Shown here: piece after piece, positions 1-64,000 of the stretch | How the letters are laid out: each line of letters starts with the position of its first letter | Numbering within the stretch: position 1 is the first letter of the stretch | DNA from: an uncultured Pelagibacteraceae bacterium | GTDB lineage: Bacteria > Pseudomonadota > Alphaproteobacteria > Pelagibacterales > Pelagibacteraceae | Assembly: GCA_902543245.1 (NCBI GenBank) | Contig: CACBXQ010000001.1 | Location: 124,001-188,000 of the forward strand | Direction of reading: 5' to 3' | DNA length: 64,000 nt | Program-made: the position numbers and the translations under genes | The notes under the pieces: model-generated | The model's database searches: none | Seen by the model: the letters and a program-made list of their open reading frames with translations, nothing else | Told to the model about the DNA's origin: nothing

Positions 1-1053
1 TAAACTTCCTAACGCCATAGTTGAGAATACAATTAAATCATTAAAGCCTTGAGCTTTAAATTTTTCCTCTGGTGTATACGTAGTTACAAGCAAACTTGTT
101 CCTGTCACAAAAAGAAAATTCCATCCAATTCCAAGAAATATGAGCCCGATAAAATAACTTGTAAATGAAGGTTCAGGAAAGCTTACTAAAATTGTTAAAA
201 TATAAAAAATAACTCCGAAATAAATCATTTTACTGTATCCAAATTTTTTTATCAAATTACCTGTAAATAAAGATGGAAGAAACATTGCCACAAGATGAAA
301 TTGAAGAACTAATCCAGTATTTTGCAAACTGATGTTGTGAATTAAGTGCATGCTAATTGGTGTCGCAGTCATCAAAAAAGACATTATAGCATAGGCAAAT
401 GCTGCTGATGTTAATGCTTGTAAAAACCTTGGACCCTTTATAAACTCCAAATAGCTTCTAGTTCTTCTTTCATCATTTTTAGAAAACTCTATTTCATTTT
501 TATTTTTAAAAAAAAACAAAAATATAGCTGGAAGAAAAGTTAAAATTGATAATATTAAGTATGACCCAACATACATATGATCACTAAAAAAATTTTTTGT
601 ATAATCGGCTAGACTTATACCTATAAATCCAGCAATTATACCTGACAATAATAAATACGAGATAGCTTTAGGTGCCTTATCTTTAGACACACTTTCGGCA
701 GCAGCAAATCGATACTGATGAGTGAATGCACCACTTCCACCAAGTATTAAACAAGATATACAAAACAATATAAAATTTTCTTTAGAAATAGAATAAGCGC
801 CAAGTAAACAAGCAACTGATCCAGCAATTGCTGCGAGAACAAACCCCCACCTTCGACCGATTAAACTCATTACTTTAGCAGCAACTATTGTTGATATTGC
901 TATCCCAACTACATAAATTGATGGAGGTAAAGTTGATAATGTTTTTATTGGGCTCAAATCTGAACCAATAATTCCACTTAAAAAAACTGTTACTGTTGCA
1001 GCAGTAAATCCAAAGATTTGACTTAGAATTAATAATATAAGATTTTTGTTCAC
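1..1053 (-). CDS. MFS transporter, partial at window edge
   Basis: I translated this frame by hand because the ORF track omits it; it runs off the left edge with 351 codons and no stop. The protein is a chain of hydrophobic helices typical of a major facilitator superfamily permease, with a charged loop after the second helix (reading LIGRRWGF) that matches the MFS loop 2-3 signature, and a long polar central loop. The start is GTG at 1053-1051, with an in-frame stop a few codons upstream and no ATG nearby. It probably moves a small metabolite across the inner membrane; the substrate cannot be told. It follows malonyl-CoA decarboxylase by 56 bases on the same strand. Confidence 0.8.
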   Translation of the reverse strand, partial: MNKNLILLILSQIFGFTAATVTVFLSGIIGSDLSPIKTLSTLPPSIYVVGIAISTIVAAKVMSLIGRRWGFVLAAIAGSVACLLGAYSISKENFILFCISCLILGGSGAFTHQYRFAAAESVSKDKAPKAISYLLLSGIIAGFIGISLADYTKNFFSDHMYVGSYLILSILTFLPAIFLFFFKNKNEIEFSKNDERRTRSYLEFIKGPRFLQALTSAAFAYAIMSFLMTATPISMHLIHNISLQNTGLVLQFHLVAMFLPSLFTGNLIKKFGYSKMIYFGVIFYILTILVSFPEPSFTSYFIGLIFLGIGWNFLFVTGTSLLVTTYTPEEKFKAQGFNDLIVFSTMALGSL

Positions 1054-1109
1054 TATATTTTATTTTTAAACTACTAAGTAATTGGTATCACCAATTAATA
1101 TGCTTGTCT

Positions 1110-2420
1110 TTAAAGATATTTTTTTAACTTATTTGAACAAATAACCTTTTGCGTATTCATATATTCTTCATGATTTTGCTCAATAGTTTTAAGCTCATAC
1201 AAATAGTTAACCATTGTACCGAAAGATCTTTTATACCCAACCTCTGAAATATTGGCATTTATAATTATATCATCAACAATTGCACCATTACCTAAATGAA
1301 ATCTGCTAACATCATTGATTGGAAGGCCTTTTTTATTTTTTTCCTTCATAATATAATGTGCTGCAAGTTTAATTATGGCTTCTTTCTGAGCAACAATTCT
1401 ATTATCGCCAACTTTTAGATTTTCATCTTTTAAAAAAGATAAATTTTGACTTGGTAAATTTCCAACAATTTCTTTTAACTTATTTTCATCTAAAAGCCTT
1501 ACCCATTTTGCAAAACCAGGCATTGGAGATAATGTTCCATAATTTTTTATATTGGGCAGTTCCTCTTGAAGTTCATACACAACTCTTTTTATTAAAAAAT
1601 TTCCAAGAGTTACTCTACTTAAGCCTTCTTGGCAGTTACTGATTGAATAAAAAGTTGCTGTGTCATAATTTTTTTCTTTATTCATTGCTGGTTTCATTAT
1701 TTCCTGAATTGATTTACCAAGCCCCTTGGTAAGCGCTACCTCAACAAAAATAATTGGCTCATCATCCAATGCAGGATGAAAATATGAAAAAAACTTTCTA
1801 TCTTCGCCAAGTCTTCTTTTTAAATCATTCATATCTTTCATTTGATGAACCTTTTCATACTCAATAATTTTTTCAAGAATCGCTGCTTTTGTATCCCATG
1901 TAATGGTTTTAAGTTTTAAGAAACCAGGATTAAACCAAGATCTAAAAAGATATCTTAGATCATTATCTAAAGATTCTAATTCAGAATTTTCATTTATAAA
2001 ATTTAATAAATCTTCCCTTAAGCTTACAATTATAGATATACCATTTGGCGCCATATTTAATCTATTAAATAATTCTCTTCTTTTTCCTTCTGTAACTTTA
2101 AATAATTTATTCCTATTTTTTTCATCGTTAGATTTTTTAAATTCATTGATGGCGTCATCTATTTCGTTTAAATCTGGTTTATATTTGTTATTAATTTCTA
2201 GAAAAAACTTAAGTTTATTCTCTGGACTTAAATCTTGGTAAAGCAATAAAATATCTCTTGCTACAGTAATTCCAAATGCAGCTCCCTTATTTGATAGCAA
2301 ATCATCACATAAACTTATAATAGTTTCATAATCATTTTTTTTGATTTCAACTATTTTTCTTTTAAACAGTTTTTGACCAACATCAGCAATTGAGGATAGA
2401 ATATTTTTAAATGCAATCAT
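1110..2420 (-). CDS. Malonyl-CoA decarboxylase
   Basis: The 436-residue protein matches the malonyl-CoA decarboxylase family (MCD/MlyCD, MatA-type), which converts malonyl-CoA to acetyl-CoA and CO2. The N-terminal third is the helical oligomerisation domain. The C-terminal part is the GNAT-like catalytic domain, with the segments HPALDDEPIIFVEVAL, FYSISNCQEGLS, SPMPGFAKW and VSRFHLGNGA. The serine in YSISNCQ and the histidine in RFHLGNGA fall where the family catalytic residues lie. Length is normal for bacterial members. It sits 68 bases after a Liv-type ABC permease gene in the same direction, so it may be co-transcribed with it. No malonyl-CoA synthetase is visible here. Family assignment is secure; the physiological source of malonyl-CoA is not shown. 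Confidence 0.9.
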   Translation of the reverse strand: MIAFKNILSSIADVGQKLFKRKIVEIKKNDYETIISLCDDLLSNKGAAFGITVARDILLLYQDLSPENKLKFFLEINNKYKPDLNEIDDAINEFKKSNDEKNRNKLFKVTEGKRRELFNRLNMAPNGISIIVSLREDLLNFINENSELESLDNDLRYLFRSWFNPGFLKLKTITWDTKAAILEKIIEYEKVHQMKDMNDLKRRLGEDRKFFSYFHPALDDEPIIFVEVALTKGLGKSIQEIMKPAMNKEKNYDTATFYSISNCQEGLSRVTLGNFLIKRVVYELQEELPNIKNYGTLSPMPGFAKWVRLLDENKLKEIVGNLPSQNLSFLKDENLKVGDNRIVAQKEAIIKLAAHYIMKEKNKKGLPINDVSRFHLGNGAIVDDIIINANISEVGYKRSFGTMVNYLYELKTIEQNHEEYMNTQKVICSNKLKKYL

Positions 2421-2488
2421 GTTAAATTATGTTTATTTTAATGATTCCAAAATAGGCATTTTTCTTAATAATGCAATTAAGTAAATTG

Positions 2489-3859
2489 TTATTGTTTTAT
2501 GATCTTTTCAGGCAAAATTCCTTTTGGCCTATATCTCATTATTATTAATAAACCAATTCCTACCATCAAAAATCTAAAGTAAGGGGCGCTGTTAATTAAA
2601 TGAATTTTTATCTCATTTGTCTCTGGTAAGTGAGCGGTAAATAGATTAATCAAAAATAAAGCAATTGGAGCAGCCTCAACCCAAAGAAACCAAACAGCAA
2701 AACCTCCTAGTATTGCTCCAAAATTATTTCCAGTACCTCCAACTATTACCATTACCCATATAACAAACGTATATCTCATTGGTCTATAACTTCCAGGTGT
2801 AAACAACCCATCATTAGTGACCATCATAGCCCCAGCGATACCAACTATTGCCGATCCCAATATAAAAATTAATAGATGTTGCTTAACAACATTTTTTCCC
2901 ATTGCATTTGCTGCTACTTCATTATCTCTTATTGCTCTCATCATTCTTCCCCATGGAGAATAAAGTGCTTTTTGTGTAACAATTAATAAAATTATTACAA
3001 CGCATAAAAATAACCCAGACATACATAGTTTTACATAAACTGAGGATGCATCAATTACCAAAGAGTTTAATAGTTCTTGTCTCTCTGCTAATGAGTTTAC
3101 AAGACCTAATTTTGCAGAATGAAATTTTTCAACTAAATTTATAAACCAGTCTGATTTTTGGAGATCTATTTGATACGGTACTGGTTTTTTTAAACCAATA
3201 ACGTTCTTAACACCTCGTGCAAGCCAATCTTCGTGTTTTATAATGCTCACAACTATTTCAGCAATTAATAGAGTGGCTATTGCTAAATAATCTGCTCTTA
3301 ATCCAAGTGCAATTTTTCCAACAATATATGCTAAGCCACCTGCAAAGAAACCTCCTACTATCCACGAAAATAAAATTGGCATACCTAATCCGCCTAAAAA
3401 GCCAGTTTTTGCTGGATCTATCGCTTCAATACTTTCAATTGCTGGTGTAGAGATTAATTTTAAAAGAATTAAACCAAAAACTATTATAGCAGCTATTGTA
3501 TAATTTCTTTTTTTTGATTTAATTATTTTTTTCAAGGTTAATCTGATTAAAAATACCATTGATATAATAATTAAAAGACAAATAATCAAACCAAAGCCAC
3601 CCGCTTGCCAAGCCTCTCCTACGGGAGCAACAGATACTAAAACAACCGCTAATCCACCTAGAGCAGTGTAACCCATTATTCCAAAATTAATTAAACCTGC
3701 ATATCCCCATTGGATATTTGCACCCATCGTCATAACTGCAGAAATCAGACAGTAATTTAATATAGTTAATGCTATAGACCAAGATTGAAATATGCCAACA
3801 AGTATTATTAAAAATACCATTATGGAATAGGCTAATATAACATTAAAATACTGCCTCAT
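2489..3859 (-). CDS. livM: Branched-chain amino acid-type ABC transporter permease, LivM family (long form)
   Basis: Inner-membrane permease subunit of a Liv-type (HAAT) ABC importer. The conserved core is present: the GYAGLINFGIMGYTALGG segment near residues 50-70, LRADYLAIATL, and the cytoplasmic coupling segment GRMMRAIRDNEVAANAMG, followed by VGGTGNNFGAILGG. At 456 residues it is much longer than usual LivM proteins (about 320-350). The extra length lies around residues 100-160 and 215-270, between core helices. Its start overlaps the stop of the LivH-type gene by 4 bases, indicating translational coupling. The second Liv cluster at 9-13.8 kb carries a normal-length LivM. The substrate is unknown; amino acids, urea or other small polar compounds are all handled by this family. 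Confidence 0.88.
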   Translation of the reverse strand: MRQYFNVILAYSIMVFLIILVGIFQSWSIALTILNYCLISAVMTMGANIQWGYAGLINFGIMGYTALGGLAVVLVSVAPVGEAWQAGGFGLIICLLIIISMVFLIRLTLKKIIKSKKRNYTIAAIIVFGLILLKLISTPAIESIEAIDPAKTGFLGGLGMPILFSWIVGGFFAGGLAYIVGKIALGLRADYLAIATLLIAEIVVSIIKHEDWLARGVKNVIGLKKPVPYQIDLQKSDWFINLVEKFHSAKLGLVNSLAERQELLNSLVIDASSVYVKLCMSGLFLCVVIILLIVTQKALYSPWGRMMRAIRDNEVAANAMGKNVVKQHLLIFILGSAIVGIAGAMMVTNDGLFTPGSYRPMRYTFVIWVMVIVGGTGNNFGAILGGFAVWFLWVEAAPIALFLINLFTAHLPETNEIKIHLINSAPYFRFLMVGIGLLIIMRYRPKGILPEKIIKQ

Positions 3860-4866
3860 ATTACTTTTCCTTTAAATATACCTGTAGGTCTAAATAATAA
3901 AACAATAACCAATATCGAAAATGATACTGCAAATTTATAATCTGTAGATAAAACTTGCATTAAAGAGTCTGGTTCCAACGCTTCTGGTAGCAAATATGAT
4001 AAAAATTTTTTGTAGGCATATGTTAAAAATATTTCTGCGAAGGCAATACAGTAACCTCCAAGGAAAGCACCGAAAGGATTACCTATTCCACCAACAATTG
4101 CTGCTGCAAAAATTGGAAGCATATTGTTAAAATATACGAATGGACGATAACTTTTATCAAGTCCATATAAAATTCCACCTATTGTTGCTAAAATCCCAGC
4201 AATAACCCATGTAATCAAAACAACTCTTTTTGGGTCAATACCCGATAGCAAAGCTAGATCCTCATTATCAGAGTAAGCTCTCATGCTGGTGCCAGTTTTT
4301 GTTCTATTTAAAAACCAAAATAATATTGAAACAAAAATTATAGTTACTACTATAGTAATTGCTTGTGTAGATTTAATTGTTAAACCTTCGCTAAAACCTG
4401 TCATTTCTTTAAATTCAGAAGCTTTTAAAATAAATTTTTGTCCATCAAGAAATGTTCTATCAAAAGGTCCTATAATTATTCTTATAATAGCTTGGGTCAC
4501 AAACATAACTCCTACACTAACCATCGCCAATTGTACTGGTGGACTCTTTTTAATTCTATAATAGCTAAATACATACTTATCTATTAATAGCATGTATAAA
4601 ATCATCATTATTATGGCAAAAGGTATTGTTAATAATGCAGTTGGTAATATACCAAGATTAATTCCTAAAGACTGAAAATAAAAGGTAAGTAGAACTGCAA
4701 ACATAGTTCCAAAAGACATCATGTCCCCAGTTGCAAAATTTGCAAATCTCAAAATTCCATAAATTAATGTTACAAAAATTGCACCTAATGCTAGCTGTGA
4801 ACCATATGTTAAAGCAGGAATAATCGTATAATTTAACAAGACTATAATTGCATTAATAAATTCCAT
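3856..4866 (-). CDS. livH: Branched-chain amino acid-type ABC transporter permease, LivH family
   Basis: LivH-type membrane permease of 336 residues, partner of the long LivM beside it. The N-terminal region reads GAIFVTLIYGILRFANFATGDMMSFGTM, the usual LivH signature (LxxGxxxxxNxAxGxxxxxG), and the coupling segment is TSMRAYSDNEDLALLSGID. Roughly eight hydrophobic helices are visible. It starts one base after the LivF stop and overlaps the LivM start by 4 bases, so G-F-H-M is one operon in this order. No binding-protein gene accompanies this cluster. Confidence 0.88.
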   Translation of the reverse strand: MEFINAIIVLLNYTIIPALTYGSQLALGAIFVTLIYGILRFANFATGDMMSFGTMFAVLLTFYFQSLGINLGILPTALLTIPFAIIMMILYMLLIDKYVFSYYRIKKSPPVQLAMVSVGVMFVTQAIIRIIIGPFDRTFLDGQKFILKASEFKEMTGFSEGLTIKSTQAITIVVTIIFVSILFWFLNRTKTGTSMRAYSDNEDLALLSGIDPKRVVLITWVIAGILATIGGILYGLDKSYRPFVYFNNMLPIFAAAIVGGIGNPFGAFLGGYCIAFAEIFLTYAYKKFLSYLLPEALEPDSLMQVLSTDYKFAVSFSILVIVLLFRPTGIFKGKVI

Positions 4867-4867
4867 T

Positions 4868-5575
4868 TTATGCTCCTAAAAAAGATCTTCTTACTTCTGG
4901 ATCATGCAAAAGTTGTTTGCCTGAACCCTCAAATTTATTTTTGCCAGTAACTAAAACATATCCTCGGTCAGATATACTTAATGCTTGTTTAGCATTCTGT
5001 TCTACCATTATTATTGCAACATTTGTTTTTTTAACTTTTATTATATGGTTAAATAATTCATCCATAACAATTGGAGAAACTCCTGCGGTTGGCTCATCTA
5101 ACATTAAAACAGATGGTTTGGTCATGAGAGCTCTACCAAGTGCCACTTGTTGTCTTTGTCCTCCAGATAGCTCACCAACGGTTTGACTTTTTTTATCACT
5201 TAAAATTGGAAATAACTCATATATTTCTTCAATAATTTTATCTAATTCATCATTTCTAAGGAATGCTCCTATCTCTAAATTTTCTCTTACTGTTAAACCA
5301 GCAAATACATTTCTAGTTTGTGGAACAAATGATATTCCTCTTTTCACTCTGTCTTGTGGGTTTAAGTCTGATATGTTTTTTCCAGCAATGGTTACATCAC
5401 CTGATCTTAAGTTGAGCAAACCAAGCATAGCTTTCATTGCCGTACTTTTTCCAGCCCCATTAGGTCCAAGTATTGCAACAATTTCCCCTTTATTTACATT
5501 AATTGTACATGAAGAAATTATATCGGCTCCTTCATCATAACCTGCAGTCATTTGATTACCTTCAAAAAATGCCAT
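4868..5575 (-). CDS. livF: Branched-chain amino acid-type ABC transporter ATP-binding protein, LivF family
   Basis: The 235-residue ATPase has Walker A GPNGAGKST near residue 37, Q-loop VPQTRNVF, ABC signature LSGGQRQQ and Walker B VLMLDEPTAG followed by the family's typical serine-proline. The H-loop position reads IMVEQNAKQALSI with Q/N in place of the usual His, which is normal for LivF. Short length without the extra C-terminal region identifies LivF rather than LivG. It energises the adjacent permeases from the cytoplasmic face. The start overlaps the LivG stop by one base (TAATG). Confidence 0.9.
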   Translation of the reverse strand: MAFFEGNQMTAGYDEGADIISSCTINVNKGEIVAILGPNGAGKSTAMKAMLGLLNLRSGDVTIAGKNISDLNPQDRVKRGISFVPQTRNVFAGLTVRENLEIGAFLRNDELDKIIEEIYELFPILSDKKSQTVGELSGGQRQQVALGRALMTKPSVLMLDEPTAGVSPIVMDELFNHIIKVKKTNVAIIMVEQNAKQALSISDRGYVLVTGKNKFEGSGKQLLHDPEVRRSFLGA

Positions 5576-6369
5576 TAAATTTTGCCCTTATTAAAATTTG
5601 ATCTACCTAAATAACTTTCAATTACTTTTTCGTTTTTTTTAACTTCATCAGCAGTTCCTTCAAACAATATAGATCCCTCAGACATAACAATTACAGGATT
5701 ACATAATCTACTTATAAAATCCATATCATGCTCAATCATACAAAAAGTGTATCCTTGTTCTTTGTTTAGCCTTAATATTGACGAGCCAATTTCTTTTAAT
5801 AATGTTCTATTTACACCTGCGCCAACTTCATCTAATAAAACTAATTTTGCATCAATCATCATAGTTCTACCTAATTCTAAAAGTTTTTTCTGTCCTCCAG
5901 ATAAATTACCAGCTAACTCATTTGAAAGATGTTTAAGATTTAAAAAGTCTATAACTTCCAAAGCCTTTTTTCTGACAGCGTTCTCTTCTTTTTTTATTAA
6001 ATTTGGTTTTATTAATACATTTAGCAAATTTTCTCCAGATTGATTTCCAGGTACCATCATTAAATTTTCGATTACGGACATATTGGAAAATTCATGAGCT
6101 ATTTGAAATGTTCTCAATAAACCTTTTGAAAAAAGTTCATAAGATGGAACGTCAGTTATATCCTCATTATTAAACTCAACACATCCATCACTTGATTTTA
6201 AATTACCAGCAATTAAATTGAATAAAGTACTTTTGCCTGAACCATTGGGTCCTATAATTCCAGTTATTGAACCTTTTTTTATTTGCAGTGAACAATTTGA
6301 TACTGCTGCAAGTCCACCAAAATATTTTGTAAGATTATCGACTTTTAGGATATCTGGGGCTGACGACAT
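5575..6369 (-). CDS. livG: Branched-chain amino acid-type ABC transporter ATP-binding protein, LivG family
   Basis: The 264-residue ATPase has Walker A GPNGSGKST, the LivG-type stretch LLRTFQIAHEFSNMSVIENL, signature LSGGQKKLLELGRTMM, Walker B LVLLDEVGAGV and the H-loop MIEHDMDFI. The long helical insert between Q-loop and signature, and the C-terminal EVIESYLG-type end, are LivG hallmarks. Walker B reads DEVGAG rather than DEPTAG, a variation seen in this family. It lies 6 bases after the ProC-like gene and leads the G-F-H-M order, the reverse of the second cluster's H-M-G-F order. Confidence 0.9.
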   Translation of the reverse strand: MSSAPDILKVDNLTKYFGGLAAVSNCSLQIKKGSITGIIGPNGSGKSTLFNLIAGNLKSSDGCVEFNNEDITDVPSYELFSKGLLRTFQIAHEFSNMSVIENLMMVPGNQSGENLLNVLIKPNLIKKEENAVRKKALEVIDFLNLKHLSNELAGNLSGGQKKLLELGRTMMIDAKLVLLDEVGAGVNRTLLKEIGSSILRLNKEQGYTFCMIEHDMDFISRLCNPVIVMSEGSILFEGTADEVKKNEKVIESYLGRSNFNKGKI

Positions 6370-6375
6370 AAAAGA

Positions 6376-7146
6376 TTATACTTTGTTAAGTCTTTTAAGA
6401 ATACTATTAAGTGTTTTCTGAGAGGACCTATAAAATCCTGCTTTTTTTAGTTCTTTGAGTCCTTGTTCATTTAAACCTCCTTTTGTCTGTGATTCTTTTA
6501 CTAAAAATTTCAAATTCTTCATTGAGTTTAAAACTGCATCCTCCGAAAGTGCCACAAATAGAGAAGTTATATATTTTTGTGCTTTGTCTCTTCTTACTCC
6601 CTTGATGACTAACCAACTAGATAAAACATTTAATAACTCATAAAAAGGAGCCATCATGCCTGATATAGCCCAAAAATTATTTGACAACTTTTCATTATGT
6701 AATTCAACTGTAACCCCAAGTTTATTAAAAAATTCCTTAACTTTTTTATTTGGAGGAAACACTGGTATAGGTCCCTTTTTTAATGAAATAAATGGAAGCG
6801 GTATTGCTCTAAAAATTTTAGCATTTACTTTTATATTTTTTTTTAGCTGAACCATTTTCATAGTTGATATAAAGCTTATTACAGTTTGATTAGATCTAAA
6901 TTTTAAATCTTTAATTATTCTGTTACCTACATTTGGAGTAACGGCTAGAAAAACCCAATTTGATTTATCTATAATCTCTTGATTGTTTTTAGCAACACTA
7001 ACTTTTCTGAACTTTTTACTGATCTTATTTGAGATTGTTCTATTTCTTGGGGACAATAAAATTTTTTTAAATGAAATTTTTGAGTTACAAATTCCAGTAA
7101 CCACTGAAGATGTGATTTTTCCAGTACCTATAAATCCTAAAATCAT
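6376..7146 (-). CDS. Pyrroline-5-carboxylate reductase-like protein (ProC family)
   Basis: This 256-residue protein has an N-terminal Rossmann fold beginning ILGFIGTGKITSSVVTGI, followed by a beta strand WVFLAVTPN, as in ProC. The C-terminal helical dimer domain contains AISGMMAPFYELLNVLSSWL and KGGLNEQGLKELKKAG, which stand in for the ProC SGPAY...SPGGTT regions but diverge from them. P5C reductase makes proline from pyrroline-5-carboxylate with NAD(P)H. Because the catalytic SPGGTT region is degenerate, it may act on a related imine or be a paralogue rather than the biosynthetic enzyme. It lies in line with two Liv transporters, 6 bases before livG. Confidence 0.7.
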   Translation of the reverse strand: MILGFIGTGKITSSVVTGICNSKISFKKILLSPRNRTISNKISKKFRKVSVAKNNQEIIDKSNWVFLAVTPNVGNRIIKDLKFRSNQTVISFISTMKMVQLKKNIKVNAKIFRAIPLPFISLKKGPIPVFPPNKKVKEFFNKLGVTVELHNEKLSNNFWAISGMMAPFYELLNVLSSWLVIKGVRRDKAQKYITSLFVALSEDAVLNSMKNLKFLVKESQTKGGLNEQGLKELKKAGFYRSSQKTLNSILKRLNKV

Positions 7147-7183
7147 ATTAAAATCACAATATATAAGGTGAGCTATTTTTCAA

Positions 7184-7615
7184 TTAATTATTGAAGAAAG
7201 ATCCTCTTATTCTAAGTAATTCCCTACTTAAATTTTTGTTTTCTTTAAAAGGTTTTCTTCCATGGAGCCAAAAATAATTATTTGCAATTATTGATGAACC
7301 AACTGGTAATTTAGTAATAATTTTATTTTTACTGCCTTCTAGACTATCAGATAGTTTTTGCAAAAAAATACCTTGTTTCATATTTCTTGGTTCTGGAAAT
7401 TGATCTATATAGGAAATTTGTGGTCTGCCTTCTTGATCATCAAAAAAAATTGGATGTTCAACTTTGTAATCAATATTTTTACTTTTTGGAGATCCCCAGA
7501 GAAAATCTTCTCTACCTATAGGATCTTTTGATAAAGTTTTACATTCTTCCCAATCATCTAAATGCAACATTGCAGTTTCTCCCCCTTCAACATTTTTTTC
7601 CTCAATTTTTGACAT
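7184..7615 (-). pseudogene. CsiD/GlaH-like glutarate 2-hydroxylase, C-terminal fragment of a broken gene
   Basis: This 143-residue frame matches the second half of CsiD (GlaH), the Fe(II)/2-oxoglutarate oxygenase that turns glutarate into 2-hydroxyglutarate. Recognisable parts are VEGGETAMLHLDDWEE, PKSKNIDYKVEHPIFF, YIDQFPEPRNM and the C-terminal YFWLHGRKPF...RELLRIRG. The last stretch carries the distal iron-ligand histidine and the 2-oxoglutarate-binding arginine. It starts at an ATG that overlaps the stop of the N-terminal fragment by 14 bases in another frame. The segment that normally joins the two halves, including the HxD iron-binding pair, is absent. I infer an internal deletion of roughly 60 bases; an assembly error is the main alternative. 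Confidence 0.75.
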
Positions 7616-8033
7616 AAGCTTTCCTTAAATATGAGTCACTATTATCCTCATGTTTGACATGAAATCTTGCATAATATTTTCCTGCCATTAAATCATGATT
7701 TGGTATACCAATTAAATGTGCGACAGCAGTTGATAACTTAAGTAAAAAGTCTGAATTAATTTTTTTTTTATTTACCTCTGGGTGGATAATAAAACATCCA
7801 GTATTTCTATCTCGAATAATTTTATTTATCAGTATATTTAACTTATTTGATGTTATTTCGTTTAATATGTTAGCTATAGTAAATCTAGTAAATGGTTTAT
7901 ACTCGAGTGCAGTTAGATCAAATCTTTTAAATGGCTTTTTTAATTTTTCTAAGGTTTCTTTTTTAATTGTAATTAATACAATCCTATCTGATACGTGATG
8001 TTGAGATATTTCTAAACCTTGAATTTTTTCCAT
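7602..8033 (-). pseudogene. CsiD/GlaH-like glutarate 2-hydroxylase, N-terminal fragment of a broken gene
   Basis: This 143-residue frame matches the first half of CsiD: ALEYKPFTRFTIANIL, DRNTGCFIIHPE, KLSTAVAHLIGIPNHDLMAGKYYARFHVK and DNSDSYLRKAY. Family members continue past YLRxAY into a short stretch holding the iron ligands (xLHxDGTY) and then MKxxExN. Here the frame instead stops three codons after YLRKAY, and the sequence jumps to the equivalent of the KIEEKN segment in a different frame. The break is therefore an internal deletion plus frameshift. Neither half can bind iron alone. It lies 4 bases after azlD in the same run of genes. Confidence 0.75.
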
Positions 8034-8037
8034 ATAA

Positions 8038-8361
8038 TTAAAAATAACTATTTAAAAATGATAATATAATAGCAGAGAAAACTGTGGGATAAACAAGGTT
8101 TTTTTTTGAAATAAAAAATATTAGTACCGAAATAATAATTACTGTAAACCTTACTAGATAATCTGAGTTTGCTAAAGCTCCCTCGGGAAAAATTAATATT
8201 CTTGAAATTAGTGCTGCAAGCGTCGAATATGCTAAGCAATTAAACCACTTAAATATTTTTGAATCCTCTTTTATTTTTTCAGAGCTAATAGCTCCTAAAA
8301 ATCTTGATAAATAAGTTGCGATTGAAGTCGCTATAATAGCTAACACAATAATATTGCTCAT
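8038..8361 (-). CDS. azlD: AzlD family branched-chain amino acid exporter subunit
   Basis: A 107-residue, four-helix membrane protein of the AzlD family. The first helix with TYLSRFLGA and the next with WFNCLAYSTLAALISRILIF give the typical AzlD pattern (TxxxRxxP and a proline/alanine-rich second helix). It directly follows AzlC, overlapping by 4 bases, and the pair normally forms a two-subunit exporter for branched-chain amino acids and analogues such as azaleucine. The family is annotated from Bacillus azlCD; the substrate here is inferred. Confidence 0.82.
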   Translation of the reverse strand: MSNIIVLAIIATSIATYLSRFLGAISSEKIKEDSKIFKWFNCLAYSTLAALISRILIFPEGALANSDYLVRFTVIIISVLIFFISKKNLVYPTVFSAIILSFLNSYF

Positions 8362-9056
8362 TTATTCTCTCCAAGTAGAAAAGCTATTGTGCCGGCTGTT
8401 ACTCCTCCAAAAAGGATACACCATTCTGGAGAAAAATAATAAAAAATTGGTCCCAAAAAAGATCCTAGTATAACAGAAATTGCTATTCCTTTAGTTTTAA
8501 TAGCTCCTATCATCATGCAAAGAAAGTAAATTGGATTTACTATCATTAAACCCACCATCATATTTGGAGTTAATAAATCAGATGAAAAATATCCTATTAT
8601 AGTTGAAAATATTGCAATCAACCATGTTGCTGTTCCAATGCCTATCCAAAAATCTATCCTATTTTTCCTTTCAATAGTTTGATATTTATTTTTCATTATA
8701 AGCCACGAAGATACTGCAATAAAATGACATGAAATATAATATTTCCACTTTGGTTGACTCTTATCTATTAACAATGGAAATAATGATACTGTCATTGGAT
8801 ATAGACGAGCATTTACTAACCAAACAGCTAGAAAAATATTTAATATTGAAGCGCCAACTAATAAAGACTCAGCCATTACTAATGAACCAGGTAATGCATA
8901 AGTGAATAAAGTAGACAAAATACTCTGTTCAAGTGAAAAATTTAGATTTTTTAATAACGCACCAATTGCTATAAAACTTGCACCTAGCGCTAATGCGGGG
9001 CTATCTATGCCCTTAACAGATTTAAGACCTAGTAAAAAATATTTTAAATTTACCAT
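8358..9056 (-). CDS. azlC: AzlC family branched-chain amino acid exporter subunit
   Basis: The 232-residue membrane protein has the AzlC arrangement: LALGASFIAIGALLKNLNFS, then the family-typical TYALPGSLVMAESLL and NARLYPMTVSLFPLL, where the NxRhxxM motif is diagnostic. About six to seven helices are visible. It begins with a TAATG one-base overlap on the livF stop, so the exporter pair is translationally tied to the upstream Liv importer operon. Confidence 0.85.
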   Translation of the reverse strand: MVNLKYFLLGLKSVKGIDSPALALGASFIAIGALLKNLNFSLEQSILSTLFTYALPGSLVMAESLLVGASILNIFLAVWLVNARLYPMTVSLFPLLIDKSQPKWKYYISCHFIAVSSWLIMKNKYQTIERKNRIDFWIGIGTATWLIAIFSTIIGYFSSDLLTPNMMVGLMIVNPIYFLCMMIGAIKTKGIAISVILGSFLGPIFYYFSPEWCILFGGVTAGTIAFLLGENK

Positions 9057-9841
9057 TAACCGCCAAGGAATAATCTTCCTACATCAGGATTTTTAAGTAA
9101 ATCATCACCCTTTCCTGCAATTGCAGTTTCCCCAGACACTAAAACATAACCAATGTCAGCAAACTCAAGACCTTTTTTTGCATTTTGCTCAACTAAAATA
9201 ATAGTTTTTTTCTCATTATGCTGAAGATCACCTAAAATTTCAAAAACCATATCTATATATTTTGGCTCTAAACCTATTGAAGGCTCATCAACTAATAATA
9301 CAGATGGTTTCATAACAAGAGCCCTAGATATTTCTAATAATCTTCTCTCACCACCAGACAAAACCTTTGCTGGTTGATTACGTCTATTTCTTAATCTTTC
9401 ATATTTCTCAAATATTTTTTCGGCCTCCTCATAGGACTCATTTGTTTTATCTTTAATAAAGCCACCCATTAATAAATTTTCCTCTACAGTCATATCAGGA
9501 AATACAGAATTATCTTGAAGAATATATGCTATTCCTACAGTTTTTAGTTTTTCTGCAGGAGATAAATTTGTAATTTCATTCCCATTAATTTTAATTTTTC
9601 CAGAAAAAATATTTGTAAAACCATAAATGGAATGAAGTATTGTTGATTTGCCAGCTCCATTTGGTCCAATCAAACATAACGATTGTGCTTTGTTTATAAA
9701 TAAATCGAAGTTGTGTAATATCTCCATCTTTCCATACCCAGCAAATAACTTTTCTATTGTTAAATGGATATTATTTGAAGATAATTTTTTTAAATCTTCT
9801 GGACCAGGTGCTTTACCTAGGACTTCATACTGATTAGACAT
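9056..9841 (-). CDS. livF: Branched-chain amino acid-type ABC transporter ATP-binding protein, LivF family (second cluster)
   Basis: The 261-residue ATPase has Walker A GPNGAGKST, Q-loop ILQDNSVFPDMTVEENLLMG, signature LSGGERRLLEISRAL, Walker B VLLVDEPSIGLEP and IILVEQNAKKGL in the H-loop position, as expected for LivF. It carries about 25 extra N-terminal residues (MSNQYEVLGKAPGPEDLKKL) compared with the LivF in cluster one. The start is set by the TAATG overlap with the livG stop. It powers the LivH/LivM permeases encoded just upstream. Confidence 0.9.
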   Translation of the reverse strand: MSNQYEVLGKAPGPEDLKKLSSNNIHLTIEKLFAGYGKMEILHNFDLFINKAQSLCLIGPNGAGKSTILHSIYGFTNIFSGKIKINGNEITNLSPAEKLKTVGIAYILQDNSVFPDMTVEENLLMGGFIKDKTNESYEEAEKIFEKYERLRNRRNQPAKVLSGGERRLLEISRALVMKPSVLLVDEPSIGLEPKYIDMVFEILGDLQHNEKKTIILVEQNAKKGLEFADIGYVLVSGETAIAGKGDDLLKNPDVGRLFLGG

Positions 9842-10581
9842 TATTGAGCTCCCAAATAAGCATCTATTACTCTTTTATCATTCTTTATTTCCTCTGGTGA
9901 TCCTTTTGCTAGCATTTTACCGTGTGCAAGACAAAAAATGCTTTCTGCAAGTTGCATTATTACTCTCATATTATGCTCAATAACCAAAAGAGTTATGCCA
10001 AAGTCTTGATTAACTTTGATGAGTCTATCAATTATTCCATTTATTAGTGTAGGATTAATTCCTGCAGTAGGTTCATCTAATAATAACATTTCTGGTTCAT
10101 TCATTAGTGCCATTGCTAACTCTAGTAACTTTTGCTGCCCAAAAGATAAATCTCCAGCTCTTAGTTGTCTTTTTTGATACAATCCTACAAAACTAAGTAA
10201 ATTTTCAGCTTTTTCTGTGAGCTCTTTAGGTATTTTTGAAAATATTGAAAATAATCCTTCGTCACTTCCCTTGTGGCTAATAAGCATATTTTCTACACAA
10301 TTTAGTTTTCCATAAATTCTTGTTTGTTGAAAAGTTCTAAGTAGACCAAGCTTTGCTATTACTGGAACCGGTAGCTCAGATACCTCCATACCATTAAACT
10401 TGATAGAGCCATTATCTATAGGATAAGTTCCAACAATAGAATTAAATAAAGTTGTTTTGCCAGAACCATTTGGTCCAATTAATCCAACTATTTTTCCTTT
10501 TTCAACTGACATCGAAATATCAACATTGGCTTTTACACCACCAAATGACTTACTCACATTGCTAACATTTAAAATGCTCAT
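9841..10581 (-). CDS. livG: Branched-chain amino acid-type ABC transporter ATP-binding protein, LivG family (second cluster)
   Basis: The 246-residue ATPase has Walker A GPNGSGKTT, LGLLRTFQQTRIYGKLNCVENML, signature LSFGQQKLLELAMALM, Walker B MLLLDEPTAGINP and H-loop VIEHNMRVI. The end EEIKNDKRVIDAYLG is the LivG C-terminal tail. The signature reads LSFGQ instead of LSGGQ, a known LivG variation. It overlaps livM by 4 bases (ATGA). Confidence 0.9.
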   Translation of the reverse strand: MSILNVSNVSKSFGGVKANVDISMSVEKGKIVGLIGPNGSGKTTLFNSIVGTYPIDNGSIKFNGMEVSELPVPVIAKLGLLRTFQQTRIYGKLNCVENMLISHKGSDEGLFSIFSKIPKELTEKAENLLSFVGLYQKRQLRAGDLSFGQQKLLELAMALMNEPEMLLLDEPTAGINPTLINGIIDRLIKVNQDFGITLLVIEHNMRVIMQLAESIFCLAHGKMLAKGSPEEIKNDKRVIDAYLGAQ

Positions 10582-11627
10582 TTTAACTCTACTTGTGCTT
10601 TTCTATCTTTTTCATCAACAACTTCTCCAAATTTTTCAGGATATTTTTCTCTTAACCATCCCATTATTCCCTCTGGAAAATAAATAACTATAACAACAAT
10701 CAACACCCCGAGAGCAACGTATTGCCAACCTAGGAAAAAAGTCCAAAAACCCTCCTTAAAAATATGAAATACTGTTGCACCAATTATTGGTCCCCAAAGA
10801 GTTCCTTTTCCACCCAAGATTGCCATTAGGACCATGAATACTCCCATCTCTCTCCCATCAAAAGCAACATCTGTTGAGTCTATATATCCAACTAGTCCAC
10901 CCATAATTCCTCCTGCAAGACCACAAAAGAAAGCTGATATCATCCATCCGATAATTTTATATTTCATTGTCTCAATTCCCATTGCCTCAGCTTTATCTTC
11001 ATTATCCCTAATTGCATTTAATATTAATTTAAATCTAGTTGTGTAAATTCCTTTTACAGCCACGAAGGTCAGTATCAAAACGATAAAACTTAGGAAATAA
11101 AAAAATTCACCTCTTGATTCTAAGCTTCCAACATCAGGAAATGGTGGTGTAGTAAAACCTTGTCCAGCTCCAATGATTTCAATTCCTCCAGAAATTTCAC
11201 CTGCTGCAACTCCTAATCCTAATGTACAAATTGCAAAATAATGTCCTCTGAGTCCTAAAATAGAGTAACCAATCAAACCTGCTACAATAGTTGGCACTAC
11301 AGCAGCAACTATTAATCCAACAGCCATTCCCTGAAAAAATTGAGATGGAGTATGTACAAACGTTTTCTCACCACCACTCTCTGTCCACTCAGCAAGTGGG
11401 AAAAACATTCCAACCTGCACAGAGGCACATAGATACATACCAAGACCATAAAAGAGTATATTTCCAAATGAATTATATCCCATTTCACCACCTTGGATAT
11501 TCCAAGTTGTAGAAAGAACAATTAGTACACAAAGAATAGACAGCTGTACTTTAAAAGCTGGAAATATAAATGGAGCGGCTATACCAAAAATTAAAATTCC
11601 AATATATAAAATTAAATTATTTTTCAT
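10578..11627 (-). CDS. livM: Branched-chain amino acid-type ABC transporter permease, LivM family (second cluster)
   Basis: A 349-residue permease with the LivM core GEMGYNSFGNILFYGLGMYLCA, LRGHYFAICTLGLGVAAGEI, the coupling stretch FKLILNAIRDNEDKAEAMGIE and LGGKGTLWGPIIGA. It ends YFPEGIMGWLREKYP plus a polar tail. Length is normal for the family, unlike the long LivM at 2.5-3.9 kb. It starts with a one-base overlap on the livH stop. Confidence 0.9.
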   Translation of the reverse strand: MKNNLILYIGILIFGIAAPFIFPAFKVQLSILCVLIVLSTTWNIQGGEMGYNSFGNILFYGLGMYLCASVQVGMFFPLAEWTESGGEKTFVHTPSQFFQGMAVGLIVAAVVPTIVAGLIGYSILGLRGHYFAICTLGLGVAAGEISGGIEIIGAGQGFTTPPFPDVGSLESRGEFFYFLSFIVLILTFVAVKGIYTTRFKLILNAIRDNEDKAEAMGIETMKYKIIGWMISAFFCGLAGGIMGGLVGYIDSTDVAFDGREMGVFMVLMAILGGKGTLWGPIIGATVFHIFKEGFWTFFLGWQYVALGVLIVVIVIYFPEGIMGWLREKYPEKFGEVVDEKDRKAQVELK

Positions 11628-12520
11628 TATTTTAAGTACTCTCTTTTTCTAGAAAGTTTAAATCTCCTGTAAACAAGTATTAAAACTAAAAGCAAAAATA
11701 CTGATCCAATTCTAAATTCAGTTCCTAAAATATAATCTGCAAATTCCTCAAATATACCTAATCCCATTCCAGACATTGCAACTCCAGGTAAATTTCCAAG
11801 TCCCGCAACAATGACAATCATAAATGATCTGATTGTGTAAGGTAAACCCATGTAAGGATGAATAGTAAAAGTAATGGAGATTAATGCACCAGCTACACCA
11901 CAAAGGGCCGCATTTATACCAAAAGTAGCAGCATAAACTTTTTCTGTATCGACACCTAAAATCTTAGCAGCTCTTGCATTTTGTGCTGTAGCTCTAATTG
12001 CACGTCCAAGCTTAGACTTTTTCATATAAATAACTAAACAAATTGCAAATAAAATACTTATAAAAGCTGAAAATATTTTTGAATTTGGTAAGACGACATT
12101 ATTATCAAATAACATAGTTGTTCCATAACCTGAATTTGCTAGAACAACATCAGCTCCAAATGCAAAATTCATCAATTGCATGAAAAGAATACTTATCCCA
12201 AAAGTTGCCAAGATAGATATAAATAGATCTCTATCTACAACTTTATTAATTACAAGCTTGTAAATTGCTATACCTACAAAATACATTATGATTGGTGATA
12301 CAATAACTCCCCAAGCCGGATGAATACCATAAAGGTACATAAAATAAGCAATGTATCCACCTAAAATAACAAGATCACCTTGAGCGATATTTATTATATT
12401 CATTACTCCCCATTGAAGTGCCATACCATATGCAATCAATGCAAACAAAATTCCAAGTAAAATTCCGTCCAAACATGCTTGAACTGATATCATTGGATAT
12501 TGGAAGACCATGAAATCCAT
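11627..12520 (-). CDS. livH: Branched-chain amino acid-type ABC transporter permease, LivH family (second cluster)
   Basis: A 297-residue permease with the LivH signature GILFALIAYGMALQWGVMNIINIAQGDLVILGGYIAYF near the N-terminus and the coupling segment GRAIRATAQNARAAKILGVD. The C-terminal GLGNLPGVAMSGMGLG completes the family pattern. It follows the substrate-binding protein gene across a strong terminator-like hairpin, so it is probably expressed at a lower level than the binding protein from the same promoter. Confidence 0.9.
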   Translation of the reverse strand: MDFMVFQYPMISVQACLDGILLGILFALIAYGMALQWGVMNIINIAQGDLVILGGYIAYFMYLYGIHPAWGVIVSPIIMYFVGIAIYKLVINKVVDRDLFISILATFGISILFMQLMNFAFGADVVLANSGYGTTMLFDNNVVLPNSKIFSAFISILFAICLVIYMKKSKLGRAIRATAQNARAAKILGVDTEKVYAATFGINAALCGVAGALISITFTIHPYMGLPYTIRSFMIVIVAGLGNLPGVAMSGMGLGIFEEFADYILGTEFRIGSVFLLLVLILVYRRFKLSRKREYLK

Positions 12521-12532
12521 AATGAACCTTTA

Positions 12533-12561
12533 AAAAATACCCCCTAGTATTCAGGGGGTAT
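12533..12561 (-). terminator. Rho-independent terminator/attenuator between SBP gene and livH
   Basis: A perfect 9-bp inverted repeat (ATACCCCCT / AGGGGGTAT) with a 7-base loop is followed on the minus strand by a run of six T. The G/C-rich stem stands out in this A/T-rich region. It lies just after the binding-protein stop codon and before livH. Its likely role is partial termination, giving much more binding protein than permease. Confidence 0.85.
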
Positions 12562-12574
12562 TTATAGATTTGTT

Positions 12575-13813
12575 TTATCTTTCAGACCACGAAGGAATTG
12601 GATGTATCAACTTAGCTGATGCCCATTTAGTTGGAGCAACAACTTTGTTTTCACATTTTCCTCCATCATCACACATTACTTGAAAAAGTACCATTGGCTT
12701 ATCAACATTTTGACCACCTGGTGCAAATTTTATGTTTCCGTAAAATGTTTGCATATTTGTAGCGGCAAGAGCGTCTCTTACTTTCTTTTGATCAAAAGAA
12801 TTCGCTCTCTCAAATGCGTCTTTAAATACCAATAGAGCAGCTGATGACTCTGCTGCTTGATAAGGCGGCGCATAACCAAACTCCTTTGTGAAGTCTGCAT
12901 CATAAGTCATACCATCTTTAAAGAAGTCATCTTTATAAGTTAGTGTTTTATGCCACTGAGACGCGCATAGAGCATATTGTGAATTTTTACCGTGCTGTTT
13001 TGACAATTTCGCAGCATCACAATGTGTCATTGCTAACATTGGAACATCTACTTTCATTTCAGCGATTTGTCTAATAGCAGTAAGAGCACCTTTAGTATGA
13101 CCCGAAACTACTAAAACATCTGGTTTCATTTGTTTCACTTTTACTAATGTCGCAGCCATATCGTTTAGTTCTTTTGGTAGTTTATCGTCTATAACTTTTT
13201 TAGAGCCAGTTCTCTCGATTGCATCTAAAACTCCCAGTCTTACATCTTGAGAGAATGCATCTTGTTCAAATGCCATTGCAACAGTAACTCCTTTTCCATT
13301 ATTCTTTTCAACTGCTAGATCTATAGCAACATCTAGATATAAATTTGCTGGAGCTAGTACTGCAAAAAGGTATTTATAACCTTTGGTGAACAAAGATCTA
13401 GAAGCACCATTAGCTTCAACCATTGGAACTCCATACTTTTCTGTAACCGGAGCAATAGCTTTAGTTAATCCTGAACTATAAGGTCCAAGCATAAACTCAA
13501 CACCATCTTGTGAAATTAATCTTTCTGCAAGCTGAGCAGCTCTCTTAGGATTTGACTCATCATCATAGTAAATGATATCAAATTTATAAGTTTTTCCACC
13601 AACCTTTACTCCTCCCATGCTGTTAATTCTGTCAACGGCCATGTTATAACCATTTTGAGTATGAACACCATTTGATGAATATTTTCCAGTAAGTGAAATT
13701 GCTGCACCTAAGATAATCTTATCTCCCACGACTTTTGAAAAAGAAATTGTGGAAGTAGAGATTAATAGTGCTAAAGCAGAAAAAAATGTAATAATTATAT
13801 TTTTAATTTTCAT
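12575..13813 (-). CDS. Periplasmic substrate-binding protein of Liv-type ABC transporter
   Basis: The 412-residue protein has an N-terminal signal peptide (positive MKIKN, then a hydrophobic helix ending near SISFSK at about residue 27). The mature part is a type I periplasmic binding fold, opening IILGAAISLTGKYSSNG, with the characteristic DDESNPKRAAQLAERLISQDGVEFMLGPYSS. It delivers substrate to the LivH/LivM permease coded downstream. A good Shine-Dalgarno (AGAGAGGAA) sits 4-5 bases before the ATG, strong for this genome and consistent with high expression. The ligand (branched-chain amino acid or another compound such as an amide) cannot be read from sequence. Confidence 0.9.
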   Translation of the reverse strand: MKIKNIIITFFSALALLISTSTISFSKVVGDKIILGAAISLTGKYSSNGVHTQNGYNMAVDRINSMGGVKVGGKTYKFDIIYYDDESNPKRAAQLAERLISQDGVEFMLGPYSSGLTKAIAPVTEKYGVPMVEANGASRSLFTKGYKYLFAVLAPANLYLDVAIDLAVEKNNGKGVTVAMAFEQDAFSQDVRLGVLDAIERTGSKKVIDDKLPKELNDMAATLVKVKQMKPDVLVVSGHTKGALTAIRQIAEMKVDVPMLAMTHCDAAKLSKQHGKNSQYALCASQWHKTLTYKDDFFKDGMTYDADFTKEFGYAPPYQAAESSAALLVFKDAFERANSFDQKKVRDALAATNMQTFYGNIKFAPGGQNVDKPMVLFQVMCDDGGKCENKVVAPTKWASAKLIHPIPSWSER

Positions 13814-13846
13814 TTGTTTCCTCTCTATTTAATTAAATAAACAATT

Positions 13847-13875
13847 ATTTAACTAATAAATTAAAACGATTGCAA
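13847..13875 (-). promoter_or_regulatory. Candidate sigma-70 promoter of the SBP-livHMGF operon
   Basis: On the minus strand, TTGCAA is followed by 17 bases and TTAAAT, ahead of the strong Shine-Dalgarno and ATG of the binding-protein gene. Such boxes occur by chance in A/T-rich DNA, but the spacing and location fit. Confidence 0.35.
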
Positions 13876-13898
13876 GTTACAGAAATGACCAAGCCTAT

Positions 13899-14513
13899 TT
13901 AAAATTTTTGTGTAAACGCAATAATTAAAGCAATTATGATAATTACACACGCAGAAATTGTATTTATTATTTTTGGATTTGCTTTGATCCACACTATTAA
14001 TTTATTTGCTAATAAAGCATAAGCAACTAAAGATAAAAAATCTAAAAATACATAAGTGGTAATTAAAATTAAAAATTGAATTACATAATTCTCATTAAAA
14101 TTTATAAATTGTGGAAATATAAATGGAAAAAACATCCATGCCTTAGGACTTGTTCCTGCAACAAAAAAACCATCTTTAAAAAAAGAAAAAAAGTTTTTTT
14201 TAATACTGTTATTAGAATTTATGTTTTTGGGTCCTGATTTATGAATATCATATGCAAGATAAATTAAATAAATTATTCCAAACCACTTAAGAATAGATAA
14301 TATATTAGGATTATCTGAAAGAAAAGATCCAATAAAAAAAATTACTAAAGTTGCTTGAAATATATTAGCTGTAATATCACCTAAAGCTGTCCATACACAT
14401 TTGTTTACTCCATAATTCATAGAGTACGAGATTATTACAATCCTGGGTGTGCCTGGAGTTATAAATAAAACTAATATTATTTGAAGAAATAAAATAAAAT
14501 CATTTGGAAACAT
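13899..14513 (-). CDS. LysE family amino acid exporter
   Basis: The 204-residue membrane protein has about six hydrophobic helices. The N-terminal TPGTPRIVIISYSMNYGVNKCVWTALGDITANI corresponds to the LysE/RhtB signature (TPGPxxxxxxxxxxxxGxxxGxxxxxGxxxG), and KWFGIIYLIYLAYDIHKSG and FFKDGFFVAGTSPKAWMFF are the next family blocks. LysE/RhtB proteins export amino acids or related compounds by proton antiport. The gene is divergent from the DUF2805/glutaredoxin pair; the 147-base gap contains a possible folded element. Confidence 0.85.
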   Translation of the reverse strand: MFPNDFILFLQIILVLFITPGTPRIVIISYSMNYGVNKCVWTALGDITANIFQATLVIFFIGSFLSDNPNILSILKWFGIIYLIYLAYDIHKSGPKNINSNNSIKKNFFSFFKDGFFVAGTSPKAWMFFPFIFPQFINFNENYVIQFLILITTYVFLDFLSLVAYALLANKLIVWIKANPKIINTISACVIIIIALIIAFTQKF

Positions 14514-14542
14514 AAATTGCTTTTTATGATTTTTTTAAAAGG

Positions 14543-14595
14543 ATGGATAGCCCTAAAAAACCGGGAGCTAAAGATGGCTAAATAGGACTATCTAT
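14543..14595. promoter_or_regulatory. Possible structured leader element between lysE-like gene and DUF2805 gene
   Basis: ATGGATAG (14543-14550) can pair with CTATCTAT (14588-14595), with one G-U. Inside it, TAGCC/GGCTA or CCC/GGG plus AGC/GCT can pair, giving a compact three-way or pseudoknot-like fold of about 53 bases. It is relatively G/C-rich for its surroundings. On the minus strand it would lie 29 bases before the LysE start. No known riboswitch class was matched. Confidence 0.3.
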
Positions 14596-14603
14596 TTACA
14601 TAA

Positions 14604-14617
14604 TATCATATGTGATA
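14604..14617. promoter_or_regulatory. Candidate operator (inverted repeat) in divergent intergenic region
   Basis: TATCA-TATG-TGATA is a 5-bp perfect inverted repeat with a 4-base spacer between two divergent genes. It could be a repressor site, but short A/T-rich palindromes are common. Confidence 0.2.
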
Positions 14618-14660
14618 AAATTTGCATTAATCATTTTTTTCAAATATTAAGAAAAAGGGT

Positions 14661-14954
14661 ATGAAAAAAAGTCACAGACCAGAAACTAAAGTAAAAAAAC
14701 CTGAACCAAATCCCAATAGTCCAGATTGGGTTATATGGGCCGCATGGGCAGATAGAGTAACTTTTGAAGAAATTAATAAGAGAACCGGTAAAACAGAGTC
14801 TGAAGTTATCAAAATTATGAGAAGATCTTTAAAACCATCATCTTTCAGATTGTGGAGGAAGAGAGTAAATTCACAAAGTATTAAACATAGGAAAAAATTC
14901 GAGTATTCAAGAAAAAATATAAGAAGACAAATTAAAGAAAGTGACTATATTTAA
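14661..14954 (+). CDS. DUF2805 / TIGR03643 family protein
   Basis: This small basic protein of 97 residues has the core NSPDWVIWAAWADRVTFEEINKRTGKTESEVIKIMRRSLKPSSFRLWRKRV, which is the DUF2805 (TIGR03643) family. The central part looks like a helix-turn-helix-like fold (TFEEINKRTGKTESEVIKIMR), so nucleic-acid binding is possible, but the function is not established. It is followed 3 bases later by glutaredoxin on the same strand. Confidence 0.8.
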   Translation: MKKSHRPETKVKKPEPNPNSPDWVIWAAWADRVTFEEINKRTGKTESEVIKIMRRSLKPSSFRLWRKRVNSQSIKHRKKFEYSRKNIRRQIKESDYI

Positions 14955-14957
14955 AAT

Positions 14958-15212
14958 ATGAAAAACGTTACAATATATTCAGGTCCAAACTGCGCTTTCT
15001 GCGATGCGGCCAAAAGATTACTTACGAGAAATAATATTTCTTATAATGAAATTAATATTGCGGTTGATCCGGATAAAAGAGATGAGATGTTAAAAAGATC
15101 AAATGGAATGAGAACTATACCACAAATCTTTTTTGACGAGAAACATATTGGTGGATATGTTGAAGTAAGAGCTCTTGAAAAAGAGAAAAAACTTTTAGAT
15201 TTAGTAAAATAG
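14958..15212 (+). CDS. grxC: Glutaredoxin 3
   Basis: The 84-residue glutaredoxin has the redox motif near residue 11 reading CAFCDAAKRLL (C-x-x-C), the conserved TIPQIFFDEKHIGGYVE block (cis-proline and GSH-binding GG) and normal Grx3 length. It reduces disulfides with glutathione in the cytoplasm. The first active-site pair is CAFC rather than the more usual CPYC. It is paired with the DUF2805 gene upstream and converges on msrB, another thiol-redox enzyme, 8 bases away. Confidence 0.92.
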   Translation: MKNVTIYSGPNCAFCDAAKRLLTRNNISYNEINIAVDPDKRDEMLKRSNGMRTIPQIFFDEKHIGGYVEVRALEKEKKLLDLVK

Positions 15213-15220
15213 AAACAATT

Positions 15221-15598
15221 TCAAACTTTTTTTTCTTTAAATACTAAGCATATACCATTGTTACAGTATCTTTTACCTGTTGGCTTAGGACCATCATCAA
15301 ATATATGTCCGTGATGTCCACCACATTTTTTACAATGATATTCTTTTCTCTCATAACCAATATAAAAGTCAGATTTTATTTCAAAAACATCTGGAAGAGA
15401 CTCATAAAATGATGGCCATCCAGAACCACTTTCATATTTTGTACTAGATTCAAAAAGTTTTATTCCACATCCAACACAATGGTAGCTACCTTCTCTCTTT
15501 TCATTGTTTAATTCACTAGAGCCTGGTCTTTCTGTTCCCTCTTCAAGTAAAACTAATTTTTGTTCAGCTGTTAATTTAGATTTATCTATTTTACTCAT
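15221..15598 (-). CDS. msrB: Peptide-methionine (R)-S-oxide reductase MsrB
   Basis: The 125-residue MsrB repairs oxidised methionine (R epimer). Zinc-site cysteines are present as CVGC and CKKCGGHHGH, with SGSGWPSFYE for substrate binding. The catalytic cysteine is in GKRYCNNGICLVF. That last block normally reads RYCINSASL, so it is diverged after the catalytic Cys and contains an extra Cys. Its start overlaps the hydroxyacid dehydrogenase stop by 8 bases. Confidence 0.9.
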   Translation of the reverse strand: MSKIDKSKLTAEQKLVLLEEGTERPGSSELNNEKREGSYHCVGCGIKLFESSTKYESGSGWPSFYESLPDVFEIKSDFYIGYERKEYHCKKCGGHHGHIFDDGPKPTGKRYCNNGICLVFKEKKV

Positions 15599-16544
15599 TT
15601 ATAACTCTTATTGGTTTACCTGATACGCATGCATCTAAATTTTCTATCATTTGCTTGTAAAACATTGAATAATTTTCAACAGTAACATATCCTAAGTGAG
15701 GAAGTATTAAAGCATTGGGTATAAATCTTAATTTATGTGTTGAAGGTAATGGTTCCTTTTTATAAACATCCACGCCCGCACCAGCAATAACATTGGTTGA
15801 AAGTGCTATTATCAAATCATCTTCATTAATAATTTCGCCTCTAGATGTGTTAATTACAAATGATGTTTTTTTCATTTTATCAAATTCTTTTAAAGTAATA
15901 CAATCTTTATATCTTTCTCCACCCTGAACATGGATTGATATAAAGTCAGAGTTAGTAATTAAATCTTCTTTTGATGAAGGCAGAACACCTAATTCTTTGC
16001 AATTATTTAAATTTAAATTTTCACTCCAGGCCATAACCTGCATACCAAAAGCTTTTCCTATTCTTGCGACCTCTGATCCAATATTTCCAAGCCCAATTAA
16101 TCCAAGTATTTTTCCTTTAAGCTCAAATCCAAGTGTTGTTTGCCAATAACCCTGATACATATTTTCACTCTCAGTCTTCAAATTCCTCGCTAATCCTAAT
16201 ATCAGAGCCCAAGTTAATTCTGATGTGGGATTCTTGTTAATCTCAGTTCCTGAAACAATTATTTTTCTTTTCTTTGCTTCTTTTAAATCAATTGATTTAT
16301 TTCTCATTCCACTCGTAACTATATATTTTAAATTTTTTAATGCGCCAATTATGTTTTTTGTAATATGAGTTCTTTCTCTCATTACTAGCAAAGCTTCAAA
16401 ATCTTTAAGTTGTTCTATTGTTTCTTTTTCATCTACAAATGGCTCAGTAAATACATTTATCTCATATCTTTTTGATACATTATCAAGATCTATTAAATCT
16501 TTAGAGATATCTTGGTAATCATCTAAAATTGCAATTTTAAGCAT
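15591..16544 (-). CDS. D-2-hydroxyacid dehydrogenase (NAD-binding)
   Basis: A 317-residue member of the D-isomer-specific 2-hydroxyacid dehydrogenases. The NAD-binding loop is LIGLGNIGSEVARIGKAFGM. The catalytic triad regions are NTSRGEIINEDDL (Arg), GAGVDVYKKEPLP (Glu) and LPHLGYVT (His), all intact. It reduces a 2-keto acid or oxidises a 2-hydroxy acid; the substrate (phosphoglycerate, glyoxylate or another) is not specified by the sequence. No ACT domain is present, so the regulated long-form SerA is excluded. Confidence 0.82.
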   Translation of the reverse strand: MLKIAILDDYQDISKDLIDLDNVSKRYEINVFTEPFVDEKETIEQLKDFEALLVMRERTHITKNIIGALKNLKYIVTSGMRNKSIDLKEAKKRKIIVSGTEINKNPTSELTWALILGLARNLKTESENMYQGYWQTTLGFELKGKILGLIGLGNIGSEVARIGKAFGMQVMAWSENLNLNNCKELGVLPSSKEDLITNSDFISIHVQGGERYKDCITLKEFDKMKKTSFVINTSRGEIINEDDLIIALSTNVIAGAGVDVYKKEPLPSTHKLRFIPNALILPHLGYVTVENYSMFYKQMIENLDACVSGKPIRVINE

Positions 16545-17442
16545 TTAATTTTTTTTTGTTTGATAATGTTATTCCAATAATTATAAAAATTGCACCCAAA
16601 ATATGATAAAACATAAATTTTTCTTTAAATATAATCATGGCTAATATCGCACCGAAGATTGGCATTAAATGAAGAAATACACCTGCTCTATTTGTGCCAA
16701 TAATGCTAATTCCTTTTATCCAAAAAAGATATGAAGCAATGGCAGGAAATAATACCGCATAAGTCAAAATTGAAAAGAAAGGTAAGTTAAAATTTAAAGG
16801 GTTGCCTATTTTATTTTCAATAAAATATATCGGAATTAAAAAAATAAATCCAAATGAAATAATTACTTGTAATAATGAAATTTGTGAAAGCTTATATTTT
16901 TTTTTTTTAAGTAATGCAGAATATGTTGCCCATGAAAACATAGCTATAGTCATAGATAGATCACCCTTATTAAAATCTAGATTTTTTATTACTTCTAAAT
17001 CTGCCTTTGTAATAATACAAAAAACTCCAACTAGAGAAAGAATAACACCTATTATTTGAAAGTTATTAGTTTTCTCAATTTTTAATACCGAAGAAATTAG
17101 TATTATCATTACTGGTATTGTTGAGATCATTAATATGCCACTTATAACTTGAGTAAAATATAAAGAATAATAAACAACAGAATTAAATATTGTAATTCCA
17201 GTCACGCCTAAAACTAAAAATAATCTGAAATTTTCAATTATATAATTTTTATTTTTATAGATTTCTTTAAAGGTAAATGGAAATAATATAATCCACACAA
17301 AAAACCACCTATAAAAATTTAAAGAAAATGCTGGTATTTCATAAATACTCGCAAATTTTCCAATAACAAAATTTCCTGCCCAAAAAAGTGAAGCAAGTAT
17401 AAGTAATAAATAAGCTAATCTATCGCTATTTTTTAATGTCAC
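16537..17442 (-). CDS. EamA/DMT superfamily transporter
   Basis: The 301-residue protein is made of ten hydrophobic helices in two five-helix repeats, the drug/metabolite transporter (EamA) layout. The first repeat opens LLLILASLFWAGNFVIGKF and contains NFYRWFF. The second contains MTIAMFSWATYSALLKK and ends with FKEKFMFYHILGAIFIIIGI. It is likely an exporter of a small metabolite. It overlaps the upstream DadA-like gene by 4 bases and the downstream dehydrogenase by 8 bases, so the three are co-transcribed. Confidence 0.85.
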   Translation of the reverse strand: MTLKNSDRLAYLLLILASLFWAGNFVIGKFASIYEIPAFSLNFYRWFFVWIILFPFTFKEIYKNKNYIIENFRLFLVLGVTGITIFNSVVYYSLYFTQVISGILMISTIPVMIILISSVLKIEKTNNFQIIGVILSLVGVFCIITKADLEVIKNLDFNKGDLSMTIAMFSWATYSALLKKKKYKLSQISLLQVIISFGFIFLIPIYFIENKIGNPLNFNLPFFSILTYAVLFPAIASYLFWIKGISIIGTNRAGVFLHLMPIFGAILAMIIFKEKFMFYHILGAIFIIIGITLSNKKKLNA

Positions 17443-18677
17443 GAAAATCGTAAAGAACTATAGGGTTTTAAATCAAGGTTAGTATTTTCATCAGAAATCA
17501 TTGATGAAATAATTTTTCCAGATATTGCTCCTAATGTCCATCCTAAATGATGATGTCCAAAAGAATAAAAAACATTTTTAAAATTTTTTGAAGGTCCTAT
17601 AATAGGTAAAAAATCAGGTAAAGTAGGTCTAAATCCTAGCCATTCATCATTGTGTTCTGGTAATCCATCTAGCATTTCTCGTGCATTTAAAACTAGATTA
17701 CTAATTCGAGATTTTGATAATGGATTTTCTAAACCACCAAACTCTACAGTTCCAACAACTCTCAAACCTTGCTCCATAGGAGTCATACCAAACCCTTTAT
17801 CAGCATAAACAATTGGTCTAGATATTAAATTTTCATATCCTTTAAAGTGCACATGATAACCTCTTTCAGTTTCCAAAGGGATATTTTCATGCAATTTATC
17901 AGTAAATTTTTTCGAAAAAGCTCCACATGCTATTACTAGTTTATCAAATATAAATCTTTGGGTTTCAGATCTAATTACAGGTTTTTCCTCATCAAAATCT
18001 AATTTTTCAATATTTAATTTTAAAAACTTTCCTCCTTTTAAAATAAAGTTTTCGAATAATTTGATTAAAATTTTTTTTGGATTTCTTGCATGTCTTGCGT
18101 AATCATAAATAACCCCACCATCATAAAATGGTTTTAAGTTTGGTTCTAGATCATGTATTTCTTTAGGAGACAATAATCTTTGTTTTACACCTAAATTATT
18201 TCTTAAATTGATTTCTAAATCTCTACTTTTTTGACTTTTATTAGTCCAAACGTACATGATGCCTTTATGTTCAATTAAACCATCTAAATTAATTTCTTCG
18301 AATAATTCATCAAACGCTGGTAGAGATAAATCTAAAATTTGATTCATATATTTTGCGGTGTGCATCATTTTATTTTCTCTACAGTTTTTTATGAAACTAT
18401 AAAACCATGGGAGCATTTTATAAACATAATTCCATTTTAATGCTAAAGGTCCTCTTGTACTTAAAAGCATTGATGGAACATCTAACAAAACATCTGGACG
18501 ATTTAGAGGAACTGAGGCATATGGTGAAAAATGACCTGCATTTCCATATGATGCAGAACTTCCAGGTTCAGATTTGTCAAATATAGTTACTTCGAAACCT
18601 TTTTTTTGAAGAAATAACGCATTACACACGCCCTGTATACCAGCACCTATAATTCCAATTTTTATTTTTTTTTGCAT
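17439..18677 (-). CDS. FAD-dependent D-amino acid dehydrogenase-like oxidoreductase (DadA family)
   Basis: The 412-residue DAO-fold flavoprotein has its N-terminal dinucleotide site in IGIIGAGIQGVCNALFLQKKGFEVTIFDKSEPGSSASYGNAGHFSPYASVPLNRP, a strong DadA-type opening. The C-terminus reads WLGFRPTLPDFLPIIGPS and SFGHHHLGWTLGAISGKII, the conserved FAD/substrate region. It probably oxidises a D-amino acid or a secondary amine to the 2-oxo acid, passing electrons to quinones. Placement with an EamA transporter and a 2-hydroxyacid dehydrogenase suggests a small amino-acid/keto-acid handling operon. Confidence 0.85.
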   Translation of the reverse strand: MQKKIKIGIIGAGIQGVCNALFLQKKGFEVTIFDKSEPGSSASYGNAGHFSPYASVPLNRPDVLLDVPSMLLSTRGPLALKWNYVYKMLPWFYSFIKNCRENKMMHTAKYMNQILDLSLPAFDELFEEINLDGLIEHKGIMYVWTNKSQKSRDLEINLRNNLGVKQRLLSPKEIHDLEPNLKPFYDGGVIYDYARHARNPKKILIKLFENFILKGGKFLKLNIEKLDFDEEKPVIRSETQRFIFDKLVIACGAFSKKFTDKLHENIPLETERGYHVHFKGYENLISRPIVYADKGFGMTPMEQGLRVVGTVEFGGLENPLSKSRISNLVLNAREMLDGLPEHNDEWLGFRPTLPDFLPIIGPSKNFKNVFYSFGHHHLGWTLGAISGKIISSMISDENTNLDLKPYSSLRFS

Positions 18678-18744
18678 ATTTAAATAATAGTTAAAAATAT
18701 TTTTTAATATATATCATTAATCTAAGTGCGAAGATTTACCTCTA

Positions 18745-19869
18745 TTAAGCGATTATTTGTCTATGATATATCTTTGAGCTTAAAACTACTCCTAAACCTA
18801 CCATTGTTGCAAGCATTGATGATCCTCCATAGGACATAATTGGAAGTGGAGATCCAACTATTGGTAATAATCCTAAAACCATTGACATATTTACTGCAAT
18901 ATAAATAAAGATTGATGATCCAAATCCATAACAAAATAATTTACTAAAGAAATTTCTTGAAATTGATCCAATATAAATAATTCTATAAATTAAAATTGAA
19001 TAAACTAATAATAATCCAATTGAACCAACAAAACCAAATTCTTCAGAAAATAGAGTAAATATAAAATCAGTATGCTTTTCAGGTAAAAATTCTAAATAAC
19101 TTTGTGTTCCTTTTAGAAAACCTTTTCCTGAAAATCCTCCAGACCCAACCGCTATCTTTGATTGGATAATTTGGTAGCCAGCTCCTAATGGATCCTTTTC
19201 AGGATCAAAAAAGGTTAAAATTCTTAACTTTTGATAAGGTTTTAAGAAAGAAATAAAAAATGGAGTTGCAATAACTAAGACTATAAATGAGGATATAAAA
19301 TATTTTATATTAACTCCAGATAACCAAATTACTACAATTCCACTTAATGCAATTAGAATTGTAGTTCCTAAGTCAGGTTGACTTATCACCAGAAACATTG
19401 GCATGATTAAAATTATAATTGGTACAATTAAATTACGAAAACTATTTACATTATCTATTTGCATTCTGTGATAAAATTTTGCAAAACAAAGTATGATCGC
19501 AATTTTCATTAGCTCTGAAGGTTGGAGATTTATAAAATATAAATTTATCCATCTTTGGGATCCTGAAACTGTAATCCCATATAAAGATGCATAGAACAAT
19601 AATAACAAAACAATAAAATATAAAAAGTAAGAAATACTATGAAAAAATTTTAATCTTATAAAAGATAAAAATATCATTAGAACAAAAAATACACAAAATC
19701 TTAACAAATGACTTTTGGTATAATAAAGCATTTGACCACCCTCGGATGAATACATTGCAAATGTACTAATTCCACCCAATATCAAAACACAAAAAATTAA
19801 AATTAAATCAATTGATTTTATTTTTTGAAAAAAAGTTAAACGATTAGTATAAGAAGTTTCTTTAAACAT
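18745..19869 (-). CDS. rodA: Rod shape-determining protein RodA (SEDS glycosyltransferase)
   Basis: The 374-residue polytopic SEDS protein has about ten membrane helices. Family blocks seen are GSQRWINLYFINLQPSELMKIAIIL, QPDLGTTILIALSG, FLPEKHTDFIFTLFSEEFGF and the C-terminal PLPIMSYGGSSMLATMVGLGVV. It polymerises lipid II glycan during cell elongation with PBP2. It overlaps mrdA by 8 bases and ends the mreBCD-mrdA-rodA cluster. Confidence 0.95.
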   Translation of the reverse strand: MFKETSYTNRLTFFQKIKSIDLILIFCVLILGGISTFAMYSSEGGQMLYYTKSHLLRFCVFFVLMIFLSFIRLKFFHSISYFLYFIVLLLLFYASLYGITVSGSQRWINLYFINLQPSELMKIAIILCFAKFYHRMQIDNVNSFRNLIVPIIILIMPMFLVISQPDLGTTILIALSGIVVIWLSGVNIKYFISSFIVLVIATPFFISFLKPYQKLRILTFFDPEKDPLGAGYQIIQSKIAVGSGGFSGKGFLKGTQSYLEFLPEKHTDFIFTLFSEEFGFVGSIGLLLVYSILIYRIIYIGSISRNFFSKLFCYGFGSSIFIYIAVNMSMVLGLLPIVGSPLPIMSYGGSSMLATMVGLGVVLSSKIYHRQIIA

Positions 19870-21841
19870 TTTCCTCTGAATTTATTTTGTTTCTTTTATT
19901 TTCTCTTAGCTGATGTCTATCTATTATTAATTTAAATAAATCTTTTGCAATAGGTGCTGCAGCCGAACTTCCCGAGCCGCCGTGTTCTATTATAATACTT
20001 ACCGCATATCTTGGATCTTTGTAGGGTCCAAAAGCAATATAAAGAGCATGATCTCTATCTTTATATGGTATTTCACTAGTTTTTAAATCTAATTCTCTTG
20101 CTTCTTCAGTGATTCTTTTTACTTGAGCAGTACCTGTTTTCCCTGCAAATTGATAAAAATCATCTTCTATCCTTGAAGAATACGATGTTCCCATTATTTC
20201 ATTTGTAGCTCCATACATTGAGTCCAGTACAAACTCTATATTTTTTTTATCTTTAAATAATGGCGTAAAAAAATTTTCTTTATTTTGAAATATACCTTGT
20301 GTTCTTTCTAAAAGATTTTGAGTTTTGTCAAATTTGTTTTTAATTAAATTTTGTTTCATTTTAAATTTAATTTGATTTGCATTCATTTGATTTTTATCTG
20401 CAACAATCTTTGGTTTAATTTTATAACCACCATTTGCCAGCTGTGCTGTCATTAAACATAATTGTAATGGTGTTGTTTGAATATATCCTTGACCAATACC
20501 AGTAATTAAAGTCTCCCCTAAAACCCAATTTTTACCCATAACATCTTTTTTCCATTCTGTTGATGGAACTATGCCTTTTTTCTCCTCTAAAAAAGAATTT
20601 TCTAAGACTTTTTTTCCCAATCCAAAATCTTCAGCAGTTTTTTTTAATCTATCTACACCTAGCAATCTGGCAACTTCATAAAAATAAGTATCGCACGATT
20701 GTTTTACTGCATTTCTTAAATCCATCAAGCCATGCCCTTTATCTTTCCAGCAATGATAAGTTTGACCAAAAAGCTCAATTTTTCCGGTACATCTGACTTT
20801 AAAATCTTTGTTAATTACATTATTTTCTAATGCTGATAGAGCTACTATGGGTTTAATTGTCGAGCCTGGTGAATACAAACCAGACAAAGTTTTATTTAGT
20901 AAAGGCTTTAATGGATTTTGAGTAATTTTTTTCCATTCTTCATTGCCAATGCCATATATGAACATATTTGGATCAAATGTTGGTGAAGACTGAATTGCTA
21001 TAATCTCCCCTGTGAATATATCCATGACACTAATAGAGCCAGATTTATCTTTTAACGATTTAGTTAAAAACTTTTGAATTTCAGTATCAATAGTGATTCT
21101 TATATTTTCTCCTTTTTTGCCTTTTTCGTGGTCTAATTCTTTCACTCTTTTTCCAAATGCGTTTACCTCATACCTTTGTACTCCATTAGTACCAATGAGT
21201 TTTTTTTCATAAGTTTTTTCCAACCCTGTTTTTCCAACTTTTAATCCTGGAACATGATTATTTTTGATTATTTCATTTCTATTAATGTCTTCTACGCTTG
21301 CCTGAGAAACGTATCCTAAAACATGACTATAATTATCTTTAAAAGGATAATTTCTTGCTATTGATAAAACCGGTTTAGCACCATTTAATTCATGAAGATA
21401 TAAATTAATTTTTGAAAACTCATCCCAAGATAAATTATTTGAAATAATTAAGGTTTCCCATGGTTTTTGTGAATTTTTTTTCTTAATAATTTTACTGTAT
21501 TCATTATCGCTAAGATTTAAAATCTTTCGTAACCTAAACATTAGAACTTTAAAATTCGTTACTTCTTCTGGAACAACATGAAGTTGAAAAATTTCAACAT
21601 TTCCTGCAATTGTCTTTCCAAAATAATCTTTAAAATCACCTCTTACTGGAGGGAGTCTCCATTCTCTAAGTCGATTTTCATCAGAAAGATTTAAATATTT
21701 TTTATTATTGTTAATTTGTAGAGAAAATAATCTAGTAATTATTCCACCAAAAATTATTACTTTAGCAGCGGTTAAGATAAACATTCTTCTGCTTACAATA
21801 TTTCTTTTTTTTGTAGAACCACCATCACCACTATTAATCAT
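19862..21841 (-). CDS. mrdA: Penicillin-binding protein 2 (peptidoglycan transpeptidase)
   Basis: The 659-residue class B PBP has a short cytoplasmic start, one N-terminal membrane helix (MFILTAAKVIIFGGIITRLF), a dimerisation domain and a transpeptidase domain. The catalytic motifs are SPGSTIKP (SxxK), SCD in VKQSCDTYFYEV (SxN equivalent) and AGKTGTAQVK (KTG). It crosslinks peptidoglycan in elongation with RodA. Length and position after mreD are standard. Confidence 0.95.
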   Translation of the reverse strand: MINSGDGGSTKKRNIVSRRMFILTAAKVIIFGGIITRLFSLQINNNKKYLNLSDENRLREWRLPPVRGDFKDYFGKTIAGNVEIFQLHVVPEEVTNFKVLMFRLRKILNLSDNEYSKIIKKKNSQKPWETLIISNNLSWDEFSKINLYLHELNGAKPVLSIARNYPFKDNYSHVLGYVSQASVEDINRNEIIKNNHVPGLKVGKTGLEKTYEKKLIGTNGVQRYEVNAFGKRVKELDHEKGKKGENIRITIDTEIQKFLTKSLKDKSGSISVMDIFTGEIIAIQSSPTFDPNMFIYGIGNEEWKKITQNPLKPLLNKTLSGLYSPGSTIKPIVALSALENNVINKDFKVRCTGKIELFGQTYHCWKDKGHGLMDLRNAVKQSCDTYFYEVARLLGVDRLKKTAEDFGLGKKVLENSFLEEKKGIVPSTEWKKDVMGKNWVLGETLITGIGQGYIQTTPLQLCLMTAQLANGGYKIKPKIVADKNQMNANQIKFKMKQNLIKNKFDKTQNLLERTQGIFQNKENFFTPLFKDKKNIEFVLDSMYGATNEIMGTSYSSRIEDDFYQFAGKTGTAQVKRITEEARELDLKTSEIPYKDRDHALYIAFGPYKDPRYAVSIIIEHGGSGSSAAAPIAKDLFKLIIDRHQLRENKRNKINSEENV

Positions 21842-22346
21842 TTTTTAATCCTATAAAATTTTTCAAAAAATAGTCAAAAATTGCACTAAAAATTATATAA
21901 AGTAAAAAAGTAAATGAGGTATTTAAAAAAAGTTTACTCATTTTTAATTCAACATCAAAAAATAAATATAATATAATGAAACTTAAAGAATTTGTAACAA
22001 AGATTGCCAATAAAAAGAAAAACCAATCTTTAATAAGACTTGGACTTATAGTAATAGTTCTTAAATAAGCTGCAAATCCACACAAAACCAAATAACAAAA
22101 GCTGGTGATACCTAGTGGTAATCCAACTAAAGTATCATTTACTATTCCCGCAAAAAATATAAAACCATATCCTAAAAGGTCATTTCTTTTTAAACACCAA
22201 TAAAAAATTAGTATTTGTGCAAAATTAAAGTTAAAATAGTCCTTATTATCTTCATCAAGTTGTAGCAAAACTGAAATATATAATAGAATTACAGGTACTA
22301 ATTTGAAAAAAAATAATGACACATTATTTTTACTAATATTTGCCAT
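21834..22346 (-). CDS. mreD: Rod shape-determining protein MreD
   Basis: This small, very hydrophobic 170-residue protein has about five helices and lies between mreC and mrdA, which is the MreD position. The segment LLGYGFIFFAGIVNDTLVGLPLGITSFCYL matches the MreD core (GxxxGxxxDxxxxxPLGxxxL). It is an inner-membrane part of the elongasome. It overlaps mrdA by 8 bases. Confidence 0.88.
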   Translation of the reverse strand: MANISKNNVSLFFFKLVPVILLYISVLLQLDEDNKDYFNFNFAQILIFYWCLKRNDLLGYGFIFFAGIVNDTLVGLPLGITSFCYLVLCGFAAYLRTITISPSLIKDWFFFLLAIFVTNSLSFIILYLFFDVELKMSKLFLNTSFTFLLYIIFSAIFDYFLKNFIGLKND

Positions 22347-22347
22347 T

Positions 22348-23190
22348 TTAATTTTTTTCCTCAGAAAAACGCAAAACTTTTACAAAACTTATTTGATTAA
22401 AATCTTTAAAAAATTTAACATTTATTTTTCTATTATTTATCTTAATCTTTCCAATGGGAATGCCTGCTTTTAATATACCCCCTAATCCAGAGCTATATAC
22501 AATGCTTTCATTTGAAATTAATAATTTTTCTTTTTGATACTTAATTTCACCAAGATTATCTTCCCCACCACTTAAGATAGCTCTAACTCCTTCCGGCTCA
22601 ATTAAAACAGGTATTTTACTATTCAAATCAGATAATAACAAAACTCTGGAAGTGGTGTAGTTAACTTCCTCCACTTTTCCAATTAAATGATATTCGCTCA
22701 ATACTGCCATGCCTTTTATAATATTATTTTTTGATCCTTTATTTATTACAACTGATTTCAAAAATGGACTTTGTTTATCAACTAATACCTTCGCTATTAT
22801 TTCATCTGATGAATAATAAATATCTTCAATAACTTTTTTTAATCTTTTATTTTCAGATATTAAAAACTCTGATTCATATTTTTTTTTTCTTAAATTCTGT
22901 AAATCCTTATTTAAAATTTCATAATTTTTATATAAATTAAAATGATTCTTAATCTCAAAATACTTATCATCTAAAAAATTGAATGGAGCATAAACAACGA
23001 AAGAAGCTCTATAAACAGTCTCATTAATTCCGATTTTGATATAATTTATAAATTTAAAATTATATTTACTAAAAATTAAAAAAATTAAAGATATTGTTAT
23101 TAAAGCAAATAATGAGAATCTTTGTTTATTACCTTTTTTTAAAAAGGCAGATCGAATAGCAATTATAAAATCATCTCTACTCGGTTCCAT
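22348..23190 (-). CDS. mreC: Rod shape-determining protein MreC
   Basis: The 280-residue protein has one N-terminal membrane helix (near residues 22-40), then a coiled-coil region around residues 70-115 (LNKDLQNLRKKKYESEFLISENKRLKKVIED) and two beta domains with VLVDKQSPFLKSVVINKGSKNNIIKGMAVLSEYHLIGKV, the MreC signature. It is a periplasmic scaffold linking MreB to PBP2. It is one base from mreD and 9 bases after mreB. Confidence 0.93.
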   Translation of the reverse strand: MEPSRDDFIIAIRSAFLKKGNKQRFSLFALITISLIFLIFSKYNFKFINYIKIGINETVYRASFVVYAPFNFLDDKYFEIKNHFNLYKNYEILNKDLQNLRKKKYESEFLISENKRLKKVIEDIYYSSDEIIAKVLVDKQSPFLKSVVINKGSKNNIIKGMAVLSEYHLIGKVEEVNYTTSRVLLLSDLNSKIPVLIEPEGVRAILSGGEDNLGEIKYQKEKLLISNESIVYSSGLGGILKAGIPIGKIKINNRKINVKFFKDFNQISFVKVLRFSEEKN

Positions 23191-23199
23191 TTTAAATTA

Positions 23200-24234
<1,035 letters not shown>

Positions 24235-25809
24235 CTATATTCCTTTCATTTTTTGATTTTCATACCCCTCATTAGGAGCAGTTTTATTTCTTTTTATTAA
24301 CATTTTATTTAAAGCACTTAAATAAGCGTTAGCAGATGCTACAAGTGTATCTGTATCAGCTGCTTGTCCAACAGTTGTTTTACCATTTTCCTCTAATCTT
24401 ACACTTACAGTTGCCTGGGCATCTGTTCCCTCAGTTACTGCGTGTACTTGATATAATTGTAAATGCATTTCGTGTGCGTATAATTTCTTAATACATTTAA
24501 ATATTGCATCAACTGGACCATCTCCAGTTTCACTAGAGCTTTTAATTTCACCAAAAATTTCTAGTGTCATTTCTGCTTTTTGTGGCTCTCCTGTTCCAGC
24601 AAAAACTTTTAAAGATTTTAGTGTTAAAGCATTAACTTTATTATCTATAATTAAACTATCATCTACTAAAGCTATGATATCTTCATCATATACATGTTTT
24701 TTTTTATCTGCCAGAATTTTAAATTTTCCAAATGCATTTTGAATTACATCATCAGTTACGTCTACATAACCTAAGCTATTTAATTTATCTTTAAATGCGT
24801 GCCTACCTGAATGTTTTCCCATTACAAGAGAAGTCTGCTTTACACCTACACTCTCGGGCGTCATTATTTCATATGTTTCTCTATTCTTTAACATTCCATC
24901 TTGATGAATGCCTGCCTCATGAGCAAATGCGTTTTTTCCAACAATAGCTTTATTATACTGAACTGGAAAACCTGTCGCGTTTGAAACAACTTTTGAGGCT
25001 TTGCTCAATAATTTCGTATTTATGCCAGTCGAATATGGCATTAAATCGTTTCGAGTTCTAATAGCCATTACGACTTCTTCAAGAGCTGCGTTTCCAGCTC
25101 TTTCTCCAATACCATTAATAGTACATTCAATTTGTCGTGCCCCTGCTTGTACTCCTGCAAGTGAATTTGCAACAGCAAGTCCTAAATCATTATGACAATG
25201 TGTTGATAAAATTGCTTTATCTATATTTGGAACTTTATTCAATAATGTTTGAATAATTTTCGTAAATTCTGATGGTACGGTATATCCAACAGTATCAGGT
25301 ATATTTATAGTTTTTGCACCACTTTTAATTGCTAATTCAACAGTCTTACACATAAAATCCATATCTGTTCTTGTGCCATCCTCACAAGACCATTCCACAT
25401 CATCTGTGTAGTTTCTTGCATAAGTTACGTGTTCCTTAATTGAATCATAAACCTGATCAGCAGACATATTTAATTTATGCTTCATGTGAAGAGGGCTAGT
25501 TGATATAAAGGTATGTATTCTAAATCTAGGAGCGTGTTTCAATGCCTCATAACATCTATCGATATCTTTTTTAGAATGTCTTGATAAACCAGCTGGTATT
25601 GATTTTTTTAGAATTTTACTAACTTCAGTTGTTGCTTCAAAATCACCTGGTGATGCAATTGGAAATCCTGCTTCTATTATGTCTACTCCAAGATCATCAA
25701 AAACTCTTGCTATCTGTAATTTTTCCTCAAGACTCATTGAGGCCCCAGGAGATTGTTCGCCATCTCTCATTGTTGTGTCAAATATGTATACTCTGTTTTT
25801 GTCAGTCAT
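24235..25809 (-). CDS. leuA: 2-isopropylmalate synthase
   Basis: At 524 residues this is a full-length LeuA. The HMGL-like TIM-barrel domain opens with FDTTMRDGEQSPGASM and contains STHCHNDLGLAVANSLAGVQAGARQIECTINGIGERAGNAALEE, giving the divalent-metal histidines and the substrate Arg/Asp. The C-terminal LeuA allosteric domain follows from about residue 390. It condenses acetyl-CoA with 2-oxoisovalerate, the first step of leucine synthesis. It lies downstream of ilvBHC on the same strand, with 87 bases between. Confidence 0.95.
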   Translation of the reverse strand: MTDKNRVYIFDTTMRDGEQSPGASMSLEEKLQIARVFDDLGVDIIEAGFPIASPGDFEATTEVSKILKKSIPAGLSRHSKKDIDRCYEALKHAPRFRIHTFISTSPLHMKHKLNMSADQVYDSIKEHVTYARNYTDDVEWSCEDGTRTDMDFMCKTVELAIKSGAKTINIPDTVGYTVPSEFTKIIQTLLNKVPNIDKAILSTHCHNDLGLAVANSLAGVQAGARQIECTINGIGERAGNAALEEVVMAIRTRNDLMPYSTGINTKLLSKASKVVSNATGFPVQYNKAIVGKNAFAHEAGIHQDGMLKNRETYEIMTPESVGVKQTSLVMGKHSGRHAFKDKLNSLGYVDVTDDVIQNAFGKFKILADKKKHVYDEDIIALVDDSLIIDNKVNALTLKSLKVFAGTGEPQKAEMTLEIFGEIKSSSETGDGPVDAIFKCIKKLYAHEMHLQLYQVHAVTEGTDAQATVSVRLEENGKTTVGQAADTDTLVASANAYLSALNKMLIKRNKTAPNEGYENQKMKGI

Positions 25810-25896
25810 CTTAAAATCTATGATTTTCTATCATACATCCTCTCGTTCAGATTGCAAAATAATTTGCCTATTTAACCTAAAATTGACAGATAAAAT

Positions 25897-27471
<1,575 letters not shown>

Positions 27472-27472
<1 letters not shown>

Positions 27473-29241
27473 TATACTAGCTTTTTTCCTTCGCCTGAAA
27501 TTTTCTTACTTTTTTGATCCTGTGGGCCCAGAAGCATTTGATTATGAGGCTTACCAGAAGGTATCATTGGAAAACAGTTTTCGTTTTGATCAACAACACA
27601 ATCAAAAATAACTGGTTTATCAACATTAATCATTTCTAAAATTTTTTCATCTAATTCGTCAGGAGTTTTAGCCCTAATACCTACACACCCATATGCTTCT
27701 GCTAATTTAACAAAATCTGGGAGTGCAGCAGAATAACTTTCTGAATAATTCTTTTCATGCAAAAGTTCCTGCCATTGTCTTACCATTCCCATATACTCAT
27801 TATTTAGTATAAATATTTTAATTGGAAGATTGTATTGAACTGCAGTAGACATTTCTTGCATGGTCATTAAAACTGATGCTTCACCTGCAATATCTATAAC
27901 TAATTTTTTTGGATGTGCTATTTGCACTCCTACAGCTGCTGGCACCCCGTATCCCATCGTTCCTAAACCACCAGATGTCATCCATCTATTAGGTTTATTA
28001 AATTTATAATGTTGAGCAGCCCACATTTGATGTTGTCCTACCTCTGTTGTAACGTAAGTATCAAATTTTTTTGTAAGTTCGTATAACCTTTGCACTGCAT
28101 GTTGTGGCATTATTTTTTTTTCACTATTTATAAAATTAAGAGATTTTTTAGCTCTCCACTTATCTATCTGAGACCACCATTTTGCAATATTTTGTTTATT
28201 TGATTTTAAAAATGATGGTTTGTTTTTTTTTGTAGTTTTTATTATTGATTGCATAACTTCTCCAACATCACCAATAATTGGTAAGTCAACTTTAATATTT
28301 TTATTTATAGAGGATGGGTCTATATCAATGTGAACTTTTTTTGACTTAGGAGAAAACTCGTCAATTTTTCCAGTTATTCTATCATCAAATCTTGCTCCAA
28401 TGTTAATCATCAAATCACAGTCGTGCATTGCATTGTTAGCTTCATATGTTCCATGCATTCCTAACATTCCTAAAAATTGATTATCATCTCCAGGAAAACA
28501 TCCAAGTCCTTGTAAAGTAGATGTAATTGGAAATCCCGTCATTGATACAAGTTCTCTCAGCAAATTACTAGCTTCAGGTCCTGAGTTTACTACTCCTCCT
28601 CCAGTATAAAAAACAGGTTTTTTTGATTTACTCATCAAATCAATCAGCTTATTTATTTCATTAATTGAAAAAGATTTATGATTTTTTCCATTTTGTTTTG
28701 AAACTTTATTACTAAAGTTTTTGTAAACTGTTTTTGCAAATTGAATATCTTTTGGTATGTCAACTAATACTGGTCCTGGTCTCCCAGATATCGCAACAGT
28801 AAAAGCATCATGCATAATTTTCGGTAAATCTTCAATTTTTTTAACTAACCAATTATGTTTAGTACAAGGTCTAGTAATTCCTGTGGTATCACATTCCTGA
28901 AATGCATCTGTACCTATTAAATGAGTTGGCACCTGTCCTGATATACAAACAATTGGTACAGAGTCCATATATGCATCGGTTAAAGCAGTTACTACGTTTG
29001 TTGCGCCTGGACCAGATGTAACCAAAACTACTCCAGGTTTTCCTGTTGATCTAGCGTAGCCTTCAGCAGCATGCCCCGCTCCTTGTTCATGTCTAACTAA
29101 AATATGTTTAATAGATGGATGATTTTTTAATTCATCATATATTGGTAGAACTGCTCCACCAGGATAACCAAAAAGATGGCTTACTTTTTGATCTTCTAAA
29201 CATTTAAAAACAATTTCAGCTCCTGAATATAATTTTGGCAT
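27472..29241 (-). CDS. ilvB: Acetolactate synthase large (catalytic) subunit
   Basis: The 589-residue ThDP enzyme opens AEIVFKCLEDQKVSHLFGYPGGAVLPIYDEL and has the catalytic glutamate in ILVRHEQGAGHAAEGYARSTGKPG. A central FAD-binding domain and the C-terminal ThDP motif (GEASVLMTMQEMSTAVQYNLPIKIFILNNEYMGMVRQWQ) are present; that motif usually begins GDG or GDA and here reads GEA. It makes acetolactate from pyruvate. It is the first gene of ilvBHC, 49 bases after miaA. Confidence 0.95.
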
Positions 29242-29290
29242 TATGCAATCTAACGGACTTTACATTAATTGGTCAAGTTTAAGTGATGAT

Positions 29291-30193
29291 TTATATAATT
29301 TTTTTTGTGAAAGCAGTCAATTTATTTGGGTCAATTGGTGTCCATGATTTCATTTTACCCCTAAACCATGTAGTTTGCCTTTTAGCATACTGTCTAGTTC
29401 TTATATTGATGTGATCACATAAATTGTTTTTATCTATTTTCCCCTCAAGAAACATTTCAATTTCTTTAAATCCAATGATTTTATAATAATGCTCTTTTTT
29501 TACATTTCTTTCTTTTAGTAGTTTTTTGACCTCAGATACTGCTCCAGATTTAATCATTTTTTTTGTTCTTGCATTAATTCGCTTAAGTAGTTCCTCTCTT
29601 GAATAATTTAAATATAATTTTATGAATCTATTATTTTTAAAAATAGTTTTAGTCTTTTTTTGCCATTCATAAATAGACTTGTTTGAATATTTTTTTACTT
29701 CATATGCTCGAATAGATCTTTGAACATCGTTTGAATTAATTTTATTTTTTGATAGAGGGTCGATTTTAACAAGTCTTTTATAAAAATTTTTTTGACCAAT
29801 TTTTTTATTTAAATTCCTAATTTTATTTCTAAATTTAATTGGAATTGTTGGAAGCTTTACAAATCCCTCTACTAATGAATAAAAGTACAACCCTGTTCCA
29901 CCAACTATTATGGGAATCTTCTTTTTGCGATTAATTTCTTTAATTTTTTTAATTGCAAATTTAAGCCAATCACCTGTAGAAAAGCTTTTATTTATATCAA
30001 TGAAACCATAGAGATTATGTTTTACTTTTTTTAAATCTTCTTTTCCGGGTCTAGCTGTTAATATTTTTAGCTTCTTATATACTTGCATACTATCTGCATT
30101 TATAATTTCACCATTTATTTTTTTTGCTATTTTTAGTGCAAAGTTTGACTTTCCTGAGGCTGTAGGTCCGTAAATTAAAATAATTTTGGACAA
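29291..30193 (-). CDS. miaA: tRNA dimethylallyltransferase MiaA
   Basis: The 300-residue P-loop enzyme has IYGPTASGKSNFA at the N-terminus, NADSMQVYKKLKILTARPG, GGTGLYFYSLVEGF and the C-terminal RTRQYAKRQTTWFRG, all MiaA hallmarks. It transfers dimethylallyl to A37 of tRNAs reading UNN codons. It sits between the DegP-like protease and ilvB on one strand; an miaA-hfl association is common in proteobacteria. Confidence 0.95.
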   Translation of the reverse strand: MSKIILIYGPTASGKSNFALKIAKKINGEIINADSMQVYKKLKILTARPGKEDLKKVKHNLYGFIDINKSFSTGDWLKFAIKKIKEINRKKKIPIIVGGTGLYFYSLVEGFVKLPTIPIKFRNKIRNLNKKIGQKNFYKRLVKIDPLSKNKINSNDVQRSIRAYEVKKYSNKSIYEWQKKTKTIFKNNRFIKLYLNYSREELLKRINARTKKMIKSGAVSEVKKLLKERNVKKEHYYKIIGFKEIEMFLEGKIDKNNLCDHINIRTRQYAKRQTTWFRGKMKSWTPIDPNKLTAFTKKII

Positions 30194-30200
30194 GAAATCT

Positions 30201-31598
30201 CTATTCTATTTTTATTCCAATAGATCTTTTTTGATTTTGATTATTATATATAGTTATAAAAATCGTTTTATCTCCAGATCTAATTACAGAGTTAATATAA
30301 TTATTCAATTGTCCAACTGTTCTAATTGGTTTTCCATCAGTTTCTATAATTATATTACCAACATTTAAATAATCAATTGGGCTTTCAGGTTTTATATCAG
30401 TTATAACCAAGCCTTTAGTATTACTAGGTAAATTTCTTTCTCTTAGATCATTTTTATTAACAAGCCTTACAGAAATTTTTAACTTTTCAATTTCCGAAAT
30501 TTTGTTTTCTGTTGGTCTTTCCACTTTGAAATCATCGGATGTTTCAAGTCTACCAAGTTTAATTTTTTTGATTATTTCTTTCCCGTTTCTCCAAACTATA
30601 ACTTCAACTACTTTTCCAACTTCTGTTTGAGCAACTATTTTAGGGAGTTCTTTCATTTCATTAATTGGTGTACCATTAAAATTAATTATAATATCTCCAT
30701 TTTTAATTCCTGCCTTATCTGATGGACTGTTGTCTGCAACACTTGCAACAAATGCTCCTTTTGGTTCCTTAAGTTTGGCAGCATCTGCAATTTCTTTACT
30801 TACAACTTGAATTCTGACACCCAACCACCCTCTTTTTGTTTCTCCAAACTTAATAAGTTGATCTATTACTTTTTCAGCTGAATTAGATGGGATTGCAAAA
30901 CCAATACCAATTGAACCTGATTGACCTAAAATAGCAGTATTAATTCCGATTACCTCTCCATCCATATTAAATAAAGGTCCACCAGAATTACCCTGATTTA
31001 TAGAGGCATCAGTTTGTATAAAATCTTCATATCTAGATAAGCCTATATCTCTATTTCTTGCTGAAATTATTCCAGCTGTAACTGTTCCACCTAATCCAAA
31101 AGGGTTTCCAATTGCAATAACCCAATCACCAATTCTAGATTTATCTGAGTCACCAAAATCTACAGGTATAAACTTTTCTTCAGAAATAATTTTGAGCACT
31201 GCTATATCTGATAAAGGATCAGCTCCTAAAACTTCTGCCTTAAAATCTTTATCACCACCAACTCTAACTAGGATGTCATCTGCACCCTTTATAACATGAT
31301 TATTTGTTATAACTGTACCATTTGAATTTATGATAAACCCTGAACCTAAAGCCATTGCTTGTCTCTTTTCTGGTGTTCCAAAGTCCTTAAACATATCCTC
31401 AAATGGTGAGCCTGGAGGAAACTCAAATGGAAATTGATTTTGTCTAGTGACAACAGTCTGTGTAGTTGAAATATTTACTACAGAGGGCATTAATTTTTCT
31501 GCAAGATCAGCAAAAGAAGAAGGAGTATCTGCTTTTGTTTGAAAATTGAATGCTGAAAGAGTAATTAATAATAAAAATACTTTTAAATTCTTAAACAT
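30201..31598 (-). CDS. DegP/Do-type periplasmic serine protease
   Basis: The 465-residue HtrA-family protease has an N-terminal signal peptide (MFKNLKVFLLLITLSAFNFQTKA). The trypsin-like domain has its catalytic triad in TNNHVIKGADD (His), LSDIAVLKI (Asp) and INQGNSGGPLF (Ser). Two PDZ domains follow, from about residues 255 and 370. It degrades misfolded envelope proteins. It lies 18 bases downstream of hflC, giving an hflK-hflC-degP arrangement seen in many alphaproteobacteria. Confidence 0.94.
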   Translation of the reverse strand: MFKNLKVFLLLITLSAFNFQTKADTPSSFADLAEKLMPSVVNISTTQTVVTRQNQFPFEFPPGSPFEDMFKDFGTPEKRQAMALGSGFIINSNGTVITNNHVIKGADDILVRVGGDKDFKAEVLGADPLSDIAVLKIISEEKFIPVDFGDSDKSRIGDWVIAIGNPFGLGGTVTAGIISARNRDIGLSRYEDFIQTDASINQGNSGGPLFNMDGEVIGINTAILGQSGSIGIGFAIPSNSAEKVIDQLIKFGETKRGWLGVRIQVVSKEIADAAKLKEPKGAFVASVADNSPSDKAGIKNGDIIINFNGTPINEMKELPKIVAQTEVGKVVEVIVWRNGKEIIKKIKLGRLETSDDFKVERPTENKISEIEKLKISVRLVNKNDLRERNLPSNTKGLVITDIKPESPIDYLNVGNIIIETDGKPIRTVGQLNNYINSVIRSGDKTIFITIYNNQNQKRSIGIKIE

Positions 31599-31616
31599 AG
31601 TCAGTTTAACTCTAAA

Positions 31617-32480
31617 TTATTGAGTCTTAGCTTCTATATTACCAAAAAATTTAAAAAATTCACTATCTGGAGATAATATCAAAGAAGTGTCACCTCCGAT
31701 TAAAGCTTTTTCGTAAGCTTGCATTGCTCTGTAAAATGCAAAAAATTCAGGATCTCTTCCAAAAGCGTCGGCAAAGATTTTGTTTCTTAAGCCGTCACCT
31801 TCACCTTTCATTATTTCTGATTGTTTCTCAGCATCTGCCAGAATAACTGTTACTTCTTTATCAGCAGTTGATGTAATGGTTATTGCCATTTCTGCTCCTT
31901 TTGCTCTAAATTCTTTAGCTTCTCTCTCTCTTTCGGTTTGCATTCTTCTAAAGATTGCATCACTATTAGCTTGTGGTAAATCTGCTCTCTTTATTCTCAC
32001 ATCAACAATTTTTATTCCAAAATTTTCAGCCTCATTATTTACACCATCTTGGATCAGTGACATTTGTTTTGTTCTGTCTTCAGATAACAATGTCTGTAAC
32101 CTTTGTTGTCCTAAAACATTTCTTATTCTAGAGTTAATGATCGTTGATAAACGGGATCTTGCAACCCTTTCATTTCCAACAGATATATAAAATTTTAGCG
32201 GATCAACAATTTTAAATCTTGCAAAAGCATCTACAATCAATCTTTTTTGATCTGAAGCTATAACTTCTTCTGGTGGTGTATCCAAATTTAATATTCTTTT
32301 ATCTAAAAAAACAACATTTTGTATAAAAGGAATTTTAAAGTTTAGACCTGGTTCAAGTATAATTCGTTTTGGGTCACCAAATTGTAGAACAATAGCTTGG
32401 TTTACTTCTTTAACTATAAACACTGAAAAAAAGACTAAAGCTCCGATAATTGCTGCTATTGGTAAAATAATTTTTTTCAT
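31617..32480 (-). CDS. hflC: HflC, FtsH protease modulator subunit
   Basis: The 287-residue SPFH/band 7 protein has an N-terminal membrane helix (ILPIAAIIGALVFFSVFIV), followed by VNQAIVLQFGDPKRIILEPGLNFKIPFIQ and the C-terminal helical part with FRRMQTEREREAKEFRAKGAEMA. It forms a cap complex with HflK around FtsH in the inner membrane. The start overlaps the hflK stop by one base. Confidence 0.94.
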   Translation of the reverse strand: MKKIILPIAAIIGALVFFSVFIVKEVNQAIVLQFGDPKRIILEPGLNFKIPFIQNVVFLDKRILNLDTPPEEVIASDQKRLIVDAFARFKIVDPLKFYISVGNERVARSRLSTIINSRIRNVLGQQRLQTLLSEDRTKQMSLIQDGVNNEAENFGIKIVDVRIKRADLPQANSDAIFRRMQTEREREAKEFRAKGAEMAITITSTADKEVTVILADAEKQSEIMKGEGDGLRNKIFADAFGRDPEFFAFYRAMQAYEKALIGGDTSLILSPDSEFFKFFGNIEAKTQ

Positions 32481-33586
32481 TAATTGCTACTTTTTTTTGT
32501 TAATTCTGGTAAAGGCAGATAAGGTACTACGCCAGAACCTGAGTTTTTATCTATAATAACTTTGTCTATATCAGCTAAAACTTTTTCCATAGTTTCTAAA
32601 TACATTCTTTCTTGAGTAACTTCTTTAGCATTAGCATATTCATTATAAATCGATACAAACCTGCTTGCTTCACCTTCAGCTTTTGCAACAACCTCTTTTT
32701 TATAAGCTTCTGCTGCCTGTAAAATTTTTTGTGCTTCACCCCTTGCTCTAGGTATAACGTCATTTCTGTATGCTTCAGCTTCATTTTTAGATCTTTCCAT
32801 GTCAGCTCTAGCGGCCTGTACATCTCTAAACGCATCAATAACTTGATCTGGTGGGTCTGCTTTTTGGGTTTGTACTTGAGTTATTTGAATTCCACTTTCA
32901 TACTCATCCAATATCTCTTGAATAATATCTTGAGTATCTGTCTCAATTACAGACCTTCCCTCAGTTAAAATTGGTTGGATATCACTTCTTGCAATTACTT
33001 CTCTCATAGCAGTTTCAGCAGCTGCTTTAACTGTACCCTCTGGGTCTTGAATTTTAAATAAAAATTTTCCAGCATCTTTAATTACCCAAAAAACAGAAAA
33101 ATCAATGTTCACTATATTTTCGTCACCAGTTAACATTAAACTTTCTTCAGGCACATCCGCTACTCCTCCTGATGAAAATCCTGAGTCTCTTTCAGATCTA
33201 AAACCAATATCCATTCTATTAACTTTTGTAACTTTTGGAGTTTTGACGCTTTCTATTGGAGTAGGAAAATGATAATTTAAACCTGGTTGAGTTGTTTTTA
33301 TGAATTTACCAAATCTCATTACTACTCCTTGCTCATCTGGTAAAACTCTATATAGCCCGCTCGCTACCCAAATTAAAACCAAAATAAGAATACCTAATAT
33401 AATCGGTTTTTTGCTACCTGTAGAACCAGATCCACCTGGAAAAAATCGATTAATAGTTGATTGTATTTTTCTTATAACCTCATCAATATCTGGTGGCTTT
33501 GGACCTCTTCTTCCTGATCCATTTCCATTTCCACCTGGTGGAGTGCCCCACGGGCTTCCTCCTCTTCCTCTAAAATCATCAACCAT
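32480..33586 (-). CDS. hflK: HflK, FtsH protease modulator subunit
   Basis: The 368-residue SPFH protein has a glycine/proline-rich cytoplasmic N-terminus (RGRGGSPWGTPPGGNGNG), one membrane helix near residues 62-82 and the band 7 domain starting YRVLPDEQGVVMRFGKF. The C-terminal helices carry RADMERSKNEAEAYRNDVIPRARGEA. It pairs with HflC. It is divergent from mrp with an 82-base gap that must hold both promoters. Confidence 0.94.
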   Translation of the reverse strand: MVDDFRGRGGSPWGTPPGGNGNGSGRRGPKPPDIDEVIRKIQSTINRFFPGGSGSTGSKKPIILGILILVLIWVASGLYRVLPDEQGVVMRFGKFIKTTQPGLNYHFPTPIESVKTPKVTKVNRMDIGFRSERDSGFSSGGVADVPEESLMLTGDENIVNIDFSVFWVIKDAGKFLFKIQDPEGTVKAAAETAMREVIARSDIQPILTEGRSVIETDTQDIIQEILDEYESGIQITQVQTQKADPPDQVIDAFRDVQAARADMERSKNEAEAYRNDVIPRARGEAQKILQAAEAYKKEVVAKAEGEASRFVSIYNEYANAKEVTQERMYLETMEKVLADIDKVIIDKNSGSGVVPYLPLPELTKKSSN

Positions 33587-33668
33587 GACAATCTATATAG
33601 TGTCTTTCTATTGAAAAACAAGTTAAGTTAGGCATTTAAAGCCCAATAATAATGGACTTAATGAAGCA

Positions 33669-34460
33669 ATGGATCAAAAAACTAATAAAAAAACCTTTGT
33701 AAAAAACCCAATAAATGGCACAAAATTTACTATAGCCATATCTAGTGCAAAAGGCGGGGTTGGCAAATCCACTTTTGCTACTAATTTAGCTTTAGCTCTT
33801 AAAAAAATTTCTTGTAATGTTGGTTTATTGGATGCCGATATTTATGGACCCTCGCTTCCTAAATTATTTAATATAAGTGAAAAACCAGAAAGTAACGGGC
33901 AAACTTTAATTCCGATAATAAAGTATGGAATACAATGTATGTCAATAGGATTTTTAACTGACGAACAGACACCAATGATTTGGCGTGGACCAATGGTGAC
34001 GAGTGCAATTAAAACTTTTACTCAAAAAGTAAAATGGGACAAATTAGATTTTATTATAGTAGATATGCCACCAGGTACAGGTGATACTCAATTAACATTT
34101 GCTCAAGAAATAAGTGTTGATGGTGCAATTATTATATCAACACCTCAAGAAATTGCTCTTCAAGATGTAAAAAGAGGAATCAAAATGTTTGATAAATTAA
34201 AAGTAAATATTATAGGATTAGTGGATAATATGAGTTATTTTATTGGAGATGATGGTAAAAAATACCCTATATTTGGTGAGGGAGGAGTTCGAAAAACAGC
34301 TGAGGAATTTGGTAAAGAATTTTTAGGAGAAATTCCAATAAATTCTAAAGTTGGTAAAAGTGGAGACTCTGGCAAACCAATTGTTGAAGACATGCCTGAT
34401 CACGAAATTTCTAAAATTTATTTAGATTTTGCAAAAAAAATTAAATCAACTTATCTTTAA
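33669..34460 (+). CDS. Mrp/ApbC-type iron-sulfur carrier ATPase (short form)
   Basis: The 263-residue deviant Walker ATPase has [45 protein letters not shown] and [13 protein letters not shown]. It lacks the N-terminal DUF59 domain of longer Mrp proteins (about 350 residues). It also lacks the C-x-x-C pair that E. coli-type ApbC has between NMS and IFG; here the stretch reads [17 protein letters not shown]. From memory, similar Cys-less versions occur in other alphaproteobacteria. It is a probable Fe-S cluster assembly or trafficking factor. Its end overlaps thyX, on the other strand, by 20 bases. Confidence 0.88.
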
Positions 34461-35388
34461 GATCAAAAGCTAACATTAATTCATTCCATTCCCTCTTAGA
34501 GAGTCCAGAATTATCTATATTGACGTCTTCACCTTTTATTAATTTTTGAATTATTACTTTTCCTTTAGCAGACACTTCTGTACCTCCAACTCTATAATCC
34601 ATAAATGCTTCATAAGTAATAGGCACCCATCTTTTAAGAGTATCCAACATTATATCTGCGAATACTCTTATTTCATATTGTGCATGACTATCTGCTCTGA
34701 GTCTTAAAAAGTTCATTAGATTTAACAAATCAGTTTTCCAATACCACTGAGTATAAGTATTAAGAGTTAAATTCATTCTTGCAAGCTCTCTAGCTAATCC
34801 CTTTTTATTTTCATCAATTGTTGATCCATCATATCTTTGATTTAACATTGTCTCATAATTATTATAAGTTTGTTCTGCATCATTTTTTAACAATTCTAAA
34901 ACTTCTTTTGCTTGTTTGTCGTCTAAAATATCGCCTCTTCCTTGCCTGTTACTAGAAGATTGTGCAGCTAAGTTTTCAGCAGTTGGAAGGTAAAATTCTT
35001 TATCTAAAATAGAATATCTTGCTGAATATTCGTTTACATTTGCAGTTCTATGTCTTATCCATTGTCTGGCAATAAAAATTGGTAATTTTATGTGATACTT
35101 AATTTCACACATCTCAAAAGGTGTACTATGCCAATGTCTCATTAAATATTTTATTAATCCGCTATCTGATGAAACTTGTTTTGTACCTTTTCCATACGAA
35201 ACTCTTGCTGATTGAACAATTGAGGAATCATCTCCCATATAATCTATGACTCTTACGAATCCGTGATCCAATGCTGGCATTGCCTCAAAAAGAATGCTTT
35301 CAAGCTCTGGAACTGTTACTCTTTTTGTCTTATTTTGTTGAGTTTGTTGATCTCTAATTTCTTTTATTTGTTCTTTTGTTAATTTCAT
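34441..35388 (-). CDS. thyX: Flavin-dependent thymidylate synthase ThyX
   Basis: ThyX makes dTMP from dUMP using FAD and methylenetetrahydrofolate. The motif [15 protein letters not shown] matches RHRxxSxNExSxRYS except at the first serine, and [30 protein letters not shown] precedes it. The ORF track begins at 35511, but the first 41 codons ([13 protein letters not shown]...) are antisense to the ssrA gene and look nothing like ThyX. I place the start at the ATG 35388-35386 ([14 protein letters not shown]), giving 315 residues, close to the family length. It is divergent from ssrA. Confidence 0.93.
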
Positions 35389-35396
35389 GAATTTTA

Positions 35397-35424
35397 TTGA
35401 ATCTATTATTATTGCTTTTATATT
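35397..35424 (+). promoter_or_regulatory. Candidate ssrA promoter
   Basis: TTGAAT, 16 bases, TATATT, then about 6 bases to the start of the GTTGG hairpin that opens the tmRNA acceptor piece. Position and spacing fit a sigma-70 promoter that fires divergently from thyX. Confidence 0.4.
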
Positions 35425-35429
35425 AATAG

Positions 35430-35690
35430 AGTTGGTTTTCCAACTATGACGATAAACGAATTTCGTAATAAACATTGCGGACGTGGGGGCAGTACCCACC
35501 ACCTCCACCATTAATACAACTTATGGGGGTGAAATAGAATCGACGAGTGTCTAAAGGCTGTTCTTTCGTTCGGTATTGTTCCGCCGTAATGGGCTATTTT
35601 ATAATTGCAAATAATAAATTTGCTCTTGCAGCTTAATTAGTTTCTAATTGAGTTACGGGGTTTGGGGCACCTGGCAACAGAACGCCCCTT
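35430..35690 (+). ncRNA. ssrA: Transfer-messenger RNA, circularly permuted two-piece form
   Basis: The acceptor piece comes first (about 35430-35510). It contains a T-arm with stem GTGGG/CCCAC, loop GGCAGTA, and an encoded CCA end in CACCTCCACCA. After a 14-base spacer the coding piece starts at 35525 with GGGGGTG, which pairs with CACCTCC to form a 7-bp acceptor stem (one G-U), then ATAGAATCGACG as in all tmRNAs. The tag frame GCA...GCTTAA at 35607-35636 encodes ANNKFALAA followed by stop. A hairpin AATTAG/CTAATT follows the tag, then a GGGGC...GCCCC pairing near the 3' end. The permuted order is the known alphaproteobacterial form. It rescues stalled ribosomes. The outer ends are approximate. 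Confidence 0.93.
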
Positions 35691-35711
35691 AAATTTTGGT
35701 AAATAAAATAT

Positions 35712-36398
35712 ATGAATGAAAAGGGAATATACTGGAATAAGATCCCAATTCTTGAAAAACTTTTTTTAAAAATTCTTAAATTAAATCGAGAAGAGTTGCA
35801 CCAAATATTTTTAAAAAAAATAAATTATAATAATAATATGTCGATATTAGACATTGGCACTGCTAATACATTAAATAAAAATCATAATATTATATTAAGT
35901 AAAACGAAAAAAAATAAATACTTATGTTGTCTGACTAATCAAACCTTGAGTAAAGAATTAATTAAAAAATACCCACAAATTAAGAAAGTCTTAAAAGGTG
36001 ATGGTAGAAATATTAAACTAAAAAATAACTCATTTGATATAGTTTATTCATCGGCAACTCTTGAACATGTAGGCTCACTTAAAAACCAAATTAAATTTGT
36101 CAATGAATGCTACAGAGTTTCAAAGAGATTTATATTTATAACAACCCCTAATAGATTTTATCCAATAGATTTTCATACTAAAATACCTTTTATCCATTGG
36201 TTGCCGAAAAAAATACATAGAAATATTTTGTTAATTTTAAATATGAAATTTTATTCAAAAGAGAGAAATTTAAATCTACTTGGTGTAAATGATATCAAGC
36301 AAATATTAAATGATTCCAGTATTGCAAAATATAAGATTATAAAAAAAAAATTTCTTTTTTTTACTTCAAATATTATTATTTTTATTGAAAAAAACTAA
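35712..36398 (+). CDS. Class I SAM-dependent methyltransferase
   Basis: The 228-residue protein has a Rossmann-like methyltransferase pattern: SILDIGTANTLNKN (SAM loop), FDIVYSSATLEHVGSLKNQIKFVNECYRVSKRFIFITTPNRFYPIDFHT as in UbiE/Methyltransf_11 proteins. The SAM glycine motif is degenerate (DIGTANT). The substrate is unknown; the closing block with FIFITTPNRFYP recalls methyltransferases found near surface-glycan genes. It starts about 20 bases after ssrA and its stop overlaps the convergent transaldolase gene by 4 bases. Confidence 0.75.
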   Translation: MNEKGIYWNKIPILEKLFLKILKLNREELHQIFLKKINYNNNMSILDIGTANTLNKNHNIILSKTKKNKYLCCLTNQTLSKELIKKYPQIKKVLKGDGRNIKLKNNSFDIVYSSATLEHVGSLKNQIKFVNECYRVSKRFIFITTPNRFYPIDFHTKIPFIHWLPKKIHRNILLILNMKFYSKERNLNLLGVNDIKQILNDSSIAKYKIIKKKFLFFTSNIIIFIEKN

Positions 36399-37090
36399 AT
36401 TTTAAATTTAGATTTTTCTGCATCTCTTAAAAATGTTTTAACTGTACCAGATGTTAGTTCATTAAAAGAGCTTCCAAAATTTTCAATTTTTTTAATAATT
36501 GATGGTGGAACAGTAATAATGTTGCACCCTAATTGACTTGCTTGAGTAAAATTATACGGTTCTCTTGTGCTAGCCCACAGAATGCTTACATTCTTAAATT
36601 TTTTAGATAGCCTTAAACTTTTTTTAAATATTGGAATTGGATCCTTGCCAACATCTGCCATTCTTCCTGCAAAAATAGATATTATAACAGGTGTGCTATT
36701 TTCTATGCAGCTTAAAATTTTTTTTGTTTGGGAGCCAGAATAAACTGCAGTAATATTTAATTTTATTTTTTCTTTATTTAATTCCTTTATTATTTTACCT
36801 AAAAATATACCTTTTGAATTTACAACTGGAATTTTTACAAATACATTTTTTCCAAGATCATTTAGTATAAAAGCCTGTTTTTTAATATTTTTCAAATCAT
36901 CCGCAAAAACCTCTAGTGAAACTGGTTTTTTTTGACAAATTGATAATATTTTTTTTGAATATGATATATAGTTCTTAGCTCCAGCCTTTCTCATTAAAGA
37001 TGGATTTGTTGTAAATCCCTTCACAATTTTTTTTTTATTAAATTCTTTAATTTTATCTAAATCAGCTATATCACAAAATATCTTAGTCAA
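36395..37090 (-). CDS. Transaldolase family protein (TalC/fructose-6-phosphate aldolase-like)
   Basis: A 231-residue short-form transaldolase-family protein. Family elements are IFCDIADLDKIKEF and VKGFTTNPSLMRKAG at the N-terminus, the Schiff-base lysine in VFVKIPVVNSKG, LNITAVYSGSQ and SIFAGRMADVGKDP. It transfers dihydroxyacetone units, or splits fructose-6-phosphate. The short length suits TalC/FSA rather than the long TalB. The end is 2 bases from pntB's stop-start region, so it may be co-transcribed with the pnt operon. Confidence 0.83.
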   Translation of the reverse strand: MTKIFCDIADLDKIKEFNKKKIVKGFTTNPSLMRKAGAKNYISYSKKILSICQKKPVSLEVFADDLKNIKKQAFILNDLGKNVFVKIPVVNSKGIFLGKIIKELNKEKIKLNITAVYSGSQTKKILSCIENSTPVIISIFAGRMADVGKDPIPIFKKSLRLSKKFKNVSILWASTREPYNFTQASQLGCNIITVPPSIIKKIENFGSSFNELTSGTVKTFLRDAEKSKFKI

Positions 37091-37092
37091 TC

Positions 37093-38487
37093 TTATAAGC
37101 TTTTAATTATATCTTCTGTCATTTTTTTTGCATCAGCAAATAGCATTAACGTATTATCTCTATAAAATAAATCATTATCAATGCCTGCATAGCCAGGTGA
37201 TAAGCTTCTTTTTACAAATAGAACTGACTTACTTTTTTCAACGTCTAAAATTGGCATACCATAAATTGGGCTTTGAGGATCCGTTTTTGCAACGGGATTT
37301 GTAACATCATTAGCTCCTATAACATAAGCAACATCACAATTTGCAAAGTCATTATTAATTTCCTCTAATTCAAATACTTCATCATATGGAACATTAGCTT
37401 CGGCTAATAATACATTCATGTGTCCTGGCATTCTTCCAGCTACTGGATGAATTGCATAGGTTACTTTAACTCCATTTTTTTTTAAAGCATCAACCATTTC
37501 TCTTAAAGCATGTTGTGCCTGTGCAACTGCCATACCGTATCCAGGAACAATTATTACTGATGAAGCATTTTTCATTAAAAAAGCAGCATCATCTGCATTT
37601 CCATTCTTCACTGGTTTTTGCTCTTTTGATCTATCTGATTGTGCTTGATCAGTTGCTCCCCATCCACCTAGAATAACATTAAAAAACGATCTATTCATGC
37701 CTTTACACATTATATAAGATAAAATAGCTCCTGAAGAACCAACTAAAGCTCCAGTAATAATTAGCGCAGTATTTTCAAGAGTAAATCCAATACCTGCAGC
37801 AGCCCATCCAGAATAAGAGTTTAACATTGATATAACTACTGGCATATCTGCACCTCCTATTGGGATGATAAGCAGGATACCTAATAAAAATGAAATTATA
37901 ATTACTGTCCAAAACCAAGTGTCAACCTGAGTATTACATAAATAAAAAATTAGGCCTATTAAAGTCAGTCCTAAAAATAGATTTAAATAATGTTGTCCAA
38001 GAAATGTTATTGGGGAACCAGACATAATTCCTCTTAACTTTAAAAAAGCAATTATAGAACCTGTAAATGTTATTGCTCCAATAGCTGCTCCAAGAGACAT
38101 CTCTATTAAACTTGCTATTTTAATATTACCAGGTGTACCCAGATTAAAGACTTCAGGATTTAAAAAAGCAGAAATAGCCACAAAAACAGCCGCAAGACCA
38201 ACCAAACTATGAAATCCAGCAACTAATTCTGGCATTGCGGTCATGGGTATTTTAAATGCGATAAAAGCTCCTATAGATCCACCAACTAATAAGAAAACAA
38301 TTAAATAAAGGAAGCCAGTAGAAAAATTGCCCGCGGATATAATAGTGACCCCTATAGCAATTGCCATACCCATGATTCCAAATAAATTTCCCTGCCTTGA
38401 AGTTTCAGGAGACGACAAACCTCTTAATGCTAGAATAAATAGTACTCCAGAAATCAAATAAAATATTGCTAATATATTTGCTGACAT
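37093..38487 (-). CDS. pntB: NAD(P) transhydrogenase subunit beta
   Basis: The 464-residue protein has an N-terminal membrane region of about nine helices (domain II), followed by the soluble NADP(H)-binding domain III. The latter contains SVIIVPGYGMAVAQAQHALREM, HPVAGRMPGHMNVLLAEANVPYD, VIGANDVTNPVA and KRSLSPGYAGIDN. It couples proton flow to hydride transfer from NADH to NADP+. It starts 2 bases after pntAB. Confidence 0.95.
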   Translation of the reverse strand: MSANILAIFYLISGVLFILALRGLSSPETSRQGNLFGIMGMAIAIGVTIISAGNFSTGFLYLIVFLLVGGSIGAFIAFKIPMTAMPELVAGFHSLVGLAAVFVAISAFLNPEVFNLGTPGNIKIASLIEMSLGAAIGAITFTGSIIAFLKLRGIMSGSPITFLGQHYLNLFLGLTLIGLIFYLCNTQVDTWFWTVIIISFLLGILLIIPIGGADMPVVISMLNSYSGWAAAGIGFTLENTALIITGALVGSSGAILSYIMCKGMNRSFFNVILGGWGATDQAQSDRSKEQKPVKNGNADDAAFLMKNASSVIIVPGYGMAVAQAQHALREMVDALKKNGVKVTYAIHPVAGRMPGHMNVLLAEANVPYDEVFELEEINNDFANCDVAYVIGANDVTNPVAKTDPQSPIYGMPILDVEKSKSVLFVKRSLSPGYAGIDNDLFYRDNTLMLFADAKKMTEDIIKSL

Positions 38488-38489
38488 TT

Positions 38490-38795
38490 TTATTTATCTT
38501 TCTTCTTTTTTTTATACATAGCTAACATTCTTTGGGTAACCAAAAATCCACCAAAAATATTAACAGCCGCTAATATTATCGCTAAATAACCAAAAATATT
38601 GGCTGTATCAAAAATGTTACCACCTTCTGCTAAAGCGGCAATGATAGCACCAACTATTATAACTGATGATATTGCGTTAGTTACTGACATTAATGGAGTG
38701 TGCAAAGATGGAGTTACACTCCATACAACATAATAACCTATGAATATTGAAAGTATAAAAATACTTAATCTGAATACAAAAGGATCTATTTCCAT
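38490..38795 (-). CDS. pntAB: NAD(P) transhydrogenase subunit alpha part 2
   Basis: The 101-residue membrane protein has three to four helices: LSIFILSIFIGYYVVWSVTPSLHTPLMSVTNAISSVIIVGAI, the PntA domain II core, then a basic C-terminal tail (MYKKKKKDK). In this organism the alpha subunit is split in two genes, as in Rhodospirillum-type transhydrogenases. It sits between pntAA and pntB with 2-base gaps. Confidence 0.93.
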   Translation of the reverse strand: MEIDPFVFRLSIFILSIFIGYYVVWSVTPSLHTPLMSVTNAISSVIIVGAIIAALAEGGNIFDTANIFGYLAIILAAVNIFGGFLVTQRMLAMYKKKKKDK

Positions 38796-38797
38796 AT

Positions 38798-39886
38798 CTA
38801 TTTTATAATTGTCTTTGCAATTATTTCATCCTCTAAATTTATATTTATTTTTTTTTTTTCTTTATCAAAAAGATTGACAATAAAATTAAATACATTTTTA
38901 GCATAAAGGCTAGAGGATGATTTGGGCAATTTATTTAAAATATTTTTTTCTCCCATAATTTTTACACCGTTTTTTTCTATAATTTTATCAACTTCAGTAA
39001 ATGCAGTGTTTCCACCTTGAATTGCTGCTAAGTCGTAAATTACTGAACCAGGCATCATATTATTTATCATGCTATCCTTTATAATTACAGGAGCTTTTTT
39101 TCCAGGAATAAGAGCAGTGCAAATAACGATATCTATTTTTTTTAACGTTTCCCCAAGCAATTCCTCTTGTTTTCTTTTAAAATCATCACTAGCTTCTTTA
39201 GCGTAACCACCCTCAGTTTCCAAATTTTCAGCTCCTTCAACAACAAGAAATTTTCCACCTAAGCTTTCTACTTGTTCTTTAGAAGCCATCCTAACGTCAG
39301 TTGCAAAAACAATAGCTCCCATTCTTTTTGCCGTTGCTATAGCTTGAAGGCCAGCTACTCCAGCTCCAACAACCAAAACTTTTGCTGCAGGTATAGTACC
39401 TGCTGCAGTCATCATCATAGGAATAGCTTTCTCAAATGTTGCAAATGACTCTATAACTGCCTTATACCCGGCTAAATTTGCTTGAGATGAAAGAATATCC
39501 ATTGACTGTGCTCTAGTAATTCTAGGAAGCAATTCGAGGGAAAAAATATTTATATTTTTTTTTACCATCTCATCAATTTTGTTTTTATTTTCGTAGGGAT
39601 TCAGTACTCCTATTAATGTTTGATTTTGTTGCAACAATGTAGTTTGATCATTTCCTGGAAGGTTTAATTGTACAATTATATCTGCTTTGTTAACTACCTC
39701 TTTTTCATTACTAAATAATTTAACACCAAGATCTAAATACTCTTTGTCATCAAATCCCAAATGTTTACCATAATTTACGATTAATTTTATTTCAAAACCC
39801 ATAGAAATATATTTTTTGGCAATTTCAGGAGTAATTGAAATTCTTTTTTCTATATTTAAATTTTCTGATAAAGAAGCAATTATCAT
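38798..39886 (-). CDS. pntAA: NAD(P) transhydrogenase subunit alpha part 1
   Basis: The 362-residue soluble NAD(H)-binding subunit (domain I) opens ASLSENLNIEKRISITPEIAKKY, then LLPRITRAQSMDILSSQANLAGYKAV, a Rossmann loop VLVVGAGVAGLQAIATAKRMGA and PGSVIYDLAAIQGGN. It resembles alanine dehydrogenase in fold. A long T run near its 3' end encodes lysines in the C-terminal tail. It is first in the pntAA-pntAB-pntB operon. Confidence 0.95.
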   Translation of the reverse strand: MIIASLSENLNIEKRISITPEIAKKYISMGFEIKLIVNYGKHLGFDDKEYLDLGVKLFSNEKEVVNKADIIVQLNLPGNDQTTLLQQNQTLIGVLNPYENKNKIDEMVKKNINIFSLELLPRITRAQSMDILSSQANLAGYKAVIESFATFEKAIPMMMTAAGTIPAAKVLVVGAGVAGLQAIATAKRMGAIVFATDVRMASKEQVESLGGKFLVVEGAENLETEGGYAKEASDDFKRKQEELLGETLKKIDIVICTALIPGKKAPVIIKDSMINNMMPGSVIYDLAAIQGGNTAFTEVDKIIEKNGVKIMGEKNILNKLPKSSSSLYAKNVFNFIVNLFDKEKKKININLEDEIIAKTIIK

Positions 39887-39897
39887 TTTGATTAATT

Positions 39898-40023
39898 TTA
39901 CTTTTGACGAGCTTTAAATTTAGGATTTTTTTTATTAATTATGTAAACCCTTCCTCTTCTTCTCACTAATTTTGAGTTTAGATCTCTTTTTTTTAATGAT
40001 TTTAAGGAGCTTGCTATTTTCAT
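39898..40023 (-). CDS. rpmJ: Ribosomal protein L36 (bL36)
   Basis: The ORF is too short for the track; I translated it by hand as 41 residues opening [14 protein letters not shown] and ending [12 protein letters not shown]. This is the L36 form that lacks the zinc-binding cysteines of the CxxC type and is common in proteobacteria. It is a structural protein of the large ribosomal subunit. It lies 11 bases upstream of pntAA in the same direction and 45 bases after the sugar epimerase gene. Confidence 0.93.
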
Positions 40024-40068
40024 AATTTTTTTATTCTCTTGTTAAACAATATTTATAACTTTGTAAAG

Positions 40069-40950
40069 CTATGTATTATTTAAAAAATCTTTAATATAAT
40101 TTTTTAGATGTATTTTTCCATATGTTTTGCTTACTTTGTTTAGTAAGCTTATTTTAGTAAGTGCTGACGCATATCTCTCACCCTCTCTAGGTGGTAAAAA
40201 TTTGATTTTTGACTTAAACATTTTAGCTACCTCAATGATGCTTAAACTATTTCTATTTGTTATTGAATAATGACTAGATAGATTTTTTTTCCATGCTTTA
40301 TAACACACATTAACTGTGTCGTTAATGTGAGTAAATCTTCTTGTTTGGGTTCCAGGTTTAACAACCGGAAGAGGAAGTCCTTTTTTAAATTTATCCTCGA
40401 AGATTCCTATAACAGTAGCCATGTCACCTGTTTTGATTTGTTTTGGTCCATAAACATTATAAAAATAAATAACTTCAAATTTAAAATTAAACCATTTTTT
40501 TAAATTTTCTAACAATTCTAAATTTTTTGCTTTAGTGAATGCGTATGGAGATAGATTTTTATCAAATCCCCTATTTCCTAGACTCGCTGATGTTGCTGAA
40601 TAAATTAACTTGATTTTATTTTCTAAACAAAATTTAAAAACTTCATTCGTTCCAATTGTGTTGGAATCTAAACACTCTCGAAGTTTTATGAAACTAAAAT
40701 AAATTCTAGAAAATTCTCCAAAATGAAAAATTGAATTTATTTTATTTTTATTTTTTTTTAATATTATTGATATATTCCTAGTATCATTTTTTATATATTT
40801 AACTCTTTTATTTAATATATGATTTTTTTTTGAACCAGACGAATAATTGTCTATACTTAAAATATCAAATTTAGTTTTACTCAAAAATAATTCTATTAAA
40901 TTAGAGCCAACAAATCCTGCTCCTCCAGTTACAACAATTATTTTTTTCAT
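40069..40950 (-). CDS. NAD-dependent sugar epimerase/dehydratase (GalE-like SDR)
   Basis: The 293-residue extended SDR has dinucleotide loop VTGGAGFVGSNLIELF, then SIDNYSSG, the strand IFHFGEFSRIYFS and catalytic YxxxK as SPYAFTKAKNLELL, followed by VYFYNVYGPKQIKTGDMATVIGIF. It probably interconverts nucleotide sugars (UDP-glucose/UDP-glucuronate epimerase type), but the substrate cannot be fixed. Its ATG is only 13 bases from the 3' end of the 5S rRNA gene, with no room for an ordinary promoter or terminator. It belongs functionally with the glycan genes on the far side of 5S. Confidence 0.82.
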   Translation of the reverse strand: MKKIIVVTGGAGFVGSNLIELFLSKTKFDILSIDNYSSGSKKNHILNKRVKYIKNDTRNISIILKKNKNKINSIFHFGEFSRIYFSFIKLRECLDSNTIGTNEVFKFCLENKIKLIYSATSASLGNRGFDKNLSPYAFTKAKNLELLENLKKWFNFKFEVIYFYNVYGPKQIKTGDMATVIGIFEDKFKKGLPLPVVKPGTQTRRFTHINDTVNVCYKAWKKNLSSHYSITNRNSLSIIEVAKMFKSKIKFLPPREGERYASALTKISLLNKVSKTYGKIHLKNYIKDFLNNT

Positions 40951-40963
40951 TAATATTTTGGTA

Positions 40964-41081
40964 TGCCTGGCAATGTCCTACTCTTCCGTGCCTTAAGACA
41001 AAGTACCATCGGCGCTGAAGGGCTTGACTTCCGAGTTCGGAATGGGATCGGGTATTACACCTTCGCAAAAATCACCAGGCA
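40964..41081 (-). rRNA. rrf: 5S ribosomal RNA
   Basis: The minus strand reads TGCCTGGTGATTTTTGCGAA at its 5' end and ends with CCAGGCA, forming the helix I pairing TGCCTGG/CCAGGCA. Inside are the universal 5S blocks CCCGATCCCATTCCGAACTC and GCGCCGATGGTACT, and GGAAGAGTAGGACATTGCC. About 118 bases. No 23S or 16S gene lies next to it; protein genes flank it on both sides, matching the split rRNA arrangement known in SAR11. Confidence 0.95.
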
Positions 41082-41086
41082 CGAGT

Positions 41087-41114
41087 TTTATAATATGTTT
41101 TAAAATTTTTACAA
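41087..41114 (-). promoter_or_regulatory. Candidate 5S rRNA promoter
   Basis: On the minus strand, TTGTAA, 16 bases, TATAAA, then about 5 bases to the 5S 5' end. The -35 box overlaps the stop codon of the upstream glycosyltransferase gene. If real, 5S is transcribed on its own, independent of 16S-23S. Confidence 0.3.
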
Positions 41115-41792
41115 GAATTTTGTATAAAACATTTGTCTAACAAATATCCATATAATTTTTGTGTTAAATTTAGATTTTTCAAAGTATCTTTTTTTAAATA
41201 CTATATTTTGATCATATATTACAAAGTTTTCTTTACCATTAAATAGGATATCAAACAAAATTTTATACCCTTTGTTAAAAAATTTCTCAGAGTATTTAAG
41301 TATTAGATATTTTTTACATAAAAAAAAACCTGATAATGGATCGGAGGTTTTTTTTCCAAAAATTAAATTTATGATAAATATTGCAAAATTTGAAACAAAA
41401 CTTCTAAGAATGCCCAAATTCCCAGAAAAATTTTTTTTTTTAAATCTACTACCAATTACCATTTCACAATTTTTTTTAGATAATTTTCTCCACATTTTAT
41501 AAATATATTTTGTGTCATGCTGTAGATCACAATCTAGGACTAAAATATTATTATTTCTAGCTTTTGTGACACCATAAATTACTGATTTGCTTAAATCACT
41601 AATATTTGTTTTCCTTAAAAAACCTTTAAATTTTTTTTTATTTTTTAATTTTTTAATTTCTTTAAATGTTCCATCTGTTGAACCATCATCGACAAAAATT
41701 ACCTCTGATATAATTTTTAATTCTTGTAATTTCTTTGCTATAATAGAAATATTTTTTCTTTCATTTAAAGTTGGTATAATTGCAGAGATCAT
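41109..41792 (-). CDS. Family 2 glycosyltransferase (dolichyl-phosphate mannosyltransferase-like)
   Basis: The 227-residue GT2 protein opens SAIIPTLNERKNISIIAKKL, with the nucleotide-binding VIFVDDGSTDGT and metal-site block LVLDCDLQHDTKYI, then VIGSRFKK. This layout is typical of DPM1/GtrB-type enzymes that load sugar onto a polyprenyl phosphate. A hydrophobic segment near residues 130-145 (FAIFIINLIFG) may touch the membrane. The ORF ends 27 bases before 5S rRNA on the same strand. Confidence 0.82.
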   Translation of the reverse strand: MISAIIPTLNERKNISIIAKKLQELKIISEVIFVDDGSTDGTFKEIKKLKNKKKFKGFLRKTNISDLSKSVIYGVTKARNNNILVLDCDLQHDTKYIYKMWRKLSKKNCEMVIGSRFKKKNFSGNLGILRSFVSNFAIFIINLIFGKKTSDPLSGFFLCKKYLILKYSEKFFNKGYKILFDILFNGKENFVIYDQNIVFKKRYFEKSKFNTKIIWIFVRQMFYTKFL

Positions 41793-41875
41793 TTCAAAAT
41801 ATTATATATGTAAAAAAAAAAATTTAAATTTTATACTTTTATTTTACATTAAACTTAGATACTTGTAATAGATTA

Positions 41876-42898
41876 ATGAAAAAAACAGCACTAATAACAG
41901 GTGTAGGAGGTCAAGATGGAGCATATCTTTCAGAATTTTTATTATCTAAAAATTATCGAGTTATTGGTGCTGAAAAAAATAGCTTAAGTACTAAAAGATG
42001 GAGATTAAAAAAGCTTGGTATTGAAAAAAAAATTATTTTCGAAAAAATGAGAATTGAAAGTGATGCTGATATCAATAAGGTATTTAACAAATATAAAATA
42101 CATGAAGTGTATAATTTAGCCGCTCAATCATTTGTTAACACTTCTTTTTCTACTCCAATTAAAACATCAAATATTACTGGATTAAGCGTCATAAAAATTT
42201 TAGAAGTTATTAAAAATAAAGATCCAAAAATTAAATTTTATCAAGCTTCATCATCAGAAATGTTTGGAAATTCATTAAGTGAATCTCAATCAGAAAAAAC
42301 AAATTTTGACCCACAAAGTCCCTACGCGATTAGCAAATTATTTGGGCATTATATTACAAGGAACTATAGAAATTCATATAATTTATTTGCTGTTTCAGGG
42401 ATTCTTTTTAACCATGAGTCTCCTCTTAGAGGAAATGAATTTGTAACCAAAAAGATAATTAAAGGATTAATTAAAATAATTAATAATGAAATTAAATTTA
42501 TAGAGTTAGGAAATATTTATTCAAAAAGAGATTGGGGATATGCAAAAGAGTACGTGGTGCAAATGTGGAAGATGATGCAATTAAAAAAACCAGAGGATTT
42601 TGTTATTGCCACAGGTAAAACATACTCTATAAAAGATTTTATAAATGAAAGTGCAAAATATTTAAATTTAGACGTAAAGTGGACTGGTAAGGGTAATAAT
42701 ACAAAATTATTAAACAATAAAAATAATAATGTAATTATTAAAATAAATAAAAAACTATTTAGACCATCTGAAGTAAATTATACAAAGGGAAATATAAATA
42801 AGGCTAAGAAAATAATAAAATGGAAACCTAAAATATCTTTTAAAATGCTTATCAAAATAATGATAGATGATGAATTAAAAAACTATGACCATAAATAA
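41876..42898 (+). CDS. gmd: GDP-mannose 4,6-dehydratase (first copy)
   Basis: The 340-residue extended SDR has ALITGVGGQDGAYLSEFLLSKNYRVIG, EVYNLAAQSFVNTSF, SSSEMFGNSLSESQ, catalytic SPYAISKLFGHYITRNYR (YxxxK), GILFNHESPLRGNEFVTKKI and SKRDWGYAKEYVVQMWKMMQ, all GMD blocks. It produces GDP-4-keto-6-deoxymannose. It differs clearly from the second gmd at the right edge (for example SPYAIS versus SPYAAA). Its stop touches the stop of the convergent glycosyltransferase with no gap. Confidence 0.9.
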   Translation: MKKTALITGVGGQDGAYLSEFLLSKNYRVIGAEKNSLSTKRWRLKKLGIEKKIIFEKMRIESDADINKVFNKYKIHEVYNLAAQSFVNTSFSTPIKTSNITGLSVIKILEVIKNKDPKIKFYQASSSEMFGNSLSESQSEKTNFDPQSPYAISKLFGHYITRNYRNSYNLFAVSGILFNHESPLRGNEFVTKKIIKGLIKIINNEIKFIELGNIYSKRDWGYAKEYVVQMWKMMQLKKPEDFVIATGKTYSIKDFINESAKYLNLDVKWTGKGNNTKLLNNKNNNVIIKINKKLFRPSEVNYTKGNINKAKKIIKWKPKISFKMLIKIMIDDELKNYDHK

Positions 42899-43600
42899 TT
42901 ATTTTCTAATTTTATACTTTAAAATTACATAAACAGCTCTAAAAGCATCCAAAATATTTATTTTTTTTCCCTCGGAATAGTTTCTACCCTTGTAACTTAT
43001 TGGCACTTCTTTAATATTTATTCCTTTATTTGAGATTTTTGTTGTTATCTCAGGGCAAAACGCAAAATCATTTTCATTTAATTTAATTTTTTTAAACAAT
43101 TTTACTGTGAATAATTTATAACATGTGTGTGCATCTGTAAGATTTTGTTTATTCAAAAAATTTGAAAATTCAGTTAATGCAAAGTTTGCAAAAACCCTAA
43201 AATTTATCCAGAAACCTTTACCAAGTTTATATCTTTTTTTTTTTAATACTCTAGATCCATATACTACTTGTGTCTGAGCTTTTTCAAATGGCCTTAGCAA
43301 TTTATGATAATCTTTGGGATTGTACTCTAGGTCTGCATCTTGAATAATAACAATATCTCCATCAAGGTATTTACGAGCAGTTTTTATTGCACCTCCTTTG
43401 CCAATATTTCGATTATGTAATAAAATTTTTTTTACTTCTCTATAATGAATATTTTTTAAAATTTCTCTCGTTCCATCTGTTGAATAGTCATCTACAATTA
43501 TTATTTCTTTTTTTATTCTTTTTATTGCAACTACCTTTTTGATAATTGTCTTTATTGTTTTTTTTTCATTAAATACAGGTATAATAATTGATAGTTTCAT
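42899..43600 (-). CDS. Family 2 glycosyltransferase
   Basis: The 233-residue GT2 enzyme opens SIIIPVFNEKKTIKTIIKKV, with IIVDDYSTDGTREIL, NIGKGGAIKTARKYLDGDIVIIQDADLEYNPKDYHKLL and VYGSRVL. It closely resembles the GT2 gene at 45.4 kb, so the two are probably paralogues. The C-terminus ending ISYKGRNYSEGKKINILDAFRAVYVILKY is typical of this group, which often uses polyprenyl phosphate. Its 5' end faces the 569-residue membrane protein gene. Confidence 0.83.
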   Translation of the reverse strand: MKLSIIIPVFNEKKTIKTIIKKVVAIKRIKKEIIIVDDYSTDGTREILKNIHYREVKKILLHNRNIGKGGAIKTARKYLDGDIVIIQDADLEYNPKDYHKLLRPFEKAQTQVVYGSRVLKKKRYKLGKGFWINFRVFANFALTEFSNFLNKQNLTDAHTCYKLFTVKLFKKIKLNENDFAFCPEITTKISNKGINIKEVPISYKGRNYSEGKKINILDAFRAVYVILKYKIRK

Positions 43601-43656
43601 TATGTTGTTATTCTAGAAATAAATATGATGAAAATCAAATAAGATTACTAAATTTT

Positions 43657-45366
43657 ATGATTGAAATTATATTTTTTTGTTTCGTTACTTCAATAATTTA
43701 TTTTTCTGCAGGTTATTTTTTTAATACTAATATTGCTGCTCTTAATTTAAATTATACTAAAAATACTACAATTAATTATATATATGGATTTATTTTTTTA
43801 GGGTTTTTTTCAATAATAATCAATTTTTTTTTTCCACTAAATCAAAATATTAATTCGATCTTATCAATTTTTTTTTTAGTATATTTCTTTTACACTTTTA
43901 GACATAGCAAAAATAAAAATAAAATTATTAAATCAATTTTATTAATTACTTTTTTTTCAGCACTTTTGATCACTTTATCAGAAGCAAACAGACCTGATGC
44001 TGGATTATATCATTTTCCTTACACAAAAATTTTAAATGAAAATAAAATTATTATTGGTTTGACCAATATACATTTCAGATTTGGACACACATCCATTCTG
44101 CAGTATTTAAATGCATTAAATTTCAATTTTGCCTTTTCAGAAAATGGTATTTTAATTCCTCAGGCTCAAATAATTGTAAGTGTATTTCTATATTTTTATA
44201 AAGAATTTTCAAATGAAATTAAAAGATCAGATTCTTCATTCTTAATATTATTTCTATTTTTTACATTTTTATTTTCTATATTTAATTATAATAGATATGG
44301 CTCATTTGGAAATGACGCATCAGGTAATATATTTTTTCTTTTATTAGTTTATGAGTTTTTAAAGCTAGTTAAAAAAAATAATAATCAAAAAAAACATCTT
44401 TTTAATTTAGTTTATTTGTCTTTATTTTGTGTAGCACTAAAGCCTTTTTTATTATTTTCTCTTTTATTCCCTTTGGCTTACATAATAAATTTTAAAAAAA
44501 AAATTTATGAAATTATATCCAATAGAAATTTTTACATATGCTTAATTTTTATTTCATGCTTTCTTTTAAAAAACCTATTAATATCTGGGTGTTTTATTTA
44601 TCCATCAAGTAAAACTTGTATAAGTAACTTAAATTGGAGCAATCATGACAGAACAAAAAAAGAAGAAATTCTTGGTGAAGCATGGTCAAAAGATTGGGTC
44701 AATTTTAATAATGTGAAAAAAATTAATGCTAGCGAATTCAATAAAGACTTTATTTGGTTTAAAACATGGAAAAATAATCAATTTAACACTATTGTAAAAA
44801 AAAATTCTCCATTTTTGGTCTTATCCTTAATAATTTTAATTTTTTTAAAATTATTTTTAGATAAAAAAAAATTAAATAATAAATTTTTTAATAAAAATTT
44901 TGTAATAATTTCAACAACATTAATAATTGTAATTGCGTCATTACTATTTTGGTTCTTAAAGTTTCCACTGTATAGATATGGCTCAGGTTTTTTGGGTAGT
45001 TTATTTATAATTTTATTTTCGCTAATTTTTGCAAAAATAAATAGTAAGCTAAACTTGAATATAATGAAAAAACTTAAAATTATAATATTCATTTCAATTA
45101 TATTTATTATAGTAAAAAACTTTAATAGAATTTATAACAAATATGAAATAAGATATTTGAATTATCCATGGCCCAAAATGAATTCATTTACAAATAATAA
45201 TTATAAAAAAAACTACGAGGAAGTGATTATTAACAATAAATTTTTGTTTTATAAAGTTAATGATGGTCTCTGTATGTATGGAAATTCTCCCTGCAGTTAT
45301 TATATTGAAGACAATATAGATTTAAAAATTTTACGTGGATATAAAATGTATTATGTTAAAAGATAA
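43657..45366 (+). CDS. Large polytopic membrane protein, LIC_10190-like, putative glycan-related (copy 1)
   Basis: The protein has at least ten hydrophobic helices. A loop near residue 113 reads RPDAGLYHFPYT, a second conserved site near residue 310 reads SGCFIYPSSKTCI, and the C-terminal tail has GLCMYGNSPC. The same three features occur in copy 2 (50977-52626) and partly in copy 3 (53841-55667). The layout suits a GT-C-like glycosyltransferase or polymerase, but the function is not established. I chose the ATG at 43657 (MIEIIFFCF) rather than 43588, because the earlier start overlaps the divergent glycosyltransferase and adds a non-helical Cys-rich stretch. This gives 569 residues. Confidence 0.7.
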   Translation: MIEIIFFCFVTSIIYFSAGYFFNTNIAALNLNYTKNTTINYIYGFIFLGFFSIIINFFFPLNQNINSILSIFFLVYFFYTFRHSKNKNKIIKSILLITFFSALLITLSEANRPDAGLYHFPYTKILNENKIIIGLTNIHFRFGHTSILQYLNALNFNFAFSENGILIPQAQIIVSVFLYFYKEFSNEIKRSDSSFLILFLFFTFLFSIFNYNRYGSFGNDASGNIFFLLLVYEFLKLVKKNNNQKKHLFNLVYLSLFCVALKPFLLFSLLFPLAYIINFKKKIYEIISNRNFYICLIFISCFLLKNLLISGCFIYPSSKTCISNLNWSNHDRTKKEEILGEAWSKDWVNFNNVKKINASEFNKDFIWFKTWKNNQFNTIVKKNSPFLVLSLIILIFLKLFLDKKKLNNKFFNKNFVIISTTLIIVIASLLFWFLKFPLYRYGSGFLGSLFIILFSLIFAKINSKLNLNIMKKLKIIIFISIIFIIVKNFNRIYNKYEIRYLNYPWPKMNSFTNNNYKKNYEEVIINNKFLFYKVNDGLCMYGNSPCSYYIEDNIDLKILRGYKMYYVKR

Positions 45367-45367
45367 C

Positions 45368-46054
45368 ATGAAAATAAGTATAATAGTGCCGGTTTATAAT
45401 GAAGAAAAATTTGTAATTAAGTTATTAAATTTAGTAAACGAGCAAAAAAAGATAAGTAATTTAGAAATTATTGTTGTAGATGATAATTCAACTGACGAAA
45501 CAGCTACGCATTTAAAGGAAAACCCATCGCTATATGACAAAATTATTTTTAAAGAAAAAAATGAAGGAAAAGGTTCTGCTATAATTTCTGGACTTGATCA
45601 AGTTACTGGTGAATATGTGCTTATACAAGACTCTGATTTAGAATATTCCCCATCTGATTATGCTAGATTATTTGAACCAATCAAGTATGGTGCTGATGTA
45701 GTTTATGGATCTCGATTTATGGGATCTGAACCGAAAAGAGTATTATACTATACCCATAGAGTAGCTAACCAAATACTAACGACTTTAGCAAATATTTTTA
45801 CAAATTTTAATTTTACTGATATCGAGACCGGCTATAAACTTATTAAGACAAGTGTGTTTAAAAATCTTAATTTAAAAGAAAAATCCTTTGGAATTGAGAT
45901 TGAATTAACAATGAAACTCTCGAAAATTGACCTAAAATTTTATGAAGTAGGCATTTCTTATTTTGGAAGGACATATGCTGAAGGAAAAAAAATAGGAATT
46001 AAAGATGGTTTGGTAGCAATATACAAGATTTTTTATTATAAATTATTTAATTAA
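45368..46054 (+). CDS. Family 2 glycosyltransferase
   Basis: GT2 enzyme opening KISIIVPVYNEEKFVIKLLNLV, with IIVVDDNSTDETATHL, IQDSDLEYSPSDYARLFEPI and VVYGSRFMG, then GYKLIKTSVFKNLNLKEKSFGIEIELTMKL and YFGRTYAEGKKIGIKDG. It resembles the gene at 42.9 kb. I moved the start to the ATG at 45368, one base after the upstream stop, because the extra 11 residues in the track overlap the previous gene and precede the normal GT2 start (228 residues). It is probably coupled to the membrane protein upstream. Confidence 0.84.
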   Translation: MKISIIVPVYNEEKFVIKLLNLVNEQKKISNLEIIVVDDNSTDETATHLKENPSLYDKIIFKEKNEGKGSAIISGLDQVTGEYVLIQDSDLEYSPSDYARLFEPIKYGADVVYGSRFMGSEPKRVLYYTHRVANQILTTLANIFTNFNFTDIETGYKLIKTSVFKNLNLKEKSFGIEIELTMKLSKIDLKFYEVGISYFGRTYAEGKKIGIKDGLVAIYKIFYYKLFN

Positions 46055-47086
46055 TTAAAAACTGCTTATAAATTTTACTAAACTCTCTTTTAGTTTTTCA
46101 TTTGGCTTAAAATTTGTGTCTTTTTTAATTTTTTTTAGGTCGGGACACCTTCTCATAGGTTCATTAGATGGATAAAAATTTGGATAATTAATTTTTTTAA
46201 TTGAAATTTTATTTTTATAAATTTTTTTGATTTGTTTGGACAAAGTATTCATTGATACTTCATCTTTATCATTTCCAACATTGTATACATCTCCCAATTT
46301 TCCTTTTGATATTACTTTAATAAAACCTACCATAGCATCTGTGATGTAACAGAAAGATCTTGTTTGATTACCATGATTATAAACTGTCAATGGTTTTTTG
46401 TTTTTAATTGCTCTAATAAATCTTGGAATAACTCTATCATCATTTTGATTCATAGATGGTCCAAACACATTAAATGGTCTTATAATTTTTACTTTTGTTT
46501 TATAATATTCTTTATAGATATAACATAAAGTCTCACCAACTCTTTTTCCTTCATCATAACATGACCTGGGTCCATATGAATTTACATTTCCATAGTAATT
46601 TTCATTTGTAGGTAAATTTTTTAAATCAGGATTACCATATATTTCACTTGAGCTAAAAAAAATAAATAAACTTTTATCTTTTTTTGAGTACTCAAGATAT
46701 TTTTTTGCTCCAAGATACGAAACTTCTAGCGCTTCTAAAGGATGTTTTTTATAAATTGTAGGGCTTGCTATTCCAGCTAAGAAAATAATTATATCATATT
46801 TCTTTTTTCTTTTAAAATTATTTAAATCTTCATTATAATAATTGATATATCTATTTTTATTTTTTTTTTGCTTTAAGGAAGAAATATTATTATCTACACA
46901 ATCAAGCTTAAAATAAATTTTTTTTTTAATTAAAAGCTTAAAATAATCTAGGAAGCTTTTTCCTAGAAATCCATCTGAGCCCAATAGTAGAATATTTTTG
47001 TTATAAAAAAACCTGTTTTCAGATCTATTTAGACGTTTATAAATGGAAAATGTTTCATTATAAGTTATATCTGCTTTATTAGTCAT
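46055..47086 (-). CDS. NAD-dependent nucleotide-sugar epimerase/dehydratase, UXS/RmlB-like
   Basis: The 343-residue extended SDR has ILLLGSDGFLGKSFLDYF, IIFLAGIASPTIYKKHP, SSSEIYGNPDL, YGPRSCYDEGKRVGETLCYIY (YxxxK) and RPFNVFGPSMNQNDDRVIPRFI. The GPRSCYDEGKR block is characteristic of UDP-glucuronate decarboxylases and close relatives, so UDP-xylose or a similar sugar is a possible product. About 20 extra N-terminal residues precede the Rossmann fold. It converges on the GT2 gene with directly adjoining stops. Confidence 0.82.
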   Translation of the reverse strand: MTNKADITYNETFSIYKRLNRSENRFFYNKNILLLGSDGFLGKSFLDYFKLLIKKKIYFKLDCVDNNISSLKQKKNKNRYINYYNEDLNNFKRKKKYDIIIFLAGIASPTIYKKHPLEALEVSYLGAKKYLEYSKKDKSLFIFFSSSEIYGNPDLKNLPTNENYYGNVNSYGPRSCYDEGKRVGETLCYIYKEYYKTKVKIIRPFNVFGPSMNQNDDRVIPRFIRAIKNKKPLTVYNHGNQTRSFCYITDAMVGFIKVISKGKLGDVYNVGNDKDEVSMNTLSKQIKKIYKNKISIKKINYPNFYPSNEPMRRCPDLKKIKKDTNFKPNEKLKESLVKFISSF

Positions 47087-47155
47087 ATAATTAAGTATAT
47101 TTATAGATTTAATTTAATAGAAACTATATATATTTTATATTATTCATCAAGTTTA

Positions 47156-48103
47156 ATGAAAAAAAATATTTCAATTATTGCACCTTGTTATAATGAAAGA
47201 GATAACATTAAATTATTTTTTGAAAAAATTAAAAAAATATTTTTAGAAAGTTTAACTAATTATAACTTTGAATTAATTATAGTTGATGACTGTTCAACCG
47301 ATGGATCTGACGAAATCTTAAGGGAAATTTCAAAAAGTAACCCAAATATTAAGATCATAATTAATAGTAGAAATTATGGAGTTCATAAGTCTACCTTTAA
47401 TGCAATAAAGTATGCTAAAGGAGATGCTTTAATACCTATGTTACCTGTAGATATGCAAGACACCCCTGAATTGATTATAGATTTTGTCAATAAATGGGAA
47501 CAAGGCTTTGATATTGTTTACGGAATAAAGAAAAAAAGAGATGAAACTTTCATTTTAAAATCGGTGAGAAATTTTTATTATAGAATTGTTAATAAAATTT
47601 CTAACATAAAGATACCTCCTTATGTTGGTGAATTTCAGCTCATAGACAAGAAACTCTACAGAGAATTATTAAATTATGACGACTACTATCCTTATACTAG
47701 AGGTCTAATTGCATCACTATCATCAAATTCAATAGGTGTTGAATATACATGGCAGAAAAGAGTTAAGGGTAAATCAAAAATGAATCTTTTCAAATTATTT
47801 GACTTGGGAATTAATGGAATGATATCGTTTAGTAACTTTCCTATAAGAATTTTTACTTTTTTTGGGATTTTAATATCTTCTGTAAGTTTTTTATTTATAT
47901 TGATTCAATTCTTTTCACATTTCTTTTTAGAAGGGAGAATGAACGTACCAGGTATTTCAACTTTAATTGTGGCTATTTTTTTCTTTTCAGGAATTCAAGT
48001 TTTATTTCTAGGAATTGTTGGAGAATATATAGCGGCAATTCATAGTCAAGTAAGAAAACCAAAAAAGAATATAATAGTAAAAGAAAAAATTAATATCGAT
48101 TAA
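47156..48103 (+). CDS. Family 2 glycosyltransferase with two C-terminal membrane helices (GtrB/ArnC-like)
   Basis: The 315-residue protein has a GT2 domain opening NISIIAPCYNERDNIKLFF, IIVDDCSTDGSDEIL, and a VDMQDTPELI metal site (DxQD) as in polyprenyl-phosphate glycosyltransferases, then VGEFQLIDKKLYRE and KRVKGKSKMNLFKLFDLGINGMISFSN. Two helices follow (FFGILISSVSFLFILIQFF and STLIVAIFFFSGIQVLFLGIVGEYIA). It probably transfers a sugar to undecaprenyl phosphate. It converges on the C-methyltransferase gene with a one-base gap. Confidence 0.85.
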   Translation: MKKNISIIAPCYNERDNIKLFFEKIKKIFLESLTNYNFELIIVDDCSTDGSDEILREISKSNPNIKIIINSRNYGVHKSTFNAIKYAKGDALIPMLPVDMQDTPELIIDFVNKWEQGFDIVYGIKKKRDETFILKSVRNFYYRIVNKISNIKIPPYVGEFQLIDKKLYRELLNYDDYYPYTRGLIASLSSNSIGVEYTWQKRVKGKSKMNLFKLFDLGINGMISFSNFPIRIFTFFGILISSVSFLFILIQFFSHFFLEGRMNVPGISTLIVAIFFFSGIQVLFLGIVGEYIAAIHSQVRKPKKNIIVKEKINID

Positions 48104-48104
48104 C

Positions 48105-49292
48105 TTAAATATTGAAAATATTCACAAAATTTTTAGACAATTTTTTATTTTTTTTTCTTATTTCGTCAAAAAAGTTCCAAGCAAATACAAATATGTAATC
48201 AATTTTATTTTTTTTAGGTTTGTTTAAAATTTGTAGTTTTGTATTTGGTACAAACTTTTTATTTTTCAAAATATTATCATCAATTATGTAATCAATATGA
48301 CGATCTATTTTAAAAAAATTAATTATAGTTGAGCCTTTAGCAGGTGCTCCATACCCAATAATTGAATTATTGTTTTTTTTAATTTTTTTTATTTTATCTA
48401 TTAATTTTTTTTTTCTAATGTTTATAAGTTTTTTAAATTTTTTATAAGGATAAATTGTGTTAATTTTAAACCTTTTTTCTTTATTCAAAAAGTTTTCTAC
48501 ACTTTTTTTCTTTAGGATTTTTTTATTTATTTTTTTTTTAATATATACTCTTATCGATCCTCCATGAGTTTGAACCTGCTCTACATCAAAAATTTCTAAA
48601 TTGAAATTGTTTAAAAAATTTTGTAAGGAATACACACTCCAAAAATTTACATGTTCATGGTATATATTATCAAATGATCCTTCTTTTAACATCTTTACTA
48701 GATATTGTACCTCAATAACAAAAACACCATCAGCTCTGAGCATATTATTTACACATCTTGTAAATTCATTTAAATCATTCACATGTGCAAAAACATTGGA
48801 AGCGGTGATTAGATTAAATAAATTTGATTTCTTTTTTGCAAGTTTTTTATTTAAATAACAATTATATGTTTTGATCCCAATTCTATTTGTAATATTTGAC
48901 AATTGTTTGGCAGGTTCTATTCCAAACAAATTTTTATATTTACGATTATAAAATGGCTTCAAACCAATACCATCATTACTACCAATATCTAATATGTAAG
49001 AATATTTATTAAGATTAAAATATTTTATAAATTTAGAACAAGCAAAATCAAAATGTTTTACAAAGCTATTTGAAATTGATGATTTATACAGATATTTATC
49101 AAAAAGTTTTTTTGATGGCGCAATATATGAAAGTTGACAATTAAAGCATTTAGTGCACAATTTTAAACCCAAGGGATATATTAAAGATCTACCTGGATTG
49201 TTTTCAAGGTTGTTTGCCAATGGTTGCTTACCAAGTGACAAAACATTTTTTAAACTTTTACTATTACAAACTCTACACTTTTTTGAAATCAT
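48105..49292 (-). CDS. Sugar C-methyltransferase (zinc-binding, TylC3/NovU-like)
   Basis: The 395-residue protein has the three-part layout of deoxysugar C-methyltransferases. An N-terminal zinc-binding domain holds CRVCNS and CTKCFNCQLSYIAP. The central SAM domain has ILDIGSNDGIGLKPF and ASNVFAHVNDLNEF plus GVFVIEVQYLVKML and YHEHVNFWS. The C-terminal domain contains IIGYGAPAKGSTIINFF and DIIDDN. It would methylate a keto-deoxysugar nucleotide, consistent with GMD and other dehydratases here. Its start overlaps the oxidoreductase gene by 20 bases. Confidence 0.87.
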   Translation of the reverse strand: MISKKCRVCNSKSLKNVLSLGKQPLANNLENNPGRSLIYPLGLKLCTKCFNCQLSYIAPSKKLFDKYLYKSSISNSFVKHFDFACSKFIKYFNLNKYSYILDIGSNDGIGLKPFYNRKYKNLFGIEPAKQLSNITNRIGIKTYNCYLNKKLAKKKSNLFNLITASNVFAHVNDLNEFTRCVNNMLRADGVFVIEVQYLVKMLKEGSFDNIYHEHVNFWSVYSLQNFLNNFNLEIFDVEQVQTHGGSIRVYIKKKINKKILKKKSVENFLNKEKRFKINTIYPYKKFKKLINIRKKKLIDKIKKIKKNNNSIIGYGAPAKGSTIINFFKIDRHIDYIIDDNILKNKKFVPNTKLQILNKPKKNKIDYIFVFAWNFFDEIRKKNKKLSKNFVNIFNI

Positions 49293-50262
49293 ATTTTAAA
49301 AGATTATTGTTAATTTTGTTGCATATTTTTTCTGTTTTTGAAATTTGCCATATATAACTATTATAATTTTTATTCTTTCTAAATAAACATTTATAATTTT
49401 CCCCAATTAAAGAGAGCATATTTTCTTTGTAATTATAATTTGATTTAATATTTAGTTTTTTATTGAAAATTTTAAGATAGTAATTTTTATACCAATTCGT
49501 ATTCTTGGTACCAAAATCAATTTTAATTTTATCTGAGTCAAAAATATAATTATGCTTATAATTTTTTTTTTCCTTCATACTAACAAAAAATGTAATTATT
49601 GACTTTCCCTTTTTAAATAATATTTTAATTTTCTCTAAGTTTTTTTTTTTGTCAGTCAATAAACTTATCTTATGTAATTTTATATCTCCAAATAAACTTA
49701 TAAGGGAAAATATCACATGATTAAGATAATAATTGACAATTCCTCCTCCTTCTGAAATAAAATTTTTCCAAGAAGTATTAAAATCTCTGTAGTAGTGATG
49801 AAAAAAATTAAGCTCAAATAATAAATTAAAATTTTTTATATTTTGAACCTTCATTTTTTTTAATTTTTTAAATATTTTTAAATTAGAATATGTGTAATTA
49901 ACAAATATTTTAATTTTATTTTTCGCTGCATATTTTAAAAGAATCTTATAAACATTTTGATTAATAGATATTGGTTTTTCAAGCATCAAGTATTTAGTTT
50001 GTATTTTATTATTTGCGATAAATTTTATAAGAGACTCTTGAATAAATGGTTTTACACAGCCTACTATCATGGTAAATTTATATTTTTTTAAAATTTCTTC
50101 ATAATTATCACTTAAAAATAATTTTTTAGATTTATATATTTGCTTATCTTTAATATTTGGACTAACTAAAAATATATTGAATTCTTTGTACAAAGACCTA
50201 ATAACCTTTAAATGACCCTTAACACCAAAATTTGTGCCTATAATGAGTATATTTTTTTCCAA
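49273..50262 (-). CDS. Gfo/Idh/MocA-like oxidoreductase
   Basis: A 329-residue protein with an N-terminal Rossmann region (NILIIGTNFGVKGHLKVIRSL), then ILKKYKFTMIVGCVKPFIQESLIKF and the Gfo/Idh lysine block LMLEKPIS (EKP). The second domain includes SEGGGIVNYYLNHVIFSLISLFGD, matching the GGGxxxDxxxH region but with N for D. The glycine loop of the nucleotide site is weak. It likely oxidises or reduces a nucleotide sugar and acts with the overlapping C-methyltransferase. Confidence 0.7.
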   Translation of the reverse strand: MEKNILIIGTNFGVKGHLKVIRSLYKEFNIFLVSPNIKDKQIYKSKKLFLSDNYEEILKKYKFTMIVGCVKPFIQESLIKFIANNKIQTKYLMLEKPISINQNVYKILLKYAAKNKIKIFVNYTYSNLKIFKKLKKMKVQNIKNFNLLFELNFFHHYYRDFNTSWKNFISEGGGIVNYYLNHVIFSLISLFGDIKLHKISLLTDKKKNLEKIKILFKKGKSIITFFVSMKEKKNYKHNYIFDSDKIKIDFGTKNTNWYKNYYLKIFNKKLNIKSNYNYKENMLSLIGENYKCLFRKNKNYNSYIWQISKTEKICNKINNNLLKYDFKKV

Positions 50263-50342
50263 AAAAAATCCTTAAATAGTTTATTTTTATATAAATACCA
50301 TTAAAATAAATTGTCAATTTAAATTAAAATACATAGTGATTA

Positions 50343-50993
50343 ATGAGTAGACTTAACTTTTATAAAAAAAATATATTACAGAATATTCAAGATAAAAATT
50401 CAAAAATTCTTGTTTTAGGAGCTGGTAAGCTCGATCATGATGTATTTAACGAATTGGGATTTAAAAACGTATCGTTAAGTAATTATAATAATATTGAAGG
50501 ACCTATTGAACTAAAAAATTTATTATTACAAGATATTAATTTGCCTGATAATGAGTATGATTATTGTGTTGCTCATGCATGTATTCATCACAGTTCTAAA
50601 CCTCATAATTCTATTCTTGAGATGTATAGAGTTTCAAAAAAAGGATTTTTAGTAATTGAAGCTAATGATTGCTTTTTGACACGTTTAGCATGCAAACTAG
50701 GTTATGCAGAAGAATTTGAAAAAAGTGCTATTGTTAAGAATAAAACTCATGGAGGTGTTGATAATACGAATATTCCTAATTATGTATTTAGATGGACTGA
50801 AAGAGAAGTTTACAAACTACTTTCTTCCTATAAACCAAACATAAAACATAAAATTATTTTTAATTATGCGAATGATATTAAGTTTACTAACAGATTTATT
50901 ATAAAAATATTTTTTAAAATTTTTTTTATGATTTTTAGTAAACAACAGAATCTTTTTTCTTTTTTCGTAAAAAAGACTAATTTTCCTCAATAA
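50343..50993 (+). CDS. Class I SAM-dependent methyltransferase
   Basis: The 216-residue protein has the SAM loop KILVLGAGKLDHDVFNELGF and the Methyltransf_11 block LPDNEYDYCVAHACIHHSSKPHNSILEMYRVSKKGFLVIEAND. The C-terminal half ends in a hydrophobic helix (FIIKIFFKIFFMIF), so it may sit at the membrane. The substrate is probably a sugar of the local glycan, by context only. Its end overlaps the convergent membrane protein gene by 17 bases. Confidence 0.76.
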   Translation: MSRLNFYKKNILQNIQDKNSKILVLGAGKLDHDVFNELGFKNVSLSNYNNIEGPIELKNLLLQDINLPDNEYDYCVAHACIHHSSKPHNSILEMYRVSKKGFLVIEANDCFLTRLACKLGYAEEFEKSAIVKNKTHGGVDNTNIPNYVFRWTEREVYKLLSSYKPNIKHKIIFNYANDIKFTNRFIIKIFFKIFFMIFSKQQNLFSFFVKKTNFPQ

Positions 50994-52626
50994 ATTTAAG
51001 ATAACCAAATTTATTTTTTTCAATTAAAAAATTATGATTATCATTAATCTTACAAATTGGCTGTATATCGTAACAAAAACCATCATCACTTGTATTTCTA
51101 TAAACTTTCATATTGCCAACATTTTTAACATAATTAAAGTTTTCATAATTATAGCTTCTCAAAAAAATATTCTTATCAAAAACATAATTCAGATTTTCAT
51201 GGTTTTTAAAAAGTAAACCAACGAGAATAAATAAAAAAAATATTTTTATTTTAATAAAATGTTTGTAAATATATTTTGGTATTAAATTAACAATTAATAA
51301 AATTGGTAAAGTAATAAATAAACCTAGGATAAATCTTATATCTGGGGCTTGCAACCAAAGAACAAAACAAAGAATATGTGCAAGTATTAGCAATAATATA
51401 TTTTTTTTAATTTTTTTTGTCTCTGTGATATTAAATATAAATGGAATAATTATGATAAAAATAATTATGAAAAAGATTTGTGTCAGTGAATTGCTTAAGA
51501 AATAGTTTTTAAACCAAGGTATAAACCATTCATAGGTATAAATTGAGTAATTAAGATCCATAAATTTTTCGTTTGTTGGGGCAGTTCTTGCAAAAGATTT
51601 TACTATATTGCTATATTCATTTATATTTTCTGGAGATAAATAATTTTTGAAGCCAAAGCAGGTAAATTTTACTGGAAACAGCATACAACCGTTATTTACT
51701 AAACTTCTAACAATCCATAAAAAAAATGAAGATACAATAAATAATTTAAAAAAAATTTCTTTAAAAAAAAATTTTTTTTGAAATTCTAAAAAAATTGGTA
51801 ATAATAAAATTGGAAAATAACTTATTCTACAAAATACAACTAATGTTGATAATATCAAAATATATCTTCTATATTCCACTCTACTAAATTGAAGATTCTT
51901 TAAATAAAAATAAATAAGTAAAATGAAGAATATCATTGCTGGAAACTCTGAGCCTAAAGAGCCTAAATGCATTAAAATTATTCCATTTCCAAAAGGATGA
52001 ATTAAACTATAAAAAAGAACAAATAAACTGCTTAAAATAATAAATATTTTATAATCTTTTATTTTTTTTTCAAAAGAATTTAATACTTCACTTATTAGAA
52101 TATAAACTGGTATAAAGTTAAATAATAGTGCATAAGTTAATTCGAAAATTTTTATATTCCCCAGACTTAAAAATAATTGCCATGGTGAAACCATTGCCAT
52201 TCTGTCATCTAATAGAACTAGGTTCATAACTATTTTATAATTATAATTCCAATTTAATAATTGATGATGATATAGCTGGGTATCGTAGGTTGGTCCGTTT
52301 GATGAGTTTATTAATATAACTAAAAAATTGATTAATAATATTAACCTAAAATTTTTAAGCTTTATTATTTTTTTTTTTAGGTAGAAAATAAACAAAAAAA
52401 AACCAATCAAGAAGATTGGATAAACTATAATTTTCAAAGCTAAAAAAAAATGTAAAAGCAAAAGTAATGTGACTAAAAAAAATATACCATAAAGTATATC
52501 TATATTTCTAACCTCAATATCTACATTTTTTAATTGAACACTTTTAGTGGTTAATAGTTTAAAAAAAGCAGAATAGCCATATAAGGAAGTAAGTAAAAAT
52601 ATAAAAGAAAAGAATGCAACAAACAT
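50977..52626 (-). CDS. Large polytopic membrane protein, LIC_10190-like, putative glycan-related (copy 2)
   Basis: The 549-residue protein has about ten or more helices and lacks a signal peptide distinct from the first helix. It shares a loop near residue 114 (YDTQLYHHQLLNW), a Cys site near residue 312 (NNGCMLFPVKFTC) and a C-terminal GFCYDIQPIC with copy 1. Divergence is high, so it is an old paralogue or was acquired separately. The likely role is sugar transfer or polymerisation outside the membrane. It is 7 bases after the other membrane protein gene on the same strand. Confidence 0.7.
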   Translation of the reverse strand: MFVAFFSFIFLLTSLYGYSAFFKLLTTKSVQLKNVDIEVRNIDILYGIFFLVTLLLLLHFFLALKIIVYPIFLIGFFLFIFYLKKKIIKLKNFRLILLINFLVILINSSNGPTYDTQLYHHQLLNWNYNYKIVMNLVLLDDRMAMVSPWQLFLSLGNIKIFELTYALLFNFIPVYILISEVLNSFEKKIKDYKIFIILSSLFVLFYSLIHPFGNGIILMHLGSLGSEFPAMIFFILLIYFYLKNLQFSRVEYRRYILILSTLVVFCRISYFPILLLPIFLEFQKKFFFKEIFFKLFIVSSFFLWIVRSLVNNGCMLFPVKFTCFGFKNYLSPENINEYSNIVKSFARTAPTNEKFMDLNYSIYTYEWFIPWFKNYFLSNSLTQIFFIIIFIIIIPFIFNITETKKIKKNILLLILAHILCFVLWLQAPDIRFILGLFITLPILLIVNLIPKYIYKHFIKIKIFFLFILVGLLFKNHENLNYVFDKNIFLRSYNYENFNYVKNVGNMKVYRNTSDDGFCYDIQPICKINDNHNFLIEKNKFGYLKFIEEN

Positions 52627-52633
52627 ATTTAAT

Positions 52634-53788
52634 TTAGTTGAGTTTTAACCCTTTTGAAATTTTTTTGCCAAATTCACTGTTCACATCTATCCAACAATTT
52701 ATTTTACTTCTACTCTCTAAATAATCAAAAAAATAACCTTTTTTAAATTCTGGTTTTAACTTCACTCCTGTTGCTATAATTGGCGCACATCTATCTTTGT
52801 TTACATGAATTATTTCTAAAGGTTCAAATTTAATAACCCACGAAAATATATTTATAGCTATTAATATTAAAATAATTTTTTTATTAAAATATTTATAAAT
52901 CAAATAATAAAAAAAAATTAATGATGGTTGTAAATATGATAATTCAGCAGGAATATATAAAAAAATTAAGAGATTTGCTGCTATTAGATAAAAAATTAAT
53001 TTTTCCTTTGGTGCAGAAAATTTATTATATTTTTTTGCGCCGAAAAAATAAATTAGTAAAAGCAATTGAATAAAACCAATTGTTACACTTGTTTTGTAAA
53101 TAAACCTTGCAAAATACCCTAAGAAACCTGACTCTGGTCTTCCTGCGCGTAACCAATCAAGTCCTAGTTCACTGTATATCCACACGGGAACATAAAATAA
53201 ACATCCAACAAAAATTGATGACAAAATTATTTGTATTTTTCTTGACTTTGCTAAAACAAAATCTAAATCACTAAAATAAATGGCAATTAAAACAAACGGT
53301 GCAAAATTAATTCTTGTGCCAATGCATATTCCAAATAAAATTACTGCTAGTTCAATTTTATTTTTCACCAAGAAGTAGTATCCAGATGAAAAAAATAAGA
53401 AAGCAATTGAATAGTCAACGGGTTCGAGGTTATCAAAAAAAAGAATTGGACTAGAAATTATTAATAGTAAAAATAAAAAAAAATTATTTTTTTCTACTTT
53501 TTTTTCAAAACTACAGAAAAAAAAGAAACCTCCTAAAATAAAACATGCAAATATGACTAAATTAATTGCAAAACTACCAAAATATAAAGAAATAAAGCCA
53601 ATAATAAATTCTGCTACGGGATAACCAGTAAATCTACTGGTCATAAAATTTCCATTTAAAAAATTTAAAAAGGTACCGATCATTGGTAGTGTATCTTCAT
53701 CAGAGCCATATCCACCAATAAAGCAAAGGTAAAACCCTAGTAGTATCGTCAGTGAAAGAATAGTTTTTATAGTAAGGTTAGTGTACAT
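52634..53788 (-). CDS. Polytopic membrane protein, GT-C-like glycosyltransferase candidate
   Basis: A helix-rich protein with a first loop GGYGSDEDTLPMIGTFLNFLNGNFMTSRFTGYPVAEF, acidic residues after the first helix as in ArnT/GT-C and DUF2029-type enzymes, then about nine more helices and a soluble tail with a C-x(n)-C pair. The ORF track starts at 53971, but its first 61 residues are antisense to the start of the divergent 608-residue gene. The ATG at 53788 (MYTNLTIKTILSL) starts directly before helix one. This gives 384 residues. The function is inferred from topology and context only. Confidence 0.66.
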   Translation of the reverse strand: MYTNLTIKTILSLTILLGFYLCFIGGYGSDEDTLPMIGTFLNFLNGNFMTSRFTGYPVAEFIIGFISLYFGSFAINLVIFACFILGGFFFFCSFEKKVEKNNFFLFLLLIISSPILFFDNLEPVDYSIAFLFFSSGYYFLVKNKIELAVILFGICIGTRINFAPFVLIAIYFSDLDFVLAKSRKIQIILSSIFVGCLFYVPVWIYSELGLDWLRAGRPESGFLGYFARFIYKTSVTIGFIQLLLLIYFFGAKKYNKFSAPKEKLIFYLIAANLLIFLYIPAELSYLQPSLIFFYYLIYKYFNKKIILILIAINIFSWVIKFEPLEIIHVNKDRCAPIIATGVKLKPEFKKGYFFDYLESRSKINCWIDVNSEFGKKISKGLKLN

Positions 53789-53840
53789 TGTAAATGTGCT
53801 AATGTAATTATTTATTCTGTAGACACAACATAAAATTAAT

Positions 53841-55667
53841 ATGTATAATTTAGAAAATATATTTATACCTTTTTTTTCTCCAATTATATCGATAATAATA
53901 TTCTTTGGACTCCATTTTTTTGGTAAAAAAATAGTTAACTTTCTTAAATTAGAAGAATTAATATCTCGCATCTCAAATTCTTCATTTCAATACTCTTTGA
54001 TAGGTATAGTTTTTACAACTTTTTTTTTATATCCAATTATAATTTTAAATAAATTTAATTTAATTTTTATTAATTTTTTATCTTATCTACTTATATTTTT
54101 TGGTATTTTTTTTTTAATAAAAAAATTTAGAAAGACTCCCATAAAATTTAATGAATTAAATATTGAAGCAAAGATAATATACTTAATAATTATTGGGTAT
54201 GTTTTGCTTGCATTATCTCCGACAACAAATGCTGACTCTTTAGATTATCATCTTGGTATTCCAATGTATATTTTGAACAATGAAATTTATCCAAATTTTA
54301 AATTTTGGTTTCATTTTGCTATTTCAGGATCTGGGGAAATTTTTTATATTTTATCACTAATAAATCATGCAGAGCAACTTCCTGCTTTAACACAGATATC
54401 AAGTATTCTTAGTCTATTAGGAATAATTTTAAAACGTACAAAATTATCTGAAAATAAAAATAATTACAAATTAGCTCTGATAATGATTAGCTGTCCAGTT
54501 TTAATATTTTTTGCAGCTTCGGCAAAAGTTCAATTAATTTATGTAGCAGGCTCATCACTTATTTTTACTCTAATTTTTTTTAGTAATGAAAAAGAAATAT
54601 TAAGTAAGAATTTCTTTATTTTTACAACCATCATTTTAATAACAGCAATAAGTGCAAAATTTTCATTCGTTTTAAGCTCAATATTACTATGGAGTTATAT
54701 ATTTTATATTTCTTTAAAAAAAAAATTAACTTTTCATTTATTATTAATTTCTTTTATTGTGTTTAGTTATATATTTGTTCCGAAAATAACTCATAGAATT
54801 GATCTTTATAATTTGGATTTTTTGCAATCAATAATTTTTCCTTTACCTATAAATATGTATGGTTATTCTCAATTATATAATTCGTTAACTTCATGTGGTT
54901 ACAATGGATGCTTTCCATACTGGCTGGTTTTCCCAAAAAATTTGGGGACTTTTACTGAAAGCCTTGGTATCGGCAGTCTAGCTATCTTTATTTTAAATTT
55001 TAAAAAAGATAATAAGTTAATTATAATATTATTATTAATATCAGTACAAATTATTGCGTCGCATTCTTTTGGTCCTAACAATGCCAGATGGTATTTAGAA
55101 CCATTTATGTGGTCATTAATTACATTAAAATATTACGGTATTAAAAATAATAATATTGAAAAAATTTTTTACAAATTGGGTTTTTTACAGTCAATTTTGA
55201 TAATTGCTCCAATAATTTATGGTGTTTATTCGTTAACTCCTGGAAGTCTCTCAGAAAATTCTCGTTTTAAAGTTATGACTAAAAATGCTGATGGCTATGA
55301 ATTATTTAAATGGGTGAATGAGATTAGAAAAAAAAATGATATTATTTTATCAACTCACAGATCATTCTCACTTGGAGGACATAATGTAATACCAGGTGAT
55401 ATCCTAATGTATATAGAGCCAAATGATAAAAGAGCAATAGTGTATTTTGAAGAAATAAAAAAATTAAAACCAAATCTAATATTGTTTTACGACGATAAAA
55501 AGTATTTTAAAAATCTAAAAAATTGTATTGGAAAATTGTTACATTATAAAAAAAATGTTGCCAAAAAAGCTTCAAGAAATCCCTTTAATAGAGTTTCAAG
55601 AAATTATGATGGATTCATTTATGAATTACATTATGAAAAATTGCCATTTTGTTTAGTAAAAAATTAA
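53841..55667 (+). CDS. Large polytopic membrane protein, LIC_10190-like, putative glycan-related (copy 3)
   Basis: The 608-residue protein has about twelve helices. A loop near residue 130 reads NADSLDYHLGIPMYILN, and near residue 350 SCGYNGCFPYWLVFPKNLGTF carries the Cys/Pro site. It matches copies 1 and 2 in these places and in overall layout. A periplasmic soluble C-terminus follows (FKWVNEIRKKNDIILSTHRSF). No usable later start exists before the first helices, which supports this start. The stop overlaps the carbamoyltransferase gene by 4 bases, convergently. Confidence 0.72.
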   Translation: MYNLENIFIPFFSPIISIIIFFGLHFFGKKIVNFLKLEELISRISNSSFQYSLIGIVFTTFFLYPIIILNKFNLIFINFLSYLLIFFGIFFLIKKFRKTPIKFNELNIEAKIIYLIIIGYVLLALSPTTNADSLDYHLGIPMYILNNEIYPNFKFWFHFAISGSGEIFYILSLINHAEQLPALTQISSILSLLGIILKRTKLSENKNNYKLALIMISCPVLIFFAASAKVQLIYVAGSSLIFTLIFFSNEKEILSKNFFIFTTIILITAISAKFSFVLSSILLWSYIFYISLKKKLTFHLLLISFIVFSYIFVPKITHRIDLYNLDFLQSIIFPLPINMYGYSQLYNSLTSCGYNGCFPYWLVFPKNLGTFTESLGIGSLAIFILNFKKDNKLIIILLLISVQIIASHSFGPNNARWYLEPFMWSLITLKYYGIKNNNIEKIFYKLGFLQSILIIAPIIYGVYSLTPGSLSENSRFKVMTKNADGYELFKWVNEIRKKNDIILSTHRSFSLGGHNVIPGDILMYIEPNDKRAIVYFEEIKKLKPNLILFYDDKKYFKNLKNCIGKLLHYKKNVAKKASRNPFNRVSRNYDGFIYELHYEKLPFCLVKN

Positions 55668-57400
55668 TTTTTTTTTAAAAAAAGATAATTTTCTATAACT
55701 AGTGCATCAATTTCTGTTAAGGAAAATGATTTAAAGACATCATCAGGTGATAAGCAAATAGGTTCATCAATATTCAATGATGTATTCAATAGTAGAGGGT
55801 TATTTGTGATTTCATTAAATCTTTTAAGTAAATTAAAAAATTTTTTATTATTTTGTTCATTCACAGACTGAATTCTAGAAGATCCATCCACATGGACTAT
55901 TGCCGGATATTTTTCTTTTGTTTTAGATTTTGCTCGAAATACGAAATTCATATTAGGAAAATTATTACTGTCAGTTTCAAACAAGTCTGTTACATAATCC
56001 TGCAATACAGAAGCTGCAAAAGGTCGAAATTGTTCCCTCAACTTTATTTTTGTATTTAAAATTTCTTTTCCATCTTTAATTGCTGCATCAATTAGAATAC
56101 TCCTATTGCCAAGCGCCCTTGGTCCCCATTCAAGTCTGTCTTGAAACCAACCAACAACTTTTTTGTTTTTTAATAAATTAACTGTTTTATTTATAACCTC
56201 GTCAAAATTTTTAAATTTCTCAATGCTAAAGCTATCTAAAATATTTCGATTTTTTGAAATCGAATTTTCAATTTCATTTTCTGAAAAAGAAGGTCCAAGA
56301 AAGTAATTACTGAATCTTGGAAATTTATATTTTTTTTCTTTACTTAAAAATCTTAATGCTGACCCTAATGCCCCACCTGCGTCTCCAACATTTGCATGAA
56401 TATGAATATTTTTGAAATTATTCTGTTCAATAATTTTACCATTAAGAACTGAATTAAAAATACATCCTCCTGATAAACATAGATTCTCTGACATATTTTC
56501 TAAATATAAATTATGAGTAATTTTTAGAATTATTTCTTCAAACCTATTTTGTAATGAGGACGCTATATCCTTATGATTTTGTGTTACCTCTTCATTATAT
56601 TTTCTAGATTGTCCTAACAAATTATCAAGATTTTTTGAAAATAAATTTTCAAATACTGGCTTTTCCGATAAACCTTCTTTAAATGATAATTTTTTTTGAT
56701 GAACAAAGTATTCTAAATTAATTTCAAAGTTATATGGTGGTTTAAATATTATTAGGTTCTCAAATTCCTTTTTATATTTTGGCTCTCCATAAGCTGCTAA
56801 GGCCATGACTTTATATTCGTCACCATATTTTTTAAATCCTAAAAATTGTGTAATTGCTTGATAAACTATTCCTAAAGAATGAGGGTACAGATTTTTACTT
56901 GTAATACTTACTTCATTGTTCTTACAATATGATATTTCCATTGAAGAAAAGTCACCAGTTCCATCAATTGATAAACCAACTGCATTATCAAATCCAGAAG
57001 TGAAATAACTACTTGAAATGTGAGCCTCATGATGGGGAATAAATTTAATTTTTTTCTCACAATTTATGCCAAAGTAATCAATAAATAAATTTGATAAAGA
57101 TCTTTTACTATACAAATTAGCAATCTTATTTAGTAAATTTGATGATTGCAGATTAGATAATAGAAACTTTGTTCTTTCAAATAAATTATATTTTAAGTTA
57201 TAATTAACTGTAATGTAATCTACTTCCTCAAGATTAACACCTGCATGTTTTAAACAATAATTAATTGCATTAAATGGAAATCCCGTGAAATGTTTTATTC
57301 TAGTAAATCTTTCCTCTTCACAACACGCCTCAATTTTATCATTTATCACTATACATGCTGAGGTATCTGCGTGAAATACATTTATTCCTAAAACTATCAT
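55664..57400 (-). CDS. Carbamoyltransferase, NodU/CmcH family
   Basis: At 578 residues it has both family domains. The N-terminal YrdC/Kae1-like ASKHA domain opens LGINVFHADTSACIVINDKI, with FIPHHEAHISSSYFTSGFDNAVGLSIDGTGDFSS (metal histidines) and LCLSGGCIFNSVLNGKI. The C-terminal domain has FQDRLEWGPRALGNRSILIDA and LREQFRPFAASVLQ. It transfers carbamoyl from carbamoyl phosphate to a hydroxyl, often on a sugar. This would make O-carbamoylated glycan units. It starts with a 4-base ATGA overlap on the polymerase-like gene. Confidence 0.88.
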   Translation of the reverse strand: MIVLGINVFHADTSACIVINDKIEACCEEERFTRIKHFTGFPFNAINYCLKHAGVNLEEVDYITVNYNLKYNLFERTKFLLSNLQSSNLLNKIANLYSKRSLSNLFIDYFGINCEKKIKFIPHHEAHISSSYFTSGFDNAVGLSIDGTGDFSSMEISYCKNNEVSITSKNLYPHSLGIVYQAITQFLGFKKYGDEYKVMALAAYGEPKYKKEFENLIIFKPPYNFEINLEYFVHQKKLSFKEGLSEKPVFENLFSKNLDNLLGQSRKYNEEVTQNHKDIASSLQNRFEEIILKITHNLYLENMSENLCLSGGCIFNSVLNGKIIEQNNFKNIHIHANVGDAGGALGSALRFLSKEKKYKFPRFSNYFLGPSFSENEIENSISKNRNILDSFSIEKFKNFDEVINKTVNLLKNKKVVGWFQDRLEWGPRALGNRSILIDAAIKDGKEILNTKIKLREQFRPFAASVLQDYVTDLFETDSNNFPNMNFVFRAKSKTKEKYPAIVHVDGSSRIQSVNEQNNKKFFNLLKRFNEITNNPLLLNTSLNIDEPICLSPDDVFKSFSLTEIDALVIENYLFLKKN

Positions 57401-59016
57401 TTAACTACACTTGTTCTTGAAAAGTGTAATACAACTATTAAGGCAACAGCAATTAAAAATCCACCATTAAAATACCCCGCTCCTCTAATTAATTGAGTAA
57501 TTATTATTGGTAATAAAAAAACTTTTATATTGTAATCAACTTTATTATCAAATGATATTTTAAGAAGTAACAAAAATAGAAAAATACCAAAAACACCAAA
57601 TTCCACTATTATCTTAAAAAAATTATTTGAGCCATCAACAATATTATAATATATTGTTTCAGGGTTTATATATGGTACTCTAAACTTGTATTTATCATAA
57701 GCTAAATCATAATTTGATTGACCCCAACCAAAAATTTCATTTTGAATTGACTCCAAACTAATGAAAAAAGACCTAATGAATACTTGTGTTGTTAAATTTA
57801 CTGACATATTTTTTTTAATAACTTTAAACTTTTCGGGATTTATATCCTCAAGATTTCTTTCTAATTTTTTCATTTTTTTTTCTTGATTGCGAATTTGATT
57901 AATTATTGTAGAGCTCTTGTTTTCGTTATTATTAGAATTTAGATCATGAATTAGTTGAGATAATAACACCTGTGCTCGCCAATAAGACTTTAGTAAATTG
58001 GCATATTCGAGATTCACTTCATTTGAAATTGAAGTATTCTTTTTATCATCGGAGTTTAATAAAGTATTCTTTTTATCATCGAAATTTAATAAATTATTCT
58101 TTTTATCATCGAAATTTAATAAAGTGTTCTTTTTATCATCGGAATTTAATAAAGTATTCTTTTTATCATTGTAGACGCTTGAGTGTATTTTACTAAATGA
58201 ATCAGTTACAATTGGAATATCTGAAAATCTTGATTTGCAAGTACTATCTGAAAATAAAAAAAAAATTGAAATAAATAAAAATGTTAACAGATAGATAACA
58301 TTCTCCTTATTAATACTCTTTAAGGAACATACAATTAAAGCAATAGAGCTAAAAACAAAACCAGCAAAATACGTTGTCGAAGAGTTAAATAAAAATACTA
58401 AACAAGCAAATATATAAAGAAATTTTTTTAAAATTTTCGTCTCAATAGAACACAAGTAGAGCAAATATGCATGAGTTGCAACTGCTACCATACCAAAATG
58501 TGAATTTTCAGAAAAAATAATATTTTTTCGGAACAAGCCCTCTCTAAAAGAACACATTGAAAATTTACCCTCAAAATTAAATTCAAATGTATTTAAATTT
58601 ACTAAAAAGTCATAAAAAGTAATAAGTAAATAGATTATAGTAAAAGATATTATCAAAAATTTTATTTGTTTTATTATTTCATTTTTAAATAGAATACAAA
58701 ATATAATAATAGAGAAAAAACCGAAAAATTTAAAAAATTTTATTTGAGGTATATTACCAATGTCAAAATTATATTGTTTAAGAAAAAAAAATATTAATAC
58801 AAAACAAAATAAGGAAAAATAAAAAAGATTTTTTTTTTTAATCTGCAATTTTTCTTTTTTAATAATATATAGAGATATTGGTATAATAATAATTATAAAT
58901 ATATTAAAATCTAATAGTGTATAACTCCATAAGTAAAAATATGAAAATAGTGTAACAAAAATTGAAATATTTAAAACATTTGATAAGTTGATATGTTTCA
59001 GGAACTCACTTTTCAT
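57397..59016 (-). CDS. O-antigen ligase/polymerase-like membrane protein with internal tandem repeat
   Basis: The 539-residue protein has about ten or more helices and a large hydrophilic loop from about residue 265 to 410, the general shape of WaaL/Wzy proteins. The loop begins with a 10-residue repeat of the type DKKNTLLNSD, nearly five copies, followed by helix-prone sequence. The segment GWGQSNYDLAYDKYKFRVPY after the loop resembles the conserved GxGxxxF region of O-antigen ligases. The substrate is presumably the island's lipid-linked glycan. Confidence 0.72.
   Translation of the reverse strand: MKSEFLKHINLSNVLNISIFVTLFSYFYLWSYTLLDFNIFIIIIIPISLYIIKKEKLQIKKKNLFYFSLFCFVLIFFFLKQYNFDIGNIPQIKFFKFFGFFSIIIFCILFKNEIIKQIKFLIISFTIIYLLITFYDFLVNLNTFEFNFEGKFSMCSFREGLFRKNIIFSENSHFGMVAVATHAYLLYLCSIETKILKKFLYIFACLVFLFNSSTTYFAGFVFSSIALIVCSLKSINKENVIYLLTFLFISIFFLFSDSTCKSRFSDIPIVTDSFSKIHSSVYNDKKNTLLNSDDKKNTLLNFDDKKNNLLNFDDKKNTLLNSDDKKNTSISNEVNLEYANLLKSYWRAQVLLSQLIHDLNSNNNENKSSTIINQIRNQEKKMKKLERNLEDINPEKFKVIKKNMSVNLTTQVFIRSFFISLESIQNEIFGWGQSNYDLAYDKYKFRVPYINPETIYYNIVDGSNNFFKIIVEFGVFGIFLFLLLLKISFDNKVDYNIKVFLLPIIITQLIRGAGYFNGGFLIAVALIVVLHFSRTSVVK
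58031..58170. repeat. 30-bp direct tandem repeat, about 4.7 copies
   Basis: The units read aaagtattctttttatcatc followed by a ggagtttaat-like end, repeated at 58031, 58061, 58091, 58121 and 58151 (last partial). Copies differ at one to four positions. Thirty bases equal ten codons, so copy-number changes keep the frame of the polymerase-like gene. There are no unique spacers. Confidence 0.95.
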
Positions 59017-59056
59017 AATGAATTTAAGTGGACTAGATAAGTTAATTTTTAGTTAT

Positions 59057-60505
59057 CTAAGTCTTAATTTTTCGAATAATTGCATATATGGAATAAATAA
59101 TCAAAATATTAAACAAAATCGTTAATAAAATTAAATAGGTGTTTAAAGGTAAATATCCAAAATTGGACAATCTATAAGCTAGTACCTGAGAAATTAAAGA
59201 ACTAAAAATAATATTACTAAATAACCTTGTTAAAATTGCAATCTCAATTAAAGAAATTAATAATCCCAAAAACAAACAAGTAGTGAATAAAAATATCAAT
59301 GAGCCACTATAATATAAATATGCAATAATACCTGGTACTTTTATGAAAAAAATATTTTTAGCATTTGATTGGGTCAGATCATGACTCTCTTTTTTTACAA
59401 CACTTGAAAAAAAAGTATCTTGAATATTTTTATTTTTTTTGGTTTCTTTAAAAGATTCAAATAGTAAATTGTAATTAAGTTTATTAAATTTTATAACTGC
59501 TGAAACACTTTCTATTCCCACAAAACGCTGCGATAATAAAAGTATTACTTCCTTTCCAAGTAAATATAATTTATTAGATTTTAAATTATAACCTAGATTT
59601 TGATTTAAATGTGTCTCAGGATAATTATTTTCTATTTCGACATTAAAATATTTTTTCTCTCTCAAATCCTTTACCAAAAAAATTGAAATTAAAAAAAAAA
59701 TAGAAAATAATAAAAATAAAAAAATAAATTTTTTATAGATTTTTTTTATTTTTATTGATTGATTTAATTTATATATACCGACAAAAATTGCCATCGAATT
59801 TACAAACATACCTCTACTTAACATTGATATAGATGATAAAAAATTTTCAAAAATTGATATTATAATTAAAGATATAATTATTTTTTTTTTTTTTATTAAC
59901 GCATGATAAATAAGAATTGATGAAAAAGAAGTGAAACCAAAAAGTAGTAACCATTTAACTATTGGATTTAATATAATCAGAGATTTATAGTCACTTATAA
60001 CTCCTCTTTGATAAATAGAATATTTAAAATTAAAAAATGCAACTACGACAAAAATAAATGAAAAAAAAATTAAAATTAATATTTTATTGTTACTAAATAA
60101 ATTTGAAAGAAAGTCAAAACTAATGTTTTTCTTGCTTTGAGTAAGTTTTAAAGGGAAAAATATATAATTTAGAAAGCTTGAAATCACAAAACCTAAAATT
60201 CCAATTGTTGATACAAATAAAGTTCTATTAATATGTTTAACGCTATTATCAGTTTCAGCTAATTCAAAATAATTTAGATCAAAAAATAAATAGGACGAAA
60301 CGAACTTTAACCAAAAACCTAGCCATAAAAAAATAGACATAAAAATATGAAAACTACTTAATTTTTTTTTAAAGCTAAAAAATAAATAAAAATTTGTTAC
60401 TAAGGTAAATAAAATAAAACTTAATTTATCTAGATCTGATTCAATAATTATATAAATTGAAATAATTAATATTATTAAAAAAAAAAATTGTATAACTAAT
60501 CTCAT
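59057..60505 (-). CDS. Wzy-like oligosaccharide repeat-unit polymerase candidate
   Basis: The 482-residue protein has about eleven helices and a large periplasmic loop near residues 275-375, the topology of O-antigen polymerases. The stretch SSISMLSRGMFVNSMAIFVGIYKLNQSIKIKKIYKKF resembles the conserved region of the oligosaccharide repeat unit polymerase family (R-G-x-F). Sequence conservation in this family is low, so the call rests on topology and on its place next to a Wzx-like gene, 4 bases downstream. Confidence 0.62.
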   Translation of the reverse strand: MRLVIQFFFLIILIISIYIIIESDLDKLSFILFTLVTNFYLFFSFKKKLSSFHIFMSIFLWLGFWLKFVSSYLFFDLNYFELAETDNSVKHINRTLFVSTIGILGFVISSFLNYIFFPLKLTQSKKNISFDFLSNLFSNNKILILIFFSFIFVVVAFFNFKYSIYQRGVISDYKSLIILNPIVKWLLLFGFTSFSSILIYHALIKKKKIIISLIIISIFENFLSSISMLSRGMFVNSMAIFVGIYKLNQSIKIKKIYKKFIFLFLLFSIFFLISIFLVKDLREKKYFNVEIENNYPETHLNQNLGYNLKSNKLYLLGKEVILLLSQRFVGIESVSAVIKFNKLNYNLLFESFKETKKNKNIQDTFFSSVVKKESHDLTQSNAKNIFFIKVPGIIAYLYYSGSLIFLFTTCLFLGLLISLIEIAILTRLFSNIIFSSLISQVLAYRLSNFGYLPLNTYLILLTILFNILIIYSIYAIIRKIKT

Positions 60506-60509
60506 GAAT

Positions 60510-61664
60510 TTATTTTTTTATCATAAAATAGTAAATGGTATAATAAAAAATAAAGGAAATTATTGAACAAATTAAATATGCTGTATTCAAGTAATTCAAA
60601 TAAAAGTAACCTATTGTAGGAACCACGAGAGAAATTAATATTCCATACAAAACATCTAAATAAAATATTAAGTTACTATTTTTGACTGAAATAAAAATAA
60701 TATTTAGTCTGATAAACATTGCAGGAAACATTATAATAGTACCTACAAGCGAATATATTAGCAATTTGTATATTTCATAATTTAAAGCAAAAATATCAAA
60801 AATTGGAATACTTATATTTATTAGGTGCCGCAAAAGAAAAATCATTACAATTGTTGTAACAGTTAAAGCAAAATATAATTTTTTAAAAATTAATTTTTTT
60901 TCTTTAATAATCGTCATGCCCAAAAAATTATTTAAAAAAGTGCTTGGAAATGAGGCTATAGCAAATACAAGAAAAAAATAGATTGCCACTTCTTCTGATA
61001 AAAATTTTATTAGAAAGAAACGCCAAACGAATACACTTAAAAGAAATGAAAAAGATGAAAAAAAAGTAGATGAAAGAATATTATCATATAAAGAATTTTT
61101 AAAATTTTTTATATTTAGATATTTTAATATTTGAATATTAGTAAAAATATTTTTAATTTGTTTAGAAAAAAGAAAAATAATAAATAATATTATTATATAA
61201 ATGAAGAATTTCCCAAATAACAGTTCATCCAAAATTATAGAAAAAAAAAGCAAAACCATAAGTAAAATAAAATAATATGAAAAATTATAATTTTTTTTAA
61301 GTTCACTTTCTGCAATAAAAATTTCGTTTATCCATAAAGATGAAAAAAGGAAAAATAATATAAAATTAGTAACACTAAATAAATTAGATATATTTAAATA
61401 AAGAAAAAAAATTATTGAAATTGGTATTACAAAAATTATCCTGAATATTAAAGTTTTATTAATTAATTCTTTATTCTTTGTAACTAAAATTAAATTTCTT
61501 TTATTAGAAGAAAAAATTTGCAATAAAACTAGGATAAAACTTGAAATAAGTGCTAATTCTGCTGCTTTATTCGTTTGTCCTAAGAAAAAATAAATAAACA
61601 TTAATGCTGTCGAGAGAAAACTGTTTAATAAATAAGAAATTGAAATTAAAGAAATTTTTGGCAT
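60510..61664 (-). CDS. Wzx-like polysaccharide flippase candidate
   Basis: A 384-residue protein with ten to twelve hydrophobic helices in a regular array, with the MATE/PST-like N-terminal ISLISISYLLNSFLSTALMFIYFFLGQTNKAAELALISSF. Its length is slightly below typical Wzx proteins (about 400-480). It would flip the lipid-linked repeat unit to the periplasm for the polymerase. It lies between GT2 and Wzy-like genes, the usual locus context. Confidence 0.62.
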   Translation of the reverse strand: MPKISLISISYLLNSFLSTALMFIYFFLGQTNKAAELALISSFILVLLQIFSSNKRNLILVTKNKELINKTLIFRIIFVIPISIIFFLYLNISNLFSVTNFILFFLFSSLWINEIFIAESELKKNYNFSYYFILLMVLLFFSIILDELLFGKFFIYIIILFIIFLFSKQIKNIFTNIQILKYLNIKNFKNSLYDNILSSTFFSSFSFLLSVFVWRFFLIKFLSEEVAIYFFLVFAIASFPSTFLNNFLGMTIIKEKKLIFKKLYFALTVTTIVMIFLLRHLINISIPIFDIFALNYEIYKLLIYSLVGTIIMFPAMFIRLNIIFISVKNSNLIFYLDVLYGILISLVVPTIGYFYLNYLNTAYLICSIISFIFYYTIYYFMIKK

Positions 61665-61679
61665 TTTATTAAATTGACA

Positions 61680-62435
61680 TTATTTATATTTATTCTTGAA
61701 AAAATCTAATATTTTAAAATGAATCTTGTAAATATAATATACAAAAAAAAATAAATTATAGTTCTTAAATAATATTTTAAAATCTTGAGTAACCTTACGA
61801 ATAAAATTTTTTTTTTTAGTACTTAAACCCTCATTTTTCATATAAAGAAAAAAATTATCCACATAAATGTGTTTTAAGCTATTGATATGAGATAATCTGA
61901 TCAAAAAATCTGTATCGCTAGAAATATCATATTGTGTATCATAATAGTTTAGCTTTTCGATTAATTTTTTTTTAATTACTAACGAAGTATGCGGGATTTT
62001 CAAAACAGAAAATTTGTTTATTTTTTTTATAGGATGTCTCCATACTCTATTTATTAATTTTCTATTATTAACTATTTTATAATACATTATGTTACCTGAT
62101 ATGAAATCAGGCTTAGTATTTAAATTTCTACTAATATTTTTTAAAACATTGTTTTTTTTAAAAATATCCCCAGAGTGAATTAAAAAAATGTAATTGCCAG
62201 AAGATAATTTGATCGCTTTATTAATACCATCATATAAATTTAAATCATTCTGCCTAAAAATTTTAATTTTTTTTTTATATTTATTAATTTTTTTTGACGT
62301 TCCATCTTTTGAGTTTCCATCAAAAATTATGTATTCAAAATTACATTTTTTTTGATTTAAAACTGAATTGATAGTTTTTTGTATATTATTTTTGTCATTT
62401 TTTACTACTGTAATGACAGATATTCTATTTTTCAT
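61680..62435 (-). CDS. Family 2 glycosyltransferase (WcaA/WcaE-like)
   Basis: GT2 enzyme opening ISVITVVKNDKNNIQKTINSVLNQKKCNFEYIIFDGNSKDGT, with NLYDGINKAIKLSSGNYIFLIHSGDIF (DxD-like position replaced by SGD) and HTSLVIKKKL, the pattern of colanic-acid-type GT2 proteins. I start at the ATG 62435 (MKNRISVITVV). The track start at 62462 adds nine residues that overlap the fcl gene further; both share the frame. Confidence 0.82.
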   Translation of the reverse strand: MKNRISVITVVKNDKNNIQKTINSVLNQKKCNFEYIIFDGNSKDGTSKKINKYKKKIKIFRQNDLNLYDGINKAIKLSSGNYIFLIHSGDIFKKNNVLKNISRNLNTKPDFISGNIMYYKIVNNRKLINRVWRHPIKKINKFSVLKIPHTSLVIKKKLIEKLNYYDTQYDISSDTDFLIRLSHINSLKHIYVDNFFLYMKNEGLSTKKKNFIRKVTQDFKILFKNYNLFFFVYYIYKIHFKILDFFKNKYK

Positions 62436-63363
62436 AATTATAAGTTTTCTTAAAAAACTCATAAGTCTTTAATACTGACTGATCAAAATCCAAACTTGAT
62501 GACCATCCTAATTTTTTAATTAAACTATTGTCTAATTTCTTTCTCTTAACTCCATCAGGTTTTGTTTTGTCATATTTGATTTTACAATTATAATTTAAAA
62601 GTTTCATAATTTTTTTTGCATACTGCGTGATTGTATATTCTGTATCTGTCCCAATATTAATTAAATTATACTTGTGATTTTTTTTTAACAAATAAACACA
62701 TGCATCTGCTAATTCTTCAGAATATATTACCTCTCTTAACGGTTTCCCAGAACCCCAAAGAATAATCCCTTTTTTTTTTTTTATTTTTGCAATGTGTATT
62801 TTTTTTATAAGAGCTGGAATAAAATGGCTTGACTTTAAATTATAGTTATCGTTCGCTCCAAATACATTACATGGCATTACAGAAAAATAATTTAGTTTAT
62901 GTTGATTTGAGTAAAATTCACATAACTTTATACCTGAAATTTTTGCCATAGCATAAGCTTCATTGGTTTTTTCTAATTTTCCACTTAACAAATAATTCTC
63001 TTTTATGGGTTGCTTACAATCTTTAGGGTATACACAACTTGATCCAAGAAATAATAAATTTTTTACTCCAGATAAATATGAACCGTGAATTAAATTTAAT
63101 TCTATTGATAAATTATCATAAATGAAGTCTGCTGGAAATGATTGGTTTGCAACAATTCCTCCTACTCTTGCGGAAGCAATAATCACATAATCTGGTTTGA
63201 TTTTTTTTAAAAAATTAAAAGTTTTTTTTTGATCAGTAAAGTTTATTTTTTTTTTTCTAGTGACAATTATATTATTAAATCCATTTGATTTAAGTTTTTC
63301 AAGAATTGAAGACCCTACAAGGCCAGAACTACCAGCTAAAAAAATCTTGCTATTTTTATTCAT
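62425..63363 (-). CDS. fcl: GDP-L-fucose synthase
   Basis: The 312-residue extended SDR opens KIFLAGSSGLVGSSILEKL, with FLGSSCVYPKDCKQPIKENYLLSGKLEKTNEAYAMAKISGIKLCEFY (catalytic Ser and YxxxK) and VMPCNVFGANDNYNLKSSHFIPALI, the GER/WcaG family blocks. It epimerises and reduces GDP-4-keto-6-deoxymannose to GDP-L-fucose, directly following GMD. Its start overlaps the gmd stop by 8 bases. A run of 13 T within the gene (62770-62782) encodes four lysines and could be prone to slippage. Confidence 0.92.
   Translation of the reverse strand: MNKNSKIFLAGSSGLVGSSILEKLKSNGFNNIIVTRKKKINFTDQKKTFNFLKKIKPDYVIIASARVGGIVANQSFPADFIYDNLSIELNLIHGSYLSGVKNLLFLGSSCVYPKDCKQPIKENYLLSGKLEKTNEAYAMAKISGIKLCEFYSNQHKLNYFSVMPCNVFGANDNYNLKSSHFIPALIKKIHIAKIKKKKGIILWGSGKPLREVIYSEELADACVYLLKKNHKYNLINIGTDTEYTITQYAKKIMKLLNYNCKIKYDKTKPDGVKRKKLDNSLIKKLGWSSSLDFDQSVLKTYEFFKKTYNYEK
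62770..62782. repeat. 13-base homopolymer T tract inside fcl
   Basis: Thirteen consecutive T (A on the coding strand) inside the GDP-fucose synthase gene. A slip of one or two bases would shift the frame after about residue 200. Confidence 0.9.
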
Positions 63364-64000
63364 TAATACTTATTATTTCTTTTTCAAAATCAATAATCTC
63401 TTGTATTAAATTATTTAAACTAGTTTCTGGTTTCCATTTAAGTATTTTCTTTGCTTTTTTTGGATTACCTTTTAAACTATTTACCTCTGTTGGTCTAAAA
63501 TATTTTTTATTACACTCAATTATTATTTTTCCATATCTATCAATACCTTTTGTATTTACTCCAGATCCTTTCCAAAAAATATTCATGCCTAGTTTTTTAG
63601 AGGCTAAATTAATAAATTGCTTTATCGTATATTGATTTCCTGTCGCAATAACAAAATCGTTAGGTTTTTTTTGTTGTAACATAAGCCACATTGCTTGAAC
63701 ATAATCCCTTGCATGACCCCAATCTCTTTTCGAATATAAGTTTCCTAATATTAATTTTTTCTCCTTGCCATATTTAATTTTAACTAAACCGGATATAATT
63801 TTTCTCGTAACAAATGTTTCTCCCCTTAATGGGCTTTCGTGATTAAATAATATGCCGTTACAAGCAAATAAACCATAAGCCTCTCTATAATTTGTGGTTA
63901 TCGAGTGAGCATAAAGCTTTGCAGCTGCATAGGGACTCCGAGGGTAAAAAGGTGTTTTCTCATCTTGATAATTTTTATCACTTTTACCAAAAAGTTCAGA
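63356..64000 (-). CDS. gmd: GDP-mannose 4,6-dehydratase (second copy), partial
   Basis: The frame continues past the 111-residue track ORF to the window edge with no stop (215 codons). The added part reads SELFGK at the edge, then RSPYAAAKLYAHSITTNYREAYGLFACNGILFNHESPLRGETFVTRKI and SKRDWGHARDYVQAMW, which are canonical GMD blocks with the YxxxK catalytic pair. It produces the substrate of the fcl gene overlapping its 3' end. It is closer to the common bacterial GMD than the copy at 41.9 kb. The N-terminal half lies outside the window. Confidence 0.92.
   Translation of the reverse strand, partial: SELFGKSDKNYQDEKTPFYPRSPYAAAKLYAHSITTNYREAYGLFACNGILFNHESPLRGETFVTRKIISGLVKIKYGKEKKLILGNLYSKRDWGHARDYVQAMWLMLQQKKPNDFVIATGNQYTIKQFINLASKKLGMNIFWKGSGVNTKGIDRYGKIIIECNKKYFRPTEVNSLKGNPKKAKKILKWKPETSLNNLIQEIIDFEKEIISINE

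Follow-up and report, generated by a model that had tools for sequence, protein, structure and literature searches.

A 62-bp deletion splits a Pelagibacteraceae csiD gene and removes its HxD iron ligands, probably marking a recent null allele

The window, the whole 64,000-nucleotide stretch of Pelagibacteraceae DNA analysed here, is part of contig 1 in the draft genome of a Pelagibacter-type SAR11 bacterium from the ocean, an assembly of 996,595 bases in 24 contigs that is 80% complete. Between a proC-like reductase gene and the genes azlD, azlC and those of a liv-type ABC transporter it carries two short reading frames in place of one csiD gene (Table 1). A Pfam profile search matched the N-terminal part (7602-8033, minus strand) to positions 3-135 of the CsiD profile PF08943 (E = 3.9e-52) and the C-terminal part (7184-7615, minus strand) to positions 155-294 (E = 4e-64); the two parts score 217 and 178 bits against a cut-off of 27, and jointly they cover the profile colinearly except for positions 136-154. 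The same parts match residues 6-139 (E 1.9e-25) and 161-300 (E 5.2e-39) of the CsiD structure PDB 1jr7. The frames overlap by 14 bases (7602-7615), and the final three residues of the N-terminal part are out of frame. An initial annotation had read the two frames as halves of one CsiD, a reading that the profile matches bear out, and its coordinates, frames and 14-base overlap agree with the sequence and the list of open reading frames. On the basis of these matches, positions 7184-8033 are assigned to CsiD (PF08943) by descent.

Table 1 Coordinates of the features at the csiD locus (positions within the window)
Feature	Positions	Strand	Description	Basis
proC-like reductase	6376-7146
Block csiD, azlD, azlC, livF, livG, livM, livH, livK	7162-13896		Absent from relative G617 as one piece
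csiD C-terminal part	7184-7615	-	MSKIEEKNVEGG...LLRIRGSFFNN, then stop; CsiD profile 155-294	Pfam, PDB 1jr7
csiD N-terminal part	7602-8033	-	143 codons, ends ...SDSYLRKAYVKN, then stop; CsiD profile 3-135	Pfam, PDB 1jr7
Out-of-frame TGA ending the N-terminal part	7602-7604	-	3 codons past the deletion	Sequence, ORF list
ATG opening the C-terminal frame	7613-7615	-		Sequence
Deletion junction	7614-7618	-	AAAG-CTTAT-GTCAAAA	DNA compared with intact relatives
azlD	8038-8361
azlC	8358-9056
liv-type ABC transporter	9056-13813

Comparison of the DNA with that of intact relatives indicated that exactly 62 bp, corresponding to 20 codons and 2 nt, are missing from csiD. Among the loci retrieved from relatives, the 160 in which csiD can be read all encode, with minor variants, SDSYLRKAY-xNMDLHTDGTYVKExTDWLL-MSKIEEKNVEG, the 20-residue stretch xNMDLHTDGTYVKExTDWLL always lying between YLRKAY and [M]SKIEE, and none of the 160 is split as here. 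In the window the YLRKAY codons are instead followed at once by those for MSKIEE, which lie in a different frame (...AAAGCTTATGTCAAAAATTGAGG...). As 62 cannot be divided by three, the frame shifts and a TGA is reached three codons later, so that csiD occupies two frames and not one continuous frame. Both breakpoints have AT (7614-7615) in common, a match that grows to 5 bp, CTTAT, if the last Leu codon was ancestrally CTT, as it is in the relatives L004 and L044. An AAGGA (7622-7626, minus strand) stands 6 nt upstream of the C-terminal ATG, so that reinitiation could give rise to the C-terminal part.

In E. coli CsiD, His160, Asp162 and His292 are the iron ligands, glutarate is bound by Arg311 and the main-chain nitrogen of Gly163, and an analogue of 2-oxoglutarate is bound by Arg309 (PMC6265302). 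The deletion has taken the equivalents of His160, Asp162 and Gly163, that is, two of the three iron ligands together with Gly163. The equivalents of His292, Arg309 and Arg311 are retained in the C-terminal part, in FWLHGR...LLRIRG, where the two LLRIRG arginines align to 295 and 297 of the 1jr7 chain (309 and 311 in E. coli numbering). The initial annotation's count of about 20 skipped residues carrying the HxD ligands is thereby refined to exactly 62 bp, with Gly163 gone as well, and the distal ligand histidine and the 2-oxoglutarate arginine are, as it had claimed, intact. Since the HxD ligands, which an active glutarate hydroxylase of the Fe(II)/2-oxoglutarate dioxygenase type requires, are absent from either part and from both together, no Fe(II) site and no glutarate hydroxylation are expected; judged by its sequence, csiD as read here cannot be an active CsiD. 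Neither a second CsiD copy nor a stray HTDGT-type segment was found elsewhere in this 80%-complete genome, and we rejected a displaced segment or a second intact csiD as the explanation.

The split is private to this genome. A degenerate pattern for the junction matched, among 399 genomes of the genus, this one only (0 of the 398 others), which excludes both an ancestral split common to relatives and the outcome that the initial annotation had named as its refutation, a two-frame split shared by all relatives. Relatives carrying the intact segment, for which it had suggested looking, are plentiful: full-length, uninterrupted CsiD was counted in the search table in 107 of 201 genus genomes, CsiD being intact in about half of the genus and missing from about half. 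With orthologues intact at this position in relatives and a lesion confined to one genome, csiD has the marks of a pseudogene made by internal deletion. IMG/VR held no viral relative of CsiD and no match to the junction. Partial CsiD matches in seven genomes (G528, G067, G541, G152, G239, G065 and G280) were considered as further pseudogenes and rejected where examined, because their short locus lengths indicate that they stop at contig ends. The sole true frame break among the partial matches examined is in G126 (L175/L178, G126:C9:5887-6763), whose csiD carries one additional A within a stretch of A that follows IWGSP.

The conserved part of the gene shows no sign of decay. Outside the gap, none of the 117 positions at which 97% or more of 115 distinct relatives agree has changed, and in simulations of unconstrained change the probability of seeing no conserved change and no stop drops to 5% at 1% divergence. 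The lesion is taken to be recent because the conserved residues are undecayed, in agreement with the initial annotation; if real, its age would correspond to at most about 1% neutral substitutions per site, when a probability of 5% is taken as the limit. The intact relatives are at most 77% identical in amino acids to this csiD outside the gap, the nearest orthologue being at 77%. In a tree, this csiD splits off early among those of the genus, a position without strong support, and its terminal branch (0.21) is of ordinary length. Divergence is slightly above the usual level in the N-terminal part (median identity 66%, against 73%), with its conserved sites unaffected.

The closest sampled relative, G617 (90% identity over 23203-26919, the next best genome reaching 82%), lacks csiD altogether. 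BLASTN against its locus (L217) placed window positions 3926-7161 and 13897-26919 at the adjacent G617 positions 1-3236 and 3240-16264; the absence of the 6.7-kb block from csiD to livK is clean. Identity to G617 is 94-97% around the locus but falls to about 80% in the stretches that flank the block on both sides, a dip which suggests that the block was exchanged by homologous recombination, in either direction. In G199 and G191 the proC-like gene likewise stands without csiD beside it. Among the 20 nearest relatives CsiD is present in 9, intact in every case, and gave no match in 11, a number to be read as a ceiling on absence, these relatives being draft genomes. We note that a second dip in identity between G617 and this genome, to 80-88%, occurs at window positions 21996-23196 and could mark either another tract of recombination or a gene that evolves fast.

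We consider it likely that this csiD is a real, recent null allele, formed by a short deletion at matching sequences in a gene that the lineage can spare. A single deletion between the short matches (the 2-bp AT or the 5-bp CTTAT), through replication slippage or microhomology-mediated deletion, would have removed the 20 codons and 2 nt with His160, Asp162 and Gly163 and shifted the frame; enzyme activity would then have been lost and selection on csiD relaxed, and the break would represent an early step of a gene loss common in the genus. Consistent with this account, csiD appears dispensable in the lineage, whose closest sampled relative is without the whole csiD-azlDC-liv block. The intact relatives, the private junction and the lack of decay support the initial annotation's proposal of a CsiD pseudogene formed by internal deletion; the option of an artefact, weighed below, stands beside it.

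A finer version of this explanation, with which our confidence in it overlaps, is that the deletion is real but segregates at low frequency, most conspecific cells carrying an intact csiD. An age below about 1% neutral divergence suits a young allele, the split occurs in a single genome, and the presence of csiD is polymorphic among near relatives. The sampled genomes, however, include no conspecific that could show the intact allele, and the nearest of them, G617, is without the locus; we hold this refinement to be plausible but short of probable. More speculative, and on balance doubtful, is the suggestion drawn from the flanking dips that we see a snapshot of gene loss in which cells trade presence and absence of the block through homologous recombination, dead genes thereby leaving by exchange and not by slow decay.

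It is unlikely, in our view, that the csiD of this organism is intact and that the 62-bp gap arose from the assembler or from whole-genome amplification, as a chimera joined directly at microhomology. Such an error would be private to one genome, as the split is, and would leave conservation just as perfect; the source assembly is a draft in 24 contigs at 80% completeness, and the named genus relatives are mostly single-cell genomes, in which amplification makes chimeras. In amplified DNA of a single E. coli cell more than 70% of chimeric junctions had 2-21 nt of complementarity (PMC1855051), a range that includes the at least 2 bp in common at the csiD junction. In the same study, however, inversions accounted for 85% of the chimeras, and segments less than 10 kb apart were directly joined in only 11 of 475, albeit in the one cell studied (PMC1855051), and a chimera would here have to dominate the assembly consensus. 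Moreover, 34 of the 35 window genes compared with orthologues in three near-complete relatives are in one frame, csiD alone being split; this indicates that base quality is generally good, and we rejected poor base quality as a general cause. In the genus, 107 csiD copies are likewise unbroken, and the lack of the surrounding block in G617 speaks for a genuine loss rather than an artefact.

A two-part protein, active or repurposed, whose halves would be translated independently (the second by reinitiation at the ATG at 7615) and then assemble, is very hard to credit, for although the AAGGA 6 nt before that ATG, the 14-base overlap and the intact conserved residues would suit it, the HxD ligands are in neither part nor elsewhere in the 80%-complete genome, no relative has the arrangement, and recency accounts for the conservation.

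By itself, a recent null allele of csiD is gene loss of an ordinary kind. In SAR11, pseudogenes are thought to be scarce, and a young, clear-cut null allele beside a sister without the block offers a usable case for learning how catabolic genes are lost from streamlined genomes. An annotation pipeline would list two CsiD genes at this locus, of which none would be a working one.

In E. coli the glutarate used by CsiD comes from lysine degradation (PMC6265302), and in cultured SAR11 a conversion of cadaverine to succinate via the lysine pathway has been proposed (PMC8437039). No match over the cut-off for L-2-hydroxyglutarate oxidase (NF008726) was found in this 80%-complete genome or in nine near-complete genomes of the genus, six of which have full-length CsiD, a negative that applies to that family; other FAD oxidases could fill the role. 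Matches over the cut-off occur in other genera of the Pelagibacteraceae (G209, G212 and G222), and the genera g9 and g12 of that family have both CsiD and the oxidase, whereas this genus, irrespective of the broken copy, has CsiD with no such oxidase over the cut-off to take on its product. Separately, a complete genome contains a match to the oxidase just below the cut-off with one in-frame TAA (L196, G240:C1:239218-240342), possibly another broken gene of the CsiD pathway.

The gene order azlC-azlD-csiD-proC-like is common to this genome and to G012, G235 and G082, and intact SAR11 csiD genes (for example L108 from AG-909-E04, L061 from G012 and L004 from G062) differ from the copy described here in having one open frame with LHTDGTYV. 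The csiD of G126 resembles this copy in that its frame too is broken, in the same gene and genus, but differs in that a single extra A (CCAAAAAAG vs CCAAAAAG) breaks it without loss of residues; that lesion could reflect either a homopolymer error or a loss that occurred independently. With the glutarate 2-hydroxylase CsiD/GlaH of E. coli (PDB 1jr7 and 6gpe; PF08943) the present copy shares full-length colinearity and the residues His292, Arg309 and Arg311, whereas the 20 residues containing His160, Asp162 and Gly163 are gone from it and its frame is broken.
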